DNA of 60,804 nucleotides, from assembly GCA_937858155.1 (NCBI GenBank), contig CALLYM010000101.1, positions 1-60,804 on the forward strand, read 5' to 3'. Positions within the stretch are counted from its first letter, which is position 1. Every line of letters begins with the position of its first letter. The position numbers and the translations under genes were made by a program. This DNA is from an uncultured Phycisphaerales bacterium (GTDB lineage: Bacteria > Planctomycetota > Phycisphaerae > Phycisphaerales > UBA1924). The notes beneath the pieces were generated by a model, which worked only from the letters and a program-made list of their open reading frames with translations, was not told where the DNA came from and did no database searches. Shown piece after piece: positions 1 to 60,804 of this stretch.

Positions 1-783
1 AAGCCCAACGGCATCGTCCTCGTCACGGGCCCCACGGGCAGCGGCAAGACGACGACGCTGTACGCGGCGCTATCGAAGCTGAACGACATCGAGACCAAGA
101 TCCTGACTGCGGAGGACCCGGTCGAGTACGACATCGACGGCCTCTGCCAGGTGCAGGTGAACAGCGAGGTGGGGCTGACGTTCGCGAAGGCGCTCCGCAG
201 CTTCCTGCGTCAGGACCCGGACGTGATCCTGGTCGGCGAGGTGCGCGACTTGGAGACGGCGCAGATCGCCGTGCAGGCATCGCTCACGGGCCACCTGGTG
301 CTGTCCACGCTGCACACGAACGACGCGCCCAGCAGCATCATCCGCATGGTGGACCTGGGGGTGGAGCCGTTCCTCCTCACCGCGACGGTGGAGGGGATCA
401 TCGCCCAGCGCCTCGTGCGCAAGGTGTGCACGCAGTGCAAGGAGTTCTACGAGCCCAAGGAGGAAGAGCTCATGGAACTGAACCTGCGTCCGCAGGACGT
501 CGCGGGCAAGCGGTTCGCGCGGGGCGGCGGCAAGGTGGACGGCAGCCCCTGCCCCAACTGCAACGGCAGCGGGTACCGCGGGCGCATGGCGATCTTCGAG
601 ATCATGACGATGGACGACACGATGCGCGAGCTGATCATGAAGAACAGCAACACCGCGGTGCTCCGGCGCTACGCGCGCAAGCGCGGCATGCGCAGCCTGC
701 GGGAGAGCGGCCTGATGGGCATCTACGACGGCGTCACGACCATCGACGAGGTGGTGCGCGAGACGCTGAGCGAGGAAGACTAA
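1..783 (+). CDS. gspE: Type II secretion / type IV pilus assembly ATPase GspE/PilB, 3' part (5' end outside window)
   Basis: Cytoplasmic hexameric ATPase that powers pseudopilus assembly. The reading frame is already open at base 1; the last 260 residues are visible. Walker A (GPTGSGKT) lies about ten residues in. It is followed by the Asp-box region (AEDPVEY), the Walker B region ([12 protein letters not shown]), the His-box stretch ([10 protein letters not shown]) and a tetracysteine zinc site (CTQC ... CPNC) typical of GspE/PilB and absent from PilT. The stop at 781-783 is 69 bases before gspF, and every downstream gene to 13633 is on the same strand, so this is the visible start of a long operon. 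The missing N-terminal domain would help separate GspE from PilB. The G-H-I-J-K-like gene order downstream favours a type II secretion-like assignment. Confidence 0.95.
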
Positions 784-852
784 AGGTCACCGGGTTACTG
801 GGTCGGGACAGGCGGGTCCGGGGTGTGTGTCTGGAAGATTGGGAGTTGAACG

Positions 853-2151
853 ATGGCGACGTTTGCCTATGAAGCACTGAACTCGTCCGGCAAGCCCCAG
901 AAGGGCACGATCGAGGCCTCCACGCAGGAAGAGGCGATCCAGCGGATCAAGGGCCAGGGCCTGTACCCGTCGTCGATCAAGGAGCAGGCGGGCAAGAAGG
1001 GCGCCGCCGGCGCGGGGGGCGACAAGGCGCTCAAGGGCGACGCCGTCAAGCTGAAGCGCAAGCGCGGCAAGGGCGGGCGCGTGAGCACGAAGATGCTGAC
1101 GACGTTCACGCGTCAGTTGTCCACGCTGCAGGACGCGGGCCTGCCGCTCCTCCGGAGCCTCCAGATCCTGGAGGCCCAGCAGAAGCCTGGGAAGCTCAAG
1201 AACGTGCTGATCGGCGTGGGAGAAGAGGTGGAGGGCGGCGCATCACTCTCCGAGGCGATGAGCAAGTTCCCCAAGTGCTTCGATCACCTGTACGTCAAGA
1301 TGATCAACGCGGGCGAGATCGGCGGCGTGCTGGACATCATCCTGCAGCGTTTGTCTGAGTTCATGGAGAAGAGCCAGCGCCTCAAGAGGCGCATCCGCGG
1401 TGCGATGGTGTACCCCATCGCTGTCATTACGATCGCGACGATCATCCTGTCGGCGATCATGATCTTCATCATCCCGAAGTTCGAGGAAATCTTCAAGGAC
1501 TTCGGCGTGGCGCTGCCGGCGCTCACGATGTGGCTCATCAATACCAGCCGGTGGTTTGCGGGCAAGGTGCCGGGGCAGACGATCCCCGGCGTCTTCCTGG
1601 TGCTCCCCGCGCCCGTCATCTTGTTCTTCGGGTACAAGCTCATCCGCATGACCGGGCCCGGGAGGGCTGTGACGGACTGGATCTTCCTGCACATGCCGAT
1701 CTTCGGGCCGCTGGTCAGGAAGAGCGTGATCGCGCGGTTCACGCGCACGCTGGGCACGCTGGTCTCGGCGGGCGTGCCGATCCTGGAAGCGATCAAGATC
1801 ACCAAGGAAACGAGCGGCAATCACGTGTTCGAGAAGGCCCTTCAGAAGGTGCACGACAGCATCCGCGAGGGCGAGGGCTTCGCCCAGCCGCTGCGTGAGA
1901 GCAAGACCTGCGACGCCATCGTCGTCAACATGATCGACGTGGGTGAGGAGACGGGCGAGCTGGACGCGATGCTCATGAAGATCGCGGACAACTACGACGA
2001 AGAAGTGGACGTGGCGGTGGCGTCGCTCGTGTCGCTGCTCCAGCCGCTGATGGTCGTGGTGCTGGGCGTGTTCGTCGGAACGATCGTCATCGCGATGTTC
2101 CTGCCGCTGGTCAAGATGATTTCGTCGCTCCAGGGCGGCGGCGCGGTGTAA
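853..2151 (+). CDS. gspF: Type II secretion inner-membrane platform protein GspF/PilC
   Basis: Polytopic inner-membrane protein that couples the ATPase to pseudopilin polymerisation. It has 432 residues, about the usual family length. The N-terminus (MATFAYEALNSSGK) is the standard GspF opening. Two T2SSF repeats are visible, one around residues 85-210 (FTRQLSTLQDAGLPLLRSL) and one around 285-410 (FTRTLGTLVSAGVPILEAI), each followed by hydrophobic helices. A short Ala/Gly/Lys-rich linker (about residues 48-78) sits between the N-terminal segment and the first repeat and looks lineage-specific. It lies between the ATPase and the first pseudopilin in a same-strand run, the order seen in GspE-F-G operons. 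Confidence 0.96.
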   Translation: MATFAYEALNSSGKPQKGTIEASTQEEAIQRIKGQGLYPSSIKEQAGKKGAAGAGGDKALKGDAVKLKRKRGKGGRVSTKMLTTFTRQLSTLQDAGLPLLRSLQILEAQQKPGKLKNVLIGVGEEVEGGASLSEAMSKFPKCFDHLYVKMINAGEIGGVLDIILQRLSEFMEKSQRLKRRIRGAMVYPIAVITIATIILSAIMIFIIPKFEEIFKDFGVALPALTMWLINTSRWFAGKVPGQTIPGVFLVLPAPVILFFGYKLIRMTGPGRAVTDWIFLHMPIFGPLVRKSVIARFTRTLGTLVSAGVPILEAIKITKETSGNHVFEKALQKVHDSIREGEGFAQPLRESKTCDAIVVNMIDVGEETGELDAMLMKIADNYDEEVDVAVASLVSLLQPLMVVVLGVFVGTIVIAMFLPLVKMISSLQGGGAV

Positions 2152-2197
2152 GGGGCTGTCTCACGGGGGCAAATCCCCCGGAAAGGCGGGTACGGGC

Positions 2198-3265
2198 TTG
2201 GCAACACTTCGGGCACACACGCGGCGTGCGGGGAGCGCCTTTACGGTCATCGAGTTGATCGTGAGCATCGCGATCATCGCGCTCCTGCTGGGCATCGCGG
2301 TCTTCGGCGTCCACACGCTGCACAACGCGGCGCGTGGCACGGTGGACCTCACGATGGTCAACCAGATCGGGACGGGCGTGGACAAGTTTGAAGAAGCGGT
2401 GGGGTTCTTGCCGCCGCTGGTGAAGGACCGTCTCCCGACCGGGCTGCCCAGGGCCCTCGCGCAGCTCACCTACCCGCGGACCGCCACACGCAACGCCATC
2501 CTCGTGTACGAGCCGGACGACCAGAACGACATCGACGCGCTCAACACACTGCCCACGAGCCTGGGCACGATCGACACGAACCCGTTCCTGAACGAGTACC
2601 GGTTCAGCGAGTCGTCCCTCGCGTTTTACCTTGTCGGCGCTCTGGACGTGCGGTACGACGAGAACCGCGCACCGGACGTGGTGATCGATGGCGTGAAGGG
2701 CCCGGGCCTCTTCAAGCCCAACCACGACGGGGAATTCGGCGTGCCGAGGAAACTGCTGGACCCCAGCGACCCCAAGGCCGTGGGCGCGCCCATGGAGTCC
2801 TTCGTGAACATCGGCGGCGGCGGAGCGAAGCTCGCGTACCCCGACCAGAACGAGCCGCGGTCGGTCAAGCTCGTGGACGGGCGCGGCGTGCCGATCCGCT
2901 ACTACCGCTGGGTCAACGGCAACTGGTTCCCCAACCAGGCGGCGCCCAACGCGAAGTTCGAGGTACGCACGCTGGCCGACCTGAAGGTCCCGCGCCTTGT
3001 CGGGCGCTTCACGCCGGATGTTTCTCAGCCCATCGCCGACCAGACGACGTTCCCGACGCCGGCGGATCGCGACATCCGCCAGAACCCTGCGTTGCGGAGC
3101 GCGACATGGGCGATCGTCGCCGCGGGTCCCAACGGCCTGTTCGGGGACGAATCGCTCACGGTGATCGCGCAGGCGCTGGGCAAGCCCAACGACGCGGCGC
3201 AGGAAGCGAAGCTGCGGAGCGAGGCCGAGAAGGACAACATTGTGAGGGTGGGCGATGGCAAGTAA
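2198..3265 (+). CDS. Enlarged pseudopilin, GspG-like position (prepilin N-terminal motif)
   Basis: A pseudopilin-class protein of 355 residues; classic GspG has about 140. The start is TTG at 2198, preceded by a purine-rich AAAGGCGGG. The N-terminus has a basic leader, then AFTVIELIVSIAIIALLLG: cleavage is predicted after Ala14, with Phe at +1 and Glu at +5, followed by one hydrophobic helix. The next segment (about residues 33-70, aligned ELxVSIAII helix then DKFEEAVGFLPP) resembles the GspG amphipathic region. The remaining ~280 residues form a large domain I do not recognise. Its 3' end overlaps the next pseudopilin by 11 bases, implying coupled translation. It is probably inserted in the inner membrane and processed by a prepilin peptidase not present in this window. 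Confidence 0.88.
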   Translation: MATLRAHTRRAGSAFTVIELIVSIAIIALLLGIAVFGVHTLHNAARGTVDLTMVNQIGTGVDKFEEAVGFLPPLVKDRLPTGLPRALAQLTYPRTATRNAILVYEPDDQNDIDALNTLPTSLGTIDTNPFLNEYRFSESSLAFYLVGALDVRYDENRAPDVVIDGVKGPGLFKPNHDGEFGVPRKLLDPSDPKAVGAPMESFVNIGGGGAKLAYPDQNEPRSVKLVDGRGVPIRYYRWVNGNWFPNQAAPNAKFEVRTLADLKVPRLVGRFTPDVSQPIADQTTFPTPADRDIRQNPALRSATWAIVAAGPNGLFGDESLTVIAQALGKPNDAAQEAKLRSEAEKDNIVRVGDGK

Positions 3266-4448
3266 GCACCTCAAAGACCCCTCGCGCCGCGCGTTCTCGC
3301 TCATCGAGATGATGGCGGTCCTCGCGATCCTCGCCATCCTCCTGGCGCTGGGCGTGCCCGCGATCAAGAGCATGATCTATTCGTCGGAGCGCTCGCTCGC
3401 GGAGAATCAGCTGCGCGTGGCGATGACGGCGGCGCGTGACGCGGCGGTGCGATCAGGCGGTGGGGACGGGGCGGCGGTCTTCTTCTACGCCGACGGACGC
3501 ACCACCATACTCCCGTGCGTCAGCGTCGGCCGCATCAATGATGTCGTGCACCAGGGCGCCACCCTCACGACCACAATCGTGGAGCGGGAAGTCTTCGTGC
3601 CTGTCGAGGGCATCGAGCCCATCCGCCTTCCCCAAGGCTGGAATGTGCGGGGTTACACAGCCCCGGGCGTGATCGCGACCGGCACCGCGGCGACCGACAA
3701 CACCGACGGACTCTACGACTGCAACAGCATGCCGCTGACCATTACCGGCGACGGGCACTGGGTCTTCCCAGAAACCGAGTTCATCGATTGGGATGCTCTT
3801 CGGACCAACGCGCAGGGGTACAACGAGGGGTGGAAGCGGCAGACGTTCCTTGTGCGGTTCGAGGCGGGGACGGGCAATGCGGCGATCAGCGAGCGTCGCC
3901 CTGTCTTGGTGCTGGACCCGCTGCCCATCTCCACGGGGGAGGGCTTCCGCTCCCGCCCGCCCTACAACAACGACCCGGCCCTGGGGCCTAACGGCGAGAA
4001 CGACGTGACGCAGGCCGCGTCGCTGGAGTCGTTCGTCCGGCAGGCGACTTCTAAGCCGTTTCTGCTGGGCGGCAACCCATCGTCCCTGGTCAAGCTGCTG
4101 GGCGACATGTCGCCCGACACCGTGCTCGCGACGCCCGTGAGCGAAGTCGCGCTGTACGACGAGCAGCGTCTGGGCGGCGCGATCGGCGCGACGCGTCTCA
4201 ACGCGACCACCAAGTGCCTCTACGGCGACCCCGCGGACCGCACGGTGATCCCCGACGAGCCCACGATCGACACGACGCTCTTCGCCGGTGTCGCGGTGGA
4301 TGAGATCCAGCAGCGTATCGACGCCTACATCACGCGCGACGCGTCGGGCAACCTGCCCGACCCATCGGTCGCGATGGAGGCCCGCGTGTTCACCGTCCAG
4401 CGTTACATGGGACAGATGCAGGAAGTCAGCCCGGAGGTTGAAGAATGA
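3255..4448 (+). CDS. Enlarged pseudopilin, GspH-like position
   Basis: Pseudopilin of 397 residues against about 170 for typical GspH. The leader ends SRRA, then FSLIEMMAVLAILAILLALG: predicted cleavage after Ala13, Phe +1, Glu +5, one N-terminal helix. The following segment (ENQLRVAMTAARDAAVRSG) matches the GspH/FimT pattern in which the helix is followed by QLRxAxxxARxEAVRRG. The C-terminal domain is far larger than in GspH and has no motif I recognise. It starts inside the previous gene and ends with an ATGA overlap with the next one, so the genes are tightly coupled. Role inferred: a minor pseudopilin of the tip or initiation complex. Confidence 0.88.
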   Translation: MASKHLKDPSRRAFSLIEMMAVLAILAILLALGVPAIKSMIYSSERSLAENQLRVAMTAARDAAVRSGGGDGAAVFFYADGRTTILPCVSVGRINDVVHQGATLTTTIVEREVFVPVEGIEPIRLPQGWNVRGYTAPGVIATGTAATDNTDGLYDCNSMPLTITGDGHWVFPETEFIDWDALRTNAQGYNEGWKRQTFLVRFEAGTGNAAISERRPVLVLDPLPISTGEGFRSRPPYNNDPALGPNGENDVTQAASLESFVRQATSKPFLLGGNPSSLVKLLGDMSPDTVLATPVSEVALYDEQRLGGAIGATRLNATTKCLYGDPADRTVIPDEPTIDTTLFAGVAVDEIQQRIDAYITRDASGNLPDPSVAMEARVFTVQRYMGQMQEVSPEVEE

Positions 4449-5620
4449 ACTCTGTTGCCCGCACATCTTCCGTCGTCCGCGCGTTCACCCTTGTCGAGGT
4501 GCTTGTCGGCATCCTCATCCTGGGCCTGGGCCTGCTTGGCCTTGGCGCCATCTACCCGGCGGTTGCGATCCAGCAGCGCGACGCGGGGGACGCGGTGGAA
4601 GGTCAGGCCGTTGCGGACGCGGCGGAGGGCTTCTTCAAGGGCAACCAGTGGATGAACCAGCGCTCGACCGTCCCGGTCGTGCAGGGCGAGGACCGCCAGG
4701 TGCAGGGCTGGGAGGCATCGCTGGTGGTGGGCGACGGCGCGAAGGGCAGGGGCTGGCGGTCGATCGAAGGGATCGGCGCCACCAACTTCAATCCCCGCAT
4801 GCTCGTCCTGGACAGCGCCACGGGCGACCTCACGCTCGACACGCCCTCGGTCCCGGCGGGGTTCATCCTCCCGCAGACCGGCAGCACCGAGGCGACTCTC
4901 ACTGTGTACGACCGTCTCATCCCCGCGGTGGCGCCGGGCGGGCCGACCGCCTTCGGCAACGCCCGTTTCGTGTGGGACGCCGTGGCCCGGCGCATCAACC
5001 GTGACAACGCGGGCCGCCTGAGCAACCAGGCCGACAACCGCACCAACATCGAGAAACTGCAGGACGACGTGCAGGTCGCCGTGTTCGTCCGGCGCCTTGA
5101 CCCCGGTATCCGCAACCGCGCGGGGGCGACCTACGTGCCCGTCGCGCAGACGGCCGAGGGCCTCGCCGCTCTCGACGGCGTGGGCAGCCCGACCGGGGGC
5201 ACCCCCACGGGAACGCCCAACTACGCGCCCATCCGCCTGATGGAGATCATGCCGTGGGACGGCGCCTTCCCCGCGGGCGGCACGGGAATCCCCGCGAACG
5301 CGATGATCCGCTATGTCCACCTTTCCAACGACACCGCGGCGGAAATGACCGCGGGCATGACGGACGCGAACATCGACGCGGCGATCGGGCAGGTGGGCCA
5401 GAAGTTCGCCCTCGCCAACGGCGCGGTTGTGACGGTGATGAGCGTTCAGCAGGCGACGGTGGCGGGCGAGCAGCGCAGCATCCTGCGGATCGACCCCGAG
5501 GTCCCAAACTGGGCGTTCCATGTGCGCCCCTCGGGCGCGGTGGGCATCCCCGCGTTGTTCACGGCGCAGCCCCCCGTGGCTGTCCGCGTGTTCACGCTGA
5601 GGGACGGAGGAGCTAACTAA
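4445..5620 (+). CDS. Enlarged pseudopilin, GspI/PilV-like position
   Basis: Pseudopilin of 391 residues against about 120 for GspI. The leader ends VVRA, then FTLVEVLVGILILGLGLLGLG: predicted cleavage after Ala13, Phe +1 and Glu +5. FTLVEVLV followed by a Gly/Leu-rich helix is the GspI/PilV signature. The rest is a large, mostly beta/loop-like domain without a recognised family. Its start codon overlaps the previous stop (ATGA), and its stop is two bases before the next start. A strong GGACGGAGGAG sits in its own 3' end and serves the following gene. It is inferred to be a minor pseudopilin of the initiating tip complex. Confidence 0.88.
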   Translation: MNSVARTSSVVRAFTLVEVLVGILILGLGLLGLGAIYPAVAIQQRDAGDAVEGQAVADAAEGFFKGNQWMNQRSTVPVVQGEDRQVQGWEASLVVGDGAKGRGWRSIEGIGATNFNPRMLVLDSATGDLTLDTPSVPAGFILPQTGSTEATLTVYDRLIPAVAPGGPTAFGNARFVWDAVARRINRDNAGRLSNQADNRTNIEKLQDDVQVAVFVRRLDPGIRNRAGATYVPVAQTAEGLAALDGVGSPTGGTPTGTPNYAPIRLMEIMPWDGAFPAGGTGIPANAMIRYVHLSNDTAAEMTAGMTDANIDAAIGQVGQKFALANGAVVTVMSVQQATVAGEQRSILRIDPEVPNWAFHVRPSGAVGIPALFTAQPPVAVRVFTLRDGGAN

Positions 5621-5622
5621 CA

Positions 5623-7569
5623 GTGAGCCACGCCGCACTCCCATCCCCTGATGAACGCCCACGCACCCCGCGTCGCCCCGCATTCACGCTGCTTGAGCTC
5701 CTTGTCACCATCGGCGCGGTCGCCGTGGTGGCGGTGGGGCTGGCCGCGGTCTTTGGCGCGGTGGGCGACGCGGTGGCGACAGGGCGCCGCGTCAGCCGCA
5801 TGACCCAGTACTCGCGCATGATCGAGGCGCAGCTGCGTAAGGACTTCTCGTCCATGACGCGCGACGGGTTCCTGGCCATCCGCCAGCAGTACGCCGACCG
5901 CAACGGGGATGGGGTGTTCACGCTGGCAGACGACCGGGTCCGCGTGGGCGAGGCCGACACCACGCCCCGCCCGCGCCGCGTCGACGAAATCATCTTCTTC
6001 GCCCACGGTGATTACGTGAGCGACCGCCCGCCCCTGCCGGACGGCAACTGGGTCGCGCGCAGCGACACCGCGATGATCTACTACGGGCACGGTGAGCGGG
6101 TGAATCCGGACCTGGACAATGCGATCTCCTCCAAGCCCTACGCCGAGCCCAAGGTGAACTGGGCCAAGGACGCGACCGCCCTGAACAACGCCGACAACCT
6201 GGGGCGTGCCGGCGGTTTCAACCGCTTTGCGGGCAAGTGGACGTTGCTGCGCCAGGCCACGCTCCTCAAGCCCGTGCCCGCAATGTCGAGCGCGCCGGCC
6301 TTCTCCATCTTCGGCCTGCCGCTCAATTCCCCGCTGCTGCGGGACAAGGACAACCAGATCGCCGGTCAGCCCGCCGCGGCGAGCGTGTTCCGCGCCATCA
6401 ACAGCGCGCGGGGCGTGGGGGAACCGTCGGCGGACGTGGTCTCCAACCCGCCCATCAATGAGTACCTCTGGTACGTGACCAACACGCAGACGCCCAACGC
6501 GCAGGCCAACTACACGGGCACCGCATTCCACTCCCCCATGCTCACCTCGGGCACGGTGGACATCGCGACCACCAGCCTGGAAGAGATCAAGCAGCGTCTG
6601 CTGGGCTCGGGCAACGGCTTCCTGCCCAGGGACTACAACCCCGCGGGCCTGCCGCCCACGAGCGTGTCGAGCACTCTTGCACCGGCCACGAACGCGCGCC
6701 AGTCGCCCCCGGGTGAAGTAGACGTCCTGCAGGCGTGGATGGACAACGCGTTCCCCGCGCCCAGCGCTCAGATCGATGACCAGCTCTGGGGCACGGCGTA
6801 CCCGTCCGCGGGGCAGTACGTCAAGGAAGTCGTCCCCGGCTCCCGCATCCGCTGTGAGGAACGCGCCGTCGACGTCCTGGAAGCCATCGGCGGCGTGGGC
6901 ACCACCGCCCCGCAGCGCCGTGAGGGCGCGATGACGCGGGCCGACCGCCTCATGCTCCCTATGCACAACCTGGCGCCGGCCTGCAGCGAGTTCATCATCG
7001 AGTGGTCCTTTGGGCAGATGGACAACACCGGCGCGACGGTGTGGCACGGGCTGGTGTCGCCCTCGGTCGCGGCATCGGCTACGTCCAACCCGCGCCCGTA
7101 CGACGATACTCCCATCGCCAGCGGCGGCAAGGCCCCACTCGTGTACCGCATCCCGTTCCGCGGCCCATTCCGCAACGCAACCGAGCCGCGCGAGGGCACA
7201 TACACCGTGCCTGAACGCCTGATTTACGGCCGCCAGATCGTCGAGGCGAACCCGCCCGTCCCCAACGACGACATCCTCACCCTCACGTCCTACTTCGGGC
7301 AGGTGGACCCGGTCTTCAACCCGGACCACGCTGATACCAACACGGTGTTTGATACCACCACCGCCGGCAACGGGCTGTACCCGTTCCAGTCTGACGACGC
7401 CAACCGGCGGGACGCTGCGCCCTTCAGCTCAGGCTCGCTCCGCCCGGAGTGGCCCTGGCCCACGCTCATCCGCGTGCGGGTGACGCTGGTGGACCCGGTG
7501 GACCCCAAGCCGGAAACCGAGCAGACGTTCGAGTACGTGTTCCAGGTGCCCAGCCGGGACGGCACGTGA
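5623..7569 (+). CDS. Enlarged pseudopilin, GspJ-like position
   Basis: Pseudopilin of 648 residues against about 200 for GspJ. GTG start at 5623 with a near-perfect ribosome site (GGACGGAGGAG) eight bases upstream. The leader is 20 residues ending RRPA, then FTLLELLVTIGAVAVVAVGL: Phe +1, Glu +5, one helix. The next segment (QYSRMIEAQLRKDFSSMTRDG) matches the GspJ pattern in which a helix precedes a conserved first strand (xxRLQRxLERDLRQ). About 550 further residues are unassigned; they look extracytoplasmic and are Pro/Asn/Thr-rich. It sits immediately before the GspK-like gene, as gspJ does in classical operons. Confidence 0.87.
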   Translation: MSHAALPSPDERPRTPRRPAFTLLELLVTIGAVAVVAVGLAAVFGAVGDAVATGRRVSRMTQYSRMIEAQLRKDFSSMTRDGFLAIRQQYADRNGDGVFTLADDRVRVGEADTTPRPRRVDEIIFFAHGDYVSDRPPLPDGNWVARSDTAMIYYGHGERVNPDLDNAISSKPYAEPKVNWAKDATALNNADNLGRAGGFNRFAGKWTLLRQATLLKPVPAMSSAPAFSIFGLPLNSPLLRDKDNQIAGQPAAASVFRAINSARGVGEPSADVVSNPPINEYLWYVTNTQTPNAQANYTGTAFHSPMLTSGTVDIATTSLEEIKQRLLGSGNGFLPRDYNPAGLPPTSVSSTLAPATNARQSPPGEVDVLQAWMDNAFPAPSAQIDDQLWGTAYPSAGQYVKEVVPGSRIRCEERAVDVLEAIGGVGTTAPQRREGAMTRADRLMLPMHNLAPACSEFIIEWSFGQMDNTGATVWHGLVSPSVAASATSNPRPYDDTPIASGGKAPLVYRIPFRGPFRNATEPREGTYTVPERLIYGRQIVEANPPVPNDDILTLTSYFGQVDPVFNPDHADTNTVFDTTTAGNGLYPFQSDDANRRDAAPFSSGSLRPEWPWPTLIRVRVTLVDPVDPKPETEQTFEYVFQVPSRDGT

Positions 7570-7627
7570 TGGATCCGCGCGTGGGGCGATTCGCAAGGGC
7601 GACCCCGAGCGCGAGGAGCAACGACCT

Positions 7628-10600
7628 ATGACGATGCAGCATGCGCGCAGTGTGGAGTTGGTGAAGGTCGCGGACACAAGGCCCCGTGCGCTGCCGGGCG
7701 TTGTGTGCGCGCTGGCGGGTGCGCCGGCGGGCTGGCAGGTGCGCCCCGATCCGCGTCGGCGCGGGTCGTTCCTGGTGCTGGTGGTGGGCACGCTCGCGCT
7801 GCTGGCGGTGATCACGATCGTGTACGTCGCACTGGGCAACCAGGACAACCGCACGCGCGCCGCGGTCAAGAAGCGCGAGCAGCTGGAGGACGTCCCGTCC
7901 AGGATGGCCGAGTACATCGCGGGCGTGGTGGGCGACGACGCGGTGGCGATATCCAACGAGCGCAACCCCGACCCCAGCATCTCCGCCGATGACGAGCCCA
8001 ACGCGCTCCTGGAGTTCCGCGAAGCGGTCGACGCCCCGGGCGTGTGGTACGACGTGTACTCCAACCCGCTCCAGCAGATCACGACGCTCCCCGGCGGCGA
8101 TACCGGCACGATCGCGTGGAACCGCGCGAAGTTCAACCCGGTCGGCACCGTCCGGATGGACTATGACCTGCAGAGCGCCGACGCGCGCGACCGCCTGCCG
8201 GGCCCGATCACCGGCGTCCTTGAGCTCTACAACAACGTGCCGCCCAGCGACCCGTGGCTCGCGGCGTCGGAGCCATCGTTCCTCAACTTCGCGGGAACGC
8301 CCGTGGGCGACCCGGACCGCATGTACCTGTACCAGCGGGACTGGTTCTCGATCTCGAACTTCGCGCCCGACGGCGGGTTTGTCAACCTTGCCAACCTGCG
8401 CCCGGAGTACTCGGGCTTTAACGCGACCGCCAACGAAATGCGCGGCATCACCATCGGCACGACCAACCCGGTCGCGCGGAAGACACTGTACGACGACGCG
8501 GGGCTGGCGTTCAATGACACGCCGTGGGGCGTTGCCGTCGACAACAACAACGCCCAGAACCGCCCCTTCTTCTGGACGATGTACCAGTCCAACGCGTTCC
8601 GCCCCGCCGCGATCGGCAGGAACGAGCCCGCCAACCAGACATGGGCCAACCCGTCCTTCCGCAAGTACCAGTGGGTGGACGCCGACGGCGACGGCATGCT
8701 GGACTCCCGCATCTTTGAGATGAAGGACGCGGCCGGGAACGGCGTGTTCACTGACGTGCTCGCGTTCGGCGGCAAGTACCGCTGGTTCTTCGGCGTGCGC
8801 GCCGTGGACATGTCGGGACGTGTGAACGTGAACACCGCGGGCGACCTGGCGGGCATGCCCCTGTCGCCCTACGAGGCGGGATTGCCGGTGCCACCGGGCC
8901 AGACGCCGAACCCTGCACGCCAGACGCCGCTGCTGACGTACCGCGTCGGCTCCACGCCCGCCGATATTGACCTTGAGCGCATCCTGCGCATGACCGACAT
9001 GGTGTCGGATTCTGTCGCGTCCGGCGGCTCGTGGGACTGGACGTCCATCGACCCCACCTACACGAACGAGAACCTGTTCAACATCGGGTCGGGCGCGTAC
9101 CAGGCCCTGCGCGTGGCGATCAACACCGGCGTGATTCCAGAGGGTGAAGACCCGCAGGGCTCGGGCCCGGTCTACGCCTTCGACGGCGCGGTAGACCAGA
9201 CCGGCAACAACTCCCTGTGGGATCTGTGGAACCGAATGACGGGCGGCAACGAGGACGCCTTCCGGAACACGTGGCTCTCAAACTATCCGCAGTTTTCCAC
9301 GCTCGCAACGACCGCCACCAGCCCGTGGGACTTTACCCGCCAGCGCCGCGCGTACTACGTCGGTCAAGCCAGCAAGCTCTGGGGCGAATACTCCTTCGGC
9401 CTGCCGCTGACCCAGGACGCGGTGGTCACCGGTTCCCGGCCCTCCTTCGGTGTGGACGACCTTGCGGAGCTCCTGACCCGCGAGGGCGTGAACGACCCGA
9501 AGGTGATGAGCGCACTCGAGGTCGTGCTCAGCGCCCGCGCGATCGACCAGAACCCGCCCGGGTTGCCGTTGTCCTCTGTGCTGCGCTCCCAGCGCACGCT
9601 GGACCAGGAAATGGGTGTGGGCCGTGCTCGGTACGACGCGTCCATACCCGGCCAGGGAGACGCCGCGGTGCCCGCCGCCGGGAGCGCCCGGGATCTCGCG
9701 CTCTTGCAGATGGCTTATGACCCACGGAAGAGCCTGACGCCCATCAGTTCCGCACGCGCGATGCGGTCGGGTTCTCGCGTGCTGGACCGCGACCCCGCGT
9801 TCCAGCAGAACAACGGGAAGATCGAGGGAACCAACGCGACCAACCCCATCATGACCGGGGCGGAATTGACCAGCCTCGCGGGCCCCAGCGCGACGGAACT
9901 CAGCACCGACGACCTGAAGGTGGACCTGCGCGCGTCGCTGGCGCAGACGCTCACACCCCGCGTACGCCAGAACCCCAACCCCACCGCGTCGCCGATTGCA
10001 CCAGTCAATTGGACCAAGGAACTGGTTGAGGACCAGCAACGCGAGGCCGCGATGCGCAGCATCTTCCGCGCGTACGCCGACGCCCTCGCGCCCTACTCCG
10101 ACATCCGGGCGGCATGGCCCACAGTCCCTCCGTTCACGGGGATGGACCAGACGCTCCGCACGCTCTTCTACGGCTACAACGGGCCGGAGACGGCGCTGCT
10201 CTCCGCGGCCCACATGGCCGTCAACCTGCGGGACATGGTGGATACCGATACGCGGCCCACCATCGCCACGGTCGCGCTGAGCGGACAGGCCAACTTCCTG
10301 GGCACCAGCGGCAGCGGCACGCCCGGCACGATCAGCTCGCGCCGTGCCGTAGCCCCACCCGCCACCGGCACCATCCCCTACGCCTACCCCGCCTGGCTCG
10401 ACGCCGACCCCGCGGTAACCCGGCCCGACAGGGACATGTTCCGCCTGTCCATCGAGAGCACGCGCCTCGCACCGGGCAACGCCAACACGATGGCCCCCGC
10501 GGTGAACGTCTACGGCATCGAGCCCCAGCCATTCCTGACGCAGGTGGTGACGATGGCTGCGTATATCGATGACCCGCTGCAGGACGGGCATGCCGCCGGC

Positions 10601-13600
10601 ACTGACTTCGTCCTGAATGGCACAATCCCCAACGAGGGCGATCCGCTGTCGGGAGACCTGCTCTTCCGAATGACGGCCTTCACGCTCACGAACCCCTTTG
10701 ACCGGCCTGTGACGCTCTCTCCCGCGTGGCTGAGCGACGCGGAGAACCCGGTGCACGCACGCCCCACCACGGGAAGCCTCCCGGCGGACGCCGGGCAGTA
10801 CGTGCCGATCAGCTACATCAACGGCTTGCCGCGTGAGCAGCGGATCGACACCACGGGCGACTATTACTACATCCAGTGGGGCGACAAGACCTATTACCTG
10901 GGCGAACTCGACCACGTCACCAAGGTCAACACCGCGCCCACGCAGCCCAATGTCCCGTACGTGACGGGCGTCCGCGGCGAGTACATTCCGGGATCATCGG
11001 CGGACCAAACCGACATGGTGGTGGTGAAGCCCATCACCATCCAGCCCGGGCGCACAGTGGTGTGCTACGCCATCAGCCGTCCACCCCGGGCGATTTATGA
11101 AACACTCAACACCCGGTTCTCCGGGGACGATGGCTTCCCCCTGCCCACGACCACGACCGGTCAGAAGGGCTGGGTCGAGAGCCTGCTGAAGGGTCAACTC
11201 GCCGAAACGATCGGCAACGAGAACGTGGACCTCCGCTGGATCGGCCTGCTCTCACCGGGCGATGCCAAGTCCGCGGACGGCGGTCAGATCCTGGCCGCGG
11301 AGGACAAGTTCTACGACCCCATCCCGCGCACCGCGAGCCACTCGGCGGAGATCACGGCATCGCCCGGCATCGGCCGCACCGTGAACCTCTGGCGCACCGT
11401 GCGGAGCGGAGATGAAGCCCTGCCCGTCACGAACGTGGACCCGGGCGCGATGTGGAACGGGACGGAGATCATCGTCACGCCCCAGCCCCGCGTACGCCCG
11501 ATCAACGTCGCGTCCAACGACCAGCTTGTGGACCGCCTGCGCCTGCCCGATCCGTCGGACGGCGACGCGGGCCTCAACAAGATGGACGTCAAGGCTGCCG
11601 ATGGCGACAACCCCATCGCGGGGTCGGGCCTCGATCCGACCGGTAGCGAGGACCGTCCCTACGCGCTCACGCTGTGGGCGCTCGCCTCCCGACGCAACGA
11701 CCGCAAGAACGCCGACCCCGCGACCACACTCGCGGACCGCATCCCGAGCGATGTGATCCCCGCCTACTGCATCGAGCCCAAGCACCCAAATGTGGACGAG
11801 GACTGGAACGTCCAGGACGTCTCGACACTGCTGGATGGCGGCGGCACGTTCAATGTGGGTGACTTTGACCCCGAGGGCAGCATCGGCACTGTTGCGGGCA
11901 AGGGCATCGGCAAGATGCGCGTGCCTGACTGGATCAACACGATGATCGCCGGTGGCACGATGTACGACACAGACGATCCGCGCCGTGCGCCAAAGTTCCG
12001 CACCAATGGGACGGAGATGATCGACGAGCAGAGCACCGTCACTACCAACATCACATTCGGCGGCCCCAACGCCCGCACGTACGACCAGATCTACCCGCAG
12101 ATCAACTCCGCGCCCGCGGCCTACGACGACCCCGAGAACCCCAACCCCGACGTCGAAGCGATGGAGCTGGGCGTGAACAACCAGCTGATCAGCCGCGTAC
12201 GGCTTGCCGACGCGCTCTTGCCCCTGGGCATCGGCCCGCAGGAAACGCCCTACATCGGCAACGCCAACGCACCGCTGGCGCAGAACGATCCGGCGGCGTT
12301 CAACGTCCGCTACACCACGCTCGGCGAGGCCCTTGCTATCGCGCAGGGCTACGACATCAGCCTGCTGGCCGTCCCCGCCACCACCGGGCCCAACCCCAAC
12401 CCGGACCAGGCGCTCCTGTGGGGCCCACGTTCCCTGTACGCGCCGAATACGAGCGCCATCCCCGAGCACGAGATGCTCTTTGACCGGGGCAACCTCCACC
12501 TGGACTGGTTCGTGCCCTTCGTGGACATCAACAACACCGGCGCGGCCAACGCATTCACCTACAACGCCGGCACGGACCATCGTGTTGGCCAGGGCATCCC
12601 CGCCGCGCTCAGCGTCCTCGAGCAGTTCACTGTGACGCCCGATGGTGTCGCGCCCAGCCTGACGCGCGGTGTGCAGGGCCTGATCAACGTCAATACGGCG
12701 ACCCTTGCTGCGCTCCGCAGCGTGCCGTTCTTCGCCCCGCCCGACATTGCGGGCACGCTGCCCACGGGCACGGGTTATCCAGCCGTCGGTGCGTCCGAGG
12801 GCTGGTGGAATGGAGTGACCGGTGCCGCGGCGGACCCGATCACCTCCGCCTACCCAGCAAACACCGCCGCGCTCTCACCGTTTATCACAAACTACAACGC
12901 GCCAGACATGAAGTATGACCTGGCGGCGGTGCTCGACGCCTACCGCCAGAAGATCAATGTGCCCAGCCGCCGCGTGACGGGCGAGGCTCTGGCGGCCGCG
13001 CCCACAATTGGTCTGGACGCCATCAACGACGTCCGCGAGTTCCGCGACGACGACCCGTCCGACGAAACGACCGGCCCGGCGCGATCCGACTACGCGGACA
13101 TCGCCAGCCTCTCCGACCTTGTGGGCCTGCACTCTGTGGGCGAGCTCCTCGCCGTGCGGCAGCGGCACACTCAGTCTTCGGCCGCCGCGTGGAACGCCGA
13201 CCAGCCCAACTACTGGTCATTCCCCCTGGGCATGGACTGGATGGGCTTCGACAAGTTCGCACCCGGCGACTACACGTCCGCCGATGTCGAGAGTTCCACC
13301 GCCGCGATCGAGACCTACTCCACCACGCCCGCACAGCCGCTCGTGCCGCCCGGGCCCACCGTGCGATCCCAGCCCACTGTCGGCAATGAGTACGACGAGA
13401 AACTCAGCATCGCCGCCGCGGCCCTGGGCACGACCAGCGTCCGCAGCGATGTCTACGCCGTCTGGTTCGTGGCGATGGGCTTCCAGCCTTCCGACGTGGA
13501 CGCGTGCATCAGCCCCGACGACCCGCTGGTTCCCAGCGTGCAGCGCCGGTTCCTGATGATCCTGGACCGCAGCAACGTGACCAAGAAGGGTCAGAAGCCC

Positions 13601-13633
13601 AAGATCCTCCTGCTCAAGGAAGTGCCGCTGTAA
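7628..13633 (+). CDS. Giant GspK-like minor pseudopilin (2001 residues)
   Basis: A very large protein at the gspK position of the operon, preceded by GAGGAG. Its N-terminus has a 46-residue leader ending PRRRG, then SFLVLVVGTLALLAVITIVY, a pilin-type helix that lacks Glu at +5. Absence of Glu5 is characteristic of GspK. Two INVNTA-type signatures resembling the GspK helix-hairpin-helix start are visible: RVNVNTAGDLAGMP near residue 397 and GLINVNTATLAALRSVPFF near residue 1684, about 1290 residues apart. Typical GspK has around 330 residues. The long centre is rich in Asp, Asn, Pro and Thr and matches no domain I know; it may be an insertion inside the GspK fold or a fusion. Expected location: tip of the pseudopilus, with the bulk outside the inner membrane. 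It is the last gene before a terminator. Confidence 0.85.
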   Translation: MTMQHARSVELVKVADTRPRALPGVVCALAGAPAGWQVRPDPRRRGSFLVLVVGTLALLAVITIVYVALGNQDNRTRAAVKKREQLEDVPSRMAEYIAGVVGDDAVAISNERNPDPSISADDEPNALLEFREAVDAPGVWYDVYSNPLQQITTLPGGDTGTIAWNRAKFNPVGTVRMDYDLQSADARDRLPGPITGVLELYNNVPPSDPWLAASEPSFLNFAGTPVGDPDRMYLYQRDWFSISNFAPDGGFVNLANLRPEYSGFNATANEMRGITIGTTNPVARKTLYDDAGLAFNDTPWGVAVDNNNAQNRPFFWTMYQSNAFRPAAIGRNEPANQTWANPSFRKYQWVDADGDGMLDSRIFEMKDAAGNGVFTDVLAFGGKYRWFFGVRAVDMSGRVNVNTAGDLAGMPLSPYEAGLPVPPGQTPNPARQTPLLTYRVGSTPADIDLERILRMTDMVSDSVASGGSWDWTSIDPTYTNENLFNIGSGAYQALRVAINTGVIPEGEDPQGSGPVYAFDGAVDQTGNNSLWDLWNRMTGGNEDAFRNTWLSNYPQFSTLATTATSPWDFTRQRRAYYVGQASKLWGEYSFGLPLTQDAVVTGSRPSFGVDDLAELLTREGVNDPKVMSALEVVLSARAIDQNPPGLPLSSVLRSQRTLDQEMGVGRARYDASIPGQGDAAVPAAGSARDLALLQMAYDPRKSLTPISSARAMRSGSRVLDRDPAFQQNNGKIEGTNATNPIMTGAELTSLAGPSATELSTDDLKVDLRASLAQTLTPRVRQNPNPTASPIAPVNWTKELVEDQQREAAMRSIFRAYADALAPYSDIRAAWPTVPPFTGMDQTLRTLFYGYNGPETALLSAAHMAVNLRDMVDTDTRPTIATVALSGQANFLGTSGSGTPGTISSRRAVAPPATGTIPYAYPAWLDADPAVTRPDRDMFRLSIESTRLAPGNANTMAPAVNVYGIEPQPFLTQVVTMAAYIDDPLQDGHAAGTDFVLNGTIPNEGDPLSGDLLFRMTAFTLTNPFDRPVTLSPAWLSDAENPVHARPTTGSLPADAGQYVPISYINGLPREQRIDTTGDYYYIQWGDKTYYLGELDHVTKVNTAPTQPNVPYVTGVRGEYIPGSSADQTDMVVVKPITIQPGRTVVCYAISRPPRAIYETLNTRFSGDDGFPLPTTTTGQKGWVESLLKGQLAETIGNENVDLRWIGLLSPGDAKSADGGQILAAEDKFYDPIPRTASHSAEITASPGIGRTVNLWRTVRSGDEALPVTNVDPGAMWNGTEIIVTPQPRVRPINVASNDQLVDRLRLPDPSDGDAGLNKMDVKAADGDNPIAGSGLDPTGSEDRPYALTLWALASRRNDRKNADPATTLADRIPSDVIPAYCIEPKHPNVDEDWNVQDVSTLLDGGGTFNVGDFDPEGSIGTVAGKGIGKMRVPDWINTMIAGGTMYDTDDPRRAPKFRTNGTEMIDEQSTVTTNITFGGPNARTYDQIYPQINSAPAAYDDPENPNPDVEAMELGVNNQLISRVRLADALLPLGIGPQETPYIGNANAPLAQNDPAAFNVRYTTLGEALAIAQGYDISLLAVPATTGPNPNPDQALLWGPRSLYAPNTSAIPEHEMLFDRGNLHLDWFVPFVDINNTGAANAFTYNAGTDHRVGQGIPAALSVLEQFTVTPDGVAPSLTRGVQGLINVNTATLAALRSVPFFAPPDIAGTLPTGTGYPAVGASEGWWNGVTGAAADPITSAYPANTAALSPFITNYNAPDMKYDLAAVLDAYRQKINVPSRRVTGEALAAAPTIGLDAINDVREFRDDDPSDETTGPARSDYADIASLSDLVGLHSVGELLAVRQRHTQSSAAAWNADQPNYWSFPLGMDWMGFDKFAPGDYTSADVESSTAAIETYSTTPAQPLVPPGPTVRSQPTVGNEYDEKLSIAAAALGTTSVRSDVYAVWFVAMGFQPSDVDACISPDDPLVPSVQRRFLMILDRSNVTKKGQKPKILLLKEVPL

Positions 13634-13658
13634 TTGGCACGCGAACCCTTGCCCCACC

Positions 13659-13693
13659 GGGCCTCTTGGCAACGTTGCCGGGGGCCCTTTTTT
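13659..13693 (+). terminator. Rho-independent terminator after the pseudopilin operon
   Basis: GGGCC, a short spacer, then GGCAAC/GTTGCC and GGCCC form a nested hairpin followed directly by six T. It lies 26 bases after the stop of the GspK-like gene and marks the end of the long operon. Confidence 0.8.
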
Positions 13694-13702
13694 CTTGGAA
13701 GG

Positions 13703-15331
13703 TCACAGGCACGGGCCGCCGCTGAAGACCAGCAGCAGAGAATCGATGTCGGAGGTATCCGGGAAGAACCCGTCGTTGTTGAAGTCGATATCGCCGCAGC
13801 TGGGGTCGTTGGAGCACGTTCCGCCGCTGAAGACGCTCAGGAAGTCGTCGATGTCTGCCGTATCCGGAGAAAGCGTGTCGTTGTTAAAGTCAAGAGAATC
13901 GCAGCAGTTCGCAACCGTGATCTCCGCCTCGTCGCTGAACGTGCCTGCGCAGAGATTGGTCACCTGCGCGCGCAGGCGCGCACCGCTCACCGGTTCTGAA
14001 ATGGTCAGTTCGGCGGCTGTCGCACCCGAAGCCAAGCCCACACCCGCGACGGGCCCGTCCCCAATGTCCACCCACACAGCGCCGTCAAAGGCCTGCCATT
14101 GATAGGTGAGTGGGGGACTACCACCTGCCGCGACGGTAAGGTGCGCGTCACTGCCGGTGCAGACGGCCGTGTTGCCAGGCTGCAGAGTGAGCGTGGGCAC
14201 CGTTGACGGTCCCCACTCCGCGATGCGGGACGCGGGTGCTCCGCCGGCATGACCGAAGAACCCAGCGGTGAACACCGACCCGTTCGGAATCACCGCGAGA
14301 GCGTTGGCGTTGAAGTCCAGGCCGTCACCCAGCGCATGCCAGGTGGTCCCATCCCACATGGCGGCCCGAAGGGCGGGCACGCCACCCGCCTCGGTAAAAG
14401 AACCTGCTGCAAAGAGGTCCTGCCCCCGTACCGCGAGCGCGGAGACCGTGCCGTTCGTGCCGACGTCCAGTGGGGTCCAGGACGTGCCGTCAAACCGGGC
14501 GATGTGCGCTAACGGCGTCGCGGCCGAAGCAGTGAAGGATCCGCCCGCGACCACCTCTCCCGATGGCAGCAGTGTGAGGGCGTTCACCTGGCCGTCAAGC
14601 CCGTCGCCGATCGCGGTCCAGGAGGTGCCGTCCCACCTCGCCACGTCCAATGCAGGGACACCGCCCGCGGTAAAGAAGCCTCCGCCGGCGATCACACCGC
14701 CCCCGGGCGTCACCGCAAGTGCGTAGACGACGCCGTCGAGGCCGGAGCCCATCGCGTGCCAGTCGGTGCCGTCCCAGCGGGCAATGAAACTCGCGGGCAC
14801 GCCACCCGCATTCTGGAAAACCCCGCCCGCCACGAGGTCGCCGTCGGGCAGCGGGACGAGCGCGTTGACCCATGCATCCATGCCCGCCCCCAGAGGGTGC
14901 CAGGCCGAGCCGTCCCACCGCGCAATGTAACTCGCGGGCGATCCACCCGCCACCAGGAAGTACCCGCCCGCCGCGAGGTCCCCCGATGTCATCGGTGTGA
15001 GCGCGTAGACGAAGGGGTGCGGGAGCCCCCCCATGGCGCTGCCGAGCGTCGCCCAACCGCCGGTCGCGGGTTCGTACGCCGCGAGCCTTGAGACACCCAT
15101 GCCGCCCGCGAGGGTGAAGTCTCCGCCGACGATGAGCAGCGCGTGCTGCGGACCGGCACCGTCGGGGTCCCACGGCGTGAGTGACGTCACAAATCTATTC
15201 ACCCCTGGCGTGCCCACGCCGGACAGCCACTGTTCGGGGCACTGCCCGTGGGCGCGCAGCGATAACCCGCCGGCGGCGCAGAGCGCCGCGCACCAGGTCA
15301 ATCCGGCGCGATGGCGGCGGTATCGGAACAC
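13703..15331 (-). CDS. Secreted WDGT-repeat beta-propeller-like protein with Ig-like and GC-type dockerin domains
   Basis: A predicted exported protein of about 542 residues. After an Arg-rich start and a hydrophobic segment ending AHG there are about seven repeats of roughly 45 residues with the pattern ARWDGT-W-ALG-G-[30 residues]-AGGxFxxAGG, likely a beta-propeller. Then follows an Ig-like domain (about 90 residues, with LTYQWQAF), and finally two copies of a calcium-loop-like motif (DFNNDTLSPDTADIDDFL and DFNNDGFFPDTSDIDSLL), each ending VFSGG and framed by Cys. The terminal pair is the planctomycete GC-type dockerin-like tag. The start is uncertain: GTG at 15331 has GGGGAG upstream, while an in-frame GTG at 15361 would add ten residues. 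Function unknown; a surface or matrix protein is inferred. Confidence 0.82.
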   Translation of the reverse strand: MFRYRRHRAGLTWCAALCAAGGLSLRAHGQCPEQWLSGVGTPGVNRFVTSLTPWDPDGAGPQHALLIVGGDFTLAGGMGVSRLAAYEPATGGWATLGSAMGGLPHPFVYALTPMTSGDLAAGGYFLVAGGSPASYIARWDGSAWHPLGAGMDAWVNALVPLPDGDLVAGGVFQNAGGVPASFIARWDGTDWHAMGSGLDGVVYALAVTPGGGVIAGGGFFTAGGVPALDVARWDGTSWTAIGDGLDGQVNALTLLPSGEVVAGGSFTASAATPLAHIARFDGTSWTPLDVGTNGTVSALAVRGQDLFAAGSFTEAGGVPALRAAMWDGTTWHALGDGLDFNANALAVIPNGSVFTAGFFGHAGGAPASRIAEWGPSTVPTLTLQPGNTAVCTGSDAHLTVAAGGSPPLTYQWQAFDGAVWVDIGDGPVAGVGLASGATAAELTISEPVSGARLRAQVTNLCAGTFSDEAEITVANCCDSLDFNNDTLSPDTADIDDFLSVFSGGTCSNDPSCGDIDFNNDGFFPDTSDIDSLLLVFSGGPCL

Positions 15332-15507
15332 GAGACTCCCCAGGCGACTTCTTCCACGCACAGTCTACATGCGCCCAGTTTCGGAGCAAGCAAATCGGGC
15401 TCAACCCACCCCAACGGGCCACGAATCGCGCGTGATTTCTTGTTATCCAGCCCCACAAGAGACGCGATGGGCTGCACGTATCCACAGGCCTTAGGGCACC
15501 CTGTGTG

Positions 15508-16323
15508 TTATGTGCACACGCCTCCGCTGAAGACAGAGAGCAGGGCGTCGATGTCCTGCGTGTCGGGGAAGAGGCCGTCGTTGTTGAAGTCAACATCGCC
15601 ACAGGCGGTGGTGGGGCAGACCCCGCCCGCGAAGACGCTCAGGAAGTCGGTGATGTCCTGCGTATCCGGGAAGAGCGTGTCGCGGTTGAAGTCGATGCTG
15701 TCGCAGGCAGGGCCGATCGGGCCGATCGTGATTGTCTGGTAGCCCAGGATCATCGGCGTGACATTTTCGTTGAGCTCGATCGTGAAGTTGTACGACGAAA
15801 GGTTGTCAAACCCCCACGAGCCGAACGCGCCCAGAATATTGACGGACGACAGCGTGGGGTCGTTGCCCACCGGCGGCACGCTGTCAAAGGTGCGGCTGAA
15901 CGCAACGCCGTAGTTGTTGGGCGTCATGTTGAGCGGGCATTGTGTGTCGATGTCGGTGCCTTGGGAGATGAAGAACCCGTCCACGCGTGGGTCGTTGTTC
16001 CGGAGGACGAAGTAGGCGGGGAGGGGTGGGGTCGTCCGGAGGCTTCTGGTGACGTTGCCGATAGTCAGGGAGAATGTCGCAGCGCTGAAGCGGTAGCCGC
16101 GTGTGACACCGGGCAGGTTGGGGCTGTCGAGGTAGTCGCTGGAATCCAGGTCGATGGTCATCGTGGCGGGAGAGCCGGCCGCGATCCCGGCCCATGTCCC
16201 CGTTGAAAAACCATTGCTCTCGACCGTGCCCGTGACCACGACGCGCACATCCGTGCTTGCAGGCGCGGCGGAGGCATACACACACGCGGCGGTGCAGGCG
16301 ATCATTGGGAGGTGAAGTCGCAT
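15508..16323 (-). CDS. Secreted protein with C-terminal duplicated GC-type dockerin
   Basis: Exported protein of 271 residues. ATG at 16323 has GGAG eight bases upstream; an upstream in-frame GTG at 16332 is less likely. A short signal peptide (MRLHLPMIACTAACVYASA) is followed by about 175 residues with a beta-rich look (VVVTGTVESNGFSTG, MTIDLDSSDY). The last ~65 residues hold two DFNxDxLFPDTQDIxxFLxVFxGG repeats with flanking Cys. Only the tail can be matched to a family. Its neighbour downstream, ending at 13703, carries the same tail. They are separated by about 175 bases and may be transcribed separately. Confidence 0.82.
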   Translation of the reverse strand: MRLHLPMIACTAACVYASAAPASTDVRVVVTGTVESNGFSTGTWAGIAAGSPATMTIDLDSSDYLDSPNLPGVTRGYRFSAATFSLTIGNVTRSLRTTPPLPAYFVLRNNDPRVDGFFISQGTDIDTQCPLNMTPNNYGVAFSRTFDSVPPVGNDPTLSSVNILGAFGSWGFDNLSSYNFTIELNENVTPMILGYQTITIGPIGPACDSIDFNRDTLFPDTQDITDFLSVFAGGVCPTTACGDVDFNNDGLFPDTQDIDALLSVFSGGVCT

Positions 16324-16353
16324 GGCGTGCACTCCGAATCGGCGTTCATTCTT

Positions 16354-17448
16354 CTATTCTGGCCGGGCAGAAGGTGTTTCTTCGTCCGGGGCTTGGGCGA
16401 GCGCCCGCTGGCTGATCGTGTCGTAGCACGAGGCGAGCAGCCCCACGAGCGGGAACGCGGGCGGGGGGGTTGCTCCGGTCCAGGGGCTCTGGCCGAGCCG
16501 CCGCAGCAGCGGGTGTGAGACCGGGGGCGGGTTGGGGGACAGGTCCAACTCCTTTGCACCCTCACCCATCCGCCAGAACGATGCAAGGTTGGCGTCCAGC
16601 GGTACGGACTCTGCGTCGGAGACGCCGGGCACGCGGGTGGGATACACGGGTGTCGCGCCCTGGGCTGCGCCGACGACCTGCCGACGCTGGCGGACGCGGT
16701 CGAGGAGTTCGTGAGTGTCCATGCCGCGCAGGGCGAAGGCCAGGAACGGCTCGTCCGCGAGGCGGCTTGCGAGCAGGTAGGCGATGCAGCACAGGTGCTT
16801 GCACCAGCGGGGCTGCACGCCGGTGTCCCGCGCGTCGCGCTGTTTGCGTTCAAAGTCCGTGCAGGTGCAGGACGCGCGCACGTCCTGAGGGCCCGCAGGG
16901 AAGAGTTTCAGGCCCAGTGGGACGAAGACATCTTCGATGTTGGGTGGCAGCTCCGCGGCGAGGAGCTTGGCGGCGTAGATCGCGCCCTCGCTCATGGCGT
17001 GGACCGCCTTGTCCCAGTCCTCGTGTGAGATCAGGTCGATCGTGAGCGAGGTGGTGTACGGTCGGTCGGCCCGGCCCTGCACGGTGGCCTCGATGCGTCC
17101 GGGCGTAATCGCGAACTTCTTGGTCTGGCCTTCCTTCGCGTACTCAAGACCCTCGATCAGCGCGTTGCCCTCGCCCGCCTGTTCGATAAGCCGCATCCAG
17201 CGCTGCGCCGCCCACGCACCGGCGGGCACTACCTCGCCCGTCGAGGGGACAGAAACCTTCACGCCGTTCTTGACCTTGCGGGGCTTGGTCAGGGGCGGCT
17301 TGGAAGCGGGCTGCCCGGGCGAGAAACGGGACTGCGGCACCGCGCGGTTGTACTGCGGCGCGGCCATGGGGGGCGCGTACTTGCCCCTGGTGAACACGAT
17401 GCGCGACGGCTTGGGTGGTATCGGGTTGTCGGGAGCGGGGTCTGGCAA
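16354..17448 (-). CDS. SWIM zinc-finger protein
   Basis: A 364-residue protein with a SWIM-type zinc site, C194-x-C196-x19-C216-x-H218 (ASCTCTDFE ... RWCKHLCCI). The SWIM pattern is CxCx(n)CxH. Such proteins are often encoded with SNF2 helicases, but none is nearby. The N-terminal ~60 residues are Pro/Lys-rich and probably disordered. The middle (residues 75-190) resembles the domain that precedes SWIM in stand-alone bacterial members. The start used is TTG at 17448; ATG at 17367 is an alternative that would remove 27 residues. A TATAAT box lies only six bases upstream of the TTG. Function unknown; nucleic-acid or protein binding is inferred from the SWIM site. Confidence 0.8.
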   Translation of the reverse strand: MPDPAPDNPIPPKPSRIVFTRGKYAPPMAAPQYNRAVPQSRFSPGQPASKPPLTKPRKVKNGVKVSVPSTGEVVPAGAWAAQRWMRLIEQAGEGNALIEGLEYAKEGQTKKFAITPGRIEATVQGRADRPYTTSLTIDLISHEDWDKAVHAMSEGAIYAAKLLAAELPPNIEDVFVPLGLKLFPAGPQDVRASCTCTDFERKQRDARDTGVQPRWCKHLCCIAYLLASRLADEPFLAFALRGMDTHELLDRVRQRRQVVGAAQGATPVYPTRVPGVSDAESVPLDANLASFWRMGEGAKELDLSPNPPPVSHPLLRRLGQSPWTGATPPPAFPLVGLLASCYDTISQRALAQAPDEETPSARPE

Positions 17449-17454
17449 GCCGGG

Positions 17455-17460
17455 ATTATA
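17455..17460 (-). promoter_or_regulatory. Possible -10 box of the SWIM protein gene
   Basis: A perfect TATAAT on the minus strand, six bases before the TTG at 17448. No convincing -35 is seen. If used, transcription would begin at or next to the TTG, giving a leaderless message or favouring the internal ATG at 17367. A chance match is possible. Confidence 0.25.
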
Positions 17461-17496
17461 GAGGACAGGGATGGGTGGACGCGGGCGGCCCCTTGG

Positions 17497-18036
17497 TCAG
17501 GTCCCCCGCATCTCCTGCTCGACGCTCCAACGCATTTGCGGGCCACGACAATCGATGTGCACAGCGAAAAAGCCCGGCTTTCCCCCAGAGGTCCGTGGGT
17601 CGGCAGCGTGGATCAATGGCCAGATGATCCGCCGGTCCGTCTCGGGCAGGGGGAGTTTCTCGATTTCCTCCCACGTGAACCAGTCCAGGCGTCCTTCACG
17701 CATGTCGTGGGGCTCGAGCCATGTATCGCCCAAGACACGGTACACGAACATCAGCCAGTGTCCCTTGCCCTCGTAGGCCTGCTCGCTCACCACGCCGATG
17801 AGGTGGAATCGGGAGAGCGGAATGTCCAGCCCTGCTTCCTCCATCACCTCGCGCTGGGCGCACTGCGCGGGGCTCTCACCCAGGGCCACATCAAGCTTGC
17901 CGCCAATCGGGCTGCACAAGCCCTTGTTGGGTTCCTTGAGTCGGCGCAGGAGAAGGACGCGTCCGTCCTTGTCGCGCAGGTCGCAGAGGCAGGCGAGGCG
18001 GTAGGGGAGGTTTGGCGTGGAACCAAAGGCGGACAT
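17497..18036 (-). CDS. Nudix hydrolase
   Basis: A 179-residue Nudix-family pyrophosphohydrolase, substrate unknown. The catalytic helix is clear: GESPAQCAQREVMEEAGL (E54, R62, E63, E66, E67, G69), matching E-x7-REUxEExGU. The glycine loop before it is longer than the textbook box: GGKLDVALGE places seven residues, not five, between the Gly and the first Glu. The N-terminal strands (LACLCDLRDKDGRVLLLRR) and the C-terminal region (WFTWEEIEKLPLPETDRRI) are usual for MutT/8-oxo-dGTPase-like members. It starts with ATG, with an in-frame stop shortly upstream. It lies between the SWIM gene and an RRRR-tailed protein on the same strand. Confidence 0.9.
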   Translation of the reverse strand: MSAFGSTPNLPYRLACLCDLRDKDGRVLLLRRLKEPNKGLCSPIGGKLDVALGESPAQCAQREVMEEAGLDIPLSRFHLIGVVSEQAYEGKGHWLMFVYRVLGDTWLEPHDMREGRLDWFTWEEIEKLPLPETDRRIIWPLIHAADPRTSGGKPGFFAVHIDCRGPQMRWSVEQEMRGT

Positions 18037-18054
18037 GCGGAGAGACCGTATGCG

Positions 18055-18675
18055 TCAGCGGCGGCGGCGTGCCGTCAGCAGGCCCGCAAACGCGCACACG
18101 CCCGCCACGCCCGGAGCGGGCACGAGCGTAATGACGCGGATGTCGTCGGTCGCGGAGGTGGTGTTGAACTGGAACCCAACGCGGAAGGTCGAGACGCTCA
18201 GGAAGAAGAACTCGTTGGAGATGACCTCCATGCCGCGCGCGACGTTGTCGGCGTAGATCGTGCTTGGTGCGCCGACCCAGTCGGACGCGTTCAGCTCCGG
18301 GCGCAGCACGATGATGCCGATGACCGGCTGATCAAAGTCCATGAACCCCTGGTAGAGGCCGGCGCTGCTGCCGACGGGGTCCGAATAGAGGTAGTGGCTG
18401 GAGACCACCGTGCCCGCGGGGATAACGCCCGGCGTGAGCGACCCGACGCTCGCGTACGTCCCCGGGAGGGTGGCGTTCACGCTGAGGGGCGCGGTGAGGG
18501 TGAAACTGGAAACTTCGTTCCACGCATGGGTGGTGGTGTTGCTCTCCAGGGCCCCCAGCGCCATGGAGGGCGGCGGCGGGATGAGCAGCACGTCGCCGCC
18601 GCTGGCCACGATGGACGCCTGCGCAAGGGCGGGCACGAGCGCAGCGGCGCTCACGAAAGCGATGGTGCGGGGCAT
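18055..18675 (-). CDS. Secreted protein with PEP-CTERM-like RRRR tail
   Basis: A 206-residue exported protein. ATG at 18675 is chosen because it begins a good signal peptide (MPRTIAFVSAAALVPALAQA) and has GAGAGAGGA upstream; the frame stays open further upstream, but there it is Cys/Arg-rich and not coding-like. The C-terminus is PAPGVAGVCAFAGLLTARRRR: a P-x-PG motif, a short hydrophobic span and four Arg, the Phycisphaerae form of a PEP-CTERM-like sorting tag. The central domain (residues 21-185, with TYASVGSLTP and FRVGFQFNTT) looks beta-rich but is not assigned. Two other proteins in the window carry the same kind of tail (ending at 47816 and 55742). Confidence 0.82.
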   Translation of the reverse strand: MPRTIAFVSAAALVPALAQASIVASGGDVLLIPPPPSMALGALESNTTTHAWNEVSSFTLTAPLSVNATLPGTYASVGSLTPGVIPAGTVVSSHYLYSDPVGSSAGLYQGFMDFDQPVIGIIVLRPELNASDWVGAPSTIYADNVARGMEVISNEFFFLSVSTFRVGFQFNTTSATDDIRVITLVPAPGVAGVCAFAGLLTARRRR

Positions 18676-18864
18676 GGGGTGTCCTCTCTCTCGATCTCTC
18701 GTTACCGAACACCGCAGGGCCTGGGTGGCCGGGCGGCAGCAGCAGCATAACGCGGAACGCCCGGGATTGGTGCATGAAACCCTGAAAAAGCCTGGAAGAA
18801 CGCCAAGCGGGTCATGGATTACAGGACTGGGCAATGCCCGTCTGTCCGCACGCTACGCTGGCCC

Positions 18865-19488
18865 ATGCAGCGGACGAGGATCAAGATTTGTGGTGTGCGG
18901 GACGTGGAAACCGCCGTGGCCGCGGCGGAAGCGGGGGCAGACGCCCTGGGCTTTGTCTTTGTGGAAGATTCGCCCAGGTTCATTGAGCCTGAGGACGCGT
19001 TCGAGGTCATGAGCGCCCTGCCGCCTTTCGTGGCGAGCGTGGGCGTGTTCAAGGACATCGACGTGGATGGTTTCGCGGACATCGAGGGCGTTTGCCCAAC
19101 GCAGTACACGCAGTTTCATGGGGATGAGGACGTGGCGACGGTGAAGGGCTGCGGGCCGGACGTGATCAAGGCGGTGAGGTTTGATCCGCAGACCATTGCC
19201 CGGGAACTGCTCAAGTGGGCAAGCCTTGACGAGGTATGCGCGGTGCTGGTGGATGCGCCGACGCCCGGCGCGGGTGTGAAGTTTGACTGGCGGGAGCTGG
19301 AGCCGCACATGGGGCTTATCACCAAGCCGATCATCCTTGCCGGCGGGCTGACGCCGGAGAACGTTGCGGAGGCGGTGCGCGTGCTGAGGCCCTACGCGGT
19401 GGACGTGAGCAGCGGCGTGGAGAGCGGGCGCGGGGTGAAGGACGTGGGGAAGATCAGGGCGTTTTGTAGTTCGGTGCACGGTGTGTAG
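18865..19488 (+). CDS. trpF: Phosphoribosylanthranilate isomerase TrpF
   Basis: Cytoplasmic TIM-barrel enzyme of tryptophan synthesis: converts N-(5-phosphoribosyl)anthranilate to CdRP. 207 residues, the normal size. Motifs: RIKICGVRDVETA with the catalytic Cys9, GADALGFVF, TQFHGDE, LVDAPTPG with the acidic residue, ILAGGLTPENV, and DVSSGVESGRGVKD, which binds phosphate. ATG at 18865 is chosen because homology starts immediately; an in-frame ATG at 18814 would add 17 unlikely residues. It stands alone, without other trp genes, diverging from the RRRR-tailed gene across a 189-base intergenic region and converging on the shikimate kinase gene. Confidence 0.95.
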   Translation: MQRTRIKICGVRDVETAVAAAEAGADALGFVFVEDSPRFIEPEDAFEVMSALPPFVASVGVFKDIDVDGFADIEGVCPTQYTQFHGDEDVATVKGCGPDVIKAVRFDPQTIARELLKWASLDEVCAVLVDAPTPGAGVKFDWRELEPHMGLITKPIILAGGLTPENVAEAVRVLRPYAVDVSSGVESGRGVKDVGKIRAFCSSVHGV

Positions 19489-19515
19489 TGCATGCACGGT
19501 CGACGGCCTCGCGTT

Positions 19516-20052
19516 TTATGCTTGCCGGGGCTGACCGAGAATCGCAACCTGTTCGACGATGGCGTTCACCGATTGCGCGGCGTCGATGATGCGGTCCGCG
19601 AGGCGGGTATAGAGGGGGTCCCGTCGTATGAAGATCGCGGGAACTTCATCGATAGAGCTTGGGCCAATCAACGCAGGGCGGGACGAGGCTTCGCCCGATG
19701 TCATCCGCGCAGCGAGAACCTCCGGCGTCGCGCGCAGGTACACGATCACGGCGTGCCCTGCGCCCTGCGCGTCCAGCAGTACCGCCGCCGCGCCCGGTGC
19801 GGTGGGCGTGCCGCCGCCGAGGGCGATGATGGACTCCGTGGGCTCCGCAAGCACGGCTCGCAACGCCTGTGTTTCCGCGGCCCGGAATGCGGGCTCGCCG
19901 TGGGCACGGAGCGCATCGCCGGCGGTCGCGCAGTCCAGGATCGCAGGGGTGCGGTCGTCGAGGTCGATGAAGGGGCGTTGCAGGCGATCAGCGAGCAGGC
20001 GTCCGACGGTGGACTTGCCCGAGCAGCGGAGGCCTATCAGCAGGACGTGCAT
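19516..20052 (-). CDS. aroK: Shikimate kinase
   Basis: Phosphorylates shikimate at the 3-position in the chorismate pathway. 178 residues, typical. P-loop GLRCSGKST at residues 7-15 with Lys13; the FIDLDD segment (D32 region) for Mg and shikimate binding; ALGGGT near residue 78 is the shikimate-binding GGG; VYLRATPEVLAARM precedes a divergent lid (SSRPALIGPSSIDEVPAIFIRRDPLY, given here in parts: SSRPALIG and DPLYTRLADRIID). It lies downstream of efp on the same strand, but a terminator hairpin separates them. Together with trpF it supplies the aromatic amino acid route. Confidence 0.93.
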   Translation of the reverse strand: MHVLLIGLRCSGKSTVGRLLADRLQRPFIDLDDRTPAILDCATAGDALRAHGEPAFRAAETQALRAVLAEPTESIIALGGGTPTAPGAAAVLLDAQGAGHAVIVYLRATPEVLAARMTSGEASSRPALIGPSSIDEVPAIFIRRDPLYTRLADRIIDAAQSVNAIVEQVAILGQPRQA

Positions 20053-20079
20053 GCCCGAGGGTAGAGACCTTCCAAAATG

Positions 20080-20108
20080 AGAAACGGGCCGCGCGACGGG
20101 CGGCCCGT
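20080..20108 (-). terminator. Terminator downstream of efp
   Basis: ACGGGCCGC and GCGGCCCGT form a nine-base-pair stem with a seven-base loop. On the minus strand it is followed by TTTCTCATTTT. It lies 23 bases after the efp stop and before aroK. Confidence 0.75.
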
Positions 20109-20130
20109 CCTTGATCTGTGCGGTGGTCGT

Positions 20131-20685
20131 TCAGGCGCGGCTCTGGTAGGATCCATCCGCGGTGCTGATCCGGAGCGTCTCGCCCACCTTGATGAATGCG
20201 GGCACGCGGACCGCGAGGCCCGTCTCCATCTCCGCGTCCTTGGTCTGGTTGGTCACGGTCGCGCCCTTCACTTCCGGTGGGCAGTCCTTCACGGTGAGTT
20301 CCACCGCGGGCGGCAGCTCGATCAGGATGGGGTTGCCGTCGTGCAGCAGGACGATGGTCTTCGCGTTGGGGCGGAGGAACTTGAGCGATTGGCCCAGGAC
20401 ACCCTCGGACATGGTGTACTGCTCGTACGACTCGGTGTCCATGAACGTGGCGCCCGTGTTGTCGGAGTAGAGGTATTCCATCTCGCGCCGGTCGAGATCA
20501 ATGACCTCGATATCGTCGCTGGGCTTGTACCGCTTCTCGAGCGTCTGGGCCTTGAGCACGTCCTTGATTGTGAGCTGCACGAACGCGCGGAGGTTGCCGG
20601 GTGTGCGGTGCTCGATGCCGGTCACCACGAAGAGTTTGCCGTCGATGCGGACGCCCATGCCGGGGCTGAGGCTGCTGGCTTGCAT
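20131..20685 (-). CDS. efp: Elongation factor P, variant with Asn at the modified-Lys position
   Basis: Translation factor that rescues ribosomes stalled at polyproline. 184 residues, three domains: KOW-like (1-62), OB (65-125, with YLYSDNTGATFMDTESYEQ) and C-terminal OB (130-184, ending TADGSYQSRA). Overall similarity and length match canonical EF-P. The tip of the first-domain loop reads HRTPGNLRAF, where E. coli EF-P has VKPGKGQAF. The residue aligned to the modified Lys34 is therefore Asn31, with Arg33 two residues later, so EpmA-type lysylation is not possible at that position. It differs from EfpL/YeiP, which has a different loop (SARGAA). ATG at 20685 follows an A/G-rich leader. Confidence 0.93.
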   Translation of the reverse strand: MQASSLSPGMGVRIDGKLFVVTGIEHRTPGNLRAFVQLTIKDVLKAQTLEKRYKPSDDIEVIDLDRREMEYLYSDNTGATFMDTESYEQYTMSEGVLGQSLKFLRPNAKTIVLLHDGNPILIELPPAVELTVKDCPPEVKGATVTNQTKDAEMETGLAVRVPAFIKVGETLRISTADGSYQSRA

Positions 20686-20802
20686 GAAACATGGTCTCCA
20701 AAAGAGGGTCTACGGGCCGTCCGCGGGCTGCTTTTCGCGAAGGGGGCGATAGTAGGGTGACGGCCGTCCATAGGCCAGAGTGTTCGATATTTGGTAGGGC
20801 CA

Positions 20803-20837
20803 TGAAAAACGCCACGGGCAGGGGTGCCGCGTGGCGT
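20803..20837 (-). terminator. Terminator downstream of the low-complexity protein gene
   Basis: ACGCCACG and CGTGGCGT form an eight-base-pair stem (20809-20816 with 20830-20837). On the minus strand it is followed by five T (20804-20808). It lies about 30 bases beyond the stop at 20869. Confidence 0.7.
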
Positions 20838-20868
20838 CGAGGGGATTTGGGTTTCGTGGAACGAGCGA

Positions 20869-21579
20869 TCAGCCCACGAGGTTCAGTTGCGTGCCTGTCT
20901 GGGGGGTGGCGCTCGCGGGGGTCGGCGTGGGTGTAGGGGTCGGGTTGGTCGTGGGGGTGGGGGTGGGTGAGGTGCTGCCGCTGCCGGGGGCGGTGTCCTC
21001 GTTGCCTGGCACCATCGCCGCGAACTTCTCCGCGAGGCTCCAGGCGCGCTCCGCACGCTTCATGAGTTTCTCGGCCTTCTTGTCGTTGCAGTCGCAGTCG
21101 TCGTCGAGCATCTTCTGTGCGCGGGCCTCGAGGCGCTCTGCGCGGGCAGCGAACTTCTCGGCGAGGCGCATCGCGCGTTCGGGTGAGACGTTCCACTGCT
21201 TGTCCTCATGCTCAGACTTGCGGCAGCCCTCGGTGCGGCCGCACGCACTACGGGCCTCGTCCGAAATTTCGCAGCAATCGTGCTCGCGGCTCGGGGCGGG
21301 TGCAGGTGTCGGAGTGGGAGCGGGCGCAGGGGTTGTGGGGGCGGTAGGTGCGGAAGGCTGCGTGGTCTCCGTCGGCGTCACGCTCGTCGCGGGAGTCGTC
21401 GTGGGAGTGGTCGTCGGTTCAGCCGGCGTGGTTGCGGGGCTGCTTGGGGTCTGCGTGGCGGCGGCGGTTGCCGTTGATGCCGTCGCGAGACGGGCCGCGG
21501 CGCTCATGCGAGACTGCATGGCGGCGAAGATCATGTTCTGCAGCATGGACTGGTTTTTGGAGATGCTCTGGATCGTCAT
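20869..21579 (-). CDS. Low-complexity Thr/Pro-rich protein with a Cys-rich charged core
   Basis: A 236-residue protein of unknown function. The N-terminal ~40 residues (MTIQSISKNQSMLQNMIFAA) are helical without a clear signal peptide. Two Thr/Pro/Ala-rich linkers (about residues 42-96 and 195-228) flank a charged helical core with Cys clusters (HDCCEISDEARSACGRTEGC and LDDDCDCNDKKAEKL) and repeated Ala/Glu/Lys heptads (RAMRLAEKFAARAERLEARA). No strong ribosome site is seen, but its own terminator downstream and the absence of a competing frame with coding character support it. The core could bind metal or form disulfides. No family is recognised. Confidence 0.65.
   Translation of the reverse strand: MTIQSISKNQSMLQNMIFAAMQSRMSAAARLATASTATAAATQTPSSPATTPAEPTTTPTTTPATSVTPTETTQPSAPTAPTTPAPAPTPTPAPAPSREHDCCEISDEARSACGRTEGCRKSEHEDKQWNVSPERAMRLAEKFAARAERLEARAQKMLDDDCDCNDKKAEKLMKRAERAWSLAEKFAAMVPGNEDTAPGSGSTSPTPTPTTNPTPTPTPTPASATPQTGTQLNLVG
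20919..20985. repeat. G-rich low-complexity tract (GGGTN-type repeats) inside the coding region
   Basis: The plus strand carries repeated GTGGG/GGGGT units encoding the C-terminal Thr-Pro repeat of the minus-strand gene. There are more than four runs of three or more G within 60 bases, which could form a G-quadruplex on the plus strand. Confidence 0.6.
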
Positions 21580-21769
21580 GCCAGCGGCATCGGCGTGCGG
21601 GCGTGTCGTCTAAAGCGCGTGTGCCGACATACTTGCAATATCCGGCGCAGGTTTCGCGCGGTGCTTTGGATTAACGGACGTGGATGGTTCGGCCATGGGA
21701 TGAGAGAGCGCGCATTGGTCGCTCTTTGGGCTGGCCGCGGGCGGTGCAGAAGTGACACTCAAAGCCTGG

Positions 21770-23230
21770 TTACGCCTGTGGGCTCAGCGCTTCGCCTTTC
21801 ACAGTCACTTTTGCTCGTCCGGCCTGCTTGCCCTTGCCTGGAGCTTCCTGATGGGTCTTTTTCGCCCTGTGGGTGGACCAGTCGGTGACGGTAAGGTCGG
21901 GTGATTGCGGGCCGCTGTGGACCCGCAGGATGTCGTAGGTGTTGTTACGCTGAGCGGGGATGAAGCCCGCCTCGCGGATGAGCCGGCACAGCAACGCCTC
22001 ATCGAGGCAGTATGTCGTGCCCGCGCTGCTGACAACATTCTCCTCCATCATCACGCTTCCCATGTCGTTGGCGCCGTACATGAGCGCGACCTGGCCGATG
22101 TGGGGGCCCATGGTGACCCACGACGCGCCGATGGAGTAGATGTTGTCGAGCACCAGGCGGGACAGGGCCTGCGTCCGCAGGTAGTCGCTCGCGCCGCTCA
22201 TGCGGACCCGGCGTCCGAATTCCTCGGCGCCGGGGACGGCGCGGTAGTCGGCGTCCGGGTTGGCACCCCAGCCAAACGCGTGGGCGACCAGGTCGCCGGG
22301 GAACTCGCGTGTAAGTTCGCCGGGTTCTGCGCCCCAGTCCCGCACGCGTCCCAGTGGCGTGTTCTCCCGCTGGAAGGGCCAGGAAATGAACGCCTTGTAG
22401 TGGCCCGTCGGGCGGATGTCCGCGCTGGCTGAACGCCCGAGCGACCTGTCCTGCCAGTCCCGCACGCGGAGCATGTGGTGGACGCGGTCTGCATATCCCT
22501 CGATGTGCCCGAACATCATCGTGGCGCTCGTAAACATGCCGAGCGTGTGCGCAACGTGCATGACCGTCAGCCAAGATTCTTCGTCGCACTTACCCAGGCC
22601 GATCTTGCTGCGCACGGGCTTTGCGAAGATCTCCCCGCCGCCCCCGGGGATGCTGTCCAGCCCCGCGTCGCGCAGACGCACCATGACCCACCGGACCTGT
22701 TCTTCAAAGGTTGCGCCGGGTGGGTTGAAGAAGTGCACAAACTCCACGAACTCAGGAGGGCTGAAGGCGTGCACGTGCACACGTGGAAACTTCGACTTGA
22801 TGCGCTGGAGCAGCTCGATGTACCACTCCAGGGGCAGCGCGGGGTTCATGCCACCCTGCATGAGAATCTGAGTGCCGCCGATCGCGACCAGCTCCGCGAC
22901 CTTGCTCTCGATTGCGTCGTACGAGAGCGTGTAGGCGTCGTGCTCTTCCGCGTCGCGGCGGAAGGCACAGAACGTGCACTTGGCGTTGCACACATTCGTG
23001 TAATTGATGTTCCGGTCGATGATGTACGTCCGGAACGCGTCGCCGTGCAGGCTCCTGCACCGTGCGTCCGCGTAGCGACCTAATTCCGGGAGGGGCATGC
23101 CGTGGAAGATCGCGAGTGCCTGCTCCCCGGTCAGGCGCGCGTGCCCGGCCGCCACCGCCGCAAGCAGGCCTGGGTCGGTCCCCAGGATGTGTGCGTGCGT
23201 GATCGGCGGCTGGTAAGTGCTCGTGCCCAT
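21770..23230 (-). CDS. mqnC: Radical SAM cyclic dehypoxanthinyl futalosine synthase MqnC (with an insertion)
   Basis: Radical SAM enzyme of the futalosine route to menaquinone. The 4Fe-4S motif is C81-x3-C85-x2-C88 (NINYTNVCNAKCTFCAF); the preceding IDRNINYTNVC is typical of MqnC. Other MqnC-like motifs: ILMQGGMNPALPLEWY, SIPGGGGEIF, TSATMMFGHIEGYADRVHHM and MMEENVVSSAGT. It has 486 residues against about 370 usually. The excess lies in an insertion of about 55 residues between QRENTPLGRVRDW and YLRTQALSRLVLDN, and in a basic C-terminal tail rich in Lys (about the last 45 residues). MqnE is the main alternative, but the motifs fit MqnC better. ATG at 23230 lies in a divergent 170-base intergenic region. 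Confidence 0.88.
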   Translation of the reverse strand: MGTSTYQPPITHAHILGTDPGLLAAVAAGHARLTGEQALAIFHGMPLPELGRYADARCRSLHGDAFRTYIIDRNINYTNVCNAKCTFCAFRRDAEEHDAYTLSYDAIESKVAELVAIGGTQILMQGGMNPALPLEWYIELLQRIKSKFPRVHVHAFSPPEFVEFVHFFNPPGATFEEQVRWVMVRLRDAGLDSIPGGGGEIFAKPVRSKIGLGKCDEESWLTVMHVAHTLGMFTSATMMFGHIEGYADRVHHMLRVRDWQDRSLGRSASADIRPTGHYKAFISWPFQRENTPLGRVRDWGAEPGELTREFPGDLVAHAFGWGANPDADYRAVPGAEEFGRRVRMSGASDYLRTQALSRLVLDNIYSIGASWVTMGPHIGQVALMYGANDMGSVMMEENVVSSAGTTYCLDEALLCRLIREAGFIPAQRNNTYDILRVHSGPQSPDLTVTDWSTHRAKKTHQEAPGKGKQAGRAKVTVKGEALSPQA

Positions 23231-23400
23231 GGATTGCCAACGGTAGGCGGCAAGGTGCTATTTTCAATGATTCTTGAAAGTCCGGCCGTAAATTGCGGAT
23301 ATGCAAGTCCTTGAAAAGAACCGCGCGTTGCGTGGTCTTGGGTTCGCCTGAAGCGATGGTCCGAAAACGCCGACCTCAGGGCACACCGAGGAGTTTTCCC

Positions 23401-25086
23401 ATGATCCGCAGACTCGCTGTCGCTGTTGCGTGCGCGTTCGCCGCCCTTGCCCCTGCGCAGGCGATCACGACCACGTGGACATATCAGGGCTCGCTGTCCC
23501 AGTCCAGTCAGGACTTCTCAGGGTCCGTCGACCTGCGGTTCACACTGTGGGATGCGCAGCAGAACGGCGGTGTCGTTTCCGGGCCGCTCACGAGCAGCGG
23601 CGTGCTTGTGGTGCGCGGGCAATTCGCGGTCAACCTGGACTTTGGACAAGCGGCGTGGAATGGCAACCAGCGATGGTTGGGGATTGAGGTTCGCAACCCC
23701 GCCGGCACAGGGACCTGGCAGGCCCTTTCACCGCGCCAACTCATCGCGCCTGCGCCGTACGCGATCTACGCCATGAGTGCAGCCACCGGGCCCATGGGTC
23801 CGCAGGGGCCCGCAGGGCCGCAGGGTCCGCAAGGGCCCGCCGGCGCGAATGGATCGCCCGGTGCGCCCGGCGCGACAGGTGCTACGGGTCCTGCTGGTCC
23901 GCAGGGCGCGACGGGCGCAACTGGGCCGCAGGGTCCTGCTGGGCCCGCTGGCAGTGGCGGTGGTCCGTTCGTGATGAATGGCAGCAACGCGTACTTCAAC
24001 ACCGGGTTCATCGGGCTGGGCACGGCCATCCCGCAATACCCCATGCACATTGAGACAAGTCTGCAACGGTCGCTGTACGCCAAGAGCACGTCCAACGCCG
24101 GTGCGGGCTTTGGTGTGTTTGGCCAGGTCTCCGCGGGTGATGCAAGCGGCGTGGTGGGCTGGAATACCGCCGTCACTGGCATCGCGAACGGCGTGTTCGC
24201 CCAGAGCGATTCGTTCGGGGGCAACGGTGTGTACGCCGTCGCGTCCGCGACCAGCGGCGCGACAAACGGCGTTTTTGCACAGTCCAACTCGCCCGACGGT
24301 ACCGGTATCGCGGGTCTGGCCGCGGCGGGTGGGGGAGTGACGACGGGTGTGCTCGGTCGCTCTGATTCGTCGAGCAATGATGCGACGGGCGTCTATGGCG
24401 CAGCCGCCGGTCCGAGCGGTGTCACCAACGGTGTGTGGGGTGTGAGCGTGTCTGGCAGCAGCGGGGCGGCGGGCGTGTATGCCGCGTCGTACGCCGCGAG
24501 TGGCGTGAGCATCGGCATTTTGGCGGGGGCCGACAGCCCGCAGGGGTACGCGGTCTACAGCGACGGCAACTTCGTGTCCGCGGGCTCAAAGGCGTTCATT
24601 ATCGATCACCCGTCCGACCCGGCGAACCGGCTGCTCTTCCACTACTGCAACGAGGGACCGACGCCGACGAACACCTATCGCGGTACAGCGACGCTGGATG
24701 CCGCAGGAGTTGCGACAATCGATCTGCCCGCGTACTTCGCGGAGATCAACGCGGACCCTACATACCAGCTCACGCCCGTCGGGGCGTCGATGCCAGGTCT
24801 ATATGTGAGCGAAGAGGTTGGCAGGGTGTCGCCCAACCGCTTCGCGGTGGCCGGCGGCGTCGCGGGTGGCAGGGTTTCCTGGAGCGTCACGGCGACCCGA
24901 AACGACCTGCGCACGCGCATGAACCCACCGCCCACGGAACAGGACAAGCCCGACGGATGGAAGGGGCGCTATGTGTCGCCCGCGGCCTATGGCTTCCCTC
25001 TTGAGATGAGCATCGTCCGGCGCGCTCCCAAGGTATGGGCGCCGCCGTCGCAAACGTTGACGGCGCGCGACTTGAGTGCCGAGTAA
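23401..25086 (+). CDS. Secreted collagen-like repeat protein
   Basis: An exported fibre-like protein of 561 residues. ATG at 23401 has GAGGAG nine bases upstream and begins a clean signal peptide (MIRRLAVAVACAFAALAPAQA); the frame is open 36 codons further upstream but does not look coding. Domains: an N-terminal beta domain (residues 22-125, WTYQGSL ... DLRFTLWDAQ) common in planctomycete surface proteins; about 19 Gly-x-y collagen triplets (130-188); a Gly/Ala/Ser/Val-rich repetitive region (190-385; GVFGQVS, GVFAQSN, GVYAAS units of roughly 20 residues); and a C-terminal head (390-561) resembling the tail domain of other bacterial collagen-like proteins. Likely extracellular; binding partner unknown. 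Confidence 0.87.
   Translation: MIRRLAVAVACAFAALAPAQAITTTWTYQGSLSQSSQDFSGSVDLRFTLWDAQQNGGVVSGPLTSSGVLVVRGQFAVNLDFGQAAWNGNQRWLGIEVRNPAGTGTWQALSPRQLIAPAPYAIYAMSAATGPMGPQGPAGPQGPQGPAGANGSPGAPGATGATGPAGPQGATGATGPQGPAGPAGSGGGPFVMNGSNAYFNTGFIGLGTAIPQYPMHIETSLQRSLYAKSTSNAGAGFGVFGQVSAGDASGVVGWNTAVTGIANGVFAQSDSFGGNGVYAVASATSGATNGVFAQSNSPDGTGIAGLAAAGGGVTTGVLGRSDSSSNDATGVYGAAAGPSGVTNGVWGVSVSGSSGAAGVYAASYAASGVSIGILAGADSPQGYAVYSDGNFVSAGSKAFIIDHPSDPANRLLFHYCNEGPTPTNTYRGTATLDAAGVATIDLPAYFAEINADPTYQLTPVGASMPGLYVSEEVGRVSPNRFAVAGGVAGGRVSWSVTATRNDLRTRMNPPPTEQDKPDGWKGRYVSPAAYGFPLEMSIVRRAPKVWAPPSQTLTARDLSAE
23788..23964 (+). repeat. Collagen-type Gly-x-y coding repeat
   Basis: About 19 in-frame triplets such as GPQGPA, GPAGPQ, GATGAT and GPAGS, encoded by tandem 9-base GGN CCN CAG-like units. 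This is part of the collagen-like gene and is not a separate element. Confidence 0.85.
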
Positions 25087-25126
25087 TGGGTCCGGCTTCG
25101 GGAGCGGCCGCCGCGTACGGTTTTGG

Positions 25127-25912
25127 ATGATTCCACGAATCCTCGCTGCGTGCGTGTGCACAATCGTGCTCGTCGCCTGCGCCGCCCCGGCCCGTCGCGA
25201 CAACGATTCCGCCATGACTGCCCCGCGCGGCATCATCCTGAAGGAACTCACGCACGCAGGCCGGACGTACAAGTTCGCGGTATACGTGCCGCGCTCGTAC
25301 ACGCCCGACCACGCATGGCCGTGTCTTCTCTTCCTGCATGGCAGCGGCGAGTCGGGCTCCGACGGCCTCAAGCAGGCCATACAGGGCATCGGCAGCGCCA
25401 TCCAGTGGAACGAAAAGGAGTGGCCCTGCCTCGTGGTGATGCCTCAAAAGCCAGTCGAGAACGATCAATGGGAGGTCTACGACGCGCCGGTCATGGAGAT
25501 GCTGGAAGTCGTCAAGTCAGAATACCGCATCGACCATTCCCGGATCGGCCTGACCGGGCTTTCTCAGGGCGGGCACGGCACGTGGACAATTGCCGCTGCG
25601 CACCCGGGGGTGTTCTGTGCACTCGCGCCCATCTGCGGCTACTCCAGGCCGTTCGCCCCCGCCGATCTGGCGGCGAAAGTCGGCGATGTGCCAGTGTGGG
25701 CGTTCCACGGGCTTGCCGACGACGTGGTGCCCCCGACGGGCACGACCGACATCATCGACGCCATCAAGGCCGACCGCGCCCGGCGCGGGAGCAAGGCGGA
25801 GGTACGTCAGTCGCTGTTTGAACGGGTGAATCATGGGTCTTGGGACCGTGCATACCGGCAGGAAGGGCTCGCCGAGTGGCTGCTGAATCAGCGTCGCCAG
25901 GAACGACTGTAA
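25127..25912 (+). CDS. Lipoprotein alpha/beta-hydrolase (esterase/PHB-depolymerase-like)
   Basis: A 261-residue predicted lipoprotein: the hydrophobic start ends in lipobox L15-V-A-C18. The fold is an alpha/beta hydrolase of the dienelactone hydrolase/feruloyl esterase-like group: LLFLHGSGESG forms the oxyanion region, GLSQGG holds the nucleophile Ser146, Asp198 or 199 lies in AFHGLADDVVP, and His236 in VNHGSWD. It resembles the esterase D/PHB depolymerase-like proteins that cleave ester-linked carbohydrate or polyester; the substrate is unknown. ATG at 25127 begins the signal; a start at 25076 overlapping the collagen-like gene would add 17 residues. The preceding gene ends 40 bases upstream, so co-transcription is possible. 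Confidence 0.86.
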   Translation: MIPRILAACVCTIVLVACAAPARRDNDSAMTAPRGIILKELTHAGRTYKFAVYVPRSYTPDHAWPCLLFLHGSGESGSDGLKQAIQGIGSAIQWNEKEWPCLVVMPQKPVENDQWEVYDAPVMEMLEVVKSEYRIDHSRIGLTGLSQGGHGTWTIAAAHPGVFCALAPICGYSRPFAPADLAAKVGDVPVWAFHGLADDVVPPTGTTDIIDAIKADRARRGSKAEVRQSLFERVNHGSWDRAYRQEGLAEWLLNQRRQERL

Positions 25913-26056
25913 ATGTCTGCAACCGGCGGACTGTCAGGCCGGTATGGGGTGGAGGTGCTGCGGCCAATTGCTCACGGGGTGGGAGTAGTCCGCCCGCCGT
26001 GAACCGCGGATGCCACGTACGCTGCGGGAGGAGACCCCCCGCGCGAAAGGACTTGC

Positions 26057-26833
26057 ATGACCGCACTTTCAGGCTTCTTGACGCTTGCCCAGGGAGGCAC
26101 GCCCGCGACGACGCCGGCTCCAGTCCCCGCCGCGAGCGATTCCATCAACATCCTCACGTACATCCACCAGGGTGGCCTGCTCAGCTACATCCTGATCGGG
26201 CTTTCGGTGGTGGCGGTTACGCTGGTGGTGCGGAACATCCTCGCGATCCGCTATGAAAGGTTCGCGCCCAAGGATGTCATGGCGCGGCTTGAATCAATGC
26301 TGGGCACGGGCAAGCTCGTGGAAGCCGAGGCGTTCTGCCGCCAGGAAGAGCACGAGTGCCTGGTGACCCGCGTGCTGGCGCAGTCGTTTGAGCGGTGCGC
26401 GCGCTCGGACTTTGGCATGCTGGAATTCCGCTCGGTTGTCGAGCAGACCGCGCAGGGCGAGGCGGACGAGGTCCACCGGATGAACGACGGCATCGGCATT
26501 ATCGCGGCGATCGGCCCGATGCTCGGTCTCCTGGGCACGGTGTTCGGGATGATCGGTGCGTTCCGGGCGATCGGCGCACTCGAAGGCGCGGCGCGCAGCA
26601 ACGAGCTCGCGACGTTCATGTCCCTTGCCCTCGTGAACACCGCGGAAGGGCTGGTGGTGGCTATCCCGTGCACCGTCGCGTTCGCGATGTTCCGTCGGCA
26701 CATCGACAAGGTGATGTCCAAGGTGGGCAACGACCTGGAGCACATGGTATCGATGGTGTCGGTCCGCAACGCGCCCAAGGGCGTGCCGGCCGCCGGCGCT
26801 GCGCGCGTGGCGGCGCGCGGGGGCGTTGCGTGA
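26057..26833 (+). CDS. exbB: MotA/TolQ/ExbB proton-channel family protein
   Basis: Inner-membrane proton-channel subunit that energises TonB- or Tol-like systems. 258 residues; AAGGA lies six bases before the ATG. There is a short periplasmic N-terminus, then TM1 about 41-63, a cytoplasmic loop, TM2 about 145-168 (GIIAAIGPMLGLLGTVFGMI, the family signature) and TM3 about 193-212 (NTAEGLVVAIPCTVAFAMF). Its stop overlaps the GTG of the first exbD (GTGA), and a second exbD follows with the same overlap type, so these are one operon. No tonB, tolA or tolB gene adjoins. Confidence 0.94.
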   Translation: MTALSGFLTLAQGGTPATTPAPVPAASDSINILTYIHQGGLLSYILIGLSVVAVTLVVRNILAIRYERFAPKDVMARLESMLGTGKLVEAEAFCRQEEHECLVTRVLAQSFERCARSDFGMLEFRSVVEQTAQGEADEVHRMNDGIGIIAAIGPMLGLLGTVFGMIGAFRAIGALEGAARSNELATFMSLALVNTAEGLVVAIPCTVAFAMFRRHIDKVMSKVGNDLEHMVSMVSVRNAPKGVPAAGAARVAARGGVA

Positions 26834-27261
26834 ACCTCTCTGTTCACCACCACAAGAAAGAAGCGACGTTCGACCTCACGCCGATGATCGACGTGATTCT
26901 TCTGCTCATCGTGTTCTTCACGATGACCTCGCAGTTCAGCAAGAGCAACCGGTCGAGCATGGACCTGCCGCGTGAGAAGGGCGAACCCGCCGCGGCGCAC
27001 GCGCCCAACTCCCTGGTGATTGATGTCGCGCAGGACGGCACAATCACGGTGGAAGGGGCCAAGTACGACATGCAGTGGGTCGCGCAGACGCTCGCAAGGG
27101 CGGTCAAGGCCTCCCCCGCCGGCGCGTCGGGAGTGGACGTCATCGTCCGTGCCGACCGCCATTGCCCCACGGGCAGCCTCGATCGGGTTGTTGCCGCGAT
27201 GAAGGTCGCAGGGATCACGCGGTGGAAGCTCGCCGCCAGCGGCGAGGAGGGGATGCAGTGA
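26830..27261 (+). CDS. exbD: ExbD/TolR biopolymer transport protein (first copy)
   Basis: Bitopic partner of ExbB, 143 residues. GTG start at 26830 overlapping the exbB stop. The N-terminal cytoplasmic segment is followed by FDLTPMIDVILLLIVFF with the essential channel Asp21, one TM helix, and a periplasmic ExbD domain (about residues 55-143: LVIDVAQDGTITVEG, VIVRADRHCPTG, VVAAMKVAGI). Its stop overlaps the second exbD by four bases. The frame stays open upstream inside exbB, but only this region has ExbD character. Confidence 0.94.
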   Translation: MNLSVHHHKKEATFDLTPMIDVILLLIVFFTMTSQFSKSNRSSMDLPREKGEPAAAHAPNSLVIDVAQDGTITVEGAKYDMQWVAQTLARAVKASPAGASGVDVIVRADRHCPTGSLDRVVAAMKVAGITRWKLAASGEEGMQ

Positions 27262-27695
27262 GGCTCTCACGGCGTCGAACGGGGCGTCTGGAAGTGGAGG
27301 ACCTGCGCCTCCCCCTCATCGCCCTCATCGATGTGGTGCTGTTCCTCCTGTTCTACTTCATTATCGCGGGCACGATGGCGGGAGCGGAAACGGAACTGCC
27401 TACCGCGCTGGGCACGTCGCGCAGCGGACCGGGGCAGAGCAGCAGCCTGCAGCCGCAGGTGCTGTCGATCGTGTGGGTGACCGGCGCGGGCGACAGCCAC
27501 GCCGAGTTCCGCCTCGGCCAGCGCACCATGCGCGAGCGTCGCACACTCCAGAATGTGCTGGCGGCCCTGCCCAAGGACGTTGGTCTCATCGTGAAACCGG
27601 GCGCGGACGTGCCGGTGGAAGCTACCGCGACGGCCATACAGGCGGCCCGGGATGCGGGGTTCCGCCGGATCAGCTACGCGCCCAGCGGGTCCTGA
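27258..27695 (+). CDS. ExbD/TolR-like protein (second, divergent copy)
   Basis: A second ExbD-like subunit of 145 residues, with GTG start overlapping the first. The TM segment is LPLIALIDVVLFLLFYFII with Asp25 at the channel position. The periplasmic part is shorter and more divergent than in the first copy, but ends in the usual pattern (GLIVKPGADVPVEATATAI, then AARDAGFRRISYA). Pairs of exbD genes behind one exbB are common in planctomycetes. Its last 22 bases overlap the 3' end of lpxK on the other strand, so the two operons converge with no room for a terminator. Confidence 0.88.
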   Translation: MRLSRRRTGRLEVEDLRLPLIALIDVVLFLLFYFIIAGTMAGAETELPTALGTSRSGPGQSSSLQPQVLSIVWVTGAGDSHAEFRLGQRTMRERRTLQNVLAALPKDVGLIVKPGADVPVEATATAIQAARDAGFRRISYAPSGS

Positions 27696-28732
27696 GAGTG
27701 AGCATCGCTCCCGGCCTTCGCCATCACGCTGTCGAGGAGTGACGAGAGCGGCGATGAGTCCACGCGGAATTCCAGGTTGGGCACCGCCACGGGCACGGGC
27801 CACTCGAAACGGGAGAGTTTGGTCCAGTCTTTCCGCGTGACCAGCAGCGTGTCTGCGTTGCGTGATGCCAGCATCTCACGGATGCGGCGCACCGTGGTCG
27901 GCCCGTAGGGGTCATGGTCGCGGAGCACGACCTGTGCCGTCACCTGCGTGTGTCTGCGCGCTTGGGCGAGGAATGCCCCCGGGTTGCCGATGGCGCAGCA
28001 GGCAAGGGGTCTTCGGGACCGCAGCCACTCGGGCGTCTCAAGGGCGGACGTGCGTGCAGAAGAGATGGCCAGAGACGCCCACTCATGCGATGCGGTCAGT
28101 ATGGGAGTGCCCGCCCGCACCACTCTTTCAAGCCTTGCCCGCAGGGAATCCAGGTGCCTGGGTTCCACCACTTCGGCGTGCGTCAGCACCACAGCGTGTG
28201 CGCGTTGCAGGTTCTCGACGGGTTCCCGCATCCATCCGGCGGGCAGGAGGCGGTCCGCGAACGGGTCGCGCGTCGCGTCGATCAGCACGATGTCAAGCTG
28301 GCGGGCAATCTGGCGGTGCTGAAATCCGTCGTCGAGGACAACACAGTCCGCACGTGCGCCCTGCTCGGACGCGAAGAGCGAGAGGAGCCCTTCGATTCGG
28401 TTGGCCTGCACCACCATGGGCAGGTCGGGGAACGCAACGCGGTATTCTGACGCCTCGTCCGAAAGGCCGCGCTGCTGTGCGTACCCGCGCATCGCGACGC
28501 AGGGCCAAGCCCCGCGCGCGCGGAGCATGCGGAGCAGCAGCAGCACCATGGGAGTTTTCCCGGTGCCACCGACGCTGAGGTTGCCCACGCTGATGACGGG
28601 GCGGTCAAGCTCGACCACACCGCGTCGTGCTTGAAAAGCCTCATTGCGTCGGCCGATGACCCAGCGGTACACGCGCTCGGCGGGCAAGCTCAGTGGGCGG
28701 AGGATGGCGGGCAGTGGCCCGTGCTCGGTCAT
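27674..28732 (-). CDS. lpxK: Tetraacyldisaccharide 4'-kinase LpxK
   Basis: Inner-membrane-associated kinase of lipid A synthesis that phosphorylates the 4' position of the disaccharide. 352 residues. P-loop at residues 50-60 (GNLSVGGTGKT), FQHR in VVLDDGFQHRQIARQLDIV (typical DDGFQH), and the C-terminal LLVTRKDWTKLSRF signature. The start overlaps the stop of the upstream membrane protein gene (ATGA). The 3' end overlaps the second exbD by 22 bases. It implies an LPS-bearing outer membrane, as do the lptE-like and bamD-like genes near 42 kb. Confidence 0.94.
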   Translation of the reverse strand: MTEHGPLPAILRPLSLPAERVYRWVIGRRNEAFQARRGVVELDRPVISVGNLSVGGTGKTPMVLLLLRMLRARGAWPCVAMRGYAQQRGLSDEASEYRVAFPDLPMVVQANRIEGLLSLFASEQGARADCVVLDDGFQHRQIARQLDIVLIDATRDPFADRLLPAGWMREPVENLQRAHAVVLTHAEVVEPRHLDSLRARLERVVRAGTPILTASHEWASLAISSARTSALETPEWLRSRRPLACCAIGNPGAFLAQARRHTQVTAQVVLRDHDPYGPTTVRRIREMLASRNADTLLVTRKDWTKLSRFEWPVPVAVPNLEFRVDSSPLSSLLDSVMAKAGSDAHSQDPLGA

Positions 28733-29166
28733 TCAGCGGGAGGGTCTGCACCCTGGCGCGTGTTTGCAACTTGCGTTCCAGGGGTGCCGAGCGCAACCCC
28801 CTGGCCACGGTCGCGGCCCCTGATGAATTCGGCCCGCAGGTCACGCCTTGCCTTGTGTGCGAGTACGAACGTCGCGCACAGGTCGAGCGCGGCCAGGGCC
28901 ACGACGATGATGATGAGGCCTGATGCGGCCATCCATGTGAGCACAAAGCGGCGGTGGTCTGTTGTGTCCACCACACCAAAGCCGTACGCCAGCACGGGGA
29001 TCGCGAGCATCATCACGAGTCCGTTGGCGGTGCGGAGCCGCTTGCGGGCCGCGGGCATCTCTGCCCGTGCGAGCGATATCCAATGCCCCGCCGTCACCAG
29101 GAGCGCGACCACCGCCATAGGCAGGACGAACCACGCGGGTGCGATGGACTGCGCGACGGTTGACAT
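28729..29166 (-). CDS. Small membrane protein with three or four predicted helices
   Basis: A 145-residue membrane protein of unknown function between maf and lpxK. ATG at 29166 (MSTVAQSIAPAWFVLPMAVV) is preferred over the in-frame upstream start at 29208, which would add 14 polar residues. Predicted hydrophobic segments: about residues 10-30, 50-66 (ANGLVMMLAIPVLAYGFGVV) and 78-105 (MAASGLIIIVVALAALDLCA), then a basic cytoplasmic tail. Its stop overlaps the lpxK start (ATGA), suggesting translational coupling. Confidence 0.78.
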   Translation of the reverse strand: MSTVAQSIAPAWFVLPMAVVALLVTAGHWISLARAEMPAARKRLRTANGLVMMLAIPVLAYGFGVVDTTDHRRFVLTWMAASGLIIIVVALAALDLCATFVLAHKARRDLRAEFIRGRDRGQGVALGTPGTQVANTRQGADPPAE

Positions 29167-29221
29167 GCGGAGGGAGATACGCGGGGAAGCCGTGTGGGGA
29201 TTCAGCAATGCACGATGGGGG

Positions 29222-29893
29222 TCAGTTGATCCGCTCGAGCCTGCGGACCAGGGCGTTCATGGGCAGCCCCATGATGGTGGTGTGGTCGCCTTCGAAGTGG
29301 ATGGGCCAGCCTGCGCTGATCCGTTCCGAAAGGTTGTAGGCCCCGGCCTTGCCTTGCCACTGCCCGGAATCGATGTATGCAAGGATCTGTGCATCGCTCA
29401 CGACGCCGAACCGGACTCGGGCACGGTCGGTGAAGATGTGACGCCTGTTCTCCGGCAGGGATTCCATGGGCCCATCGTGCCCGCGCAGGTCGAGGAGCGC
29501 GACGCCCGTGAGCACGTCGTGTTCGGTGTGCACAAACGATCGGATGATGCCCTCGGCCTCCGACGCATCGACCGGCGTGCCGATCAGACGGTTGTCCATG
29601 AGGCACGCGGTATCCGCACCCAGGACGATCCGCCCGCCCTGGTCGCGCGCCTGCGGCTGGCACGCGCCCGCCCACGCTTTGAGATAGGCGAGGGAAGCCA
29701 CCCATTGCGCGGGTGATACCGCGCCGGGTACCAGCACCCCATCCTCAAAGCCTGGCTGGATGACCTCGTGCGGTATGTCGTGCTCGGTCAGGAGGGCGCG
29801 CCTGCGCGGCGAGCGGCTCGCCAGCAGGACGAACGGTCGCGTGCGACGCGCGGTCGGAGTTGGTGGGGCGGGGGTTGTCACGGTGGCGACCAT
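29222..29893 (-). CDS. maf: Maf-family nucleoside triphosphate pyrophosphatase
   Basis: House-cleaning enzyme that hydrolyses non-canonical or m7G-type nucleotides to monophosphates. 223 residues. Motifs: LLASRSPRRRALL (the ASxSPRR signature), VLGADTACLMDNRLIGTP with the catalytic Asp, and GKAGAYNLSER near the C-terminus. ATG at 29893 precedes an Ala/Pro/Thr-rich stretch of about 15 residues before the fold; an upstream start at 29926 is possible. It is followed 55 bases later by the small membrane protein gene and then lpxK, one likely operon. Confidence 0.92.
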   Translation of the reverse strand: MVATVTTPAPPTPTARRTRPFVLLASRSPRRRALLTEHDIPHEVIQPGFEDGVLVPGAVSPAQWVASLAYLKAWAGACQPQARDQGGRIVLGADTACLMDNRLIGTPVDASEAEGIIRSFVHTEHDVLTGVALLDLRGHDGPMESLPENRRHIFTDRARVRFGVVSDAQILAYIDSGQWQGKAGAYNLSERISAGWPIHFEGDHTTIMGLPMNALVRRLERIN

Positions 29894-30039
29894 GGCGTTT
29901 TGGGCACTGGCGTTCGGCGGCCTCACTCGGCACAGTTGTTCGGGGCGGGTGGTGCTACGTTTCGGCGTTCTCCGCGGGTCGGGATGATGATTTGTTGTGG
30001 GGCAATCCGGGCGAGGGAACGGACTTAGGATCGATTACC

Positions 30040-30915
30040 ATGGCAGCGCCGCAGCATCCCGGAACAGGTGCCCCGACGGCGTCCAGAGACAGTCACTCTG
30101 GCAGCCGCATTCCCCACGCGCACCTCGTCCAGCTCAATATTGCGTGGCACGATAAAAGCGTCAATCATGAGCGCGTCCGGCAGTTGTTGGACAAGGTGGA
30201 CGTCCAGCGGGGAGACCTCATCCTCCTCCCGGAGATGTTCGATACGGGATTTTCCTTCGCATTCGAGGACACGAATGACAAGGACGGGCGGACGCTGACG
30301 TTCCTGGTGGAACTCGCCCAAGACACAGGGGCGATCGTGCAGGGCGGGCGCACTGTCGCGCCGTGCCATGCCTGCAACGCGAGTAACGTCATGACCGTTG
30401 TCTCGGGAGACGGGCAGGGGCGCGTTCTTGCGGAGTATGCGAAGATGAAGCTCTTTTCCCCGGGCGGGGAGGATGGACGCTTTGAGAAGGGCCGCGGTGT
30501 GAAGACCTTTGAGTGGTCTGGGATGCGCGTGATGCCCGCCGTGTGTTACGACCTGAGGTTTCCTGAGTTGTTCCGCGCCGGGCTTGCGCTTGGGGCCGAG
30601 GTCATCGCCCTGGGCGCGTGCTGGCCCAGCGTGCGTCAGGCGCACTGGCGGGCGTTACTGGTCGCGCGGGCGATCGAAAACCAGTGCATTGTCCTGGGCG
30701 TCAATAGGGTGGGAGACGACCCACCCAAGACCACCCTGGGTGTGGGGTTGACGCCCGGTCTGCATTACGCGGGAGGTACGGTCGCGGTTGGGCCCAAGGG
30801 TGACGTCCTGGGTGAGCTGGCAGACCAGTCGGGGGTTTTGAGCGTTGCGTGCGACCTAGGCGCAGTCCATGACTGGCGGGCCAAGTTCCCGGCCTGGAAG
30901 GACGCAGGGCTCTAG
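30040..30915 (+). CDS. Omega-amidase-like carbon-nitrogen hydrolase (nitrilase superfamily)
   Basis: A 291-residue nitrilase-superfamily enzyme. The Glu-Lys-Cys triad is visible: E65 in LLPEMFDTGF, K135 in EYAKMKLFSPGGE, and C169 in PAVCYDLRFPELFR. The segment ACWPSVRQAHWRALLVARAIENQ (in two parts, CWPSVRQAHWRAL and LVARAIENQ) is characteristic of omega-amidase/Nit2/YafV-type proteins, which deamidate 2-oxoglutaramate or 2-oxosuccinamate in glutamine transamination. The exact substrate cannot be fixed. ATG at 30040 has TTAGGA upstream. It diverges from maf across about 146 bases. Confidence 0.9.
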   Translation: MAAPQHPGTGAPTASRDSHSGSRIPHAHLVQLNIAWHDKSVNHERVRQLLDKVDVQRGDLILLPEMFDTGFSFAFEDTNDKDGRTLTFLVELAQDTGAIVQGGRTVAPCHACNASNVMTVVSGDGQGRVLAEYAKMKLFSPGGEDGRFEKGRGVKTFEWSGMRVMPAVCYDLRFPELFRAGLALGAEVIALGACWPSVRQAHWRALLVARAIENQCIVLGVNRVGDDPPKTTLGVGLTPGLHYAGGTVAVGPKGDVLGELADQSGVLSVACDLGAVHDWRAKFPAWKDAGL

Positions 30916-31107
30916 AACCACGACGCGTCGTCGCTCGTACGTGGGGGCGCGGGAGTTGCGCGAGAAGGCGTCAAAACTTACAAATTCGTTGTTTACACCA
31001 GCGCGTGTTGAAGTGTGTTTCCGGTCGTCCCGATAAGTGCTGTAACCGCCCGTGGACGGGCAGGCGAACACATCTACGCGCCGCGAGGAGCCGGATTGGT
31101 CCACACC

Positions 31108-32052
31108 ATGCAACCCATCGAGGATGCGAAGTCGCGCGTGCTCATCGTGGACGACGCGGTGGAGGTCCACCGGTTGCTCCGCGCGCGGTTGAAGGACGAC
31201 GATCTGGAATTCACGTCCGCGTTCAGCGCCAGTGAGGCGCTCGAGAAGGCGGTTTCGTGGCGGCCTGACCTGATCCTGCTCGATATCGTGCTGGGGGGGG
31301 ACGATGGGCTCCGGCTGCTCCGCACGCTGAAGGCGGATGAACGCACGCGGGATGTCCCCGTGATCGTCCTGTCGGCCCAGCAATCTCCGGAGCAGAAGGT
31401 CCTCGCGTTCGACCTGGGCGCAGTGGACTACATCACGAAGCCGTTCGAAATGGTCGAGCTCCGGGTCCGACTCCGCGCGGCCCTGCGGGTGCATCAACTG
31501 GTGCAGATGCTCGCCGTCAAGGCGCAGATCGACGGGCTCACGGGGCTGTGGAACCGTGCGTTCTTCGACCACCGCTGGCGGGAGGAGTACGCCCGGTGTC
31601 AGCGACACCAGCACCCACTGTGCCTGGCGTTCATCGATATCGATCACTTCAAGCGCGTGAACGACAAGTTCGGGCACCCCGTGGGGGACCTGGTGCTGCA
31701 GAACGTCGCACGCGTCCTGCGGCGCGAGTGCCGCCAGAGCGATCTCGTGTGCCGGTACGGCGGCGAGGAGTTCGTGATTGTTATGCCGGATACGCACCCG
31801 CGCGACGCGGCGACGCTGTGCCACCGCCTGCGCGCGGCCATCGAGGAGATGGTCTGGTCGAGGTCGACGGAGCTCCACGTGACTGTTTCGATCGGTGTCG
31901 CCGGGTCCACGGGATCCACTGTTCTCAGCGTCGACCAGTGGGTAGAACTGGCGGACAAGAACCTCTACCTGGGCAAGCGGAGCGGTCGCAACCGTGTGGT
32001 TGTCACAGAGGTTCCCTCGGGGCCTGGCCTCACTGGTCGTGAGGCGGTCTAG
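31108..32052 (+). CDS. Response regulator with GGDEF domain (diguanylate cyclase)
   Basis: A 314-residue signalling protein. REC domain 8-127: acidic pair in LIVDDAVEV, phospho-acceptor D59 in LILLDIVLGG, T/S near VIVLSAQQ, and K111 in DYITKPFEM. It is linked by a short helix to a GGDEF domain (140-310) with the active-site motif GGEEF at 218-222 and the product-inhibition I-site RxxD at 209-212, exactly five residues upstream. All residues for c-di-GMP synthesis and feedback inhibition are therefore present. ATG at 31108 is chosen as the start of the REC domain; the frame is open to 31015. Cytoplasmic. No histidine kinase adjoins. Confidence 0.93.
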   Translation: MQPIEDAKSRVLIVDDAVEVHRLLRARLKDDDLEFTSAFSASEALEKAVSWRPDLILLDIVLGGDDGLRLLRTLKADERTRDVPVIVLSAQQSPEQKVLAFDLGAVDYITKPFEMVELRVRLRAALRVHQLVQMLAVKAQIDGLTGLWNRAFFDHRWREEYARCQRHQHPLCLAFIDIDHFKRVNDKFGHPVGDLVLQNVARVLRRECRQSDLVCRYGGEEFVIVMPDTHPRDAATLCHRLRAAIEEMVWSRSTELHVTVSIGVAGSTGSTVLSVDQWVELADKNLYLGKRSGRNRVVVTEVPSGPGLTGREAV

Positions 32053-32057
32053 GCCGT

Positions 32058-32723
32058 TCAGAAGACGATGGAAAGCAACTCGGCGGGCGTCTTGGCGACA
32101 TGGTCGGGGCGTGTCGCGAGCAATTCCGCCTCGTCGTGCGCGCCCCAGGTCGCGGCGCATGTGCGCGCCCCCGCCGCCTTGCCCATGTGGATGTCGAATG
32201 TGGCATCGCCCACGACGAGGGTGGTGCCGAGGTCGGTGATATTCAGGCGTTCGGCCGCGACAAGCACAGTGTCGGGCTCCGGCTTGTAGCGCTGCACCTG
32301 ATCGCTGCCAACGACAGTGGCAAAGTGGTGCAGGAATCCTACATGGCGCAGGTTCATTTCCGCCGGGCCGACGCGTTTACTGGTCACGATCGCCATGGGA
32401 ACGTTCGCCCGTGCGCATGCGAGGAGGAGGTCGGCGACGCCCTCGAACGGACTCACGAGCGAGGGCGTCAGGCGTGCGTAGTGCGAGCGGTAGGTCGTGA
32501 TGATGTCCTGCACTTTCGCCGCCGACAATGACACGCCCAGTCGAGCGGCGTGCGCCGGGATGGACCGCTCGAGCGGGATGCCCATCGTGGCACGAACGTC
32601 CTTTGCCGAGGGCTCTTCTAGGCCGTGCTCGCGGCAGGCGATTCGGAAACTCTCGACAATGCAGGCCGCCGAATCTATGAGCGTGCCGTCGAGGTCAAAG
32701 AGGATGGCGGAGCACTGCGGCAA
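32058..32723 (-). CDS. HAD-superfamily phosphatase (phosphoglycolate phosphatase-like)
   Basis: A 221-residue HAD hydrolase of the Gph/PgmB type. Motif I ILFDLDGTLIDS (nucleophile Asp10, acid Asp12), a helical cap (about residues 18-85), motif II MAIVTSKRVG, motif III Lys in YKPEPDT, and motif IV VVGDATFDIHMG. Phosphoglycolate phosphatase is the likely assignment but not certain. The start is TTG at 32723, because a stop lies directly upstream in frame; no strong ribosome site is visible. It converges on the diguanylate cyclase gene (5-base gap). Confidence 0.88.
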   Translation of the reverse strand: MPQCSAILFDLDGTLIDSAACIVESFRIACREHGLEEPSAKDVRATMGIPLERSIPAHAARLGVSLSAAKVQDIITTYRSHYARLTPSLVSPFEGVADLLLACARANVPMAIVTSKRVGPAEMNLRHVGFLHHFATVVGSDQVQRYKPEPDTVLVAAERLNITDLGTTLVVGDATFDIHMGKAAGARTCAATWGAHDEAELLATRPDHVAKTPAELLSIVF

Positions 32724-32766
32724 TCACGAGCAGCGTAGTGCGCCAAGGTGCCCGGGTTCCCGAGGG

Positions 32767-33430
32767 TCAGAGGCAGTTCGTACCGTCCCACCGGTTGAGA
32801 CTTCGCGTGTCTGACCAGACCCAAAGTTGTCCTTGGACGACGAATGCGCGGAGTCCGAACCCCGACGGGGGTGCGGGGCCCGGGGTCCCACGATTGACCG
32901 TCCCAACTTGCCACACCGTGGTCGTCGGGCGTGAAGAGGCCGAAGGCCACGAGCCGGCCCTGGAAACTCTCAAGGTCCTGCACACCCACGCTGTCGAGTC
33001 GGGAGAGGCCGGGAACTGCGTGCCATTGCCCATTGACCAGCCGTGCGACGAGCACGACCTCCTCGGGATTGTGCACGAGATGAAGGGAACCTCCCGCGTA
33101 CAGATCCCCGTTATGCACGGCGAGCGTGAGAACCCGGCCATCGGCGATGCCGGTTCCCAATCCCTCGATCGTGTCGCCGTTTCGCACCGCGACGCACATC
33201 GCCCGCGAAGTGCCGGCCACGGCAAAGTCGCCACCGAAGACGGTGCGGGGAGACGCCGGGCCGGCGCCGTCCGGGTCCCACTCCGTGATGCAATGAACGC
33301 GGGCGGAATCTCCGGATCCGACTCCGGCAATGCCGAACCCTGGCAGCCACTCGCCGCATTGGGCCACGCAGGTCACGGCCTTGAGCGATAGCACGAAGGC
33401 GGCCACGAAAGCATGAAGGCCAAGACGCAT
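32767..33430 (-). pseudogene. Secreted WDG-repeat protein disrupted by a frameshift
   Basis: Starts ATG 33430 with a signal peptide (MRLGLHAFVAAFVLSLKAVT). Its sequence is similar to the N-terminal part of the protein ending at 13703 (WDPDGAGPxxPRTVFGGDF, then AxWDGxxW repeats). Coding is good to about 32890 (VASWDGQSWDPGP). After that the frame gives Arg/Pro-rich nonsense and runs into the HAD gene to 32675, while the neighbouring frame gives a sensible end (GFGLRAFVVQGQLWVWSDTR then SLNRWDGTNCL and a stop at 32767). One extra base among the G/C runs at 32861-32885 would explain it. With the shift corrected it no longer overlaps the HAD gene. It lacks the dockerin tail. Either a true pseudogene or an assembly error. 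Confidence 0.75.
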
Positions 33431-33493
33431 GAGGGCCTCCTCGTTTACGGGACATGGAATGGTACATTCATTAGTGCGGCATAGACCGGATGC

Positions 33494-33514
33494 AAAAACC
33501 CGCCTTGCGGCGGG
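33494..33514 (-). terminator. Terminator downstream of glutamate dehydrogenase
   Basis: CCCGCC TTGC GGCGGG forms a tight six-base-pair hairpin (33499-33514). On the minus strand it is followed by five T (33494-33498). It lies 37 bases after the gdhA stop. Confidence 0.75.
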
Positions 33515-33550
33515 CTTTGTTCGAACACTCATGCAACCGGCGTGGCCTGT

Positions 33551-34957
33551 TCAGGGGAATATGCCGCGGAGTTCGTACGCGGCCTTCAGGCGTTCCAGCG
33601 CGCCGATGTACGCCGCGGTGCGCAGGCTGCACTTGTACTTCTTGCGGGCGTCGCGGGCGCGCCGTGCGGCGGCGACCATGTGCTTGTTGAGCTTGCGGTC
33701 CACATCCTCAAGCTCCCACTGGACGCAGGTCTTGTTCTGGACCCACTCGAAGTAGGACACGGTGACGCCGCCCGCGTTGCACAGGATGGCGGGCATCACC
33801 TCGATGCCGCGTTCTTCCAGCACACGCTCCCCCGCCGGCGTGGTGGGGGCGTTGGCGCCTTCCGCCACGACCTTGCAGTGCAGCAGCTTGGCCTGCTCGG
33901 GCTGGATCATCTGCTCGAGCGCGGCGGGGACGAATACGTCCACCTTGCACCCGTAGAACTCCTCGGGCGTCGCCACGTCCGCGGCCTTGAAGCCCCGCAC
34001 GCCGCCCACACGCATCACATGCTGGGCGAGAGCGTGGGCATCGATGCCCTGGTCGTTGATGAGCGCGCCGGTATGGTCCATGGCCGCGACCATCTTGGCG
34101 CCCTTGTCCTGAAGGATGCGGGCGGTCCACGAGCCGACGTTGCCGAAGCCCAGCACGCTGAACTTCATGTGACGGATGTCCACGCCGATCTCGGGGAGCA
34201 TCTCGACGAGGGTGTCCACGACGCCCTGGCCGGTGGCCTTTTCCCGTCCCAGGCTGCCGCCGTACTCGACGGGCTTGCCCGTGATGACAGCCTCTGGCTG
34301 GTGTCCGCCGACCTCGGAGAGGAACGAGTAGGTATCGGCGATCCAGGCCATGTGCTGGGCGTTACTGCCGACGTCGGGCGCGGGGATGTCGTAGTCGGGC
34401 CCGATCTGGTGTGCGATCGCGGCGGTGAAGCGGCGGACGATGCGCTCCATCTCGCCCTTGCTGTGCTTGTACGGATCGACCTTGATGCCGCCCTTGCCGC
34501 CGCCGTAGGGGACGCCGACGAGCGAGCACTTCATGGTCATGAGGAACGCGAGGCTCTTTACGTCGTCCAGGTGCACGTCGTGGTGGAAGCGCAGGCCGCC
34601 CTTGTACGGGCCGAGAGCGTTGTTGTGCTGGACGCGGTAGCCCTTGAAGAGGCGGAAGTTTCCGTCGTCCATGCGCACGGGGAAGTGCACCATGATCTCG
34701 TTCTTGGGCTGCGCGAGGATGATCTTCATCTCGTGGGACAGACCCATGAGGTCCGCCGCCTGCAGCATGCTGCCGACCGTCTGGCGGTAGAGGTTGTTGG
34801 GATCGTCCTGGAAAGCGAGTTCGTGGAAGATCGGGTGATCGAACTCCTTGGGCCCCTTGCCGCCCTTGGCTGGGCTGCCGTTCTTGCCGGGCTTGCCGTG
34901 GGTGTTGGACGGTGCGGGTTTGGTTTTGGATGAAGCGGGCGTGGGGGCGCTGGCCAT
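33551..34957 (-). CDS. gdhA: Glutamate dehydrogenase (Glu/Leu/Phe/Val family)
   Basis: Cytoplasmic enzyme that interconverts glutamate and 2-oxoglutarate plus ammonia. 468 residues. Substrate-binding GPYKGGLRFH and MKCSLVGVPYGGGKGGI with the catalytic Lys; PAPDVGSNAQHMAW; the Rossmann SVLGFGNVGSWTA; and ILCNAGGVTVSYFEWVQN near the C-terminus. The first ~38 residues are a Lys/Pro/Ala/Gly-rich extension (MASAPTPASSKTKPAPSNTH ...) not usual in the family, probably disordered. ATG has AAGGGA upstream. It ends with its own terminator and diverges from the pseudo-receiver gene across 191 bases. Confidence 0.94.
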   Translation of the reverse strand: MASAPTPASSKTKPAPSNTHGKPGKNGSPAKGGKGPKEFDHPIFHELAFQDDPNNLYRQTVGSMLQAADLMGLSHEMKIILAQPKNEIMVHFPVRMDDGNFRLFKGYRVQHNNALGPYKGGLRFHHDVHLDDVKSLAFLMTMKCSLVGVPYGGGKGGIKVDPYKHSKGEMERIVRRFTAAIAHQIGPDYDIPAPDVGSNAQHMAWIADTYSFLSEVGGHQPEAVITGKPVEYGGSLGREKATGQGVVDTLVEMLPEIGVDIRHMKFSVLGFGNVGSWTARILQDKGAKMVAAMDHTGALINDQGIDAHALAQHVMRVGGVRGFKAADVATPEEFYGCKVDVFVPAALEQMIQPEQAKLLHCKVVAEGANAPTTPAGERVLEERGIEVMPAILCNAGGVTVSYFEWVQNKTCVQWELEDVDRKLNKHMVAAARRARDARKKYKCSLRTAAYIGALERLKAAYELRGIFP

Positions 34958-35148
34958 GTGCTGAAATCCCTTGGAATGGACGGAAAAACGGCGCGGGGGA
35001 CAGGAATCCCGCCTGAGCCATGATACCCCGCGACCCCCCGTTTTCTTGGCTCATGAACGCAAATTCAGCGCTCCGCGTCGGAGGCCTGAAGGACCGCCTA
35101 ACGTCGTGCCTCGCAGACACTTACCACACACCAAACGGACCGCGCTGC

Positions 35149-35520
35149 ATGATCCTCTACGCCGCCGCTGACCTTATCTGGGCTTCCAAAATCAAGGCAA
35201 CAGCCGACGCGCTGGGGCTGGCTGCCCGGCCCGTTCGGACGCCGGAGATGCTGACTGCCCGGCTGGCGGACACGCAGCCGACTGCTCTCATCGTGGACAT
35301 GGACAAAGGGGATGAGGGGCTGGCGCTGATCCGGAAGGCACGGGCGGCGTTGCCGACGCTTCGCATCGTTGCGTTCGGTCCCCACGTGGCGAAGGAGTTG
35401 TTGCAGGCGGCGCGTGACGCGGGGGCGAGTGATGTGATGACAAGGGGGGCGTTGGAGCACAACATGGAGGATGTGCTGATTGCGCTCGCGGCTTCCTCCG
35501 GCGGGGCACCATCATCATGA
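35149..35520 (+). CDS. Receiver-like (pseudo-receiver) protein
   Basis: A 123-residue CheY-like fold. The strand-helix pattern is right: Asp50 in ALIVDMDKG matches the phospho-acceptor and VMTRGAL matches the end of beta-5. The acidic pair of beta-1 is missing (ILYAAADLIW), and the conserved Lys is replaced by Arg99, so ordinary phosphorylation is doubtful. The start at 35149 (MILYAAADLIW) fits the fold; an ATG at 35053 would add 32 residues of no clear character. The stop overlaps the start of the next small gene (ATGA). No kinase is nearby. Function unknown; phosphorylation-independent signalling is inferred. Confidence 0.75.
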   Translation: MILYAAADLIWASKIKATADALGLAARPVRTPEMLTARLADTQPTALIVDMDKGDEGLALIRKARAALPTLRIVAFGPHVAKELLQAARDAGASDVMTRGALEHNMEDVLIALAASSGGAPSS

Positions 35521-35813
35521 AGGGCAAAGAAGTTGCAATCCTCGCAGTCGCGGGCGCAGTGGTCTCTGGTCTGGTCGTCTACGCCGCTGTCAGGTTTGTT
35601 CTCGGCCGACGAGCGGCCAAGCGCGCCGACGGGGGCCGGTGGGCGTCGTACGGAATCGAGCCGCGCGCACTGGGTGAGGTGAAGCCCAACGAGGACAACC
35701 CGCCGCGCGGTGGTATCGGCGGATATCAAGGCCGCCGATGTAAGCAAAGAAAAGCCCGTCCGATCCTCCCTCGGGATCGGACGGGTCGTGGTATGTGTCG
35801 GTTGATGAATTAG
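35517..35813 (+). CDS. Small single-pass membrane protein
   Basis: A 98-residue protein whose start overlaps the previous stop (ATGA). There is one N-terminal TM helix (about residues 7-28: AILAVAGAVVSGLVVYAAV), then a basic, Gly/Arg-rich tail. The last ~25 residues are encoded by the terminator hairpin of the converging gene at 35755-35785, and the stop lies inside the 3' end of that gene. The C-terminal part may be read-through or affected by a small indel; the N-terminal ~65 residues are the reliable part. Function unknown. Confidence 0.6.
   Translation: MKGKEVAILAVAGAVVSGLVVYAAVRFVLGRRAAKRADGGRWASYGIEPRALGEVKPNEDNPPRGGIGGYQGRRCKQRKARPILPRDRTGRGMCRLMN
35747..35785 (-). terminator. Terminator of the serine-hydrolase gene, inside a converging reading frame
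   Basis: CCCGTCCGATCC and GGATCGGACGGG form a 12-base-pair stem (35755-35766 with 35774-35785). On the minus strand it is followed by GCTTTTCTTTG. It lies 25 bases after the stop at 35810 and overlaps the end of the small membrane protein gene. Confidence 0.8.
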
Positions 35814-38038
35814 CTGCACGCTCCGCCAGAGAAGACCGTCAGGAACGCATCGATGTCTGACGTGTCAGGGAAGAGCCCGTCGTTGTTGAAGTCGATGTCC
35901 CCGCAGTTGCGAGTGGGGCAGGAGCCGCCGCTGAAGACCGTGAGGAAGTCGTCGATGTCGGCGGTGTCGGGGAAGAGGCCGTCGCCGTTGAAGTCAATGT
36001 CGTCGCAGGTGGGGGGCGGCGGGGGGTTGACGGTGATCAGGGCGCTGGCGCTCGTGTCGCTGCCGCAGACGTCGCTCACGATGCAGCGGTAGAACTCCTG
36101 GTCGTTCTCCACACAGTTGAGGACGTGGAGCGTGTTGGTGGTGGCGCCGGAGATCTGGTTGGCGGCGTTGGCAAGGTTGGAGTAGACGCCGTTGTGACGC
36201 TTCTGCCACTGGTAGGAGCGGTCGCCGTTGCCGGCGGCGATGCCGACGGTGAGCACGGCGTCGTCACCCTCGAACACGGCGACGCTGTCGGGCTCGTTGT
36301 TGATGACGGGCGTGGTGCAGGCGTTGTCCCAGGACTGGAGCGCCTCACGGACCTGCTCGCGGAGGCACTCGCCGAAGGACACCATATTGCCTGCTTCGTT
36401 GTTGTTGGAGACGTCGTTCACGAACGCGCTGGCGGTATACTGGCGGGCTGTGTCCAGGTAGTTGCCGAAGGAGAGGCTGCGGAAGGGGAGGCTCGCCCAC
36501 CCCGCAGTGGACTGTCGCGAGAGGCCGTTGCAGTCGGTCGAGGAGCCGCCCTTGCCGCGCCACGAGACGGCCGCCTTGAAGGCGGAGATCTCGCTGCTGG
36601 TGAGGTTCGTGTCCCCAGCCTCGTCGGTGATGACAGTGCCCAGCGAGCCGTTACTGCCCGTGCCGTTGCTCATGATGTTGTGGAGGGTGTTTTCCCATGT
36701 GCCGCTGAAGATGGTGCCGTCGGCGATCATTTCGTAGAGGTTGCAGACGTCCCGCATGGACATGACGTTGTCGGGGGTCTGGCAGAGGCAGCCGATGCGG
36801 CGGTTGATCGAGGTGTGGGTGAGGCCGAGGTTGGCGGCGAATGCGTTGATGTTGGCCCGGCCAAAGCGGTTTTCGATGGCCATGGTGCGGCCGTTGTCGG
36901 AGTTGACGAGCATGAGGCCCATCGATGTCTGGAGTTGTTCCCAGACGCCGTTGCAGGGCGTGGTGCTGCTGGGGCAGGAGCCGGGGTTGCAGGTGTCGTT
37001 GACCCAGCACTGGTTGAGGAGGCTGTCGTTGCCGGCGGCGCACTGGTCGATCGCGTACGCGGCGTGCAGGATCTTGATCATGCTCGCGGGCTCGGCGTCG
37101 AAGTCGTCGTTCAGGCCCGCGACCTCGCCCACGCCCACGCGCTGAGCGTGGAAGCCGTAGATGCCGTCGGAGAGCGCGGCGTCCATCATCCCGCGGAGGC
37201 GGCGGGTCTGGGCGTTGGAGTTGTCCACCATCGCGATCGCGTAGCGGGTGCCGCTGGCGGTGCTGTAGCGATGGAGGCAGGTGAGGCGTGCGCCGTTCTG
37301 GTTGGTGAGGAAAGAGACGTCAGCGGAGGTCGCGTTGTAGTACCAGGCCTGGAGTCCGGGGTTGTCGCCCACCATGATGACATTGAAGAGCATCGGGCTT
37401 GTGTCGACAACGTCAAGGTCGATGATGCGGGCGCCGTGCTGCGAAAGCGCGGTGTTGATCGCCGCGGCGTCCACGCCGAAGAGCCACCAGGAGTCCTGCT
37501 GGTTGTTGCCGGAGTTGGGGACGCCGACGATGCTGTAGCGCGTGCCCGCGGCGGACTGGTAGACGTCCACGTCGATGGGGCGGAGGTTGTGGGCCGCGGG
37601 CCACGCGGTGAGCTGCGCCCACGTGAGGCCGGTCTCCCAGTCCCAGCCCGGGGCGGCGGTCGCGCCGGCATTGTCCACGACCAGCGCTGAGTACGTGCCG
37701 AGGCTGGGGTCGATCACTTCGAGGTCGATGATCCGGTTGTTATTCAGGTTGCAGGCAGTGTCGATAAACAGCCCACTGACGTTCCAGTATGCGTCCATGC
37801 CGGTGGCGGCGTACTCGCCGGTGTTGCTGACGAAGATGACGTCGTAGTTGCCGCCCGTGGGCTGGATGTTGAAGGGGCGGCGGTTGTTGTTGGTCATCTG
37901 GCTGTCAATAAACGCGCTGGTTGCGCCGTAGTAGTACCACCAGCCGGTGGGCGTGTCGTTGATGCGGTCATTCTGGGCGAGCAGCGTTGGGGACGCTGCG
38001 GCGGTGATGCAAAGCATGGGGATCAAGTTTCGGGCCAT
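35810..38038 (-). CDS. Secreted beta-lactamase-fold serine hydrolase (polyglycine-hydrolase-like) with Ig and GC-type dockerin domains
   Basis: A 742-residue exported protein; ATG has AAGGAGA upstream. Signal peptide 1-21. Residues 30-285: five repeats of about 50-60 residues with W-x-YYG, RIIDLxV and TRYxxVxVxNSG motifs. Residues 290-560: class A beta-lactamase-like domain with S319-M-I-K322 (SxxK), S380-D-N382 (SDN) and K496-G-G498 (KTG equivalent). Residues 595-690: an Ig-like domain. Last ~65 residues: two DFN(G/N)DGLFPDTxDIDxFLTVFSGG repeats with Cys. The repeat domain plus beta-lactamase-like domain resembles fungal polyglycine hydrolases, in which the class A core is a protease. Function inferred: extracellular peptidase or esterase displayed or bundled through the dockerin tag. 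No penicillinase role is implied. Confidence 0.85.
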   Translation of the reverse strand: MARNLIPMLCITAAASPTLLAQNDRINDTPTGWWYYYGATSAFIDSQMTNNNRRPFNIQPTGGNYDVIFVSNTGEYAATGMDAYWNVSGLFIDTACNLNNNRIIDLEVIDPSLGTYSALVVDNAGATAAPGWDWETGLTWAQLTAWPAAHNLRPIDVDVYQSAAGTRYSIVGVPNSGNNQQDSWWLFGVDAAAINTALSQHGARIIDLDVVDTSPMLFNVIMVGDNPGLQAWYYNATSADVSFLTNQNGARLTCLHRYSTASGTRYAIAMVDNSNAQTRRLRGMMDAALSDGIYGFHAQRVGVGEVAGLNDDFDAEPASMIKILHAAYAIDQCAAGNDSLLNQCWVNDTCNPGSCPSSTTPCNGVWEQLQTSMGLMLVNSDNGRTMAIENRFGRANINAFAANLGLTHTSINRRIGCLCQTPDNVMSMRDVCNLYEMIADGTIFSGTWENTLHNIMSNGTGSNGSLGTVITDEAGDTNLTSSEISAFKAAVSWRGKGGSSTDCNGLSRQSTAGWASLPFRSLSFGNYLDTARQYTASAFVNDVSNNNEAGNMVSFGECLREQVREALQSWDNACTTPVINNEPDSVAVFEGDDAVLTVGIAAGNGDRSYQWQKRHNGVYSNLANAANQISGATTNTLHVLNCVENDQEFYRCIVSDVCGSDTSASALITVNPPPPPTCDDIDFNGDGLFPDTADIDDFLTVFSGGSCPTRNCGDIDFNNDGLFPDTSDIDAFLTVFSGGACS

Positions 38039-38205
38039 AAAAGTCTCCTTCTTCGTGCGGCGGGTGTTCGCGGGGATCGGCTGGGGGCCGCTGCCCGTCG
38101 GTGGCTACGCCGGGCCGTCGCGGGGTTTGACAGACGAACCACAAATTTCCAATGGAGGCTCCCATCGGGCCGCGGAGTTGCGCGGGGTTGGGGTATGCTG
38201 GGAAT

Positions 38206-38796
38206 ATGCACACGGGTCAAACGACGCGTGGAACGCTGCTGGGCCGCATCCGCGATGGGACGGACGAGGTCGCGGCGTGGCGCGAACTCGATTCCACCTA
38301 CCGCGAGATGCTGCTGCGTTTTTGCCGTTCCCGTGGGCTGCAGCACGCGGACGCGGAGGATGTGGTTCAGCAGGTCTTCGCCCGGCTGGTGAATGGCCTG
38401 AAGAAGTTTGAATATGACCGGTCCAGGGGACGCTTCAGGGATTATGTGTACCGCTGTGTCCGCAATGCGATTTCCGATTGGGTGGGGTGTCAAAGCCGGA
38501 CCGTTGCGGGCGTAGTCGGTCTTTGTGGCGTGGTGAAGGAGGAGCAGGAGTGGGTGGATTCATTCCATCAGGAGTGGGTGGACCACCACTTCCGGTGCGC
38601 GATCGCGGAGGTGGAGAAAACCGCCGACCCGCAGAGCATCGAGGTGCTCCGGGCGACGTTGGCAGGACGGACTGTGAAGGAAGTCGCGGTGACGCTCGGG
38701 ATGCAGGAAATGGCGGTCTACAAGGTGCAGCAGCGGATGCGTGACCGGCTGCGTGCGCGGATCGCGGAGCAGGTTGCGGAGGAGGACAGCGAGTGA
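38206..38796 (+). CDS. ECF sigma factor paired with a Ser/Thr kinase
   Basis: A 196-residue extracytoplasmic-function sigma factor. Region 2 is DAEDVVQQVFARLVNGLKKF ... GRFRDYVYRCVRNAISDW; region 4 is EVLRATLAGRTVKEVAVTLGM followed by AVYKVQQRMRDRLR. ATG at 38206 fits the usual length. Its stop overlaps the GTG of the kinase gene (GTGA), so the two are translationally coupled. Planctomycete genomes hold many ECF groups linked to Ser/Thr kinases in this way, where the kinase is thought to replace an anti-sigma factor as the control input. Confidence 0.88.
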   Translation: MHTGQTTRGTLLGRIRDGTDEVAAWRELDSTYREMLLRFCRSRGLQHADAEDVVQQVFARLVNGLKKFEYDRSRGRFRDYVYRCVRNAISDWVGCQSRTVAGVVGLCGVVKEEQEWVDSFHQEWVDHHFRCAIAEVEKTADPQSIEVLRATLAGRTVKEVAVTLGMQEMAVYKVQQRMRDRLRARIAEQVAEEDSE

Positions 38797-41228
38797 GCGA
38801 CCCGCACCCACAACCGCCGCCAGCCGACCAGGGGCGTGGCCCGGCCAATGACGCGATCCTTGATGAGCGGTTGACGCGCGACTTTGGCTTTGATTCTGAT
38901 GAGTGGCAGGCACGGGCGCGCCGAGCATCACGTCCCGGCGTGCCGCTGGGGTCAATGGGCCAGTACGAGCTCACGCTCGAGCTGGGCCGCGGCGCGCAAG
39001 GTGTGGTGTACAAGGCCGTTCAGCCGGGCACGGGGCGCGTGGTGGCTCTCAAACGCCTGGGAGCGGGGCTGCCGCCCGCGGAGCGCGATATTGAGCACAT
39101 GCGCCGGGAGGTGCGCGCCGCGACGCGTCTGAGCCACCCCAATATTGTCACTGTCTACGCGACCGAGACCATCGACGGGCACGCGGCACTCGTGATGGAG
39201 TATGTCCAGGGGATCGCGATCGACCGCTGGGCGGATGAACAACGCGGCAAGGCGGAAAAGTCCCGCGCTGGTACTACCCCGCTCCTCCGTTGCTTCCTCG
39301 GAGTGTGCGACGGCGTCGAGCACGCGCACCGACGGGGCGTTATCCACAGGGACATCAAGCCCTCCAACGTGCTCGTGACGGCGGACGGCACGCCGAAGGT
39401 ACTGGACTTTGGCATCGCCCTCCTGACCGACCACCTGAAGGCCCAAACCACAGCGACCGGCTTCGCGGGCACGCCGGCCTATGCAGCGCCGGAGCAGGTG
39501 CTGGGCACGCGAGAGCGCGATGACACGCGCTGCGACGTATATGCATTGGGCGCCGTGCTGCGCCGCATGGTGACCGGGGAGGAGCTGTTCGGACCCGGCG
39601 CCAGCATGGCGCAGATCGTCGACGTTGCCCGGTCCGGGACACGCATCCCCGCTTCCCGCAGCAACCCGTTATTGCCCCGGGACCTCGACTGGATCATCCT
39701 GAAGGCGATGGCCCCCGAGCCCGATGGCCGGTACCAGTCCGTCGGTGCGCTGGCGGACGACGTACGTCGATTCCTAGAAGGGCGGACCATCGCCGCGCAC
39801 CCTCCAACGCTGCGGTACCAGGCTGGCCGGTTCGTCGCCCGGCACACGATCGCCTGTTCGCTCGCGGGCATCGCTGTCGCGGCGGTACTCACACTGTCCG
39901 CGCTGTCCACCATGCAGGCGATCAGCCTCTCCAAGCGCGGGGAGGAGTTGGCCGGTGCGCTCCAGGCCGAGCGCGCGGCGACGGCGACGGCGGTGGTGGC
40001 GCGGGTTCACGCGGAAGAACAGCAGCGAGTCGCGAGTGCCGAACGGGACCGCCAGCAGGCGATCGCGGCGTACCTGCTCAACGTCGCAGATGGTGTGGCG
40101 GAAAACAGCGCAGGGCGACTCAACGTGCCCGTCGAAGACCTCGGGAACTGGTTCGAGGGAGCCCAGGGCGCATTGGACCGCGTCGAAGACCCGGTGGTGC
40201 GGGCACGGCTTCATCTTGGCCTGAGCGAGATGCGCCGGGCCTCGGACGACGTAAAGAAAGCGCGGTGGCATGCGCAGCAGGCACTCAGCCTGCTTCCGGC
40301 GTCCGGTCAGGAACGGCTGCGTCTGCGCGCATTGATCCGCCTGTGCGCCAACACGAATTCCCAGGTTCGCGACGGCGAAGCGGCGATCGCTTTCATGCGT
40401 GAGGCCGGGCTTTCTGAAGAGCCGATCGCGGTCGAGGCGTGGAGACAACTCGGCACATGCTACCAGCGTGCCCGGCGTACGGATGATGCATTAAAGGCCC
40501 TGGAAGACGCTGCGAGCGTGGCCACAAAGTTGCGGTTGGGGAAGGAAGTGGAAGCGCAGATCGTGAGCGATGAGGCGGTGGTGCTCTGGCGTGGGGGACG
40601 GGTGGACGAGGCGATGAGCGCGGGCGAGCGAGTGCTCGCGCTCTTGACGCCCGAAGAATCGGCCGGCAGCGAGGCGGCGCGCAAGGCCGCCATCGCGATG
40701 GGCGAAGTGTCGTTCGCGAAAGGACGCTACGAGGACGCCGAGCGGTACTTTGGCAGCGCCTCCGCGTGGTCACGCGCAAGCCCGGGCGACGGCCACATCG
40801 GAACCCGCAACGCCATGCGGTGGCACGCGCGGGCGCTGCACGAGTTGGGCCGATACGAAGAGGCGGCGGCTCTGTACGAGCGCCTTTTGCAGCTTGTGCC
40901 CCCCGGGCACGAGGCGGCGGATGTCGGCGTGTGGTGGGTGCGATTCCGATACGGTGCGACGCTGCTGGGCCTTGGGCAGACACAGGAAGCGCGCCGGCAG
41001 TTGTGCATGGCGGTGTCGAAGGGGCTTGACAGGGGATACAAGCCCCCCAGCGGCGAACTCGCTCAAATGGTCGATCGGGCCGAGCGGGCCCTGCAGGCCA
41101 CGAACCTGAGGTTTACGCCCGAACTCAAGAAGCAACTGGGCGATATGGACTGGCTGGTGGACTTTGTGGGGGGCAAACTTGCTGCCGGGGCAGGGCAATC
41201 CCCGGCGGAGGAGCCTGTCGAACATTAG
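38793..41228 (+). CDS. Membrane Ser/Thr protein kinase with C-terminal TPR-like region
   Basis: An 811-residue Hanks-type kinase with GTG start overlapping the sigma factor. Kinase domain ~58-330: glycine loop LGRGAQGVVYKA (64-73), Lys87, HRD at 185-187 (IHRDIKPSNVL), DFG at 205-207, APE at 232-234. One TM helix at 352-374, then a coiled-coil-like stretch (385-430, rich in Ala/Glu/Arg), and an alpha-helical region with TPR-like repeats (430-790; GTCYQRARRTDDALKALEDA, ALHELGRYEEAAALYERLLQ). The catalytic residues are intact. The kinase is cytoplasmic and the TPR part is predicted to be outside. It probably controls the paired sigma factor; substrate and signal are unknown. Confidence 0.9.
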   Translation: MSDPHPQPPPADQGRGPANDAILDERLTRDFGFDSDEWQARARRASRPGVPLGSMGQYELTLELGRGAQGVVYKAVQPGTGRVVALKRLGAGLPPAERDIEHMRREVRAATRLSHPNIVTVYATETIDGHAALVMEYVQGIAIDRWADEQRGKAEKSRAGTTPLLRCFLGVCDGVEHAHRRGVIHRDIKPSNVLVTADGTPKVLDFGIALLTDHLKAQTTATGFAGTPAYAAPEQVLGTRERDDTRCDVYALGAVLRRMVTGEELFGPGASMAQIVDVARSGTRIPASRSNPLLPRDLDWIILKAMAPEPDGRYQSVGALADDVRRFLEGRTIAAHPPTLRYQAGRFVARHTIACSLAGIAVAAVLTLSALSTMQAISLSKRGEELAGALQAERAATATAVVARVHAEEQQRVASAERDRQQAIAAYLLNVADGVAENSAGRLNVPVEDLGNWFEGAQGALDRVEDPVVRARLHLGLSEMRRASDDVKKARWHAQQALSLLPASGQERLRLRALIRLCANTNSQVRDGEAAIAFMREAGLSEEPIAVEAWRQLGTCYQRARRTDDALKALEDAASVATKLRLGKEVEAQIVSDEAVVLWRGGRVDEAMSAGERVLALLTPEESAGSEAARKAAIAMGEVSFAKGRYEDAERYFGSASAWSRASPGDGHIGTRNAMRWHARALHELGRYEEAAALYERLLQLVPPGHEAADVGVWWVRFRYGATLLGLGQTQEARRQLCMAVSKGLDRGYKPPSGELAQMVDRAERALQATNLRFTPELKKQLGDMDWLVDFVGGKLAAGAGQSPAEEPVEH

Positions 41229-41270
41229 GGCGACACCTACCCTCGATACCACCCCGAACCGGAGGATTCC

Positions 41271-41609
41271 ATGAAGACCCGCCTTTCGTGCACACTTGCC
41301 GCCGTTCTCTCACTCGCCGCGTGCTCTTCCAGCAAGCACACCGTCGGCTTTGCCGTGGACGGCATGGCGTGCGCGAACTGTGCGAATGAGGTCGCGCACC
41401 ATCTGGAGACGGTGCCGGGAGTGAAGAGTGCGAAGGTGGACTTTGCTCGCAAGTGGGCCACCGTCAACCTGAACCCGGATCAGCCCGCTTCGATGGGGGC
41501 GCTCCAGTCCGCGGTCGCCGACTGGCGCAAGGAGCACATGGGTGCCGAGGTCGACCCCGCCTGCGAGAACCCCGAAGCGCGGAAACAGCTCATGGAGCAG
41601 GGCAAGTAG
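41271..41609 (+). CDS. Heavy-metal-associated (HMA) domain lipoprotein
   Basis: A 112-residue lipoprotein: lipobox L15-A-A-C18, then a HMA domain (residues 24-90) with the metal site GMACANC (C34, C37), like Atx1/CopZ. ATG has GGAGG nine bases upstream. A periplasm-facing HMA lipoprotein could bind Cu(I), Hg(II) or a related metal; which one cannot be said. No copper ATPase or regulator is nearby. Its extra C-terminal ~25 residues are polar. Confidence 0.85.
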   Translation: MKTRLSCTLAAVLSLAACSSSKHTVGFAVDGMACANCANEVAHHLETVPGVKSAKVDFARKWATVNLNPDQPASMGALQSAVADWRKEHMGAEVDPACENPEARKQLMEQGK

Positions 41610-41639
41610 GCTGGTTGTCCACATTCCTATCCTGTCGCG

Positions 41640-42707
41640 ATGATCAGGAACTTGTTCCAATTCCGGGCGTGTATTGCTGCCGTTGTGATTGCAGCGGGCA
41701 CATGCGCTGGTCAGGTCAAGATTGTGGACCCCGGTACGTCACCTGCACGCGTGACAGCAACGCCCGGTGCGCGGGCACAGCAGCCGAGTCCTCAGGCACC
41801 CGCTCAGGAGCCCCCGCTCCGCCGTGCGATGACGCCTGACGAAGAGTCGATGGCCTCCGCGCGGCGGGCGCTCGCGGAGGACAAGCCCTCCCGTGCTTTG
41901 TCGCAATTGGATTCGTGGATCGATAGGCACGACAAGTCTCAGGGTGCACCGTCCCCGTTCCTTCCCGAAGCCCTCTACCTCCGCGGCAACGCCAAGCTCG
42001 CAATGGGTAGCGAGTACGACGCCCTCTACGACTACGAGGACGTCATCCAGAACTTCCCGGAGAGTGAGCAGTTCGTGCCCTGCCTGGAGCGCGAGCTTCA
42101 GGTCGCCCGGCTGTACCTGGGTGGGCGGAGCAAGCCCAGCAACATCTTCGGCCTGCGACTCGACAACGGCAAGCCCCTTGCGGAAGAGTTGATACTCCGC
42201 ATATGTGAGCGCCTGCCCGGGAGCCGCCTCGCGGAGAACTCGCTGCTCGAACTCGCGGACTTTTACGCCCGAACGCGGGACCTGGAACTCGCCGCCGAGA
42301 CGTACGATGTGTTCCTCCGCCTGTACCCCCGCAGCGACCAGCGATCCTTGGCCATGCAGCGCCGCGTGTATTCCAACATCGCCCGCTTCAAGGGCCCCGG
42401 CTACGACACCGCGACCCTGAAGGACGCGATGGTGCAGATCGACGAGTTCCAGCAGGAGTTCCCTGCCGAAGCGCAGCGCACCGGCGTGAGCGACGCGCTG
42501 CAGGCACGCGTGGACGAGTCCGCCGCCGCGGGGCTGCTGAAGAACGCCCTGTGGTATGTGGACAAGGGAGACGACGTATCGGCGAGGCTCACGCTCACGC
42601 GGCTTATCAAGCGGCATTCCAAGACAGGGGCCGCGCAACAGGCGGTCACGCTGATACAACAGATCGACGCACGCCGGGGTGCCGCGCCGGCGGAGGCCGC
42701 CCAGTGA
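41640..42707 (+). CDS. BamD-like TPR outer-membrane assembly protein
   Basis: A 355-residue exported protein with an N-terminal signal (residues 1-23, ending ACAG-like TCAGQ), a Pro/Gln/Ala-rich linker, then TPR-like helices over residues 70-320 (ALYDYEDVIQNFPESEQF, AENSLLELADFYARTRDLEL, DVFLRLYPRSDQ). The pattern of helices with NFPxSE and LYPxSDQ is that of the BamD/YfiO family of outer-membrane protein assembly factors. There is no clear lipobox Cys. It overlaps the lptE-like gene (GTGA), consistent with an envelope-biogenesis operon. Confidence 0.78.
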   Translation: MIRNLFQFRACIAAVVIAAGTCAGQVKIVDPGTSPARVTATPGARAQQPSPQAPAQEPPLRRAMTPDEESMASARRALAEDKPSRALSQLDSWIDRHDKSQGAPSPFLPEALYLRGNAKLAMGSEYDALYDYEDVIQNFPESEQFVPCLERELQVARLYLGGRSKPSNIFGLRLDNGKPLAEELILRICERLPGSRLAENSLLELADFYARTRDLELAAETYDVFLRLYPRSDQRSLAMQRRVYSNIARFKGPGYDTATLKDAMVQIDEFQQEFPAEAQRTGVSDALQARVDESAAAGLLKNALWYVDKGDDVSARLTLTRLIKRHSKTGAAQQAVTLIQQIDARRGAAPAEAAQ

Positions 42708-43240
42708 TAACGACCCGGCTGTTCCTCTGCGCCGGGGGTGCCCTCATCCTGTGCGGCGCGCTTGCCTCGTGCGCGAGCGACCCGCACCGGGGATACGCGT
42801 TCACGTCCAAGGCCCTCCCCGATGGGGTGCGTTCGGTGAGCGTACCGGTGTTTGGGAACACCACGATGCAGCCGGGCGTCGAAGCGCAGCTCACGGAGGC
42901 GATCGTCAAGCAGGTGCAGGCGACGACGCCGCTCAGGGTCGTGCAGCGATCAGACGGAGCGGACAGCACTCTGGCGGGCGTCGTTACGGATGTGCAGATG
43001 CACCGCCTTTCGCTCGCCTCCGGCACAGGCCTGGTGCAAGAGGTTGCCGTCACACTCACGGTGGACTTCGAATGGCGGGACAATCGCACAGGGAAGGTGC
43101 TCGCCGCGCGGCGTCGCTTTGCCGCGAGTGATTCATTTGTCCCCGCGCGTCCCACGGGCGAACGCATGGAACTAGGCCAGACCGCCGCCACCGAACGCAT
43201 GGCTCAGTCGATCGTGGGTCTGATGACCGACACGTGGTGA
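42704..43240 (+). CDS. lptE: LptE-like LPS-assembly lipoprotein
   Basis: A 178-residue lipoprotein with lipobox L20-A-S-C23. GTG start at 42704 overlaps the previous stop. The body is the LptE/LPS-assembly pattern seen in planctomycetes: YAFTSKALPDGVRSVSVPVF, GVEAQLTEAIVKQVQ, TLAGVVTDVQMHRLSLASG and VTLTVDFEWRDNRTGKVL. LptE supports LptD in moving LPS to the outer leaflet; lptD itself is not in the window. The upstream neighbour is BamD-like and the next gene is ftsH after about 195 bases. Confidence 0.8.
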   Translation: MITTRLFLCAGGALILCGALASCASDPHRGYAFTSKALPDGVRSVSVPVFGNTTMQPGVEAQLTEAIVKQVQATTPLRVVQRSDGADSTLAGVVTDVQMHRLSLASGTGLVQEVAVTLTVDFEWRDNRTGKVLAARRRFAASDSFVPARPTGERMELGQTAATERMAQSIVGLMTDTW

Positions 43241-43435
43241 CAAGGGTCGACCCAGTGTGCCGGCGAGAGCGGCGCGCAGCCGTTCTACACTCATATGAGT
43301 TTGCCGCCACCTGATTTCATGTGTTCCGCGGAAGCTTGGTGCATCCGCTACGCACAAACGCCGAAAATGCACGTACTGGTTGTGTCCCCCAGCGACCTGC
43401 AACATCGAACACACCGGCACGTACCACTCATGCTT

Positions 43436-45541
<2,106 letters not shown>

Positions 45542-45560
45542 AGAATCCCGACCTCTCACA

Positions 45561-45588
45561 ACGCCCGGCGCTGCTGCCGGGCGTTTTT
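45561..45588 (+). terminator. Rho-independent terminator after ftsH
   Basis: ACGCCCGGC and GCCGGGCGT form a nine-base-pair stem with a six-base loop (45561-45569 with 45576-45584), followed by five T. It lies 19 bases after the ftsH stop. Confidence 0.88.
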
Positions 45589-45689
45589 CTTTGAATTGAA
45601 CCAACAAAATCCGCCGTGAACGGTGTCCTTTCTGTGCGGGCGACAACACACGTGGCGCCCCGCGCGTACAACCCGAAAGGATGGTCCTC

Positions 45690-46766
45690 ATGGTGTTCCT
45701 GCCAACTTCACCCCGCCCTGTGCAACGCACGATCCACGCACTCGCACTCGCCGCCGCACTGGCACTGTCCCTCGTCGCGCCTGTGACGGCCGCGGTGCAG
45801 CCCGCGGGCTACGTCCCGCGTGAGCAGCGGAACGGCGCGATGAAGTACTGGGAAGCATGGGCGATGTTGCCCGCGGACCTCTCAAAGAAGATTTCCGATG
45901 TCGATTGGGACGCCCTCAAGGGATCGACCGAGTGGGACAAGCTCCCCGAATCCTTCAAGGCCCTTCAGGACGAACCCGTAGAGTCGGTCGCGAACGCGAT
46001 CGAAAATGCCGCCGGGTATCCGCGCTGCAACTTTGAGCTCCAATGGGAGGACGGCGTGATGACGCTGATGCCGCACCTTTCAAGGATGAGGGCCGGCGCG
46101 CGCCTCATGCGTGTCGCCGCCCGCATGGACCTGGCGCATGGGAAGGCCGATGCCGCCGCCCACCGCACAGCCATCATCTTCAAGACCGCCCGCGACACTT
46201 CGCAGGACCCGGTCCTTATCTCGTCGCTGGTGGGCATCGCCATCGCGGACCTCGCCATGAGCGAGGTCGAGGCGGAGATTGAATCGGGGAAACTCACAGC
46301 CGCCGCGAAACGAGAGCTGCTCGACGCACTCCGCGCGGTGAACACCCAAGACCCCATGAACACACGCGCCAGCATCCAGGGCGAGCGCGACGCGTTCATA
46401 CCCTGGATCGCCAAGCAGATGCAGACCGAGGAGACACTCAAGTCCCTGCGCGAACTCGCCAACATCGAATCGGGTGTGAAGAAGGAGGACGCCGACGCGT
46501 ACTTCGGCAAGCTCGACAAGCCGAAGTTCGACAGCGACCTGAAGCGCATCGACACCGCCTACGCCGAGCTCCTCACGCTGTGGGACAAGCCCGATGCGAA
46601 GAATGAGCTCGACGCATTCTCCAAGAAGATCGACAGCGGCGATTACGGCACACTGGCCCGCTTCTTCCTGCCTTCCATCGGCAACGCCAAGGCCGCCCAG
46701 GACAAGTTCAAGAAGCGTCTGGCCGACACGATTGACAAGGTCGAGAAAGCACCCGTCGGGAAGTGA
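45690..46766 (+). CDS. Secreted alpha-helical protein of unknown function
   Basis: A 358-residue exported protein. ATG at 45690 is chosen because AAAGGA lies nine bases upstream and it begins a signal peptide (hydrophobic HALALAAALALSLVAPVTAA); an upstream ATG at 45681 has no room for a ribosome site. The mature part is rich in Ala, Asp, Lys and Leu and mostly helical (DLSKKISDVDWDALKGS, LLDALRAVNTQDPMNTR, DTIDKVEKAPVGK). No recognised domain. It is followed by an ECF sigma gene 34 bases later on the same strand, so it might belong to that regulatory unit. Confidence 0.75.
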   Translation: MVFLPTSPRPVQRTIHALALAAALALSLVAPVTAAVQPAGYVPREQRNGAMKYWEAWAMLPADLSKKISDVDWDALKGSTEWDKLPESFKALQDEPVESVANAIENAAGYPRCNFELQWEDGVMTLMPHLSRMRAGARLMRVAARMDLAHGKADAAAHRTAIIFKTARDTSQDPVLISSLVGIAIADLAMSEVEAEIESGKLTAAAKRELLDALRAVNTQDPMNTRASIQGERDAFIPWIAKQMQTEETLKSLRELANIESGVKKEDADAYFGKLDKPKFDSDLKRIDTAYAELLTLWDKPDAKNELDAFSKKIDSGDYGTLARFFLPSIGNAKAAQDKFKKRLADTIDKVEKAPVGK

Positions 46767-46800
46767 ATTGTCCCCTGAAGTCAAGCTCCCCGCACTCTCT

Positions 46801-47376
46801 ATGCAGCGCGACGACCACACACTCCTGCTTGCGATGCACCGCGGCGATCAGACCGCCGCCGTCGCGTTGTGGGGGCGCCACGCGTCGTCGCTGCGTGCGT
46901 ACGCGAGGGCCATCCTGCCATCGGCCGATGCCGACGACGCGGTGCAGGATGCCCTGCTGCGGGCCCTCCGCTGCGATCACGCCACCCTGGCGAATGTGCG
47001 AGATGTGCCAGCGTGGCTCGCGACTCTGGTGCGTCGCTCGTCGCTCAACCGCGTGCGTGAGGCACGCCGGCGCTTCGTGAGGGAGCGTGCGTCCGCGGGG
47101 GGCGGAGGCGATGGAGCCTCCGATGTGGAAGCTGTTGGCCGCGCTGTGGCCTGCCTGCCACGCCGCCTGAGAGAGGTCGTCGTCCTCCGTCATGTGTGCG
47201 GCCTGACATTTGCGCAGTGCGCTGTCGCGCTCTCCGTGAACCAAAATACCGTGGCAAGCAGGTACAGGGAAGCGACGGAGTGCCTGAGGTTGTCGCTGAA
47301 ACAACCGGTGGTTCCACAGCGAGCGACGCAAGCCGAGCGCATGCCGTCAGAACGAACGGAGGTGGTGCATGGATAA
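46801..47376 (+). CDS. ECF sigma factor
   Basis: A 191-residue RpoE-type sigma factor. Region 2: SADADDAVQDALLRALR and RDVPAWLATLVRRSSLNRVR; region 4: CLPRRLREVVVLRHVCGLTF, AQCAVALSVNQNTVASRYRE. ATG at 46801; the frame is open further upstream inside the previous gene but is not coding-like there. The 3' end overlaps the next gene by eight bases, the arrangement of ECF sigma and anti-sigma pairs. It is clearly different from the ECF at 38206. Confidence 0.88.
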   Translation: MQRDDHTLLLAMHRGDQTAAVALWGRHASSLRAYARAILPSADADDAVQDALLRALRCDHATLANVRDVPAWLATLVRRSSLNRVREARRRFVRERASAGGGGDGASDVEAVGRAVACLPRRLREVVVLRHVCGLTFAQCAVALSVNQNTVASRYREATECLRLSLKQPVVPQRATQAERMPSERTEVVHG

Positions 47377-47812
47377 CGATACCCGCCACACAACCCATTC
47401 CCTGGAGCAAGGACTGGACGCTTGGGGTCAATCGGTTGCTCAAGCCCCTCCGCCGCCGCTACCCCACGCCCTCCAGCATGCCGTGCGAGGGCAGGCATCT
47501 CAGCACAAAGGCCGTGCAGTGACCATCGCGCTGTGGACAGGCTCCCTTGCGGCCGCCGCCATACTGACCGTCATGCTGATGCGTCCGCAGCCCGCGCCGC
47601 AAGTGGCGCCACCCATTGTGCAATCGCCCGCGGCCTCCACGCCCCGCGCGGCGCAGCCCACAATGGTGCTGCTGACGCGCGCCAATCGTTCGTTCGATGT
47701 CGCTCACTTGCGGCTCATCGACACACCCAATGCGCACACGACCACGCAATCCGACACCGTCTACACCCCGCGGGACGCTCATGCGGCCCTGCAGCACCCG
47801 GAAGCGTTGTGA
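47369..47812 (+). CDS. Small single-pass membrane protein, candidate anti-sigma factor
   Basis: A 147-residue protein overlapping the ECF sigma gene by eight bases. The N-terminal ~48 residues are cytoplasmic and polar (MDNDTRHTTHSLEQGLDAWG). One TM helix spans about 50-70 (AVTIALWTGSLAAAAILTVML), and the outer part is Pro/Ala/Thr-rich. It has no zinc-binding HxxxCxxC of ZAS anti-sigma factors, and the cytoplasmic part is short. The role rests on position only. It converges on the next gene with a three-base gap. Confidence 0.7.
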   Translation: MDNDTRHTTHSLEQGLDAWGQSVAQAPPPPLPHALQHAVRGQASQHKGRAVTIALWTGSLAAAAILTVMLMRPQPAPQVAPPIVQSPAASTPRAAQPTMVLLTRANRSFDVAHLRLIDTPNAHTTTQSDTVYTPRDAHAALQHPEAL

Positions 47813-47815
47813 GCA

Positions 47816-48634
47816 CTACCGCCGCCGGCGGGGAACCACAAGCACTGCCCCGGCCAGACCCAGCACCGCCGTACCTGGACTGGGCACCACCCCCTCGCTC
47901 ACGGCGTAGACGCCGTAGCCATTGAACGACTCGACGATCTGGGCGCCCGCGAGTCCACCGGTGGTCAGGATCGATGTCCCGCCGTTCTGCGACCTCAGGA
48001 ACGTGCCCGTGATGCCGCTGAAGATTGGGTGTGTGCCCGCGACGGTGTGCCCGTAGATGCCGTTGCCCCCGCCTAGGCCGCCGCCCAGCTGCTCGCTGAA
48101 CTTGAGGCCCACACTCTCAAGGAACGGGTTGAGGGTGGCCACTTCCACGTCCGTCCGTGGGCCCATGCCGGCCCACACGTACACACCGCCACCCTGCTGC
48201 ACGTACTGCGTCAGGTCCGCAGGGTTCTGGAACGCGTAGGAGTGGTCAAAGTCCAGCGACGTGAACACCGCGTTGTACTGGGCAAGTTGAGTGAAGGTCT
48301 GGTCGTGCGCGCTGGTCACGGTCACGCTGTACCCAGCGTCCGCAAGGGCCTGCGAAACCACGGGCGAAATATCGTGGCGGGCGTCCAGCGTGCTCGACTG
48401 CACCAGCAGGATGCTCTTGCCGGAGGGGCCCTCGCCCATCTGCTGAGCGGTCAGCCACGAGGCGATGTTCAGCGCGAGCCGAGACTCTGTTGCGCCCGCC
48501 TTGGTTGACGAGAGCGTGTTGGCGTCGTGACCAACGACGACGCGACCGCTGATCGTGGTAGCGCCCGCGAAGGACGCCGCCGCGGCGATCACCAATGTCG
48601 CCACCGCGCAGGAGCGAACAAAATGCGCACCCAT
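47816..48634 (-). CDS. Secreted protein with PEP-CTERM-like RRRR tail
   Basis: A 272-residue exported protein. ATG at 48634 begins a signal peptide (MGAHFVRSCAVATLVIAAAASFAGA). The C-terminus is PSPGTAVLGLAGAVLVVPRRRR, the same tag type as the genes ending at 18055 and 55742. The mature part has a Rossmann-like alternation (SILLVQSSTLDARHDISPV, SYSVTVTSAHDQTF, VYVWAGMGPRTDVEVATLN) with Gly-rich loops and looks like a glutamine-amidotransferase-like or BldD-like fold, though I cannot assign a family. Function unknown; it is probably anchored or sorted at the cell surface. Confidence 0.8.
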   Translation of the reverse strand: MGAHFVRSCAVATLVIAAAASFAGATTISGRVVVGHDANTLSSTKAGATESRLALNIASWLTAQQMGEGPSGKSILLVQSSTLDARHDISPVVSQALADAGYSVTVTSAHDQTFTQLAQYNAVFTSLDFDHSYAFQNPADLTQYVQQGGGVYVWAGMGPRTDVEVATLNPFLESVGLKFSEQLGGGLGGGNGIYGHTVAGTHPIFSGITGTFLRSQNGGTSILTTGGLAGAQIVESFNGYGVYAVSEGVVPSPGTAVLGLAGAVLVVPRRRR

Positions 48635-48873
48635 GGCCCAGTCTCCGGATGTCAGCCACGCACCGGAGAACATGCACCAGGAAAGCGCTGCGGCAAGGAA
48701 AGTCGCTGGAAAATCACGACAAACACGCCTGCGTGGCCGCGCGGTACGCGCCGCAGTGCACGATAACCCCGCGCGGCACCCCGCGCCGGGGGGAAGGCCC
48801 GACGAGCATCAAGAGCCTCGCCCTCAGAAGGGACTCGAAAGCTGAATCAACGGTGGCGCAGCGTGAGCGGGGC

Positions 48874-49524
48874 CTACTCGTACTTCTTCCCGCGAACCTT
48901 TACCCACCCGCCGCTGAACTTGCCGTACTGCGGCTTGTGCGTGAAGTGAACCTTCCCGCCCTGCTCCGTCCAGACATATTCGCCGCGCACCTCGATGGTG
49001 TCTCCGGCCTGCAGCGGCACACGATCCGACAGGTCGATGTTGTGCGCGACCATGACGGAGTGCCCGTCCGGCGTGTCTGCGAGGAACCGCTGGTGGCGGG
49101 GCGGGTCGTCGTCGTCCGAGAGCAGCTTCTTGACCTTGAGACTCCCCTCCACCCACACACCGTCCCGCTTCTTCGAATAAAGGTCGTCGATGTCGTTCGT
49201 GCTCGCCGGCGGCTTGGACGCACGCTCCGCCGCGGTCAGTGAAGAGTCGGACTCATTCGCGTCCTCGTCCGTGGTTGACGTTGTCGCCGTAGAGGGGTTC
49301 TTCGCGGGCTCAACATTGTTCGATGAAGGTTGGCGTGTGGGAGCATTGTTTGCAGGAGCGGATGCGACCGGACCTGTGGCGGTCCCGCTCGGGCCCGCGT
49401 TGCTCTTGATCCATCCCTTCTGCTGGGCGATCCACAGCAGGCCCGCGCTAATGACAAGGAGTGCGGTGACCCACAAGGGCCTCTTGCCGCGCATGAGGTT
49501 CTGGGTGGGGACGGGGTTTGCCAT
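48874..49524 (-). CDS. Membrane-anchored DUF3465-like protein
   Basis: A 216-residue protein: an N-terminal TM helix (about residues 15-33, LWVTALLVISAGLLWIAQ), an Asn/Thr/Ser/Pro/Asp-rich linker (36-118), and a C-terminal domain of about 90 residues with RHQRFLADTPDGHSVMVAHN, IDLSDRVPLQAGDTIEVRGE and YVWTEQGGKVHFTHKPQYG. The domain matches the DUF3465 pattern (an OB-like fold of unknown function with a conserved HQRF, AHNIDL and HFTH). ATG at 49524 has GAGGAA upstream. It lies downstream of aguA (68 bases) on the same strand and could be its operon partner. Confidence 0.8.
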   Translation of the reverse strand: MANPVPTQNLMRGKRPLWVTALLVISAGLLWIAQQKGWIKSNAGPSGTATGPVASAPANNAPTRQPSSNNVEPAKNPSTATTSTTDEDANESDSSLTAAERASKPPASTNDIDDLYSKKRDGVWVEGSLKVKKLLSDDDDPPRHQRFLADTPDGHSVMVAHNIDLSDRVPLQAGDTIEVRGEYVWTEQGGKVHFTHKPQYGKFSGGWVKVRGKKYE

Positions 49525-49592
49525 GGCATGTTCCTCGCGTGTTCTTCACTGACACCGATTGTCCTGCGGTGTTCCCGCTGCCTTGAATCTTG

Positions 49593-50702
49593 TCAATAGG
49601 CGACCGGCTTCTCCGCCGCCCTGCGGAGTTTCTCACGCAGGCCCGGCGCGTCGGGCACCTGCTGGGAAAGGCAGTGCACCGACCCCAGCCCCCAGATCAG
49701 CTGCCGGGAATCCACCGGCACAACCTCAAGGTGCGGGAGCGCCCGTTCCAGCGTCCGCTTGCACTCACGCCACCGGGCATCGTTCCCAAACTGGGGCACC
49801 AGCACCGCCCCGTTCACAAACAAGAAGTTCATGAAGGTTGCTGGGCAGCGCTGACCCTCATACTCCACCCGTGCCGGCATCGGTATCGTCACCACCCGGA
49901 ACGGCGAACCATCCTGATCGCGGGCGTTGAGCAGCTTCGCGAGTGCACGCATCGTCTCGCGGTGGTTCCTGTCCCGCTTGTTCTCTTCCACGCCTATGAC
50001 GACGGTAATGGGGGAAAGGAACCTCGCGAGGTCATCGATGTGCCCGTCCGTGTCGTCACCCTCGATACCTTCCGAGAGCCACATGATGTGCTCCTGCCCG
50101 TAGTAATCCAGCAGGGCACGCTCGATCTTCGCGCGGGATACTCCCGGGTTCCTGTTTCTGTTCAGGAGGCACTGCGACGTGGTCAGGATGGTCCCCGCGC
50201 CATTGAACTCAACGCTCCCGCCCTCCATGACCACCGGCGCGTTGAACACACGCAGCCCCGCACGTTTCGCGATCCGCGTCGGCACTGCGTCGTCGTCGTC
50301 CCACGGCGGATACTTGCCGCCCCACGCGTTGAACTTCCAGTCGACGACCGACGCCTGTTTCCCTTTCAACACAAAGGCCGGCCCGTGATCCCGGCACCAG
50401 CACTCGTTCGTCTTGACATAATGGAAGTACACGCGGCGTGAAGGCCCCCGCAGCAGCCTCTTTGGCACTCCATGTGTGCTGAGCAACGCGAGCACAATGC
50501 GCTGCCAGTTTTCATTCATTACGTTGATATGCACGTCCTGGCGGAGCGCGACCTCCCGGATGATCCCCCCGAGATCGCGCGCAATCATGTGGTAGCGGCC
50601 CGGGAACGAGATCCCTTCGGGGCGTGGCCACGAGAACCATGTTGCGCACTGCGGCGCGAATTCGGCGGGGAAGGTGTAGCCGAGCGAGCGGGGCGTTGCC
50701 AC
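49593..50702 (-). CDS. aguA: Agmatine deiminase AguA
   Basis: Converts agmatine to N-carbamoylputrescine plus ammonia. 369 residues from GTG at 50702, with homology beginning at once (GYTFPAEFAPQCATWFSWPR). The catalytic Cys344 is in GLGSVHCLSQQ near the C-terminus. GDDTDGHIDDLARF holds the acid/His pair, and VVMEGGSVEFNGAGTILTTS and CWCRDHGPAFVL are family motifs. The stop of aguB is at 50704-50706, so the two genes are one base apart and GGGGG upstream of the GTG lies in the aguB end. Frame upstream of the GTG is open but is read from the aguB strand shadow. Together with AguB it makes putrescine. Confidence 0.93.
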   Translation of the reverse strand: MATPRSLGYTFPAEFAPQCATWFSWPRPEGISFPGRYHMIARDLGGIIREVALRQDVHINVMNENWQRIVLALLSTHGVPKRLLRGPSRRVYFHYVKTNECWCRDHGPAFVLKGKQASVVDWKFNAWGGKYPPWDDDDAVPTRIAKRAGLRVFNAPVVMEGGSVEFNGAGTILTTSQCLLNRNRNPGVSRAKIERALLDYYGQEHIMWLSEGIEGDDTDGHIDDLARFLSPITVVIGVEENKRDRNHRETMRALAKLLNARDQDGSPFRVVTIPMPARVEYEGQRCPATFMNFLFVNGAVLVPQFGNDARWRECKRTLERALPHLEVVPVDSRQLIWGLGSVHCLSQQVPDAPGLREKLRRAAEKPVAY

Positions 50703-50703
50703 A

Positions 50704-51648
50704 TCACACCCCCGCCCCAAAACGCCTGGTGATCCCGCCGTACGCGTCAACGCGTCGATCCCGCAGGAACGGCCAGTGCGTCCGAGCAAATTCCACCTTG
50801 TCCATGTCGCAGCCGACCACAACCACCTCTTCCTTGCCCACGCTCGCGCGGTGCACAACCTGCCCGTTCGGAGACGCCACGAAACTCTGCCCCCAGAACT
50901 CAATCCCGTCCTTGCTCACCGGCTTGCCATCACTCCCCAGGATGTGCTCCCGGCCGATGCGGTTGGGCGCGCACACATAGCAGCCGTTGGCGATCGCGTG
51001 CGCCCGCATAGCTGTCTCCCAGCTCTCATGCTGCGCGACGCCGTACTCCTTCTTTTCCTTGGGGTGCCAGCCGATGGCCGTGGGGTAGAACAGGATCTCC
51101 GCGCCTTGCATCGCGGTGAGGCGGGCGCCCTCGGGGAACCACTGGTCCCAGCAGATGAGCACGCCAATCGTCGCGAACCTGGTCTTCCACGCCTTGAACC
51201 CGCCGTCCTGCCCGGCGTCCCCCGGCGTGAAGTAGAACTTCTCGTAGTAGAGCGGGTCGTCCGGGATGTGCATCTTGCGGTACGTGCCCAGGAGTGATCC
51301 GTCAGCGTCGATGATCGCGGCGGTGTTGTGGTACAGCCCCGCCGCGCGACGCTCAAAGAGCGCGGCAACGATCACAATCCCCAACTTCCTCGCCAGTTTG
51401 CAGCACGCGTCCGTCGTGGGGCCGGGGATTGACTCAGCGAGGCTGAAGAACCGGTGGTCCTCGCACTGGCAGAAGTACTGGCTCGTGAACATCTCCTGCG
51501 TGCAGACCACCTTCGCGCCCGCCTTCGCGGCCTGCTCGATGAGCGCAAGCTGCTTCCGAACGTTCTCGCGCTGGTCTTCCACGCACGACATCTGAGTGAT
51601 GCCCACAGGCACGATGGAACCGCCCGACTTTGTCCTCCCAACGGCCAT
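50704..51648 (-). CDS. aguB: N-carbamoylputrescine amidase AguB
   Basis: Nitrilase-superfamily enzyme that releases putrescine from N-carbamoylputrescine. 314 residues. Triad E52 (VVCTQEMFTSQYFCQ), K125 (TYRKMHIPDDP) and C166 (IGVLICWDQWFPEGAR). The stretches YEKFYFTPGD and WHPKEKKEYG fit AguB. ATG at 51648 is chosen because GGAGGA lies six bases before it; an upstream in-frame TTG adds two residues. It is directly upstream of aguA, so both steps of the agmatine route are co-transcribed; an arginine decarboxylase is not in the window. Confidence 0.93.
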   Translation of the reverse strand: MAVGRTKSGGSIVPVGITQMSCVEDQRENVRKQLALIEQAAKAGAKVVCTQEMFTSQYFCQCEDHRFFSLAESIPGPTTDACCKLARKLGIVIVAALFERRAAGLYHNTAAIIDADGSLLGTYRKMHIPDDPLYYEKFYFTPGDAGQDGGFKAWKTRFATIGVLICWDQWFPEGARLTAMQGAEILFYPTAIGWHPKEKKEYGVAQHESWETAMRAHAIANGCYVCAPNRIGREHILGSDGKPVSKDGIEFWGQSFVASPNGQVVHRASVGKEEVVVVGCDMDKVEFARTHWPFLRDRRVDAYGGITRRFGAGV

Positions 51649-51764
51649 GCACAATCCTCCAAAGCCCCGCGCAATCGCGCGGAGGGGTTACAGCGTAGCG
51701 CTCCATGCGACTTCTACCGATCACCGACCTGCCTGATCCTCGCGCGGTCTTACTACCCTTCCCC

Positions 51765-52685
51765 GTGCCGGAACTCCCGGACATAACCGTGTTCGCCGAG
51801 GCTCTGCGACGTCGTGTGACCGGCCAGATTTTGGAACGCGTCCGGATTTTTAGCCCCGCGTTGCTCCGCACCTTTGACCCCGCCATCGACGACGCAGAAG
51901 GCAAACAAGTCACGGGCGTCTCACGCCTGGGCAAGCGCATCGTGCTCCGCCTGAACAACCAGACCGCGCTCGTCATCCACCTGATGATCGCCGGGAGGTT
52001 CCGCTGGAGCGACCAGCAGGCGACCGCCTCAAAGAAAGGTAAAATCAATCTTGCGCAGTTCGTCTTTGGCAACGGCACGCTCACGCTGACGGAGGCAAGC
52101 CAGCTCAAGCGTGCCTCCTTGCACTGTGTGCGAGCCGCCGACCTGGATCTGCACGACCCCAAGGGCCTGGACGTGCTCTCCTGCACGCCCCCAGCCTTCG
52201 CGCAAACTCTTCAGGGCTCAGGCCGCACCCTCAAACGCGCTCTCACGGACCCCCGCCTCATCGATGGCATCGGCAACGCGTATTCCGATGAGATCCTGCA
52301 CGCCGCCCGCCTGTCACCCACGCAACGCGCCACCAACCTCGGCGACGATGAGCTACTTCGCCTCCACGCAGCGGCGAAGTCCACCCTGGAACACTGGACC
52401 AAGACACTCCTCCTGGAGTTCGGCCTGAACGATCCTGGCTCTCTCGGCCGGTTCCCGGGCCCGGGCGACATCACCGCCTTCCGCCCGGACTTCGCCGTCC
52501 ATGGCAAGTTCCGCAAGCCTTGCCCGGTCTGCGGCACGCCCGTGCAACGCATCGTGTATGCGGAGAACGAGTGCAACTACTGTCCGAAGTGCCAGACCGG
52601 TGGCAAGGTCCTGGCTGACCGCTCGCTTTCGCGTCTGCTCAAGGACGACTGGCCCCGCACAATGGAGGAGCTCGAAGCGTTGTAG
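51765..52685 (+). CDS. mutM: Formamidopyrimidine-DNA glycosylase-like protein (Fpg/Nei family)
   Basis: Base-excision repair enzyme for oxidised purines. 306 residues. GTG at 51765 is chosen because it is followed at once by PELPDITVF; after Met removal, Pro1 and Glu2 are the catalytic residues of the family. Lys57 (LGKRIVLRL) is at the canonical position, and the zinc finger CPVC-x16-CPKC is near the C-terminus. The helix-two-turn-helix is DPRLIDGIGNAYSDEILHAA. An upstream ATG at 51705 would place a 20-residue extension before Pro1, which is incompatible with catalysis. The gene converges on the TolB-like gene. Confidence 0.9.
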   Translation: MPELPDITVFAEALRRRVTGQILERVRIFSPALLRTFDPAIDDAEGKQVTGVSRLGKRIVLRLNNQTALVIHLMIAGRFRWSDQQATASKKGKINLAQFVFGNGTLTLTEASQLKRASLHCVRAADLDLHDPKGLDVLSCTPPAFAQTLQGSGRTLKRALTDPRLIDGIGNAYSDEILHAARLSPTQRATNLGDDELLRLHAAAKSTLEHWTKTLLLEFGLNDPGSLGRFPGPGDITAFRPDFAVHGKFRKPCPVCGTPVQRIVYAENECNYCPKCQTGGKVLADRSLSRLLKDDWPRTMEELEAL

Positions 52686-52714
52686 CAGCAGTCCGCCCTG
52701 CACGCTCCGTCAGC

Positions 52715-55690
52715 TCACCGCTTGAGTGTGAACAACCTCGCCTTCTTGCCGTCCACGCCCATGACCCAGATTCCCGGCCGCTCGTCGCCATCAGTCCACG
52801 TGCGGTAGCCCCGGAACACAAACAGCGAGCCGTCTGCGCTGAGGTCCATCTCCTCTCCCGCCACAACACAGCCGGGCACATCAGTGCTTTCCTTGTTGCT
52901 CACATCCTCATCCACAAAGGTGGCCAAGCCCCGTTCTGATCCGGGCTCGGCCGCCATCCACGCCACGTACTGAAACTTGCCCTTGACGAGCCGCATGGCC
53001 ATCGGCCACGTCGCTTGGTCTTCGTCATGCCGGTGAAGCACTGGCGTCAGACCCTTGTCCGTGATGCTTGTCATCATCCAACCCTTGGCACCCTGGACGA
53101 GCGCGCCCTGGGCGTCCACCGGCCTGCTGCGCGCCACGATGAACCGCGCCTTCCCAGGCCACGCCACCGGACATCCGGGCTCAAAATCGCTGCCGAGCAG
53201 TACCTCCTCGTTCTGTCCAGAAGGGCCGGCACTGATCAGCTCACGCGATCCGTCCGCCCGGACACGGACGAAGATCACACCCGTGTCGTCCCCTGAAAAC
53301 ACAGGTTCGACGTCGTCCACGTCGTTCGTTGTGACGCGCACGCGCCCACTCCCGTTGGCGTTGCACACGAACACCTCGCGGTCGTCCTCCATGTCCACGC
53401 TCGCCTCGAAAATAACCTGAGTGCCGGATGAGTTCCACCGCGGGCGACGGAGCCCCGTCATCACCGCTACTTCCGCCACGCCGGTGCCATCCAGGTCCGC
53501 CGTGACAAGCGCCGTGCGATGCGGAACGTCGGTGCTCCCCTCGTACTCCGACTCCACGACCGCAATCCGACGCCCGTCGGGGCTGAGGGTGGGCCACGAC
53601 AGCTCCACCCGTGTGGCGACGTCGCTCACCTGCTCCGCCGAAGTCGGCTCCTCGAGGGGGTCCTGCTGCCCCTCTTCCACCCACGCCGATGACTCCGACT
53701 CCAGCACCACGCCCGCCGATGCTGTGCCCGGCGTCAGCCGTGTGAACACGCCCGAGTTCCAGTCCACAACGAAAATCCCCTCCGCGGCGCCGGGCGCATC
53801 GGTATCGGCGGTGCCGACAAACACCAGGCGTGAGCCGTCCTGTGCGAGGTCGTATGAACGAAACGACCTGACCTTCCCCATCTCACCGGAGGCCGTCCCG
53901 AGCAGGCTGGACTCCTCAAAGTAAAGGTGTGTTACCCCTTCCGCCCGCATCTCCGTCAGGATGCGAGCGCCGTCCCTCGAAACACGGCAGCCAAGCAGGT
54001 CCGCAGGCGAGCCGTTCGAGTTCCGCCACGACTTGACGGGCCCGTTCACGCTCATCACAACGCCTAAGTGCCGGTTCCCCTCAAACACCTTGCCATTCTC
54101 ATCGATCGGCTTGCTGGAGAACATGGTGACTCCCACCGCCGCCGCGTACACCGGGTGTGTCGGGTCGTATTCCGTTCCCACAAGCGTCGTTTCCACGTTG
54201 TCCTTCAGGCGAACGATCGTGCCTTCCGCCGGCGTGCCCATGGGAGAGCGCCGGAAAATGAACTCCCCATCCGGGGATTCCTCGGGCTGGGTCTCGTCCG
54301 CGTCGGTCACAACCACTGCCTGCGCAATGCCGTTCCATGGATTGATGGAGTAAATATCGTGCTGTGTCCCATGCTCGCCCTTCACCGCGCGTGCAAAGAC
54401 GACCTGCGTGCCCGACACATACCGCGGCTCGGAATCCGTTTCACCCTCCGTCACCCGGTGCAGCCTCGACCCATCCGCACGCATCGTCCAGAGTTCGCTC
54501 GTGCCCGCGGCTTCACCCTCCGTCACTTCCCACGCGAAGACGATCTGTGACCCGTCCGGGCTGATCGTGACTCCCCCAAACCGCCTGGACTCTGCGTCCG
54601 CCGGCGCCGGGCCTCCCTGGTCCGCCTCGGCCCACATCCCGTCTGACTCGTCAAACGGCGCTGGGACCTCGTCGATGGAGACGCGGCCCAGTTCCAGCGG
54701 CAGCGCATTGCCCTTGAATGGCACGATGTACAAGTGATCCAACCGTTCCTGTCCGCCGCAAAAAACCGCCCCGGAACCATCCGGCAGAATACAGAACGCT
54801 CCGCGCACCGGAGGCGATTGGAACTCCCCGGTGCCCTCTCCAATCCCCATCACCTGCCACGCCTGACCGGTGATGAACCCGGAGACCCCTTCCACGATCA
54901 GCCGGGACGAGTCCCTGCTGAGCGAAAAGTTGATCAGGCTGATCGTGTTGGTGCCGGGCCACGCCATGGCCTGCACAAGCCCTGTGCCGTCCGGCTTCAC
55001 CGCGCACACCACCCGCCGAGTCTCCGCGGCGTTGAGCGTGCCATCCGCGTTGACAGACTTGGAATTGAATAGAAAGTACCCGCCCCGGTCCGCCCGCCGT
55101 GCCCGCCCCGGGTCCACTTCGCCGCGCACGATCTCCTTGTCGTTCTGTCCATCAAGCCCCACCGCGTGCAGTGTTCGCACGCCCCCCTCGCCCCACCGTG
55201 TGTAGACAAGGCTCATGCCATCATGCGTGAAGTCCGGGCCACTCAGGATCCCCGCGCTCCGCACCACGGTCTTCCCCCGCGAGCCATCCGCGTTGAGCAC
55301 CCGCACCCGGTACTCGCGGTCCCCTCCGCTCAAAGTGTCCACCCGCATCCGCACGTACGTCAGCAGCCGCCCGTCCGGGCTCCACGCCACGTCTGAGAGC
55401 TCCCCAAGGCAGCCCGGCACGCTCTCCACCACCGCCGCCGACTGCCCGTTGATATCGCACACAATCAGGTTCGTGCGCAGGCGTTCAGCGTCCAGCTCCG
55501 TGCCGTCAAGCACCTCCTCGATGGTCGCGATCCGCGTCCCATCCGGAGAGACCGCCACGTCGTTGTACAATCGCACCGGTTCCGCGGCGCGGGCGGAAAG
55601 AACGCCGATCACGACGCTCCCGCACACGGAAAATACCGCAGCCATTCGAGAAAATGCAGAGAGGCCAGCAACCGCAGAGAAAGTGGTCAT
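52715..55690 (-). CDS. Large secreted TolB-like / PD40 beta-propeller protein
   Basis: A 991-residue exported protein (signal about residues 14-36, ending SARAAEP). It has repeated PD40/TolB-type units over nearly the whole length, with VAWSPDGRLLTYVRM, VTISPDGSQIVFAWEVTEG, TLSPDGRRIAVVESEYEG and LSADGSLFVFRGYRTW as clear examples, giving perhaps two propellers. No catalytic domain is visible. TolB itself is about 430 residues; the exbB/exbD operon at 26 kb is far away and no tolA is seen, so this is more likely a stand-alone propeller for binding or scaffolding. Start at ATG 55690; it is 51 bases downstream of the RRRR-tailed gene and may be co-transcribed. Confidence 0.85.
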   Translation of the reverse strand: MTTFSAVAGLSAFSRMAAVFSVCGSVVIGVLSARAAEPVRLYNDVAVSPDGTRIATIEEVLDGTELDAERLRTNLIVCDINGQSAAVVESVPGCLGELSDVAWSPDGRLLTYVRMRVDTLSGGDREYRVRVLNADGSRGKTVVRSAGILSGPDFTHDGMSLVYTRWGEGGVRTLHAVGLDGQNDKEIVRGEVDPGRARRADRGGYFLFNSKSVNADGTLNAAETRRVVCAVKPDGTGLVQAMAWPGTNTISLINFSLSRDSSRLIVEGVSGFITGQAWQVMGIGEGTGEFQSPPVRGAFCILPDGSGAVFCGGQERLDHLYIVPFKGNALPLELGRVSIDEVPAPFDESDGMWAEADQGGPAPADAESRRFGGVTISPDGSQIVFAWEVTEGEAAGTSELWTMRADGSRLHRVTEGETDSEPRYVSGTQVVFARAVKGEHGTQHDIYSINPWNGIAQAVVVTDADETQPEESPDGEFIFRRSPMGTPAEGTIVRLKDNVETTLVGTEYDPTHPVYAAAVGVTMFSSKPIDENGKVFEGNRHLGVVMSVNGPVKSWRNSNGSPADLLGCRVSRDGARILTEMRAEGVTHLYFEESSLLGTASGEMGKVRSFRSYDLAQDGSRLVFVGTADTDAPGAAEGIFVVDWNSGVFTRLTPGTASAGVVLESESSAWVEEGQQDPLEEPTSAEQVSDVATRVELSWPTLSPDGRRIAVVESEYEGSTDVPHRTALVTADLDGTGVAEVAVMTGLRRPRWNSSGTQVIFEASVDMEDDREVFVCNANGSGRVRVTTNDVDDVEPVFSGDDTGVIFVRVRADGSRELISAGPSGQNEEVLLGSDFEPGCPVAWPGKARFIVARSRPVDAQGALVQGAKGWMMTSITDKGLTPVLHRHDEDQATWPMAMRLVKGKFQYVAWMAAEPGSERGLATFVDEDVSNKESTDVPGCVVAGEEMDLSADGSLFVFRGYRTWTDGDERPGIWVMGVDGKKARLFTLKR

Positions 55691-55741
55691 GCCCCATTAT
55701 GGGCATCCGGGCGATCGGGCGCAGGCCAGGAACTTCTGCCG

Positions 55742-56440
55742 TTACCGGCGCCGCCGGCAGGCCGCAAGCACGCCAACGCCCGCAAGCCCCACAGCGCCCG
55801 GCGTGGGCACCTGCACGACCGTGACCGAGAAGTTGTCATAGTCCACCGTCGTGGAATACTGCCCGCCTCCGTTGCTGTTGCCCGAGATGAACCCGAAGCG
55901 GATCGGCAGGCCAGCCGCGGAGAAGTCCGGCGTGCCGACGCCCCCATCCAAGCGTGTGAAGCTCGCCGCAGTCAGCCCCGCCGCGCTGAACGTGCCCCAC
56001 GAGCCGCTGCTGCCGGTCGTGTGATAGTCCGCGCCGTAGATGATCGTGCCCTGCTTGAGGCCCAGGAGCAAGCCCTGCCCCGCGCCCGTGAATGTGCCCG
56101 TGACAAACCGCGCATCGATGGTCCAGGACACCGACGAGAAAGCCCCCTGCGTCGCAGGGTCGTAGCGGGTTGCCTGCGTCGTGCCGTACCGGCTCAGGGC
56201 AGAGACCGTGTCACCAAACGACCCGCCCGTCGTCAGCGTCACACGCCGCGCGTTGCCGGGGTTGCCCGTCGCGACGCTCTGCGCGCCGCTCGCCGAACCG
56301 GTGTTCCCCGTGGGCCCGCTCACCACCGTTTCCAACGCCCAGTTGGAATTGGTAAAATCCGTGTCCGACAGCACGACATCAGCCGAAGCGGCCGAAACGC
56401 ACGCACCGCACGCCAAAGCAACAAAGACGGCCTTCTGCAT
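55742..56440 (-). CDS. Secreted protein with PEP-CTERM-like RRRR tail
   Basis: A 232-residue exported protein. Signal peptide MQKAVFVALACGACVSAASA. The C-terminus is PTPGAVGLAGVGVLAACRRRR, the clearest example of the tag in this window. The mature part is beta-rich (NARRVTLTTGGSFGDTV, AFSSVSWTIDARFVTG, TTVDYDNFSVTVVQV), resembling the jelly-roll/concanavalin-like domains often found in PEP-CTERM proteins. ATG at 56440 lies in a divergent 241-base region with the SDR gene. Function unknown. Confidence 0.84.
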   Translation of the reverse strand: MQKAVFVALACGACVSAASADVVLSDTDFTNSNWALETVVSGPTGNTGSASGAQSVATGNPGNARRVTLTTGGSFGDTVSALSRYGTTQATRYDPATQGAFSSVSWTIDARFVTGTFTGAGQGLLLGLKQGTIIYGADYHTTGSSGSWGTFSAAGLTAASFTRLDGGVGTPDFSAAGLPIRFGFISGNSNGGGQYSTTVDYDNFSVTVVQVPTPGAVGLAGVGVLAACRRRR

Positions 56441-56681
56441 CTCTATCTCTCCTCCCGATCACACGAGGCAACACGATACCACATCCACGCCGAACGTCAA
56501 CCCAACCGTCCGCCGATCACGAGACTTCACGCGGCGCGCCCCGCACAGTCTTCACTCGCACTTGTTATGCGGACTCAGGAGACGCTCCTTCATCTGCTGC
56601 CTCACGCTCAGCGCCCAACACCCATCTTCCGTCCTCTCCCCGCTCTCTGGGTTCTCCGTGGTGCATGTTCTACCCTCCCCC

Positions 56682-57470
56682 ATGCCCAAGCCCCTCCTCC
56701 TCCAGGACCGCGTGGCGGTCATCACCGGTGCCACCGCCGGCATCGGCGAAGCCGTGGCCCGCGAACTGGTGCACCAAGGCTGCTACTGCGTCCTCAACGC
56801 CCGCCGCGAAAAGGTTCTGCACGACCTCGTCAGGGAACTGGGAGAGGAGGACGTCCTCGGTGTTGCGGGCGACTGCTGCGACCAGAAGACCATCGACGCG
56901 ATGCTCGACAAGGCGAAGGACAGCATCGGCCACCCGGGTCGCGAGGCCGATGTTGTGGTGGTCAACGCAGGCCGCGGCCTCGCGGGCAGCGTCACAACGA
57001 GCGACGCGTCCCAGTGGGAAGAGATGGTCAGGACGAACATCATCGGCGCGGCGTTGCTCATCCGCGCCGCCGCCAACCGCATGCTGGCGGAGGCCGAAGC
57101 GTCGAAGGACGCGTTGAAGGTTCCCCGCGACATCGTCGTCATCGGCAGCACTGTGGGCCGCCACATCTCCCCTTTCAGCAGCATGTACGGCGGCACGAAA
57201 TTCGCTGTGAACTCGATGGCCGAGGCCGCCCGGCGCGAACTGGGCCCCAAGGGCATCCGCGTCACGCTCATCGAGCCCGCCTTCGTCGAGAGCGAGTTCC
57301 AGCAGGTCGCCGGCTACAAGCAGGAGTGGTTCAACGACGTGAAGGCCAAGATTGGCCCCGTCCTCCAGCCCGCCGACATCGCCCGCACCATCTCGTTTGT
57401 GCTGAGCCAACCACCCGCAGTGCACCTGAGCGACGTGCTCATCAGGCCGACGAGACAGGATTATCCGTGA
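56682..57470 (+). CDS. Short-chain dehydrogenase/reductase (SDR family)
   Basis: A 262-residue classical SDR. Cofactor motif GATAGIG (16-22) in VAVITGATAGIGEAVA, NAG in VVVNAGRGLAGS, catalytic Ser in IVVIGSTVGRHIS, and YxxxK in MYGGTKFAVNSMAEAARREL. An NNAG-type loop and NADP(H) preference are likely but not certain. Substrate unknown. ATG at 56682 starts the fold; the long open frame before it overlaps the divergent gene and is not coding-like. There is no clear operon partner. Confidence 0.9.
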   Translation: MPKPLLLQDRVAVITGATAGIGEAVARELVHQGCYCVLNARREKVLHDLVRELGEEDVLGVAGDCCDQKTIDAMLDKAKDSIGHPGREADVVVVNAGRGLAGSVTTSDASQWEEMVRTNIIGAALLIRAAANRMLAEAEASKDALKVPRDIVVIGSTVGRHISPFSSMYGGTKFAVNSMAEAARRELGPKGIRVTLIEPAFVESEFQQVAGYKQEWFNDVKAKIGPVLQPADIARTISFVLSQPPAVHLSDVLIRPTRQDYP

Positions 57471-57479
57471 AGTCCTTCC

Positions 57480-57499
57480 CCCTCCCCTCGAGGGGAGGG
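57480..57499. repeat. Perfect 20-base palindrome in a C/G-rich intergenic element
   Basis: CCCTCCCCTCGAGGGGAGGG is a perfect inverted repeat, continued by GCCGGGGAGGGG. It lies just after the SDR stop. It has no T-run, so it is not a typical terminator; it resembles mobile-type short palindromic intergenic repeats. Confidence 0.6.
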
Positions 57500-57606
57500 C
57501 CGGGGAGGGGTTGCAGAGAGCGTGGCTATCTCTGTTACTTCCAATCAGGCGAACATGGCAGTGCCCGCTACGAGAGCGCATGAGTCTGTAGGGCAAACAA
57601 TCCATC

Positions 57607-58110
57607 GTGAAACGACGTCGCATCGTGGACAGTTATGCAAGCCGCATTCTCCTCGTTGGAGTGGGGGCGGTGGTTGCAAACTATGCCGTCGCATGGGCAT
57701 TCGCATGGAGAGTTCCGGTGTATCGCTGCGATGCGATACCTCTCGACGTTGGCCATGAGCGATTACTGACCTGCAGGGCGGTGGGGACAGGTTACGACGC
57801 AAAGATCTTCTTCCGTGGCATCGACTCGGTGAGTTCCACCGACATCGAGCTGAGCCATGAACAGGTGCATGCGTTACCCAGTGCATCATGGCGAAGTGAC
57901 CTTGTGAAGTACGCTGAAGATCAGTCCGTGTACGTGATGTGTGAGGAGCGATTCGGATGGCCGTGCGCAGCGCTTCAAGTGAAGCGGTGGCAATCCACGG
58001 TGGACTGGTCAAAGCACACAAACGGTGGAATTGAATTAAATGCCGCCGGCCCTGCCGGCTCACTTGTGACGGTAGCCAGAAACGGATTTGAGGGGAGCAT
58101 TCAGTGGTAG
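57607..58110 (+). CDS. Membrane protein, N-terminal part of a probable stop-interrupted zinc-ribbon family protein
   Basis: A 167-residue product from GTG 57607 (MKRRRIVDSYASRILLVGVG). TM helix about residues 11-33 (ASRILLVGVGAVVANYAVAW), then an extracytoplasmic domain of about 130 residues with no known family (YRCDAIPLDVGHERL, VYVMCEERFGWPCAALQVKR). It ends at TAG 58108-58110. The same frame continues directly into the next entry, which has the TM helix and zinc ribbon with which this planctomycete family normally ends. The base composition and codon use are noticeably less GC-rich than the neighbours. Best read as one gene broken by a nonsense codon, or as two coupled genes. Confidence 0.6.
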   Translation: MKRRRIVDSYASRILLVGVGAVVANYAVAWAFAWRVPVYRCDAIPLDVGHERLLTCRAVGTGYDAKIFFRGIDSVSSTDIELSHEQVHALPSASWRSDLVKYAEDQSVYVMCEERFGWPCAALQVKRWQSTVDWSKHTNGGIELNAAGPAGSLVTVARNGFEGSIQW

Positions 58111-58113
58111 GTA

Positions 58114-58374
58114 TTGAAGAACCGAGCGCTTCCATGCGCTCCCGTCCCCATCCCGTTCGCCGTCAACACCGCGATCGATGCTTGCCTTATTCTGCTCTTC
58201 GTGGGAGTGATCGCGAAGGTGAGGTGCTTCTGGCGTGACATGGTTTTTCGGCGTCGTATAGCGAAGGGACTCTGTGCGAATTGCAGTTACACGGTTCTAG
58301 CGTCAAAGCGATGCCCTGAGTGCGGAAATGAACCAGTCTCTGCCACACTGGTTGAATCGACAACCAGACAGTGA
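58114..58374 (+). CDS. C-terminal part with TM helix and zinc ribbon, in frame after a stop
   Basis: An 86-residue segment in the same frame as the previous entry, just after its TAG; the TTG at 58114 could initiate it if it is a separate gene. Residues about 14-33 form a TM helix (PIPFAVNTAIDACLILLF), then a basic stretch and a zinc ribbon GLCANCSYTVLASKRCPECG (CxxC-x12-CPEC). The PxPxFAxNT...GxCxxCxY...RCPECG arrangement is the standard ending of a large planctomycete membrane-protein family. There is no good ribosome site. It could be a pseudogene remnant or read-through of the upstream part. Confidence 0.55.
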   Translation: MKNRALPCAPVPIPFAVNTAIDACLILLFVGVIAKVRCFWRDMVFRRRIAKGLCANCSYTVLASKRCPECGNEPVSATLVESTTRQ

Positions 58375-58464
58375 TCTGCGTGCGTTTTTCGAACACTCGC
58401 ACCTTCGGTGACCTTTGCTCGCTCCTGAGCCCTTGCTTCCTTCGTGCCTCCGCGCCTTCGTAGT

Positions 58465-58872
58465 TCACTCCCCCTCCACCAACTCTCCCACCCATCCCGG
58501 CACACCATACTCCCCCTTCCCGCCGCCCTCAATCTTGACCTTCCACGCGCACCGTCCCTTCTTGACGACTGAGATCGCCCCCCACGGCACACTGGAAGGT
58601 TTCGCCCCGCACGCCCGCAGCAGCCGCGCCGGCTCGATGTGCAGGCACTCCGCATCCGCCGTCAGGTGGATGCACATGCCAAAGTTCATCCCGTCCTTGC
58701 TCATGCTCTGGAACTGTTTGCGGAGCGCGGCTGTTCCCACAGGCTTTGCCGGGAATGCCCTGCTCAGCGGCTCCAGCACGCTCTGAACCGCGAAGTGCAT
58801 GACGGCGCCCACGACAGCGAAGTCCACCACGAAAATACCCGCGACCATCAGCGCGACATGCCAGCCCTTCAT
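58465..58872 (-). CDS. Small membrane-anchored protein
   Basis: A 135-residue protein of unknown function. ATG at 58872 begins a TM helix (residues about 4-28, WHVALMVAGIFVVDFAVVG); the frame is open further upstream but is Arg-rich. The rest is a soluble domain of about 100 residues (LRKQFQSMSKDGMNFGMCIH, LTADAECLHIEPARLLRACG) ending EGGGKGEYGVPGWVGELVEGE in part. It is 25 bases downstream of accA on the same strand and may be co-transcribed with it. Confidence 0.72.
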   Translation of the reverse strand: MKGWHVALMVAGIFVVDFAVVGAVMHFAVQSVLEPLSRAFPAKPVGTAALRKQFQSMSKDGMNFGMCIHLTADAECLHIEPARLLRACGAKPSSVPWGAISVVKKGRCAWKVKIEGGGKGEYGVPGWVGELVEGE

Positions 58873-58897
58873 GGCGCCCGCCCTTCGATAACCCGGG

Positions 58898-59902
58898 TCA
58901 CGCAGGAGCACCTTCCGCCTGCTCCAGGTACACGCCAAGTTTGCGGTACCGCTGGTAACGCTGCTCCAGCAACTCCTCCACGGGCACTTTCTTCAATTGT
59001 GCCAAGCGGGAGACGATCCACTGCTGCACGTTCGCTGCCGTTGCGCGCTGGTCGCGGTGCGCGCCGCCCACGGGCTCGGGGATCACCTCGTCCACGATGC
59101 CCAGCTCCAGGTTGTCCTTGGCCGTCAGCCGCAGCGACTTCGCCGCCGCGTTGTTCGTCTGCTCGTTGGCTTCCTTCCATAGGATCGCCGCGCACCCCTC
59201 CGGGCTGATCACGCTGTACCAGGCGTACTGCAGCATCGCCACCCGGTCCGCCACCGCGATCCCCAACGCCCCGCCCGAACCACCCTCCCCGATGATGATG
59301 CTCACGATGGGCGTCCGCAGCCGGCTCATCTCCATCATGTTCTCGGCGATCGCCTGGGCCTGCCCCCGCTGCTCGGCCCCCAGCCCCGGGTACGCCCCCT
59401 GCGTGTCCACCAGCGTCACGATCGGCAGCCCCATCTTCTCCGCCAGCCGCATGTTCTTGAGGGCCTTGCGGTACCCCTCCGGGTGCGCGCAGCCGAAGTG
59501 GCACGCGATCTTCTCCGCCGTCTCCTTGCCCTTCTGATGCCCGATCAGCATGCACTTGACGTGCCCCACCCGCGCGAACCCCGTCACGATCGCCGGGTCG
59601 TCCCCGAACCGCCGGTCCCCGTGCAGCTCGCAGAAGTCCCGGCACATCAGCTGGATGTAGTCCCGCGTCTGCGGCCTGTGGGGGTGCCGCGCCACCCGGA
59701 CCGTGTTCCACGCCGACAGGTCCCCGTACAGCCTCGCCAGCATCTCGCCCCGCTGCTTCCGCAGCACCCCGACCTCCGCCTGGATCGCCGCCGCCTCCGG
59801 GGACCCCTCCCCCGCCGCCTTGAGCCGCTCCTCCGCCGCCGAAAGCTGCTCCTCGACCGGGGCCAGGGGCTTCTCGAAATCAAGCTGGTAGAAAGTCGCC
59901 AT
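58898..59902 (-). CDS. accA: Acetyl-CoA carboxylase carboxyltransferase subunit alpha
   Basis: Carboxyltransferase alpha subunit of acetyl-CoA carboxylase, first committed step of fatty acid synthesis. 334 residues. N-terminal helical segment (FEKPLAPVEEQLSAAEERLK), then the crotonase-like fold with RPQTRDYIQLMCRDFCELHG, GHQKGKETAEKIACHFGCAHP, PIVTLVDTQGAYPGLGAEQR, IIGEGGSGGALGIAVADRV and YSVISPEGCAAILWK. ATG at 59902 is used; an in-frame GTG at 59911 is possible. accD is not adjacent. It diverges from proC across about 90 bases. Confidence 0.95.
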   Translation of the reverse strand: MATFYQLDFEKPLAPVEEQLSAAEERLKAAGEGSPEAAAIQAEVGVLRKQRGEMLARLYGDLSAWNTVRVARHPHRPQTRDYIQLMCRDFCELHGDRRFGDDPAIVTGFARVGHVKCMLIGHQKGKETAEKIACHFGCAHPEGYRKALKNMRLAEKMGLPIVTLVDTQGAYPGLGAEQRGQAQAIAENMMEMSRLRTPIVSIIIGEGGSGGALGIAVADRVAMLQYAWYSVISPEGCAAILWKEANEQTNNAAAKSLRLTAKDNLELGIVDEVIPEPVGGAHRDQRATAANVQQWIVSRLAQLKKVPVEELLEQRYQRYRKLGVYLEQAEGAPA

Positions 59903-59990
59903 GCGCGCCACGCGGGGTTGCCCGCGATGTCTCCTGGAGGACGTGGATTCTATTCGCCCGCCGCCCCGGAGGAACCCCTAACCTGTCCCC

Positions 59991-60804
59991 ATGCCGTCCG
60001 GTAAGCACATCCCCCCCTCCCCCCACGCCCCCCCGAGCAGCTCCCGCACCCCGCTCTGGGCCATGATCGGCGGGGGCAACATGGGCCGCGCCATCGCCCA
60101 GGCCGCCCTCGCCGCCGGCCCGGGGGGCGAGTTGGACCGTTTCCTCGTCGCCGAACGCGACCCCGAGTCCCGCGAACGCCTTGACGCCCCCTCCTGCGAA
60201 ACCCCGCAGGAGGCCCTGCAGTGGCTCCTCCGCCACGAGGACCCCCGCGAGCCCGCCCCCCTCGTCCTGGCCGTCAAGCCCCAGTCCCTGCCCGACCTGG
60301 CCCGCGACCTCCGCCCCTTCTTCGAGGACCGCTCGCGGGTGGTCATCTCCGTCCTGGCCGGGACCCCCGGGGCCAAGATCCGCGCCGCCCTGGGCCCCGG
60401 CGCCCGCGTCGTCCGCGCCATGCCCAACCTCCCCGCCTCCGTCCGGCTCGCCTGCACCGCCATCTGCCTCTCCGCCGGCGCCCACGCCGGCGACGAGGAC
60501 TTCGCCCTCGACCTCTTCAAGGGCATCGGGCCCACGGTCGTCCGCATCCCCGAGGACCTGATGGACGCCTTCACCGCCGTCGTCGGCTCGGGCCCGGCGT
60601 ACCTCTTCTACCTCGCCGAATCCATGACCGCCGCCGCGACCCGGCTCGGCTTCGACCCCGACACCGCCGACCGCGTCGTGCGGGCGACGCTCCTGGGCTC
60701 CGCCACCATGCTCGCCAAAGACCCCCGCACCCCCGAGGCCATGCGGGCCGCCGTCACGAGCAAGGGCGGCACCACCGCCGCCGCCACCAAGGTCCTCGAC
60801 GACG
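59991..60804 (+). CDS. proC: Pyrroline-5-carboxylate reductase ProC, 5' part (3' end outside window)
   Basis: Last step of proline synthesis: NAD(P)H reduction of pyrroline-5-carboxylate. The frame is open from ATG 59991 to the window end (271 codons), with GGAGG upstream. Rossmann start AMIGGGNMGRAIAQAAL, VLAVKPQSLPDL, SVLAGTPGAKIRAAL, VRAMPNLPASV, AVVGSGPAYLFYLAESM and VTSKGGTTAAATKVLDD match the family, with the last the C-terminal GGTT motif. An N-terminal extension of about 20 Pro/Ser-rich residues precedes the fold. Near-complete: only a few tens of residues are missing. Confidence 0.94.
   Translation, partial: MPSGKHIPPSPHAPPSSSRTPLWAMIGGGNMGRAIAQAALAAGPGGELDRFLVAERDPESRERLDAPSCETPQEALQWLLRHEDPREPAPLVLAVKPQSLPDLARDLRPFFEDRSRVVISVLAGTPGAKIRAALGPGARVVRAMPNLPASVRLACTAICLSAGAHAGDEDFALDLFKGIGPTVVRIPEDLMDAFTAVVGSGPAYLFYLAESMTAAATRLGFDPDTADRVVRATLLGSATMLAKDPRTPEAMRAAVTSKGGTTAAATKVLDD

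Follow-up and report, generated by a model that had tools for sequence, protein, structure and literature searches.

The 2001-aa protein encoded by the last gene of a pilin gene run in an uncultured Phycisphaerales bacterium (assembly GCA_937858155.1, contig CALLYM010000101.1) probably fills the GspK slot and caps a type IV pilus machine, at about five times the ordinary size and with a large head that would contact the ligand of the pilus. We give this reading a probability of roughly 0.8; tip position, ligand binding, and the use of retraction are predicted by analogy. The GspK pilin fold of this giant is read as split, as it is in every GspK, with an alpha-domain that has gained a lamin-tail-like module and has grown in its loops throughout. 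The window, i.e., the whole stretch of DNA that was analyzed, is 60,804 nucleotides long, and the features of the cluster and of the giant are listed in Table 1. No description of such giant GspK proteins or of lamin-tail pilins was found in the literature.

Table 1. Coordinates of the pilus cluster and of the elements of the giant protein in the window (residue numbers refer to the 2001-aa protein)
Feature	Position	Strand	Evidence
3' part of PilB/GspE ATPase, cut by contig end	1..783	+	TIGR02533/TIGR02538 matches
PilC/GspF platform protein	853..2151	+	PF00482, E 6e-64
Pilin p1, 355 aa, Glu5 present, GspG-like N-terminus	2198..3265	+	Sequence, NCBIfam
Pilin p2, 397 aa, Glu5 present	3255..4448	+	PF07963, NCBIfam
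Pilin p3, 391 aa, Glu5 present, PilV/GspI-like N-terminus	4445..5620	+	NCBIfam
Pilin p4, 648 aa, Glu5 present, GspJ-like N-terminus (weak)	5623..7569	+	NCBIfam
Giant GspK-type minor pilin, 2001 aa	7628..13633	+	ORF, translation, GAGGAG before ATG, homologues in relatives
Long prepilin leader, residues 1-46, end RRRG	7628..7765	+	Sequence, in-frame starts
Pilin alpha-1 helix, residues 47-108, Leu for Glu at position 5	7766..7951	+	Profile matches
Conserved N-terminal block DPWLA..EP..DW..ISN	8243..8407	+	Family alignment, match to relative
Invariant DADGDGMLD loop, residues 351-359, calcium-loop-like by sequence	8678..8704	+	Invariant columns
Motif 1, DMSGRVNVNTAG, residues 394-405, entry of first SAM/HhH-like module (A)	8807..8842	+	Global profile alignment to DAAAKININ of own GspK
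Module A helix, residues 604-620, GVDDLAELL, corresponding to AELELV of ordinary GspK	9437..9487	+	Profile alignments
Eroded middle NxN site DLKVDLRA, residues 762-769	9911..9934	+	Profile alignments
Module B helix, AAHMAVNLRDMVDTD region, residues 849-882	10172..10273	+	Alignment; helix 50-67 of half-protein model
Lamin-tail-domain-like beta-sandwich broken by loops, residues 960-1307	10505..11548	+	Structural matches, Pfam LTD in relatives
Motif 2, GLINVNTA, residues 1684-1691, entry of last SAM/HhH-like module (C)	12677..12700	+	Profile matches
C-terminal pilin beta-strands, residues 1913-2000	13364..13627	+	Family alignment, profile matches, half-protein model

The giant protein and its relatives

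The source genome is a 3.8-Mb draft that is 83% complete, and homologues of the giant were found in 49 of 61 related genomes. Of 269 relatives found in a scan of 85,000 species genomes, 80 were kept, and the named relatives come from Phycisphaerales and other Planctomycetota. Downstream of the helix, complete relatives extend for 836 to about 2,000 aa, and genome searches add forms of up to 2,682 aa. Large relatives also exist beyond the class, where other planctomycete families have ORFs 860 to 2,000 aa long.

The N-terminus of the giant is prepilin-like, with an expected cleavage site at RRRG/S47-FLVL and a profile match to the N-terminus of canonical GspK. The fifth residue past this site is Leu51, in agreement with the sequence-only reading, which had described a pilin helix lacking Glu5. 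GspK normally lacks Glu5, and Leu likewise stands at this position in the canonical GspK that the genome encodes. The alpha-1 helix matches residues 8 to 74 of canonical GspK and helix 13-68 in the model of an 847-aa relative. The 46-residue leader is well above the usual length, despite the good ribosome-binding site before the ATG, and an alternative GTG start at 7739 would give a 9-residue leader. A DADGDGxxD loop, which is invariant in all aligned relatives, lies ahead of the hairpin that precedes motif 1; its form in the giant resembles a calcium-binding loop and may bind metal. At the other end of the protein, residues 1913 to 2000 are the most conserved block of the family, and their strands were modelled at a pLDDT of about 75 to 83.

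Fold and family membership

The 2001-aa protein matched no Pfam or NCBIfam family even at an E value of 1, LTD, T2SSK, and NF037980 included, so its GspK assignment rests on its relatives. Among 48 of these, Pfam T2SSK was detected in 30, HHH_3 in 38, and LTD in 17, and the NCBIfam GspK model NF037980 matched 28, with the T2SSK and NF037980 matches lying below or near the cutoff. The AlphaFold model of the 847-aa relative, built from a 48-row alignment, reached a pLDDT of 85.5 and a pTM of 0.87. In a VIA-align comparison of this model with solved structures, four GspK/XcpX entries ranked first (Z, 16.0 to 16.4), with 249 of the 280 residues of 3CI0 chain K aligned to residues 40 to 845 of the model (Z, 16.4), and the next row, lamin tails over residues 427 to 537, fell to a Z of 6.7. 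Foldseek also placed GspK first, but at an E value of 0.03.

Residues 805 to 2001 of the giant, modelled alone, gave a weak model (pLDDT, 59.6; pTM, 0.71) in which core elements and the C-terminal strands are confident. Its top match, over 99 residues at a modest Z of 5.1, was the lamin A/C tail, which agrees with the relative; from the solved structures this weak model retrieved the lamin tail alone and not GspK. A profile search of PDB sequences returned HhH fragments only and no GspK chain. The first T2SSK match in the bacterium's own genome was a 229-aa ComEA-like HhH protein on contig C106, which is not a GspK.

The giant is GspK-type by fold and position and is not a member of the T2SSK/NF037980 sequence family. 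Because it has neither a sequence-family score nor a type II secretion system (T2SS) neighborhood, it is not filed as a T2SS GspK. The GspK-like identity proposed in the sequence-only reading is upheld by gene position, by collinear profile homology, and by the whole-length structural match of the short relative to GspK. A GspK-like fold around neither motif, which that reading had named as the outcome against itself, did not occur in the 847-aa relative, the giant itself having been modelled at residues 805 to 2001.

Distribution of the extra length

Comparison of the giant family with 48 short relatives of the 847-aa type gave one end-to-end profile match (816 columns; E = 1e-55), which was abolished in the reversed-profile control, where nothing was found. 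A local profile alignment that included a realignment step kept only the C-terminal part of the match, and the unrealigned version was used together with this control. Relative to the 847-aa protein, the giant has 1,147 additional residues, which are distributed along the whole chain in 72 runs with alignment-dependent exact borders, the longest run being 66 aa.

Such a pattern might reflect nearly neutral loop growth in a tolerant environment, without a binding function. In favor of this explanation, P, T, N, and G are more frequent among the extra residues, 54% of the inserted residues versus 15% of the core residues were modelled at low confidence, and all pilins of the operon grew. However, columns shared by 70% or more of the family hold 618 of the 1,147 inserted residues, and the family alignment shows conservation in several of the inserted blocks. 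Since about half of the inserted residues thus occupy columns common to most of the family, much of the growth of the giant is old and has been kept. Drift would not keep conserved inserts, and we therefore regard neutral growth as doubtful.

Gene cluster and pilus machine

The giant is the last gene of a run comprising an ATPase, PilC, four Glu5 pilins, and K, and the contig of the window begins inside the ATPase gene. The cluster of the relatives contains PilB, PilC, and PilT. At the 47 loci with enough flank, PilC lies upstream of K in all 47, PilB in 46, and PilT within reach in 27, and the order PilB-PilT-PilB-PilC-pilins-K was found in all five longer loci. PilT in the relatives has a model score of 445 bits over the cutoff. 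In relatives (e.g., L106:8259-10112 and 11458-13182), PilT is flanked by two PilB-type ATPases, both with an MshE-like cyclic-di-GMP-binding N-terminal domain. PilM is present in all 26 family genomes, and the PilM ORFs of the family are about 590 to 830 aa long, roughly twice the usual size (e.g., G000:C190:4104-5027).

The four pilins upstream of the giant (2198-7569) are each two to three times normal size. With K lengthening from about 860 to 1,590 aa, the median summed length of the four pilins goes up from near 1,020 to 1,580 aa, in species that are not independent samples. The T2SS pilins of the bacterium's own genome are of ordinary size, so the enlargement of the pilins is not a genome-wide trend.

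The E-F-G-H-I-J-K-like gene order, the GspK-type family matches, and the presence of secretins in the genome could also point to a second type II secretion pseudopilus, in which the giant would be a genuine T2SS GspK serving to expel folded exoproteins. This is unlikely, as no T2SS L, M, C, or D/secretin gene follows K within the window, a separate, complete T2SS with an ordinary-size GspK of 459 aa is encoded on contig C65, and the relatives have PilT, a retraction ATPase, beside the ATPase and PilC genes. No pilus families came up among the genes that neighbor the other secretins of the genome. PilY1 (PF05567) gave no match in the bacterium's own genome or in 118 genomes of the phylum, and the control genomes were silent as well, so this result is not taken as absence. 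Because the relatives carry PilT and the T2SS lies elsewhere, the cluster of the giant is most likely a retractable type IV pilus and not the separate T2SS of the genome.

Two kinds of C-terminal sequence were also noted in the window. A 65-residue, two-repeat dockerin-like tag (CDSIDFNRDTLFPDTQDITDFLS...) is encoded at 15511-15705, 13709-13903, and 35813-36007, each on the minus strand. It has no NCBIfam match and occurs in at least 150 copies in the bacterium's own genome, with 64 to 86% identity and many at the ends of long ORFs, and it resembles a sorting or anchoring tag used across the genome. The protein encoded at 18055-18834 on the minus strand ends in VPAPGVAGVCAFAGLLTARRRR, which resembles a PEP-CTERM-type sorting signal and gave no match in an NCBIfam search.

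The two motifs and their modules

The two widely spaced INVNTA signatures described in the sequence-only reading are present in the giant, as DMSGRVNVNTA (motif 1, residues 394 to 404) and GLINVNTA (motif 2), with N400 and N1687 separated by 1287 residues. They are not due to chance, as the residues of both are invariant or nearly so in 21 aligned giants and 48 shorter relatives. In the model of the 847-aa relative, motif 1 stands directly after a beta-hairpin. The assumption that GspK has a single xNxNTA site proved wrong: the 459-aa GspK of the same genome carries both DAAAKININ and PGRLNVNTC, 230 residues apart in alignment numbering, and a normal GspK already has two xNxNTA-type motifs, one per SAM/HhH-like module entry.

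Three different global alignments of the ordinary-GspK profile with short giant-type relatives place DAAAKININ on motif 1, the AELEL helix on DELEL, the degenerate RLDLTVA on KMINLNTA, and PGRLNVNTC on motif 2. The middle site, which is KMINLNTA in short relatives and RLDLTVA in the bacterium's own GspK, has eroded to KVDLR in the giant. Because the alignments pair the sites one to one, with the entry motifs of the first and last SAM-like modules collinear with those of ordinary GspK, the two proteins are read as the same series of NxN modules, and neither motif of the giant as an extra copy. Motif 1 shows no significant local match to ordinary GspK (2.7%) and stands by collinearity in the global alignment, and off-diagonal module matches also occur between short relatives and ordinary GspK. 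The NxN modules resemble each other, and the mapping is therefore carried by site order and not by single local scores.

This resemblance is also what favors the origin of one motif from a duplicated GspK domain, which had been proposed for the second motif. Module C of short relatives matches module A of ordinary GspK with 96% probability, and the middle site of these relatives gives a weak match to the same module (10 to 21%), so that motif 1 could in principle be extra. However, the two motifs, the EL helix, and the middle site of the relatives map one to one on the bacterium's own GspK at an equal number of sites, motifs 1 and 2 fall on the first and last NxN sites of ordinary GspK, and the giant has just one alpha-1 helix and one C-terminal pilin sheet, which makes a duplication very unlikely. 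A single large domain inserted between the motifs is highly improbable, although the lamin-tail-like sandwich is one recognizable extra module that ordinary GspK lacks, since the sandwich explains part of the length only and is already present in the 847-aa relative, and since the dispersal of about 1,150 extra residues contradicts it unless the alignment artefactually spreads one insertion. The split GspK fold suggested in the sequence-only reading thus stands, as the split common to every GspK, and the one huge insertion given as its cause does not. The motifs of the giant are far apart because of the lamin-tail-like sandwich in the middle module and the growth of nearly every loop.

Comparison with known systems

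The giant belongs to the general kind of modular pilins. It shares with GspK/XcpX of the T2SS (3CI0, 5VTM, and 6UTU; T2SSK and NF037980) a helix that lacks Glu5, a pilin sheet interrupted by an alpha-domain built from NxN-entry SAM-like modules, and a place as the last gene after G-H-I-J type pilins, and its 847-aa relative matches the whole chain at a Z of 16. GspK/XcpX proteins are about 300 to 500 aa long and lie beside T2SS L/M/C/D genes, whereas the giant family, in a PilT-bearing cluster, ranges from 836 to 2682 aa, with the lamin-tail-like module and loop growth throughout. ComZ of Thermus thermophilus is likewise a tip-type pilin, closest in fold to GspK, with a domain inserted in the pilin sheet and a proposed role as a ligand-binding tip; its insertion is a single beta-solenoid of some 380 residues placed between the final two strands, whereas in the giant the alpha-domain itself is enlarged and contains a lamin-tail-like sandwich (PMC6561018). 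PilB and PilC of Streptococcus sanguinis also join a pilin module to extra modules that are likely exposed at the tip, but these modules are grafted at the C terminus, unlike in the giant, and the most extreme modular pilin in a survey has 860 residues (PMC8179133). Verru_Chthon cassette protein A (TIGR02600), which is also long (about 1,300 aa) and has the same kind of N-terminal helix, was rejected as the home family, as it had no match in the bacterium's own genome and only partial N-terminal matches in the phylum, where its first ~60 positions alone match planctomycete proteins and never over the cutoff.

Proposed function and implications

Both GspK and ComZ have domains inserted in the pilin sheet and are considered tip subunits (PMC8179133, PMC6561018), and it is by analogy to the GspK tip of the pseudopilus and the ComZ tip of the competence pilus that the giant is read as a filament cap with an outward-facing head. 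Its skeleton would be that of an ordinary GspK, with a long N-terminal helix without Glu5, a pilin beta-sheet that the final ~90 residues complete, and, between the two, an alpha-domain of consecutive NxN-type SAM/HhH-like modules, the INVNTA signatures being the entry sites of the first and last modules. Lacking Glu5, the giant would start or cap the filament jointly with the Glu5 pilins from the genes just upstream, and it would be pushed out by PilB and withdrawn by PilT, so that the large head with its sandwich and loops may meet whatever the pilus binds. The oversized pilin set probably serves the display of a large binding surface on an extendable, retractable pilus.

Planctomycetes extend wide (12 nm) pili-like fibres from crateriform structures, and these fibres bind dextran (PMC5394234). 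It would be a long shot that this cluster builds those fibres, with the giant cap as a polysaccharide-catching tip that PilT retraction delivers to the outer membrane; if true, the enlarged pilins would explain the width of the fibres. Named genes are now available to test for these unexplained dextran-binding fibres. The binding target of a pilus is set by its tip proteins, and standard family models miss giant proteins of this kind completely. In a phylum-level lineage, the smallest-copy and best-characterized tip subunit has grown to up to about 2,700 residues, with its fold kept and its partner pilins enlarged in step.
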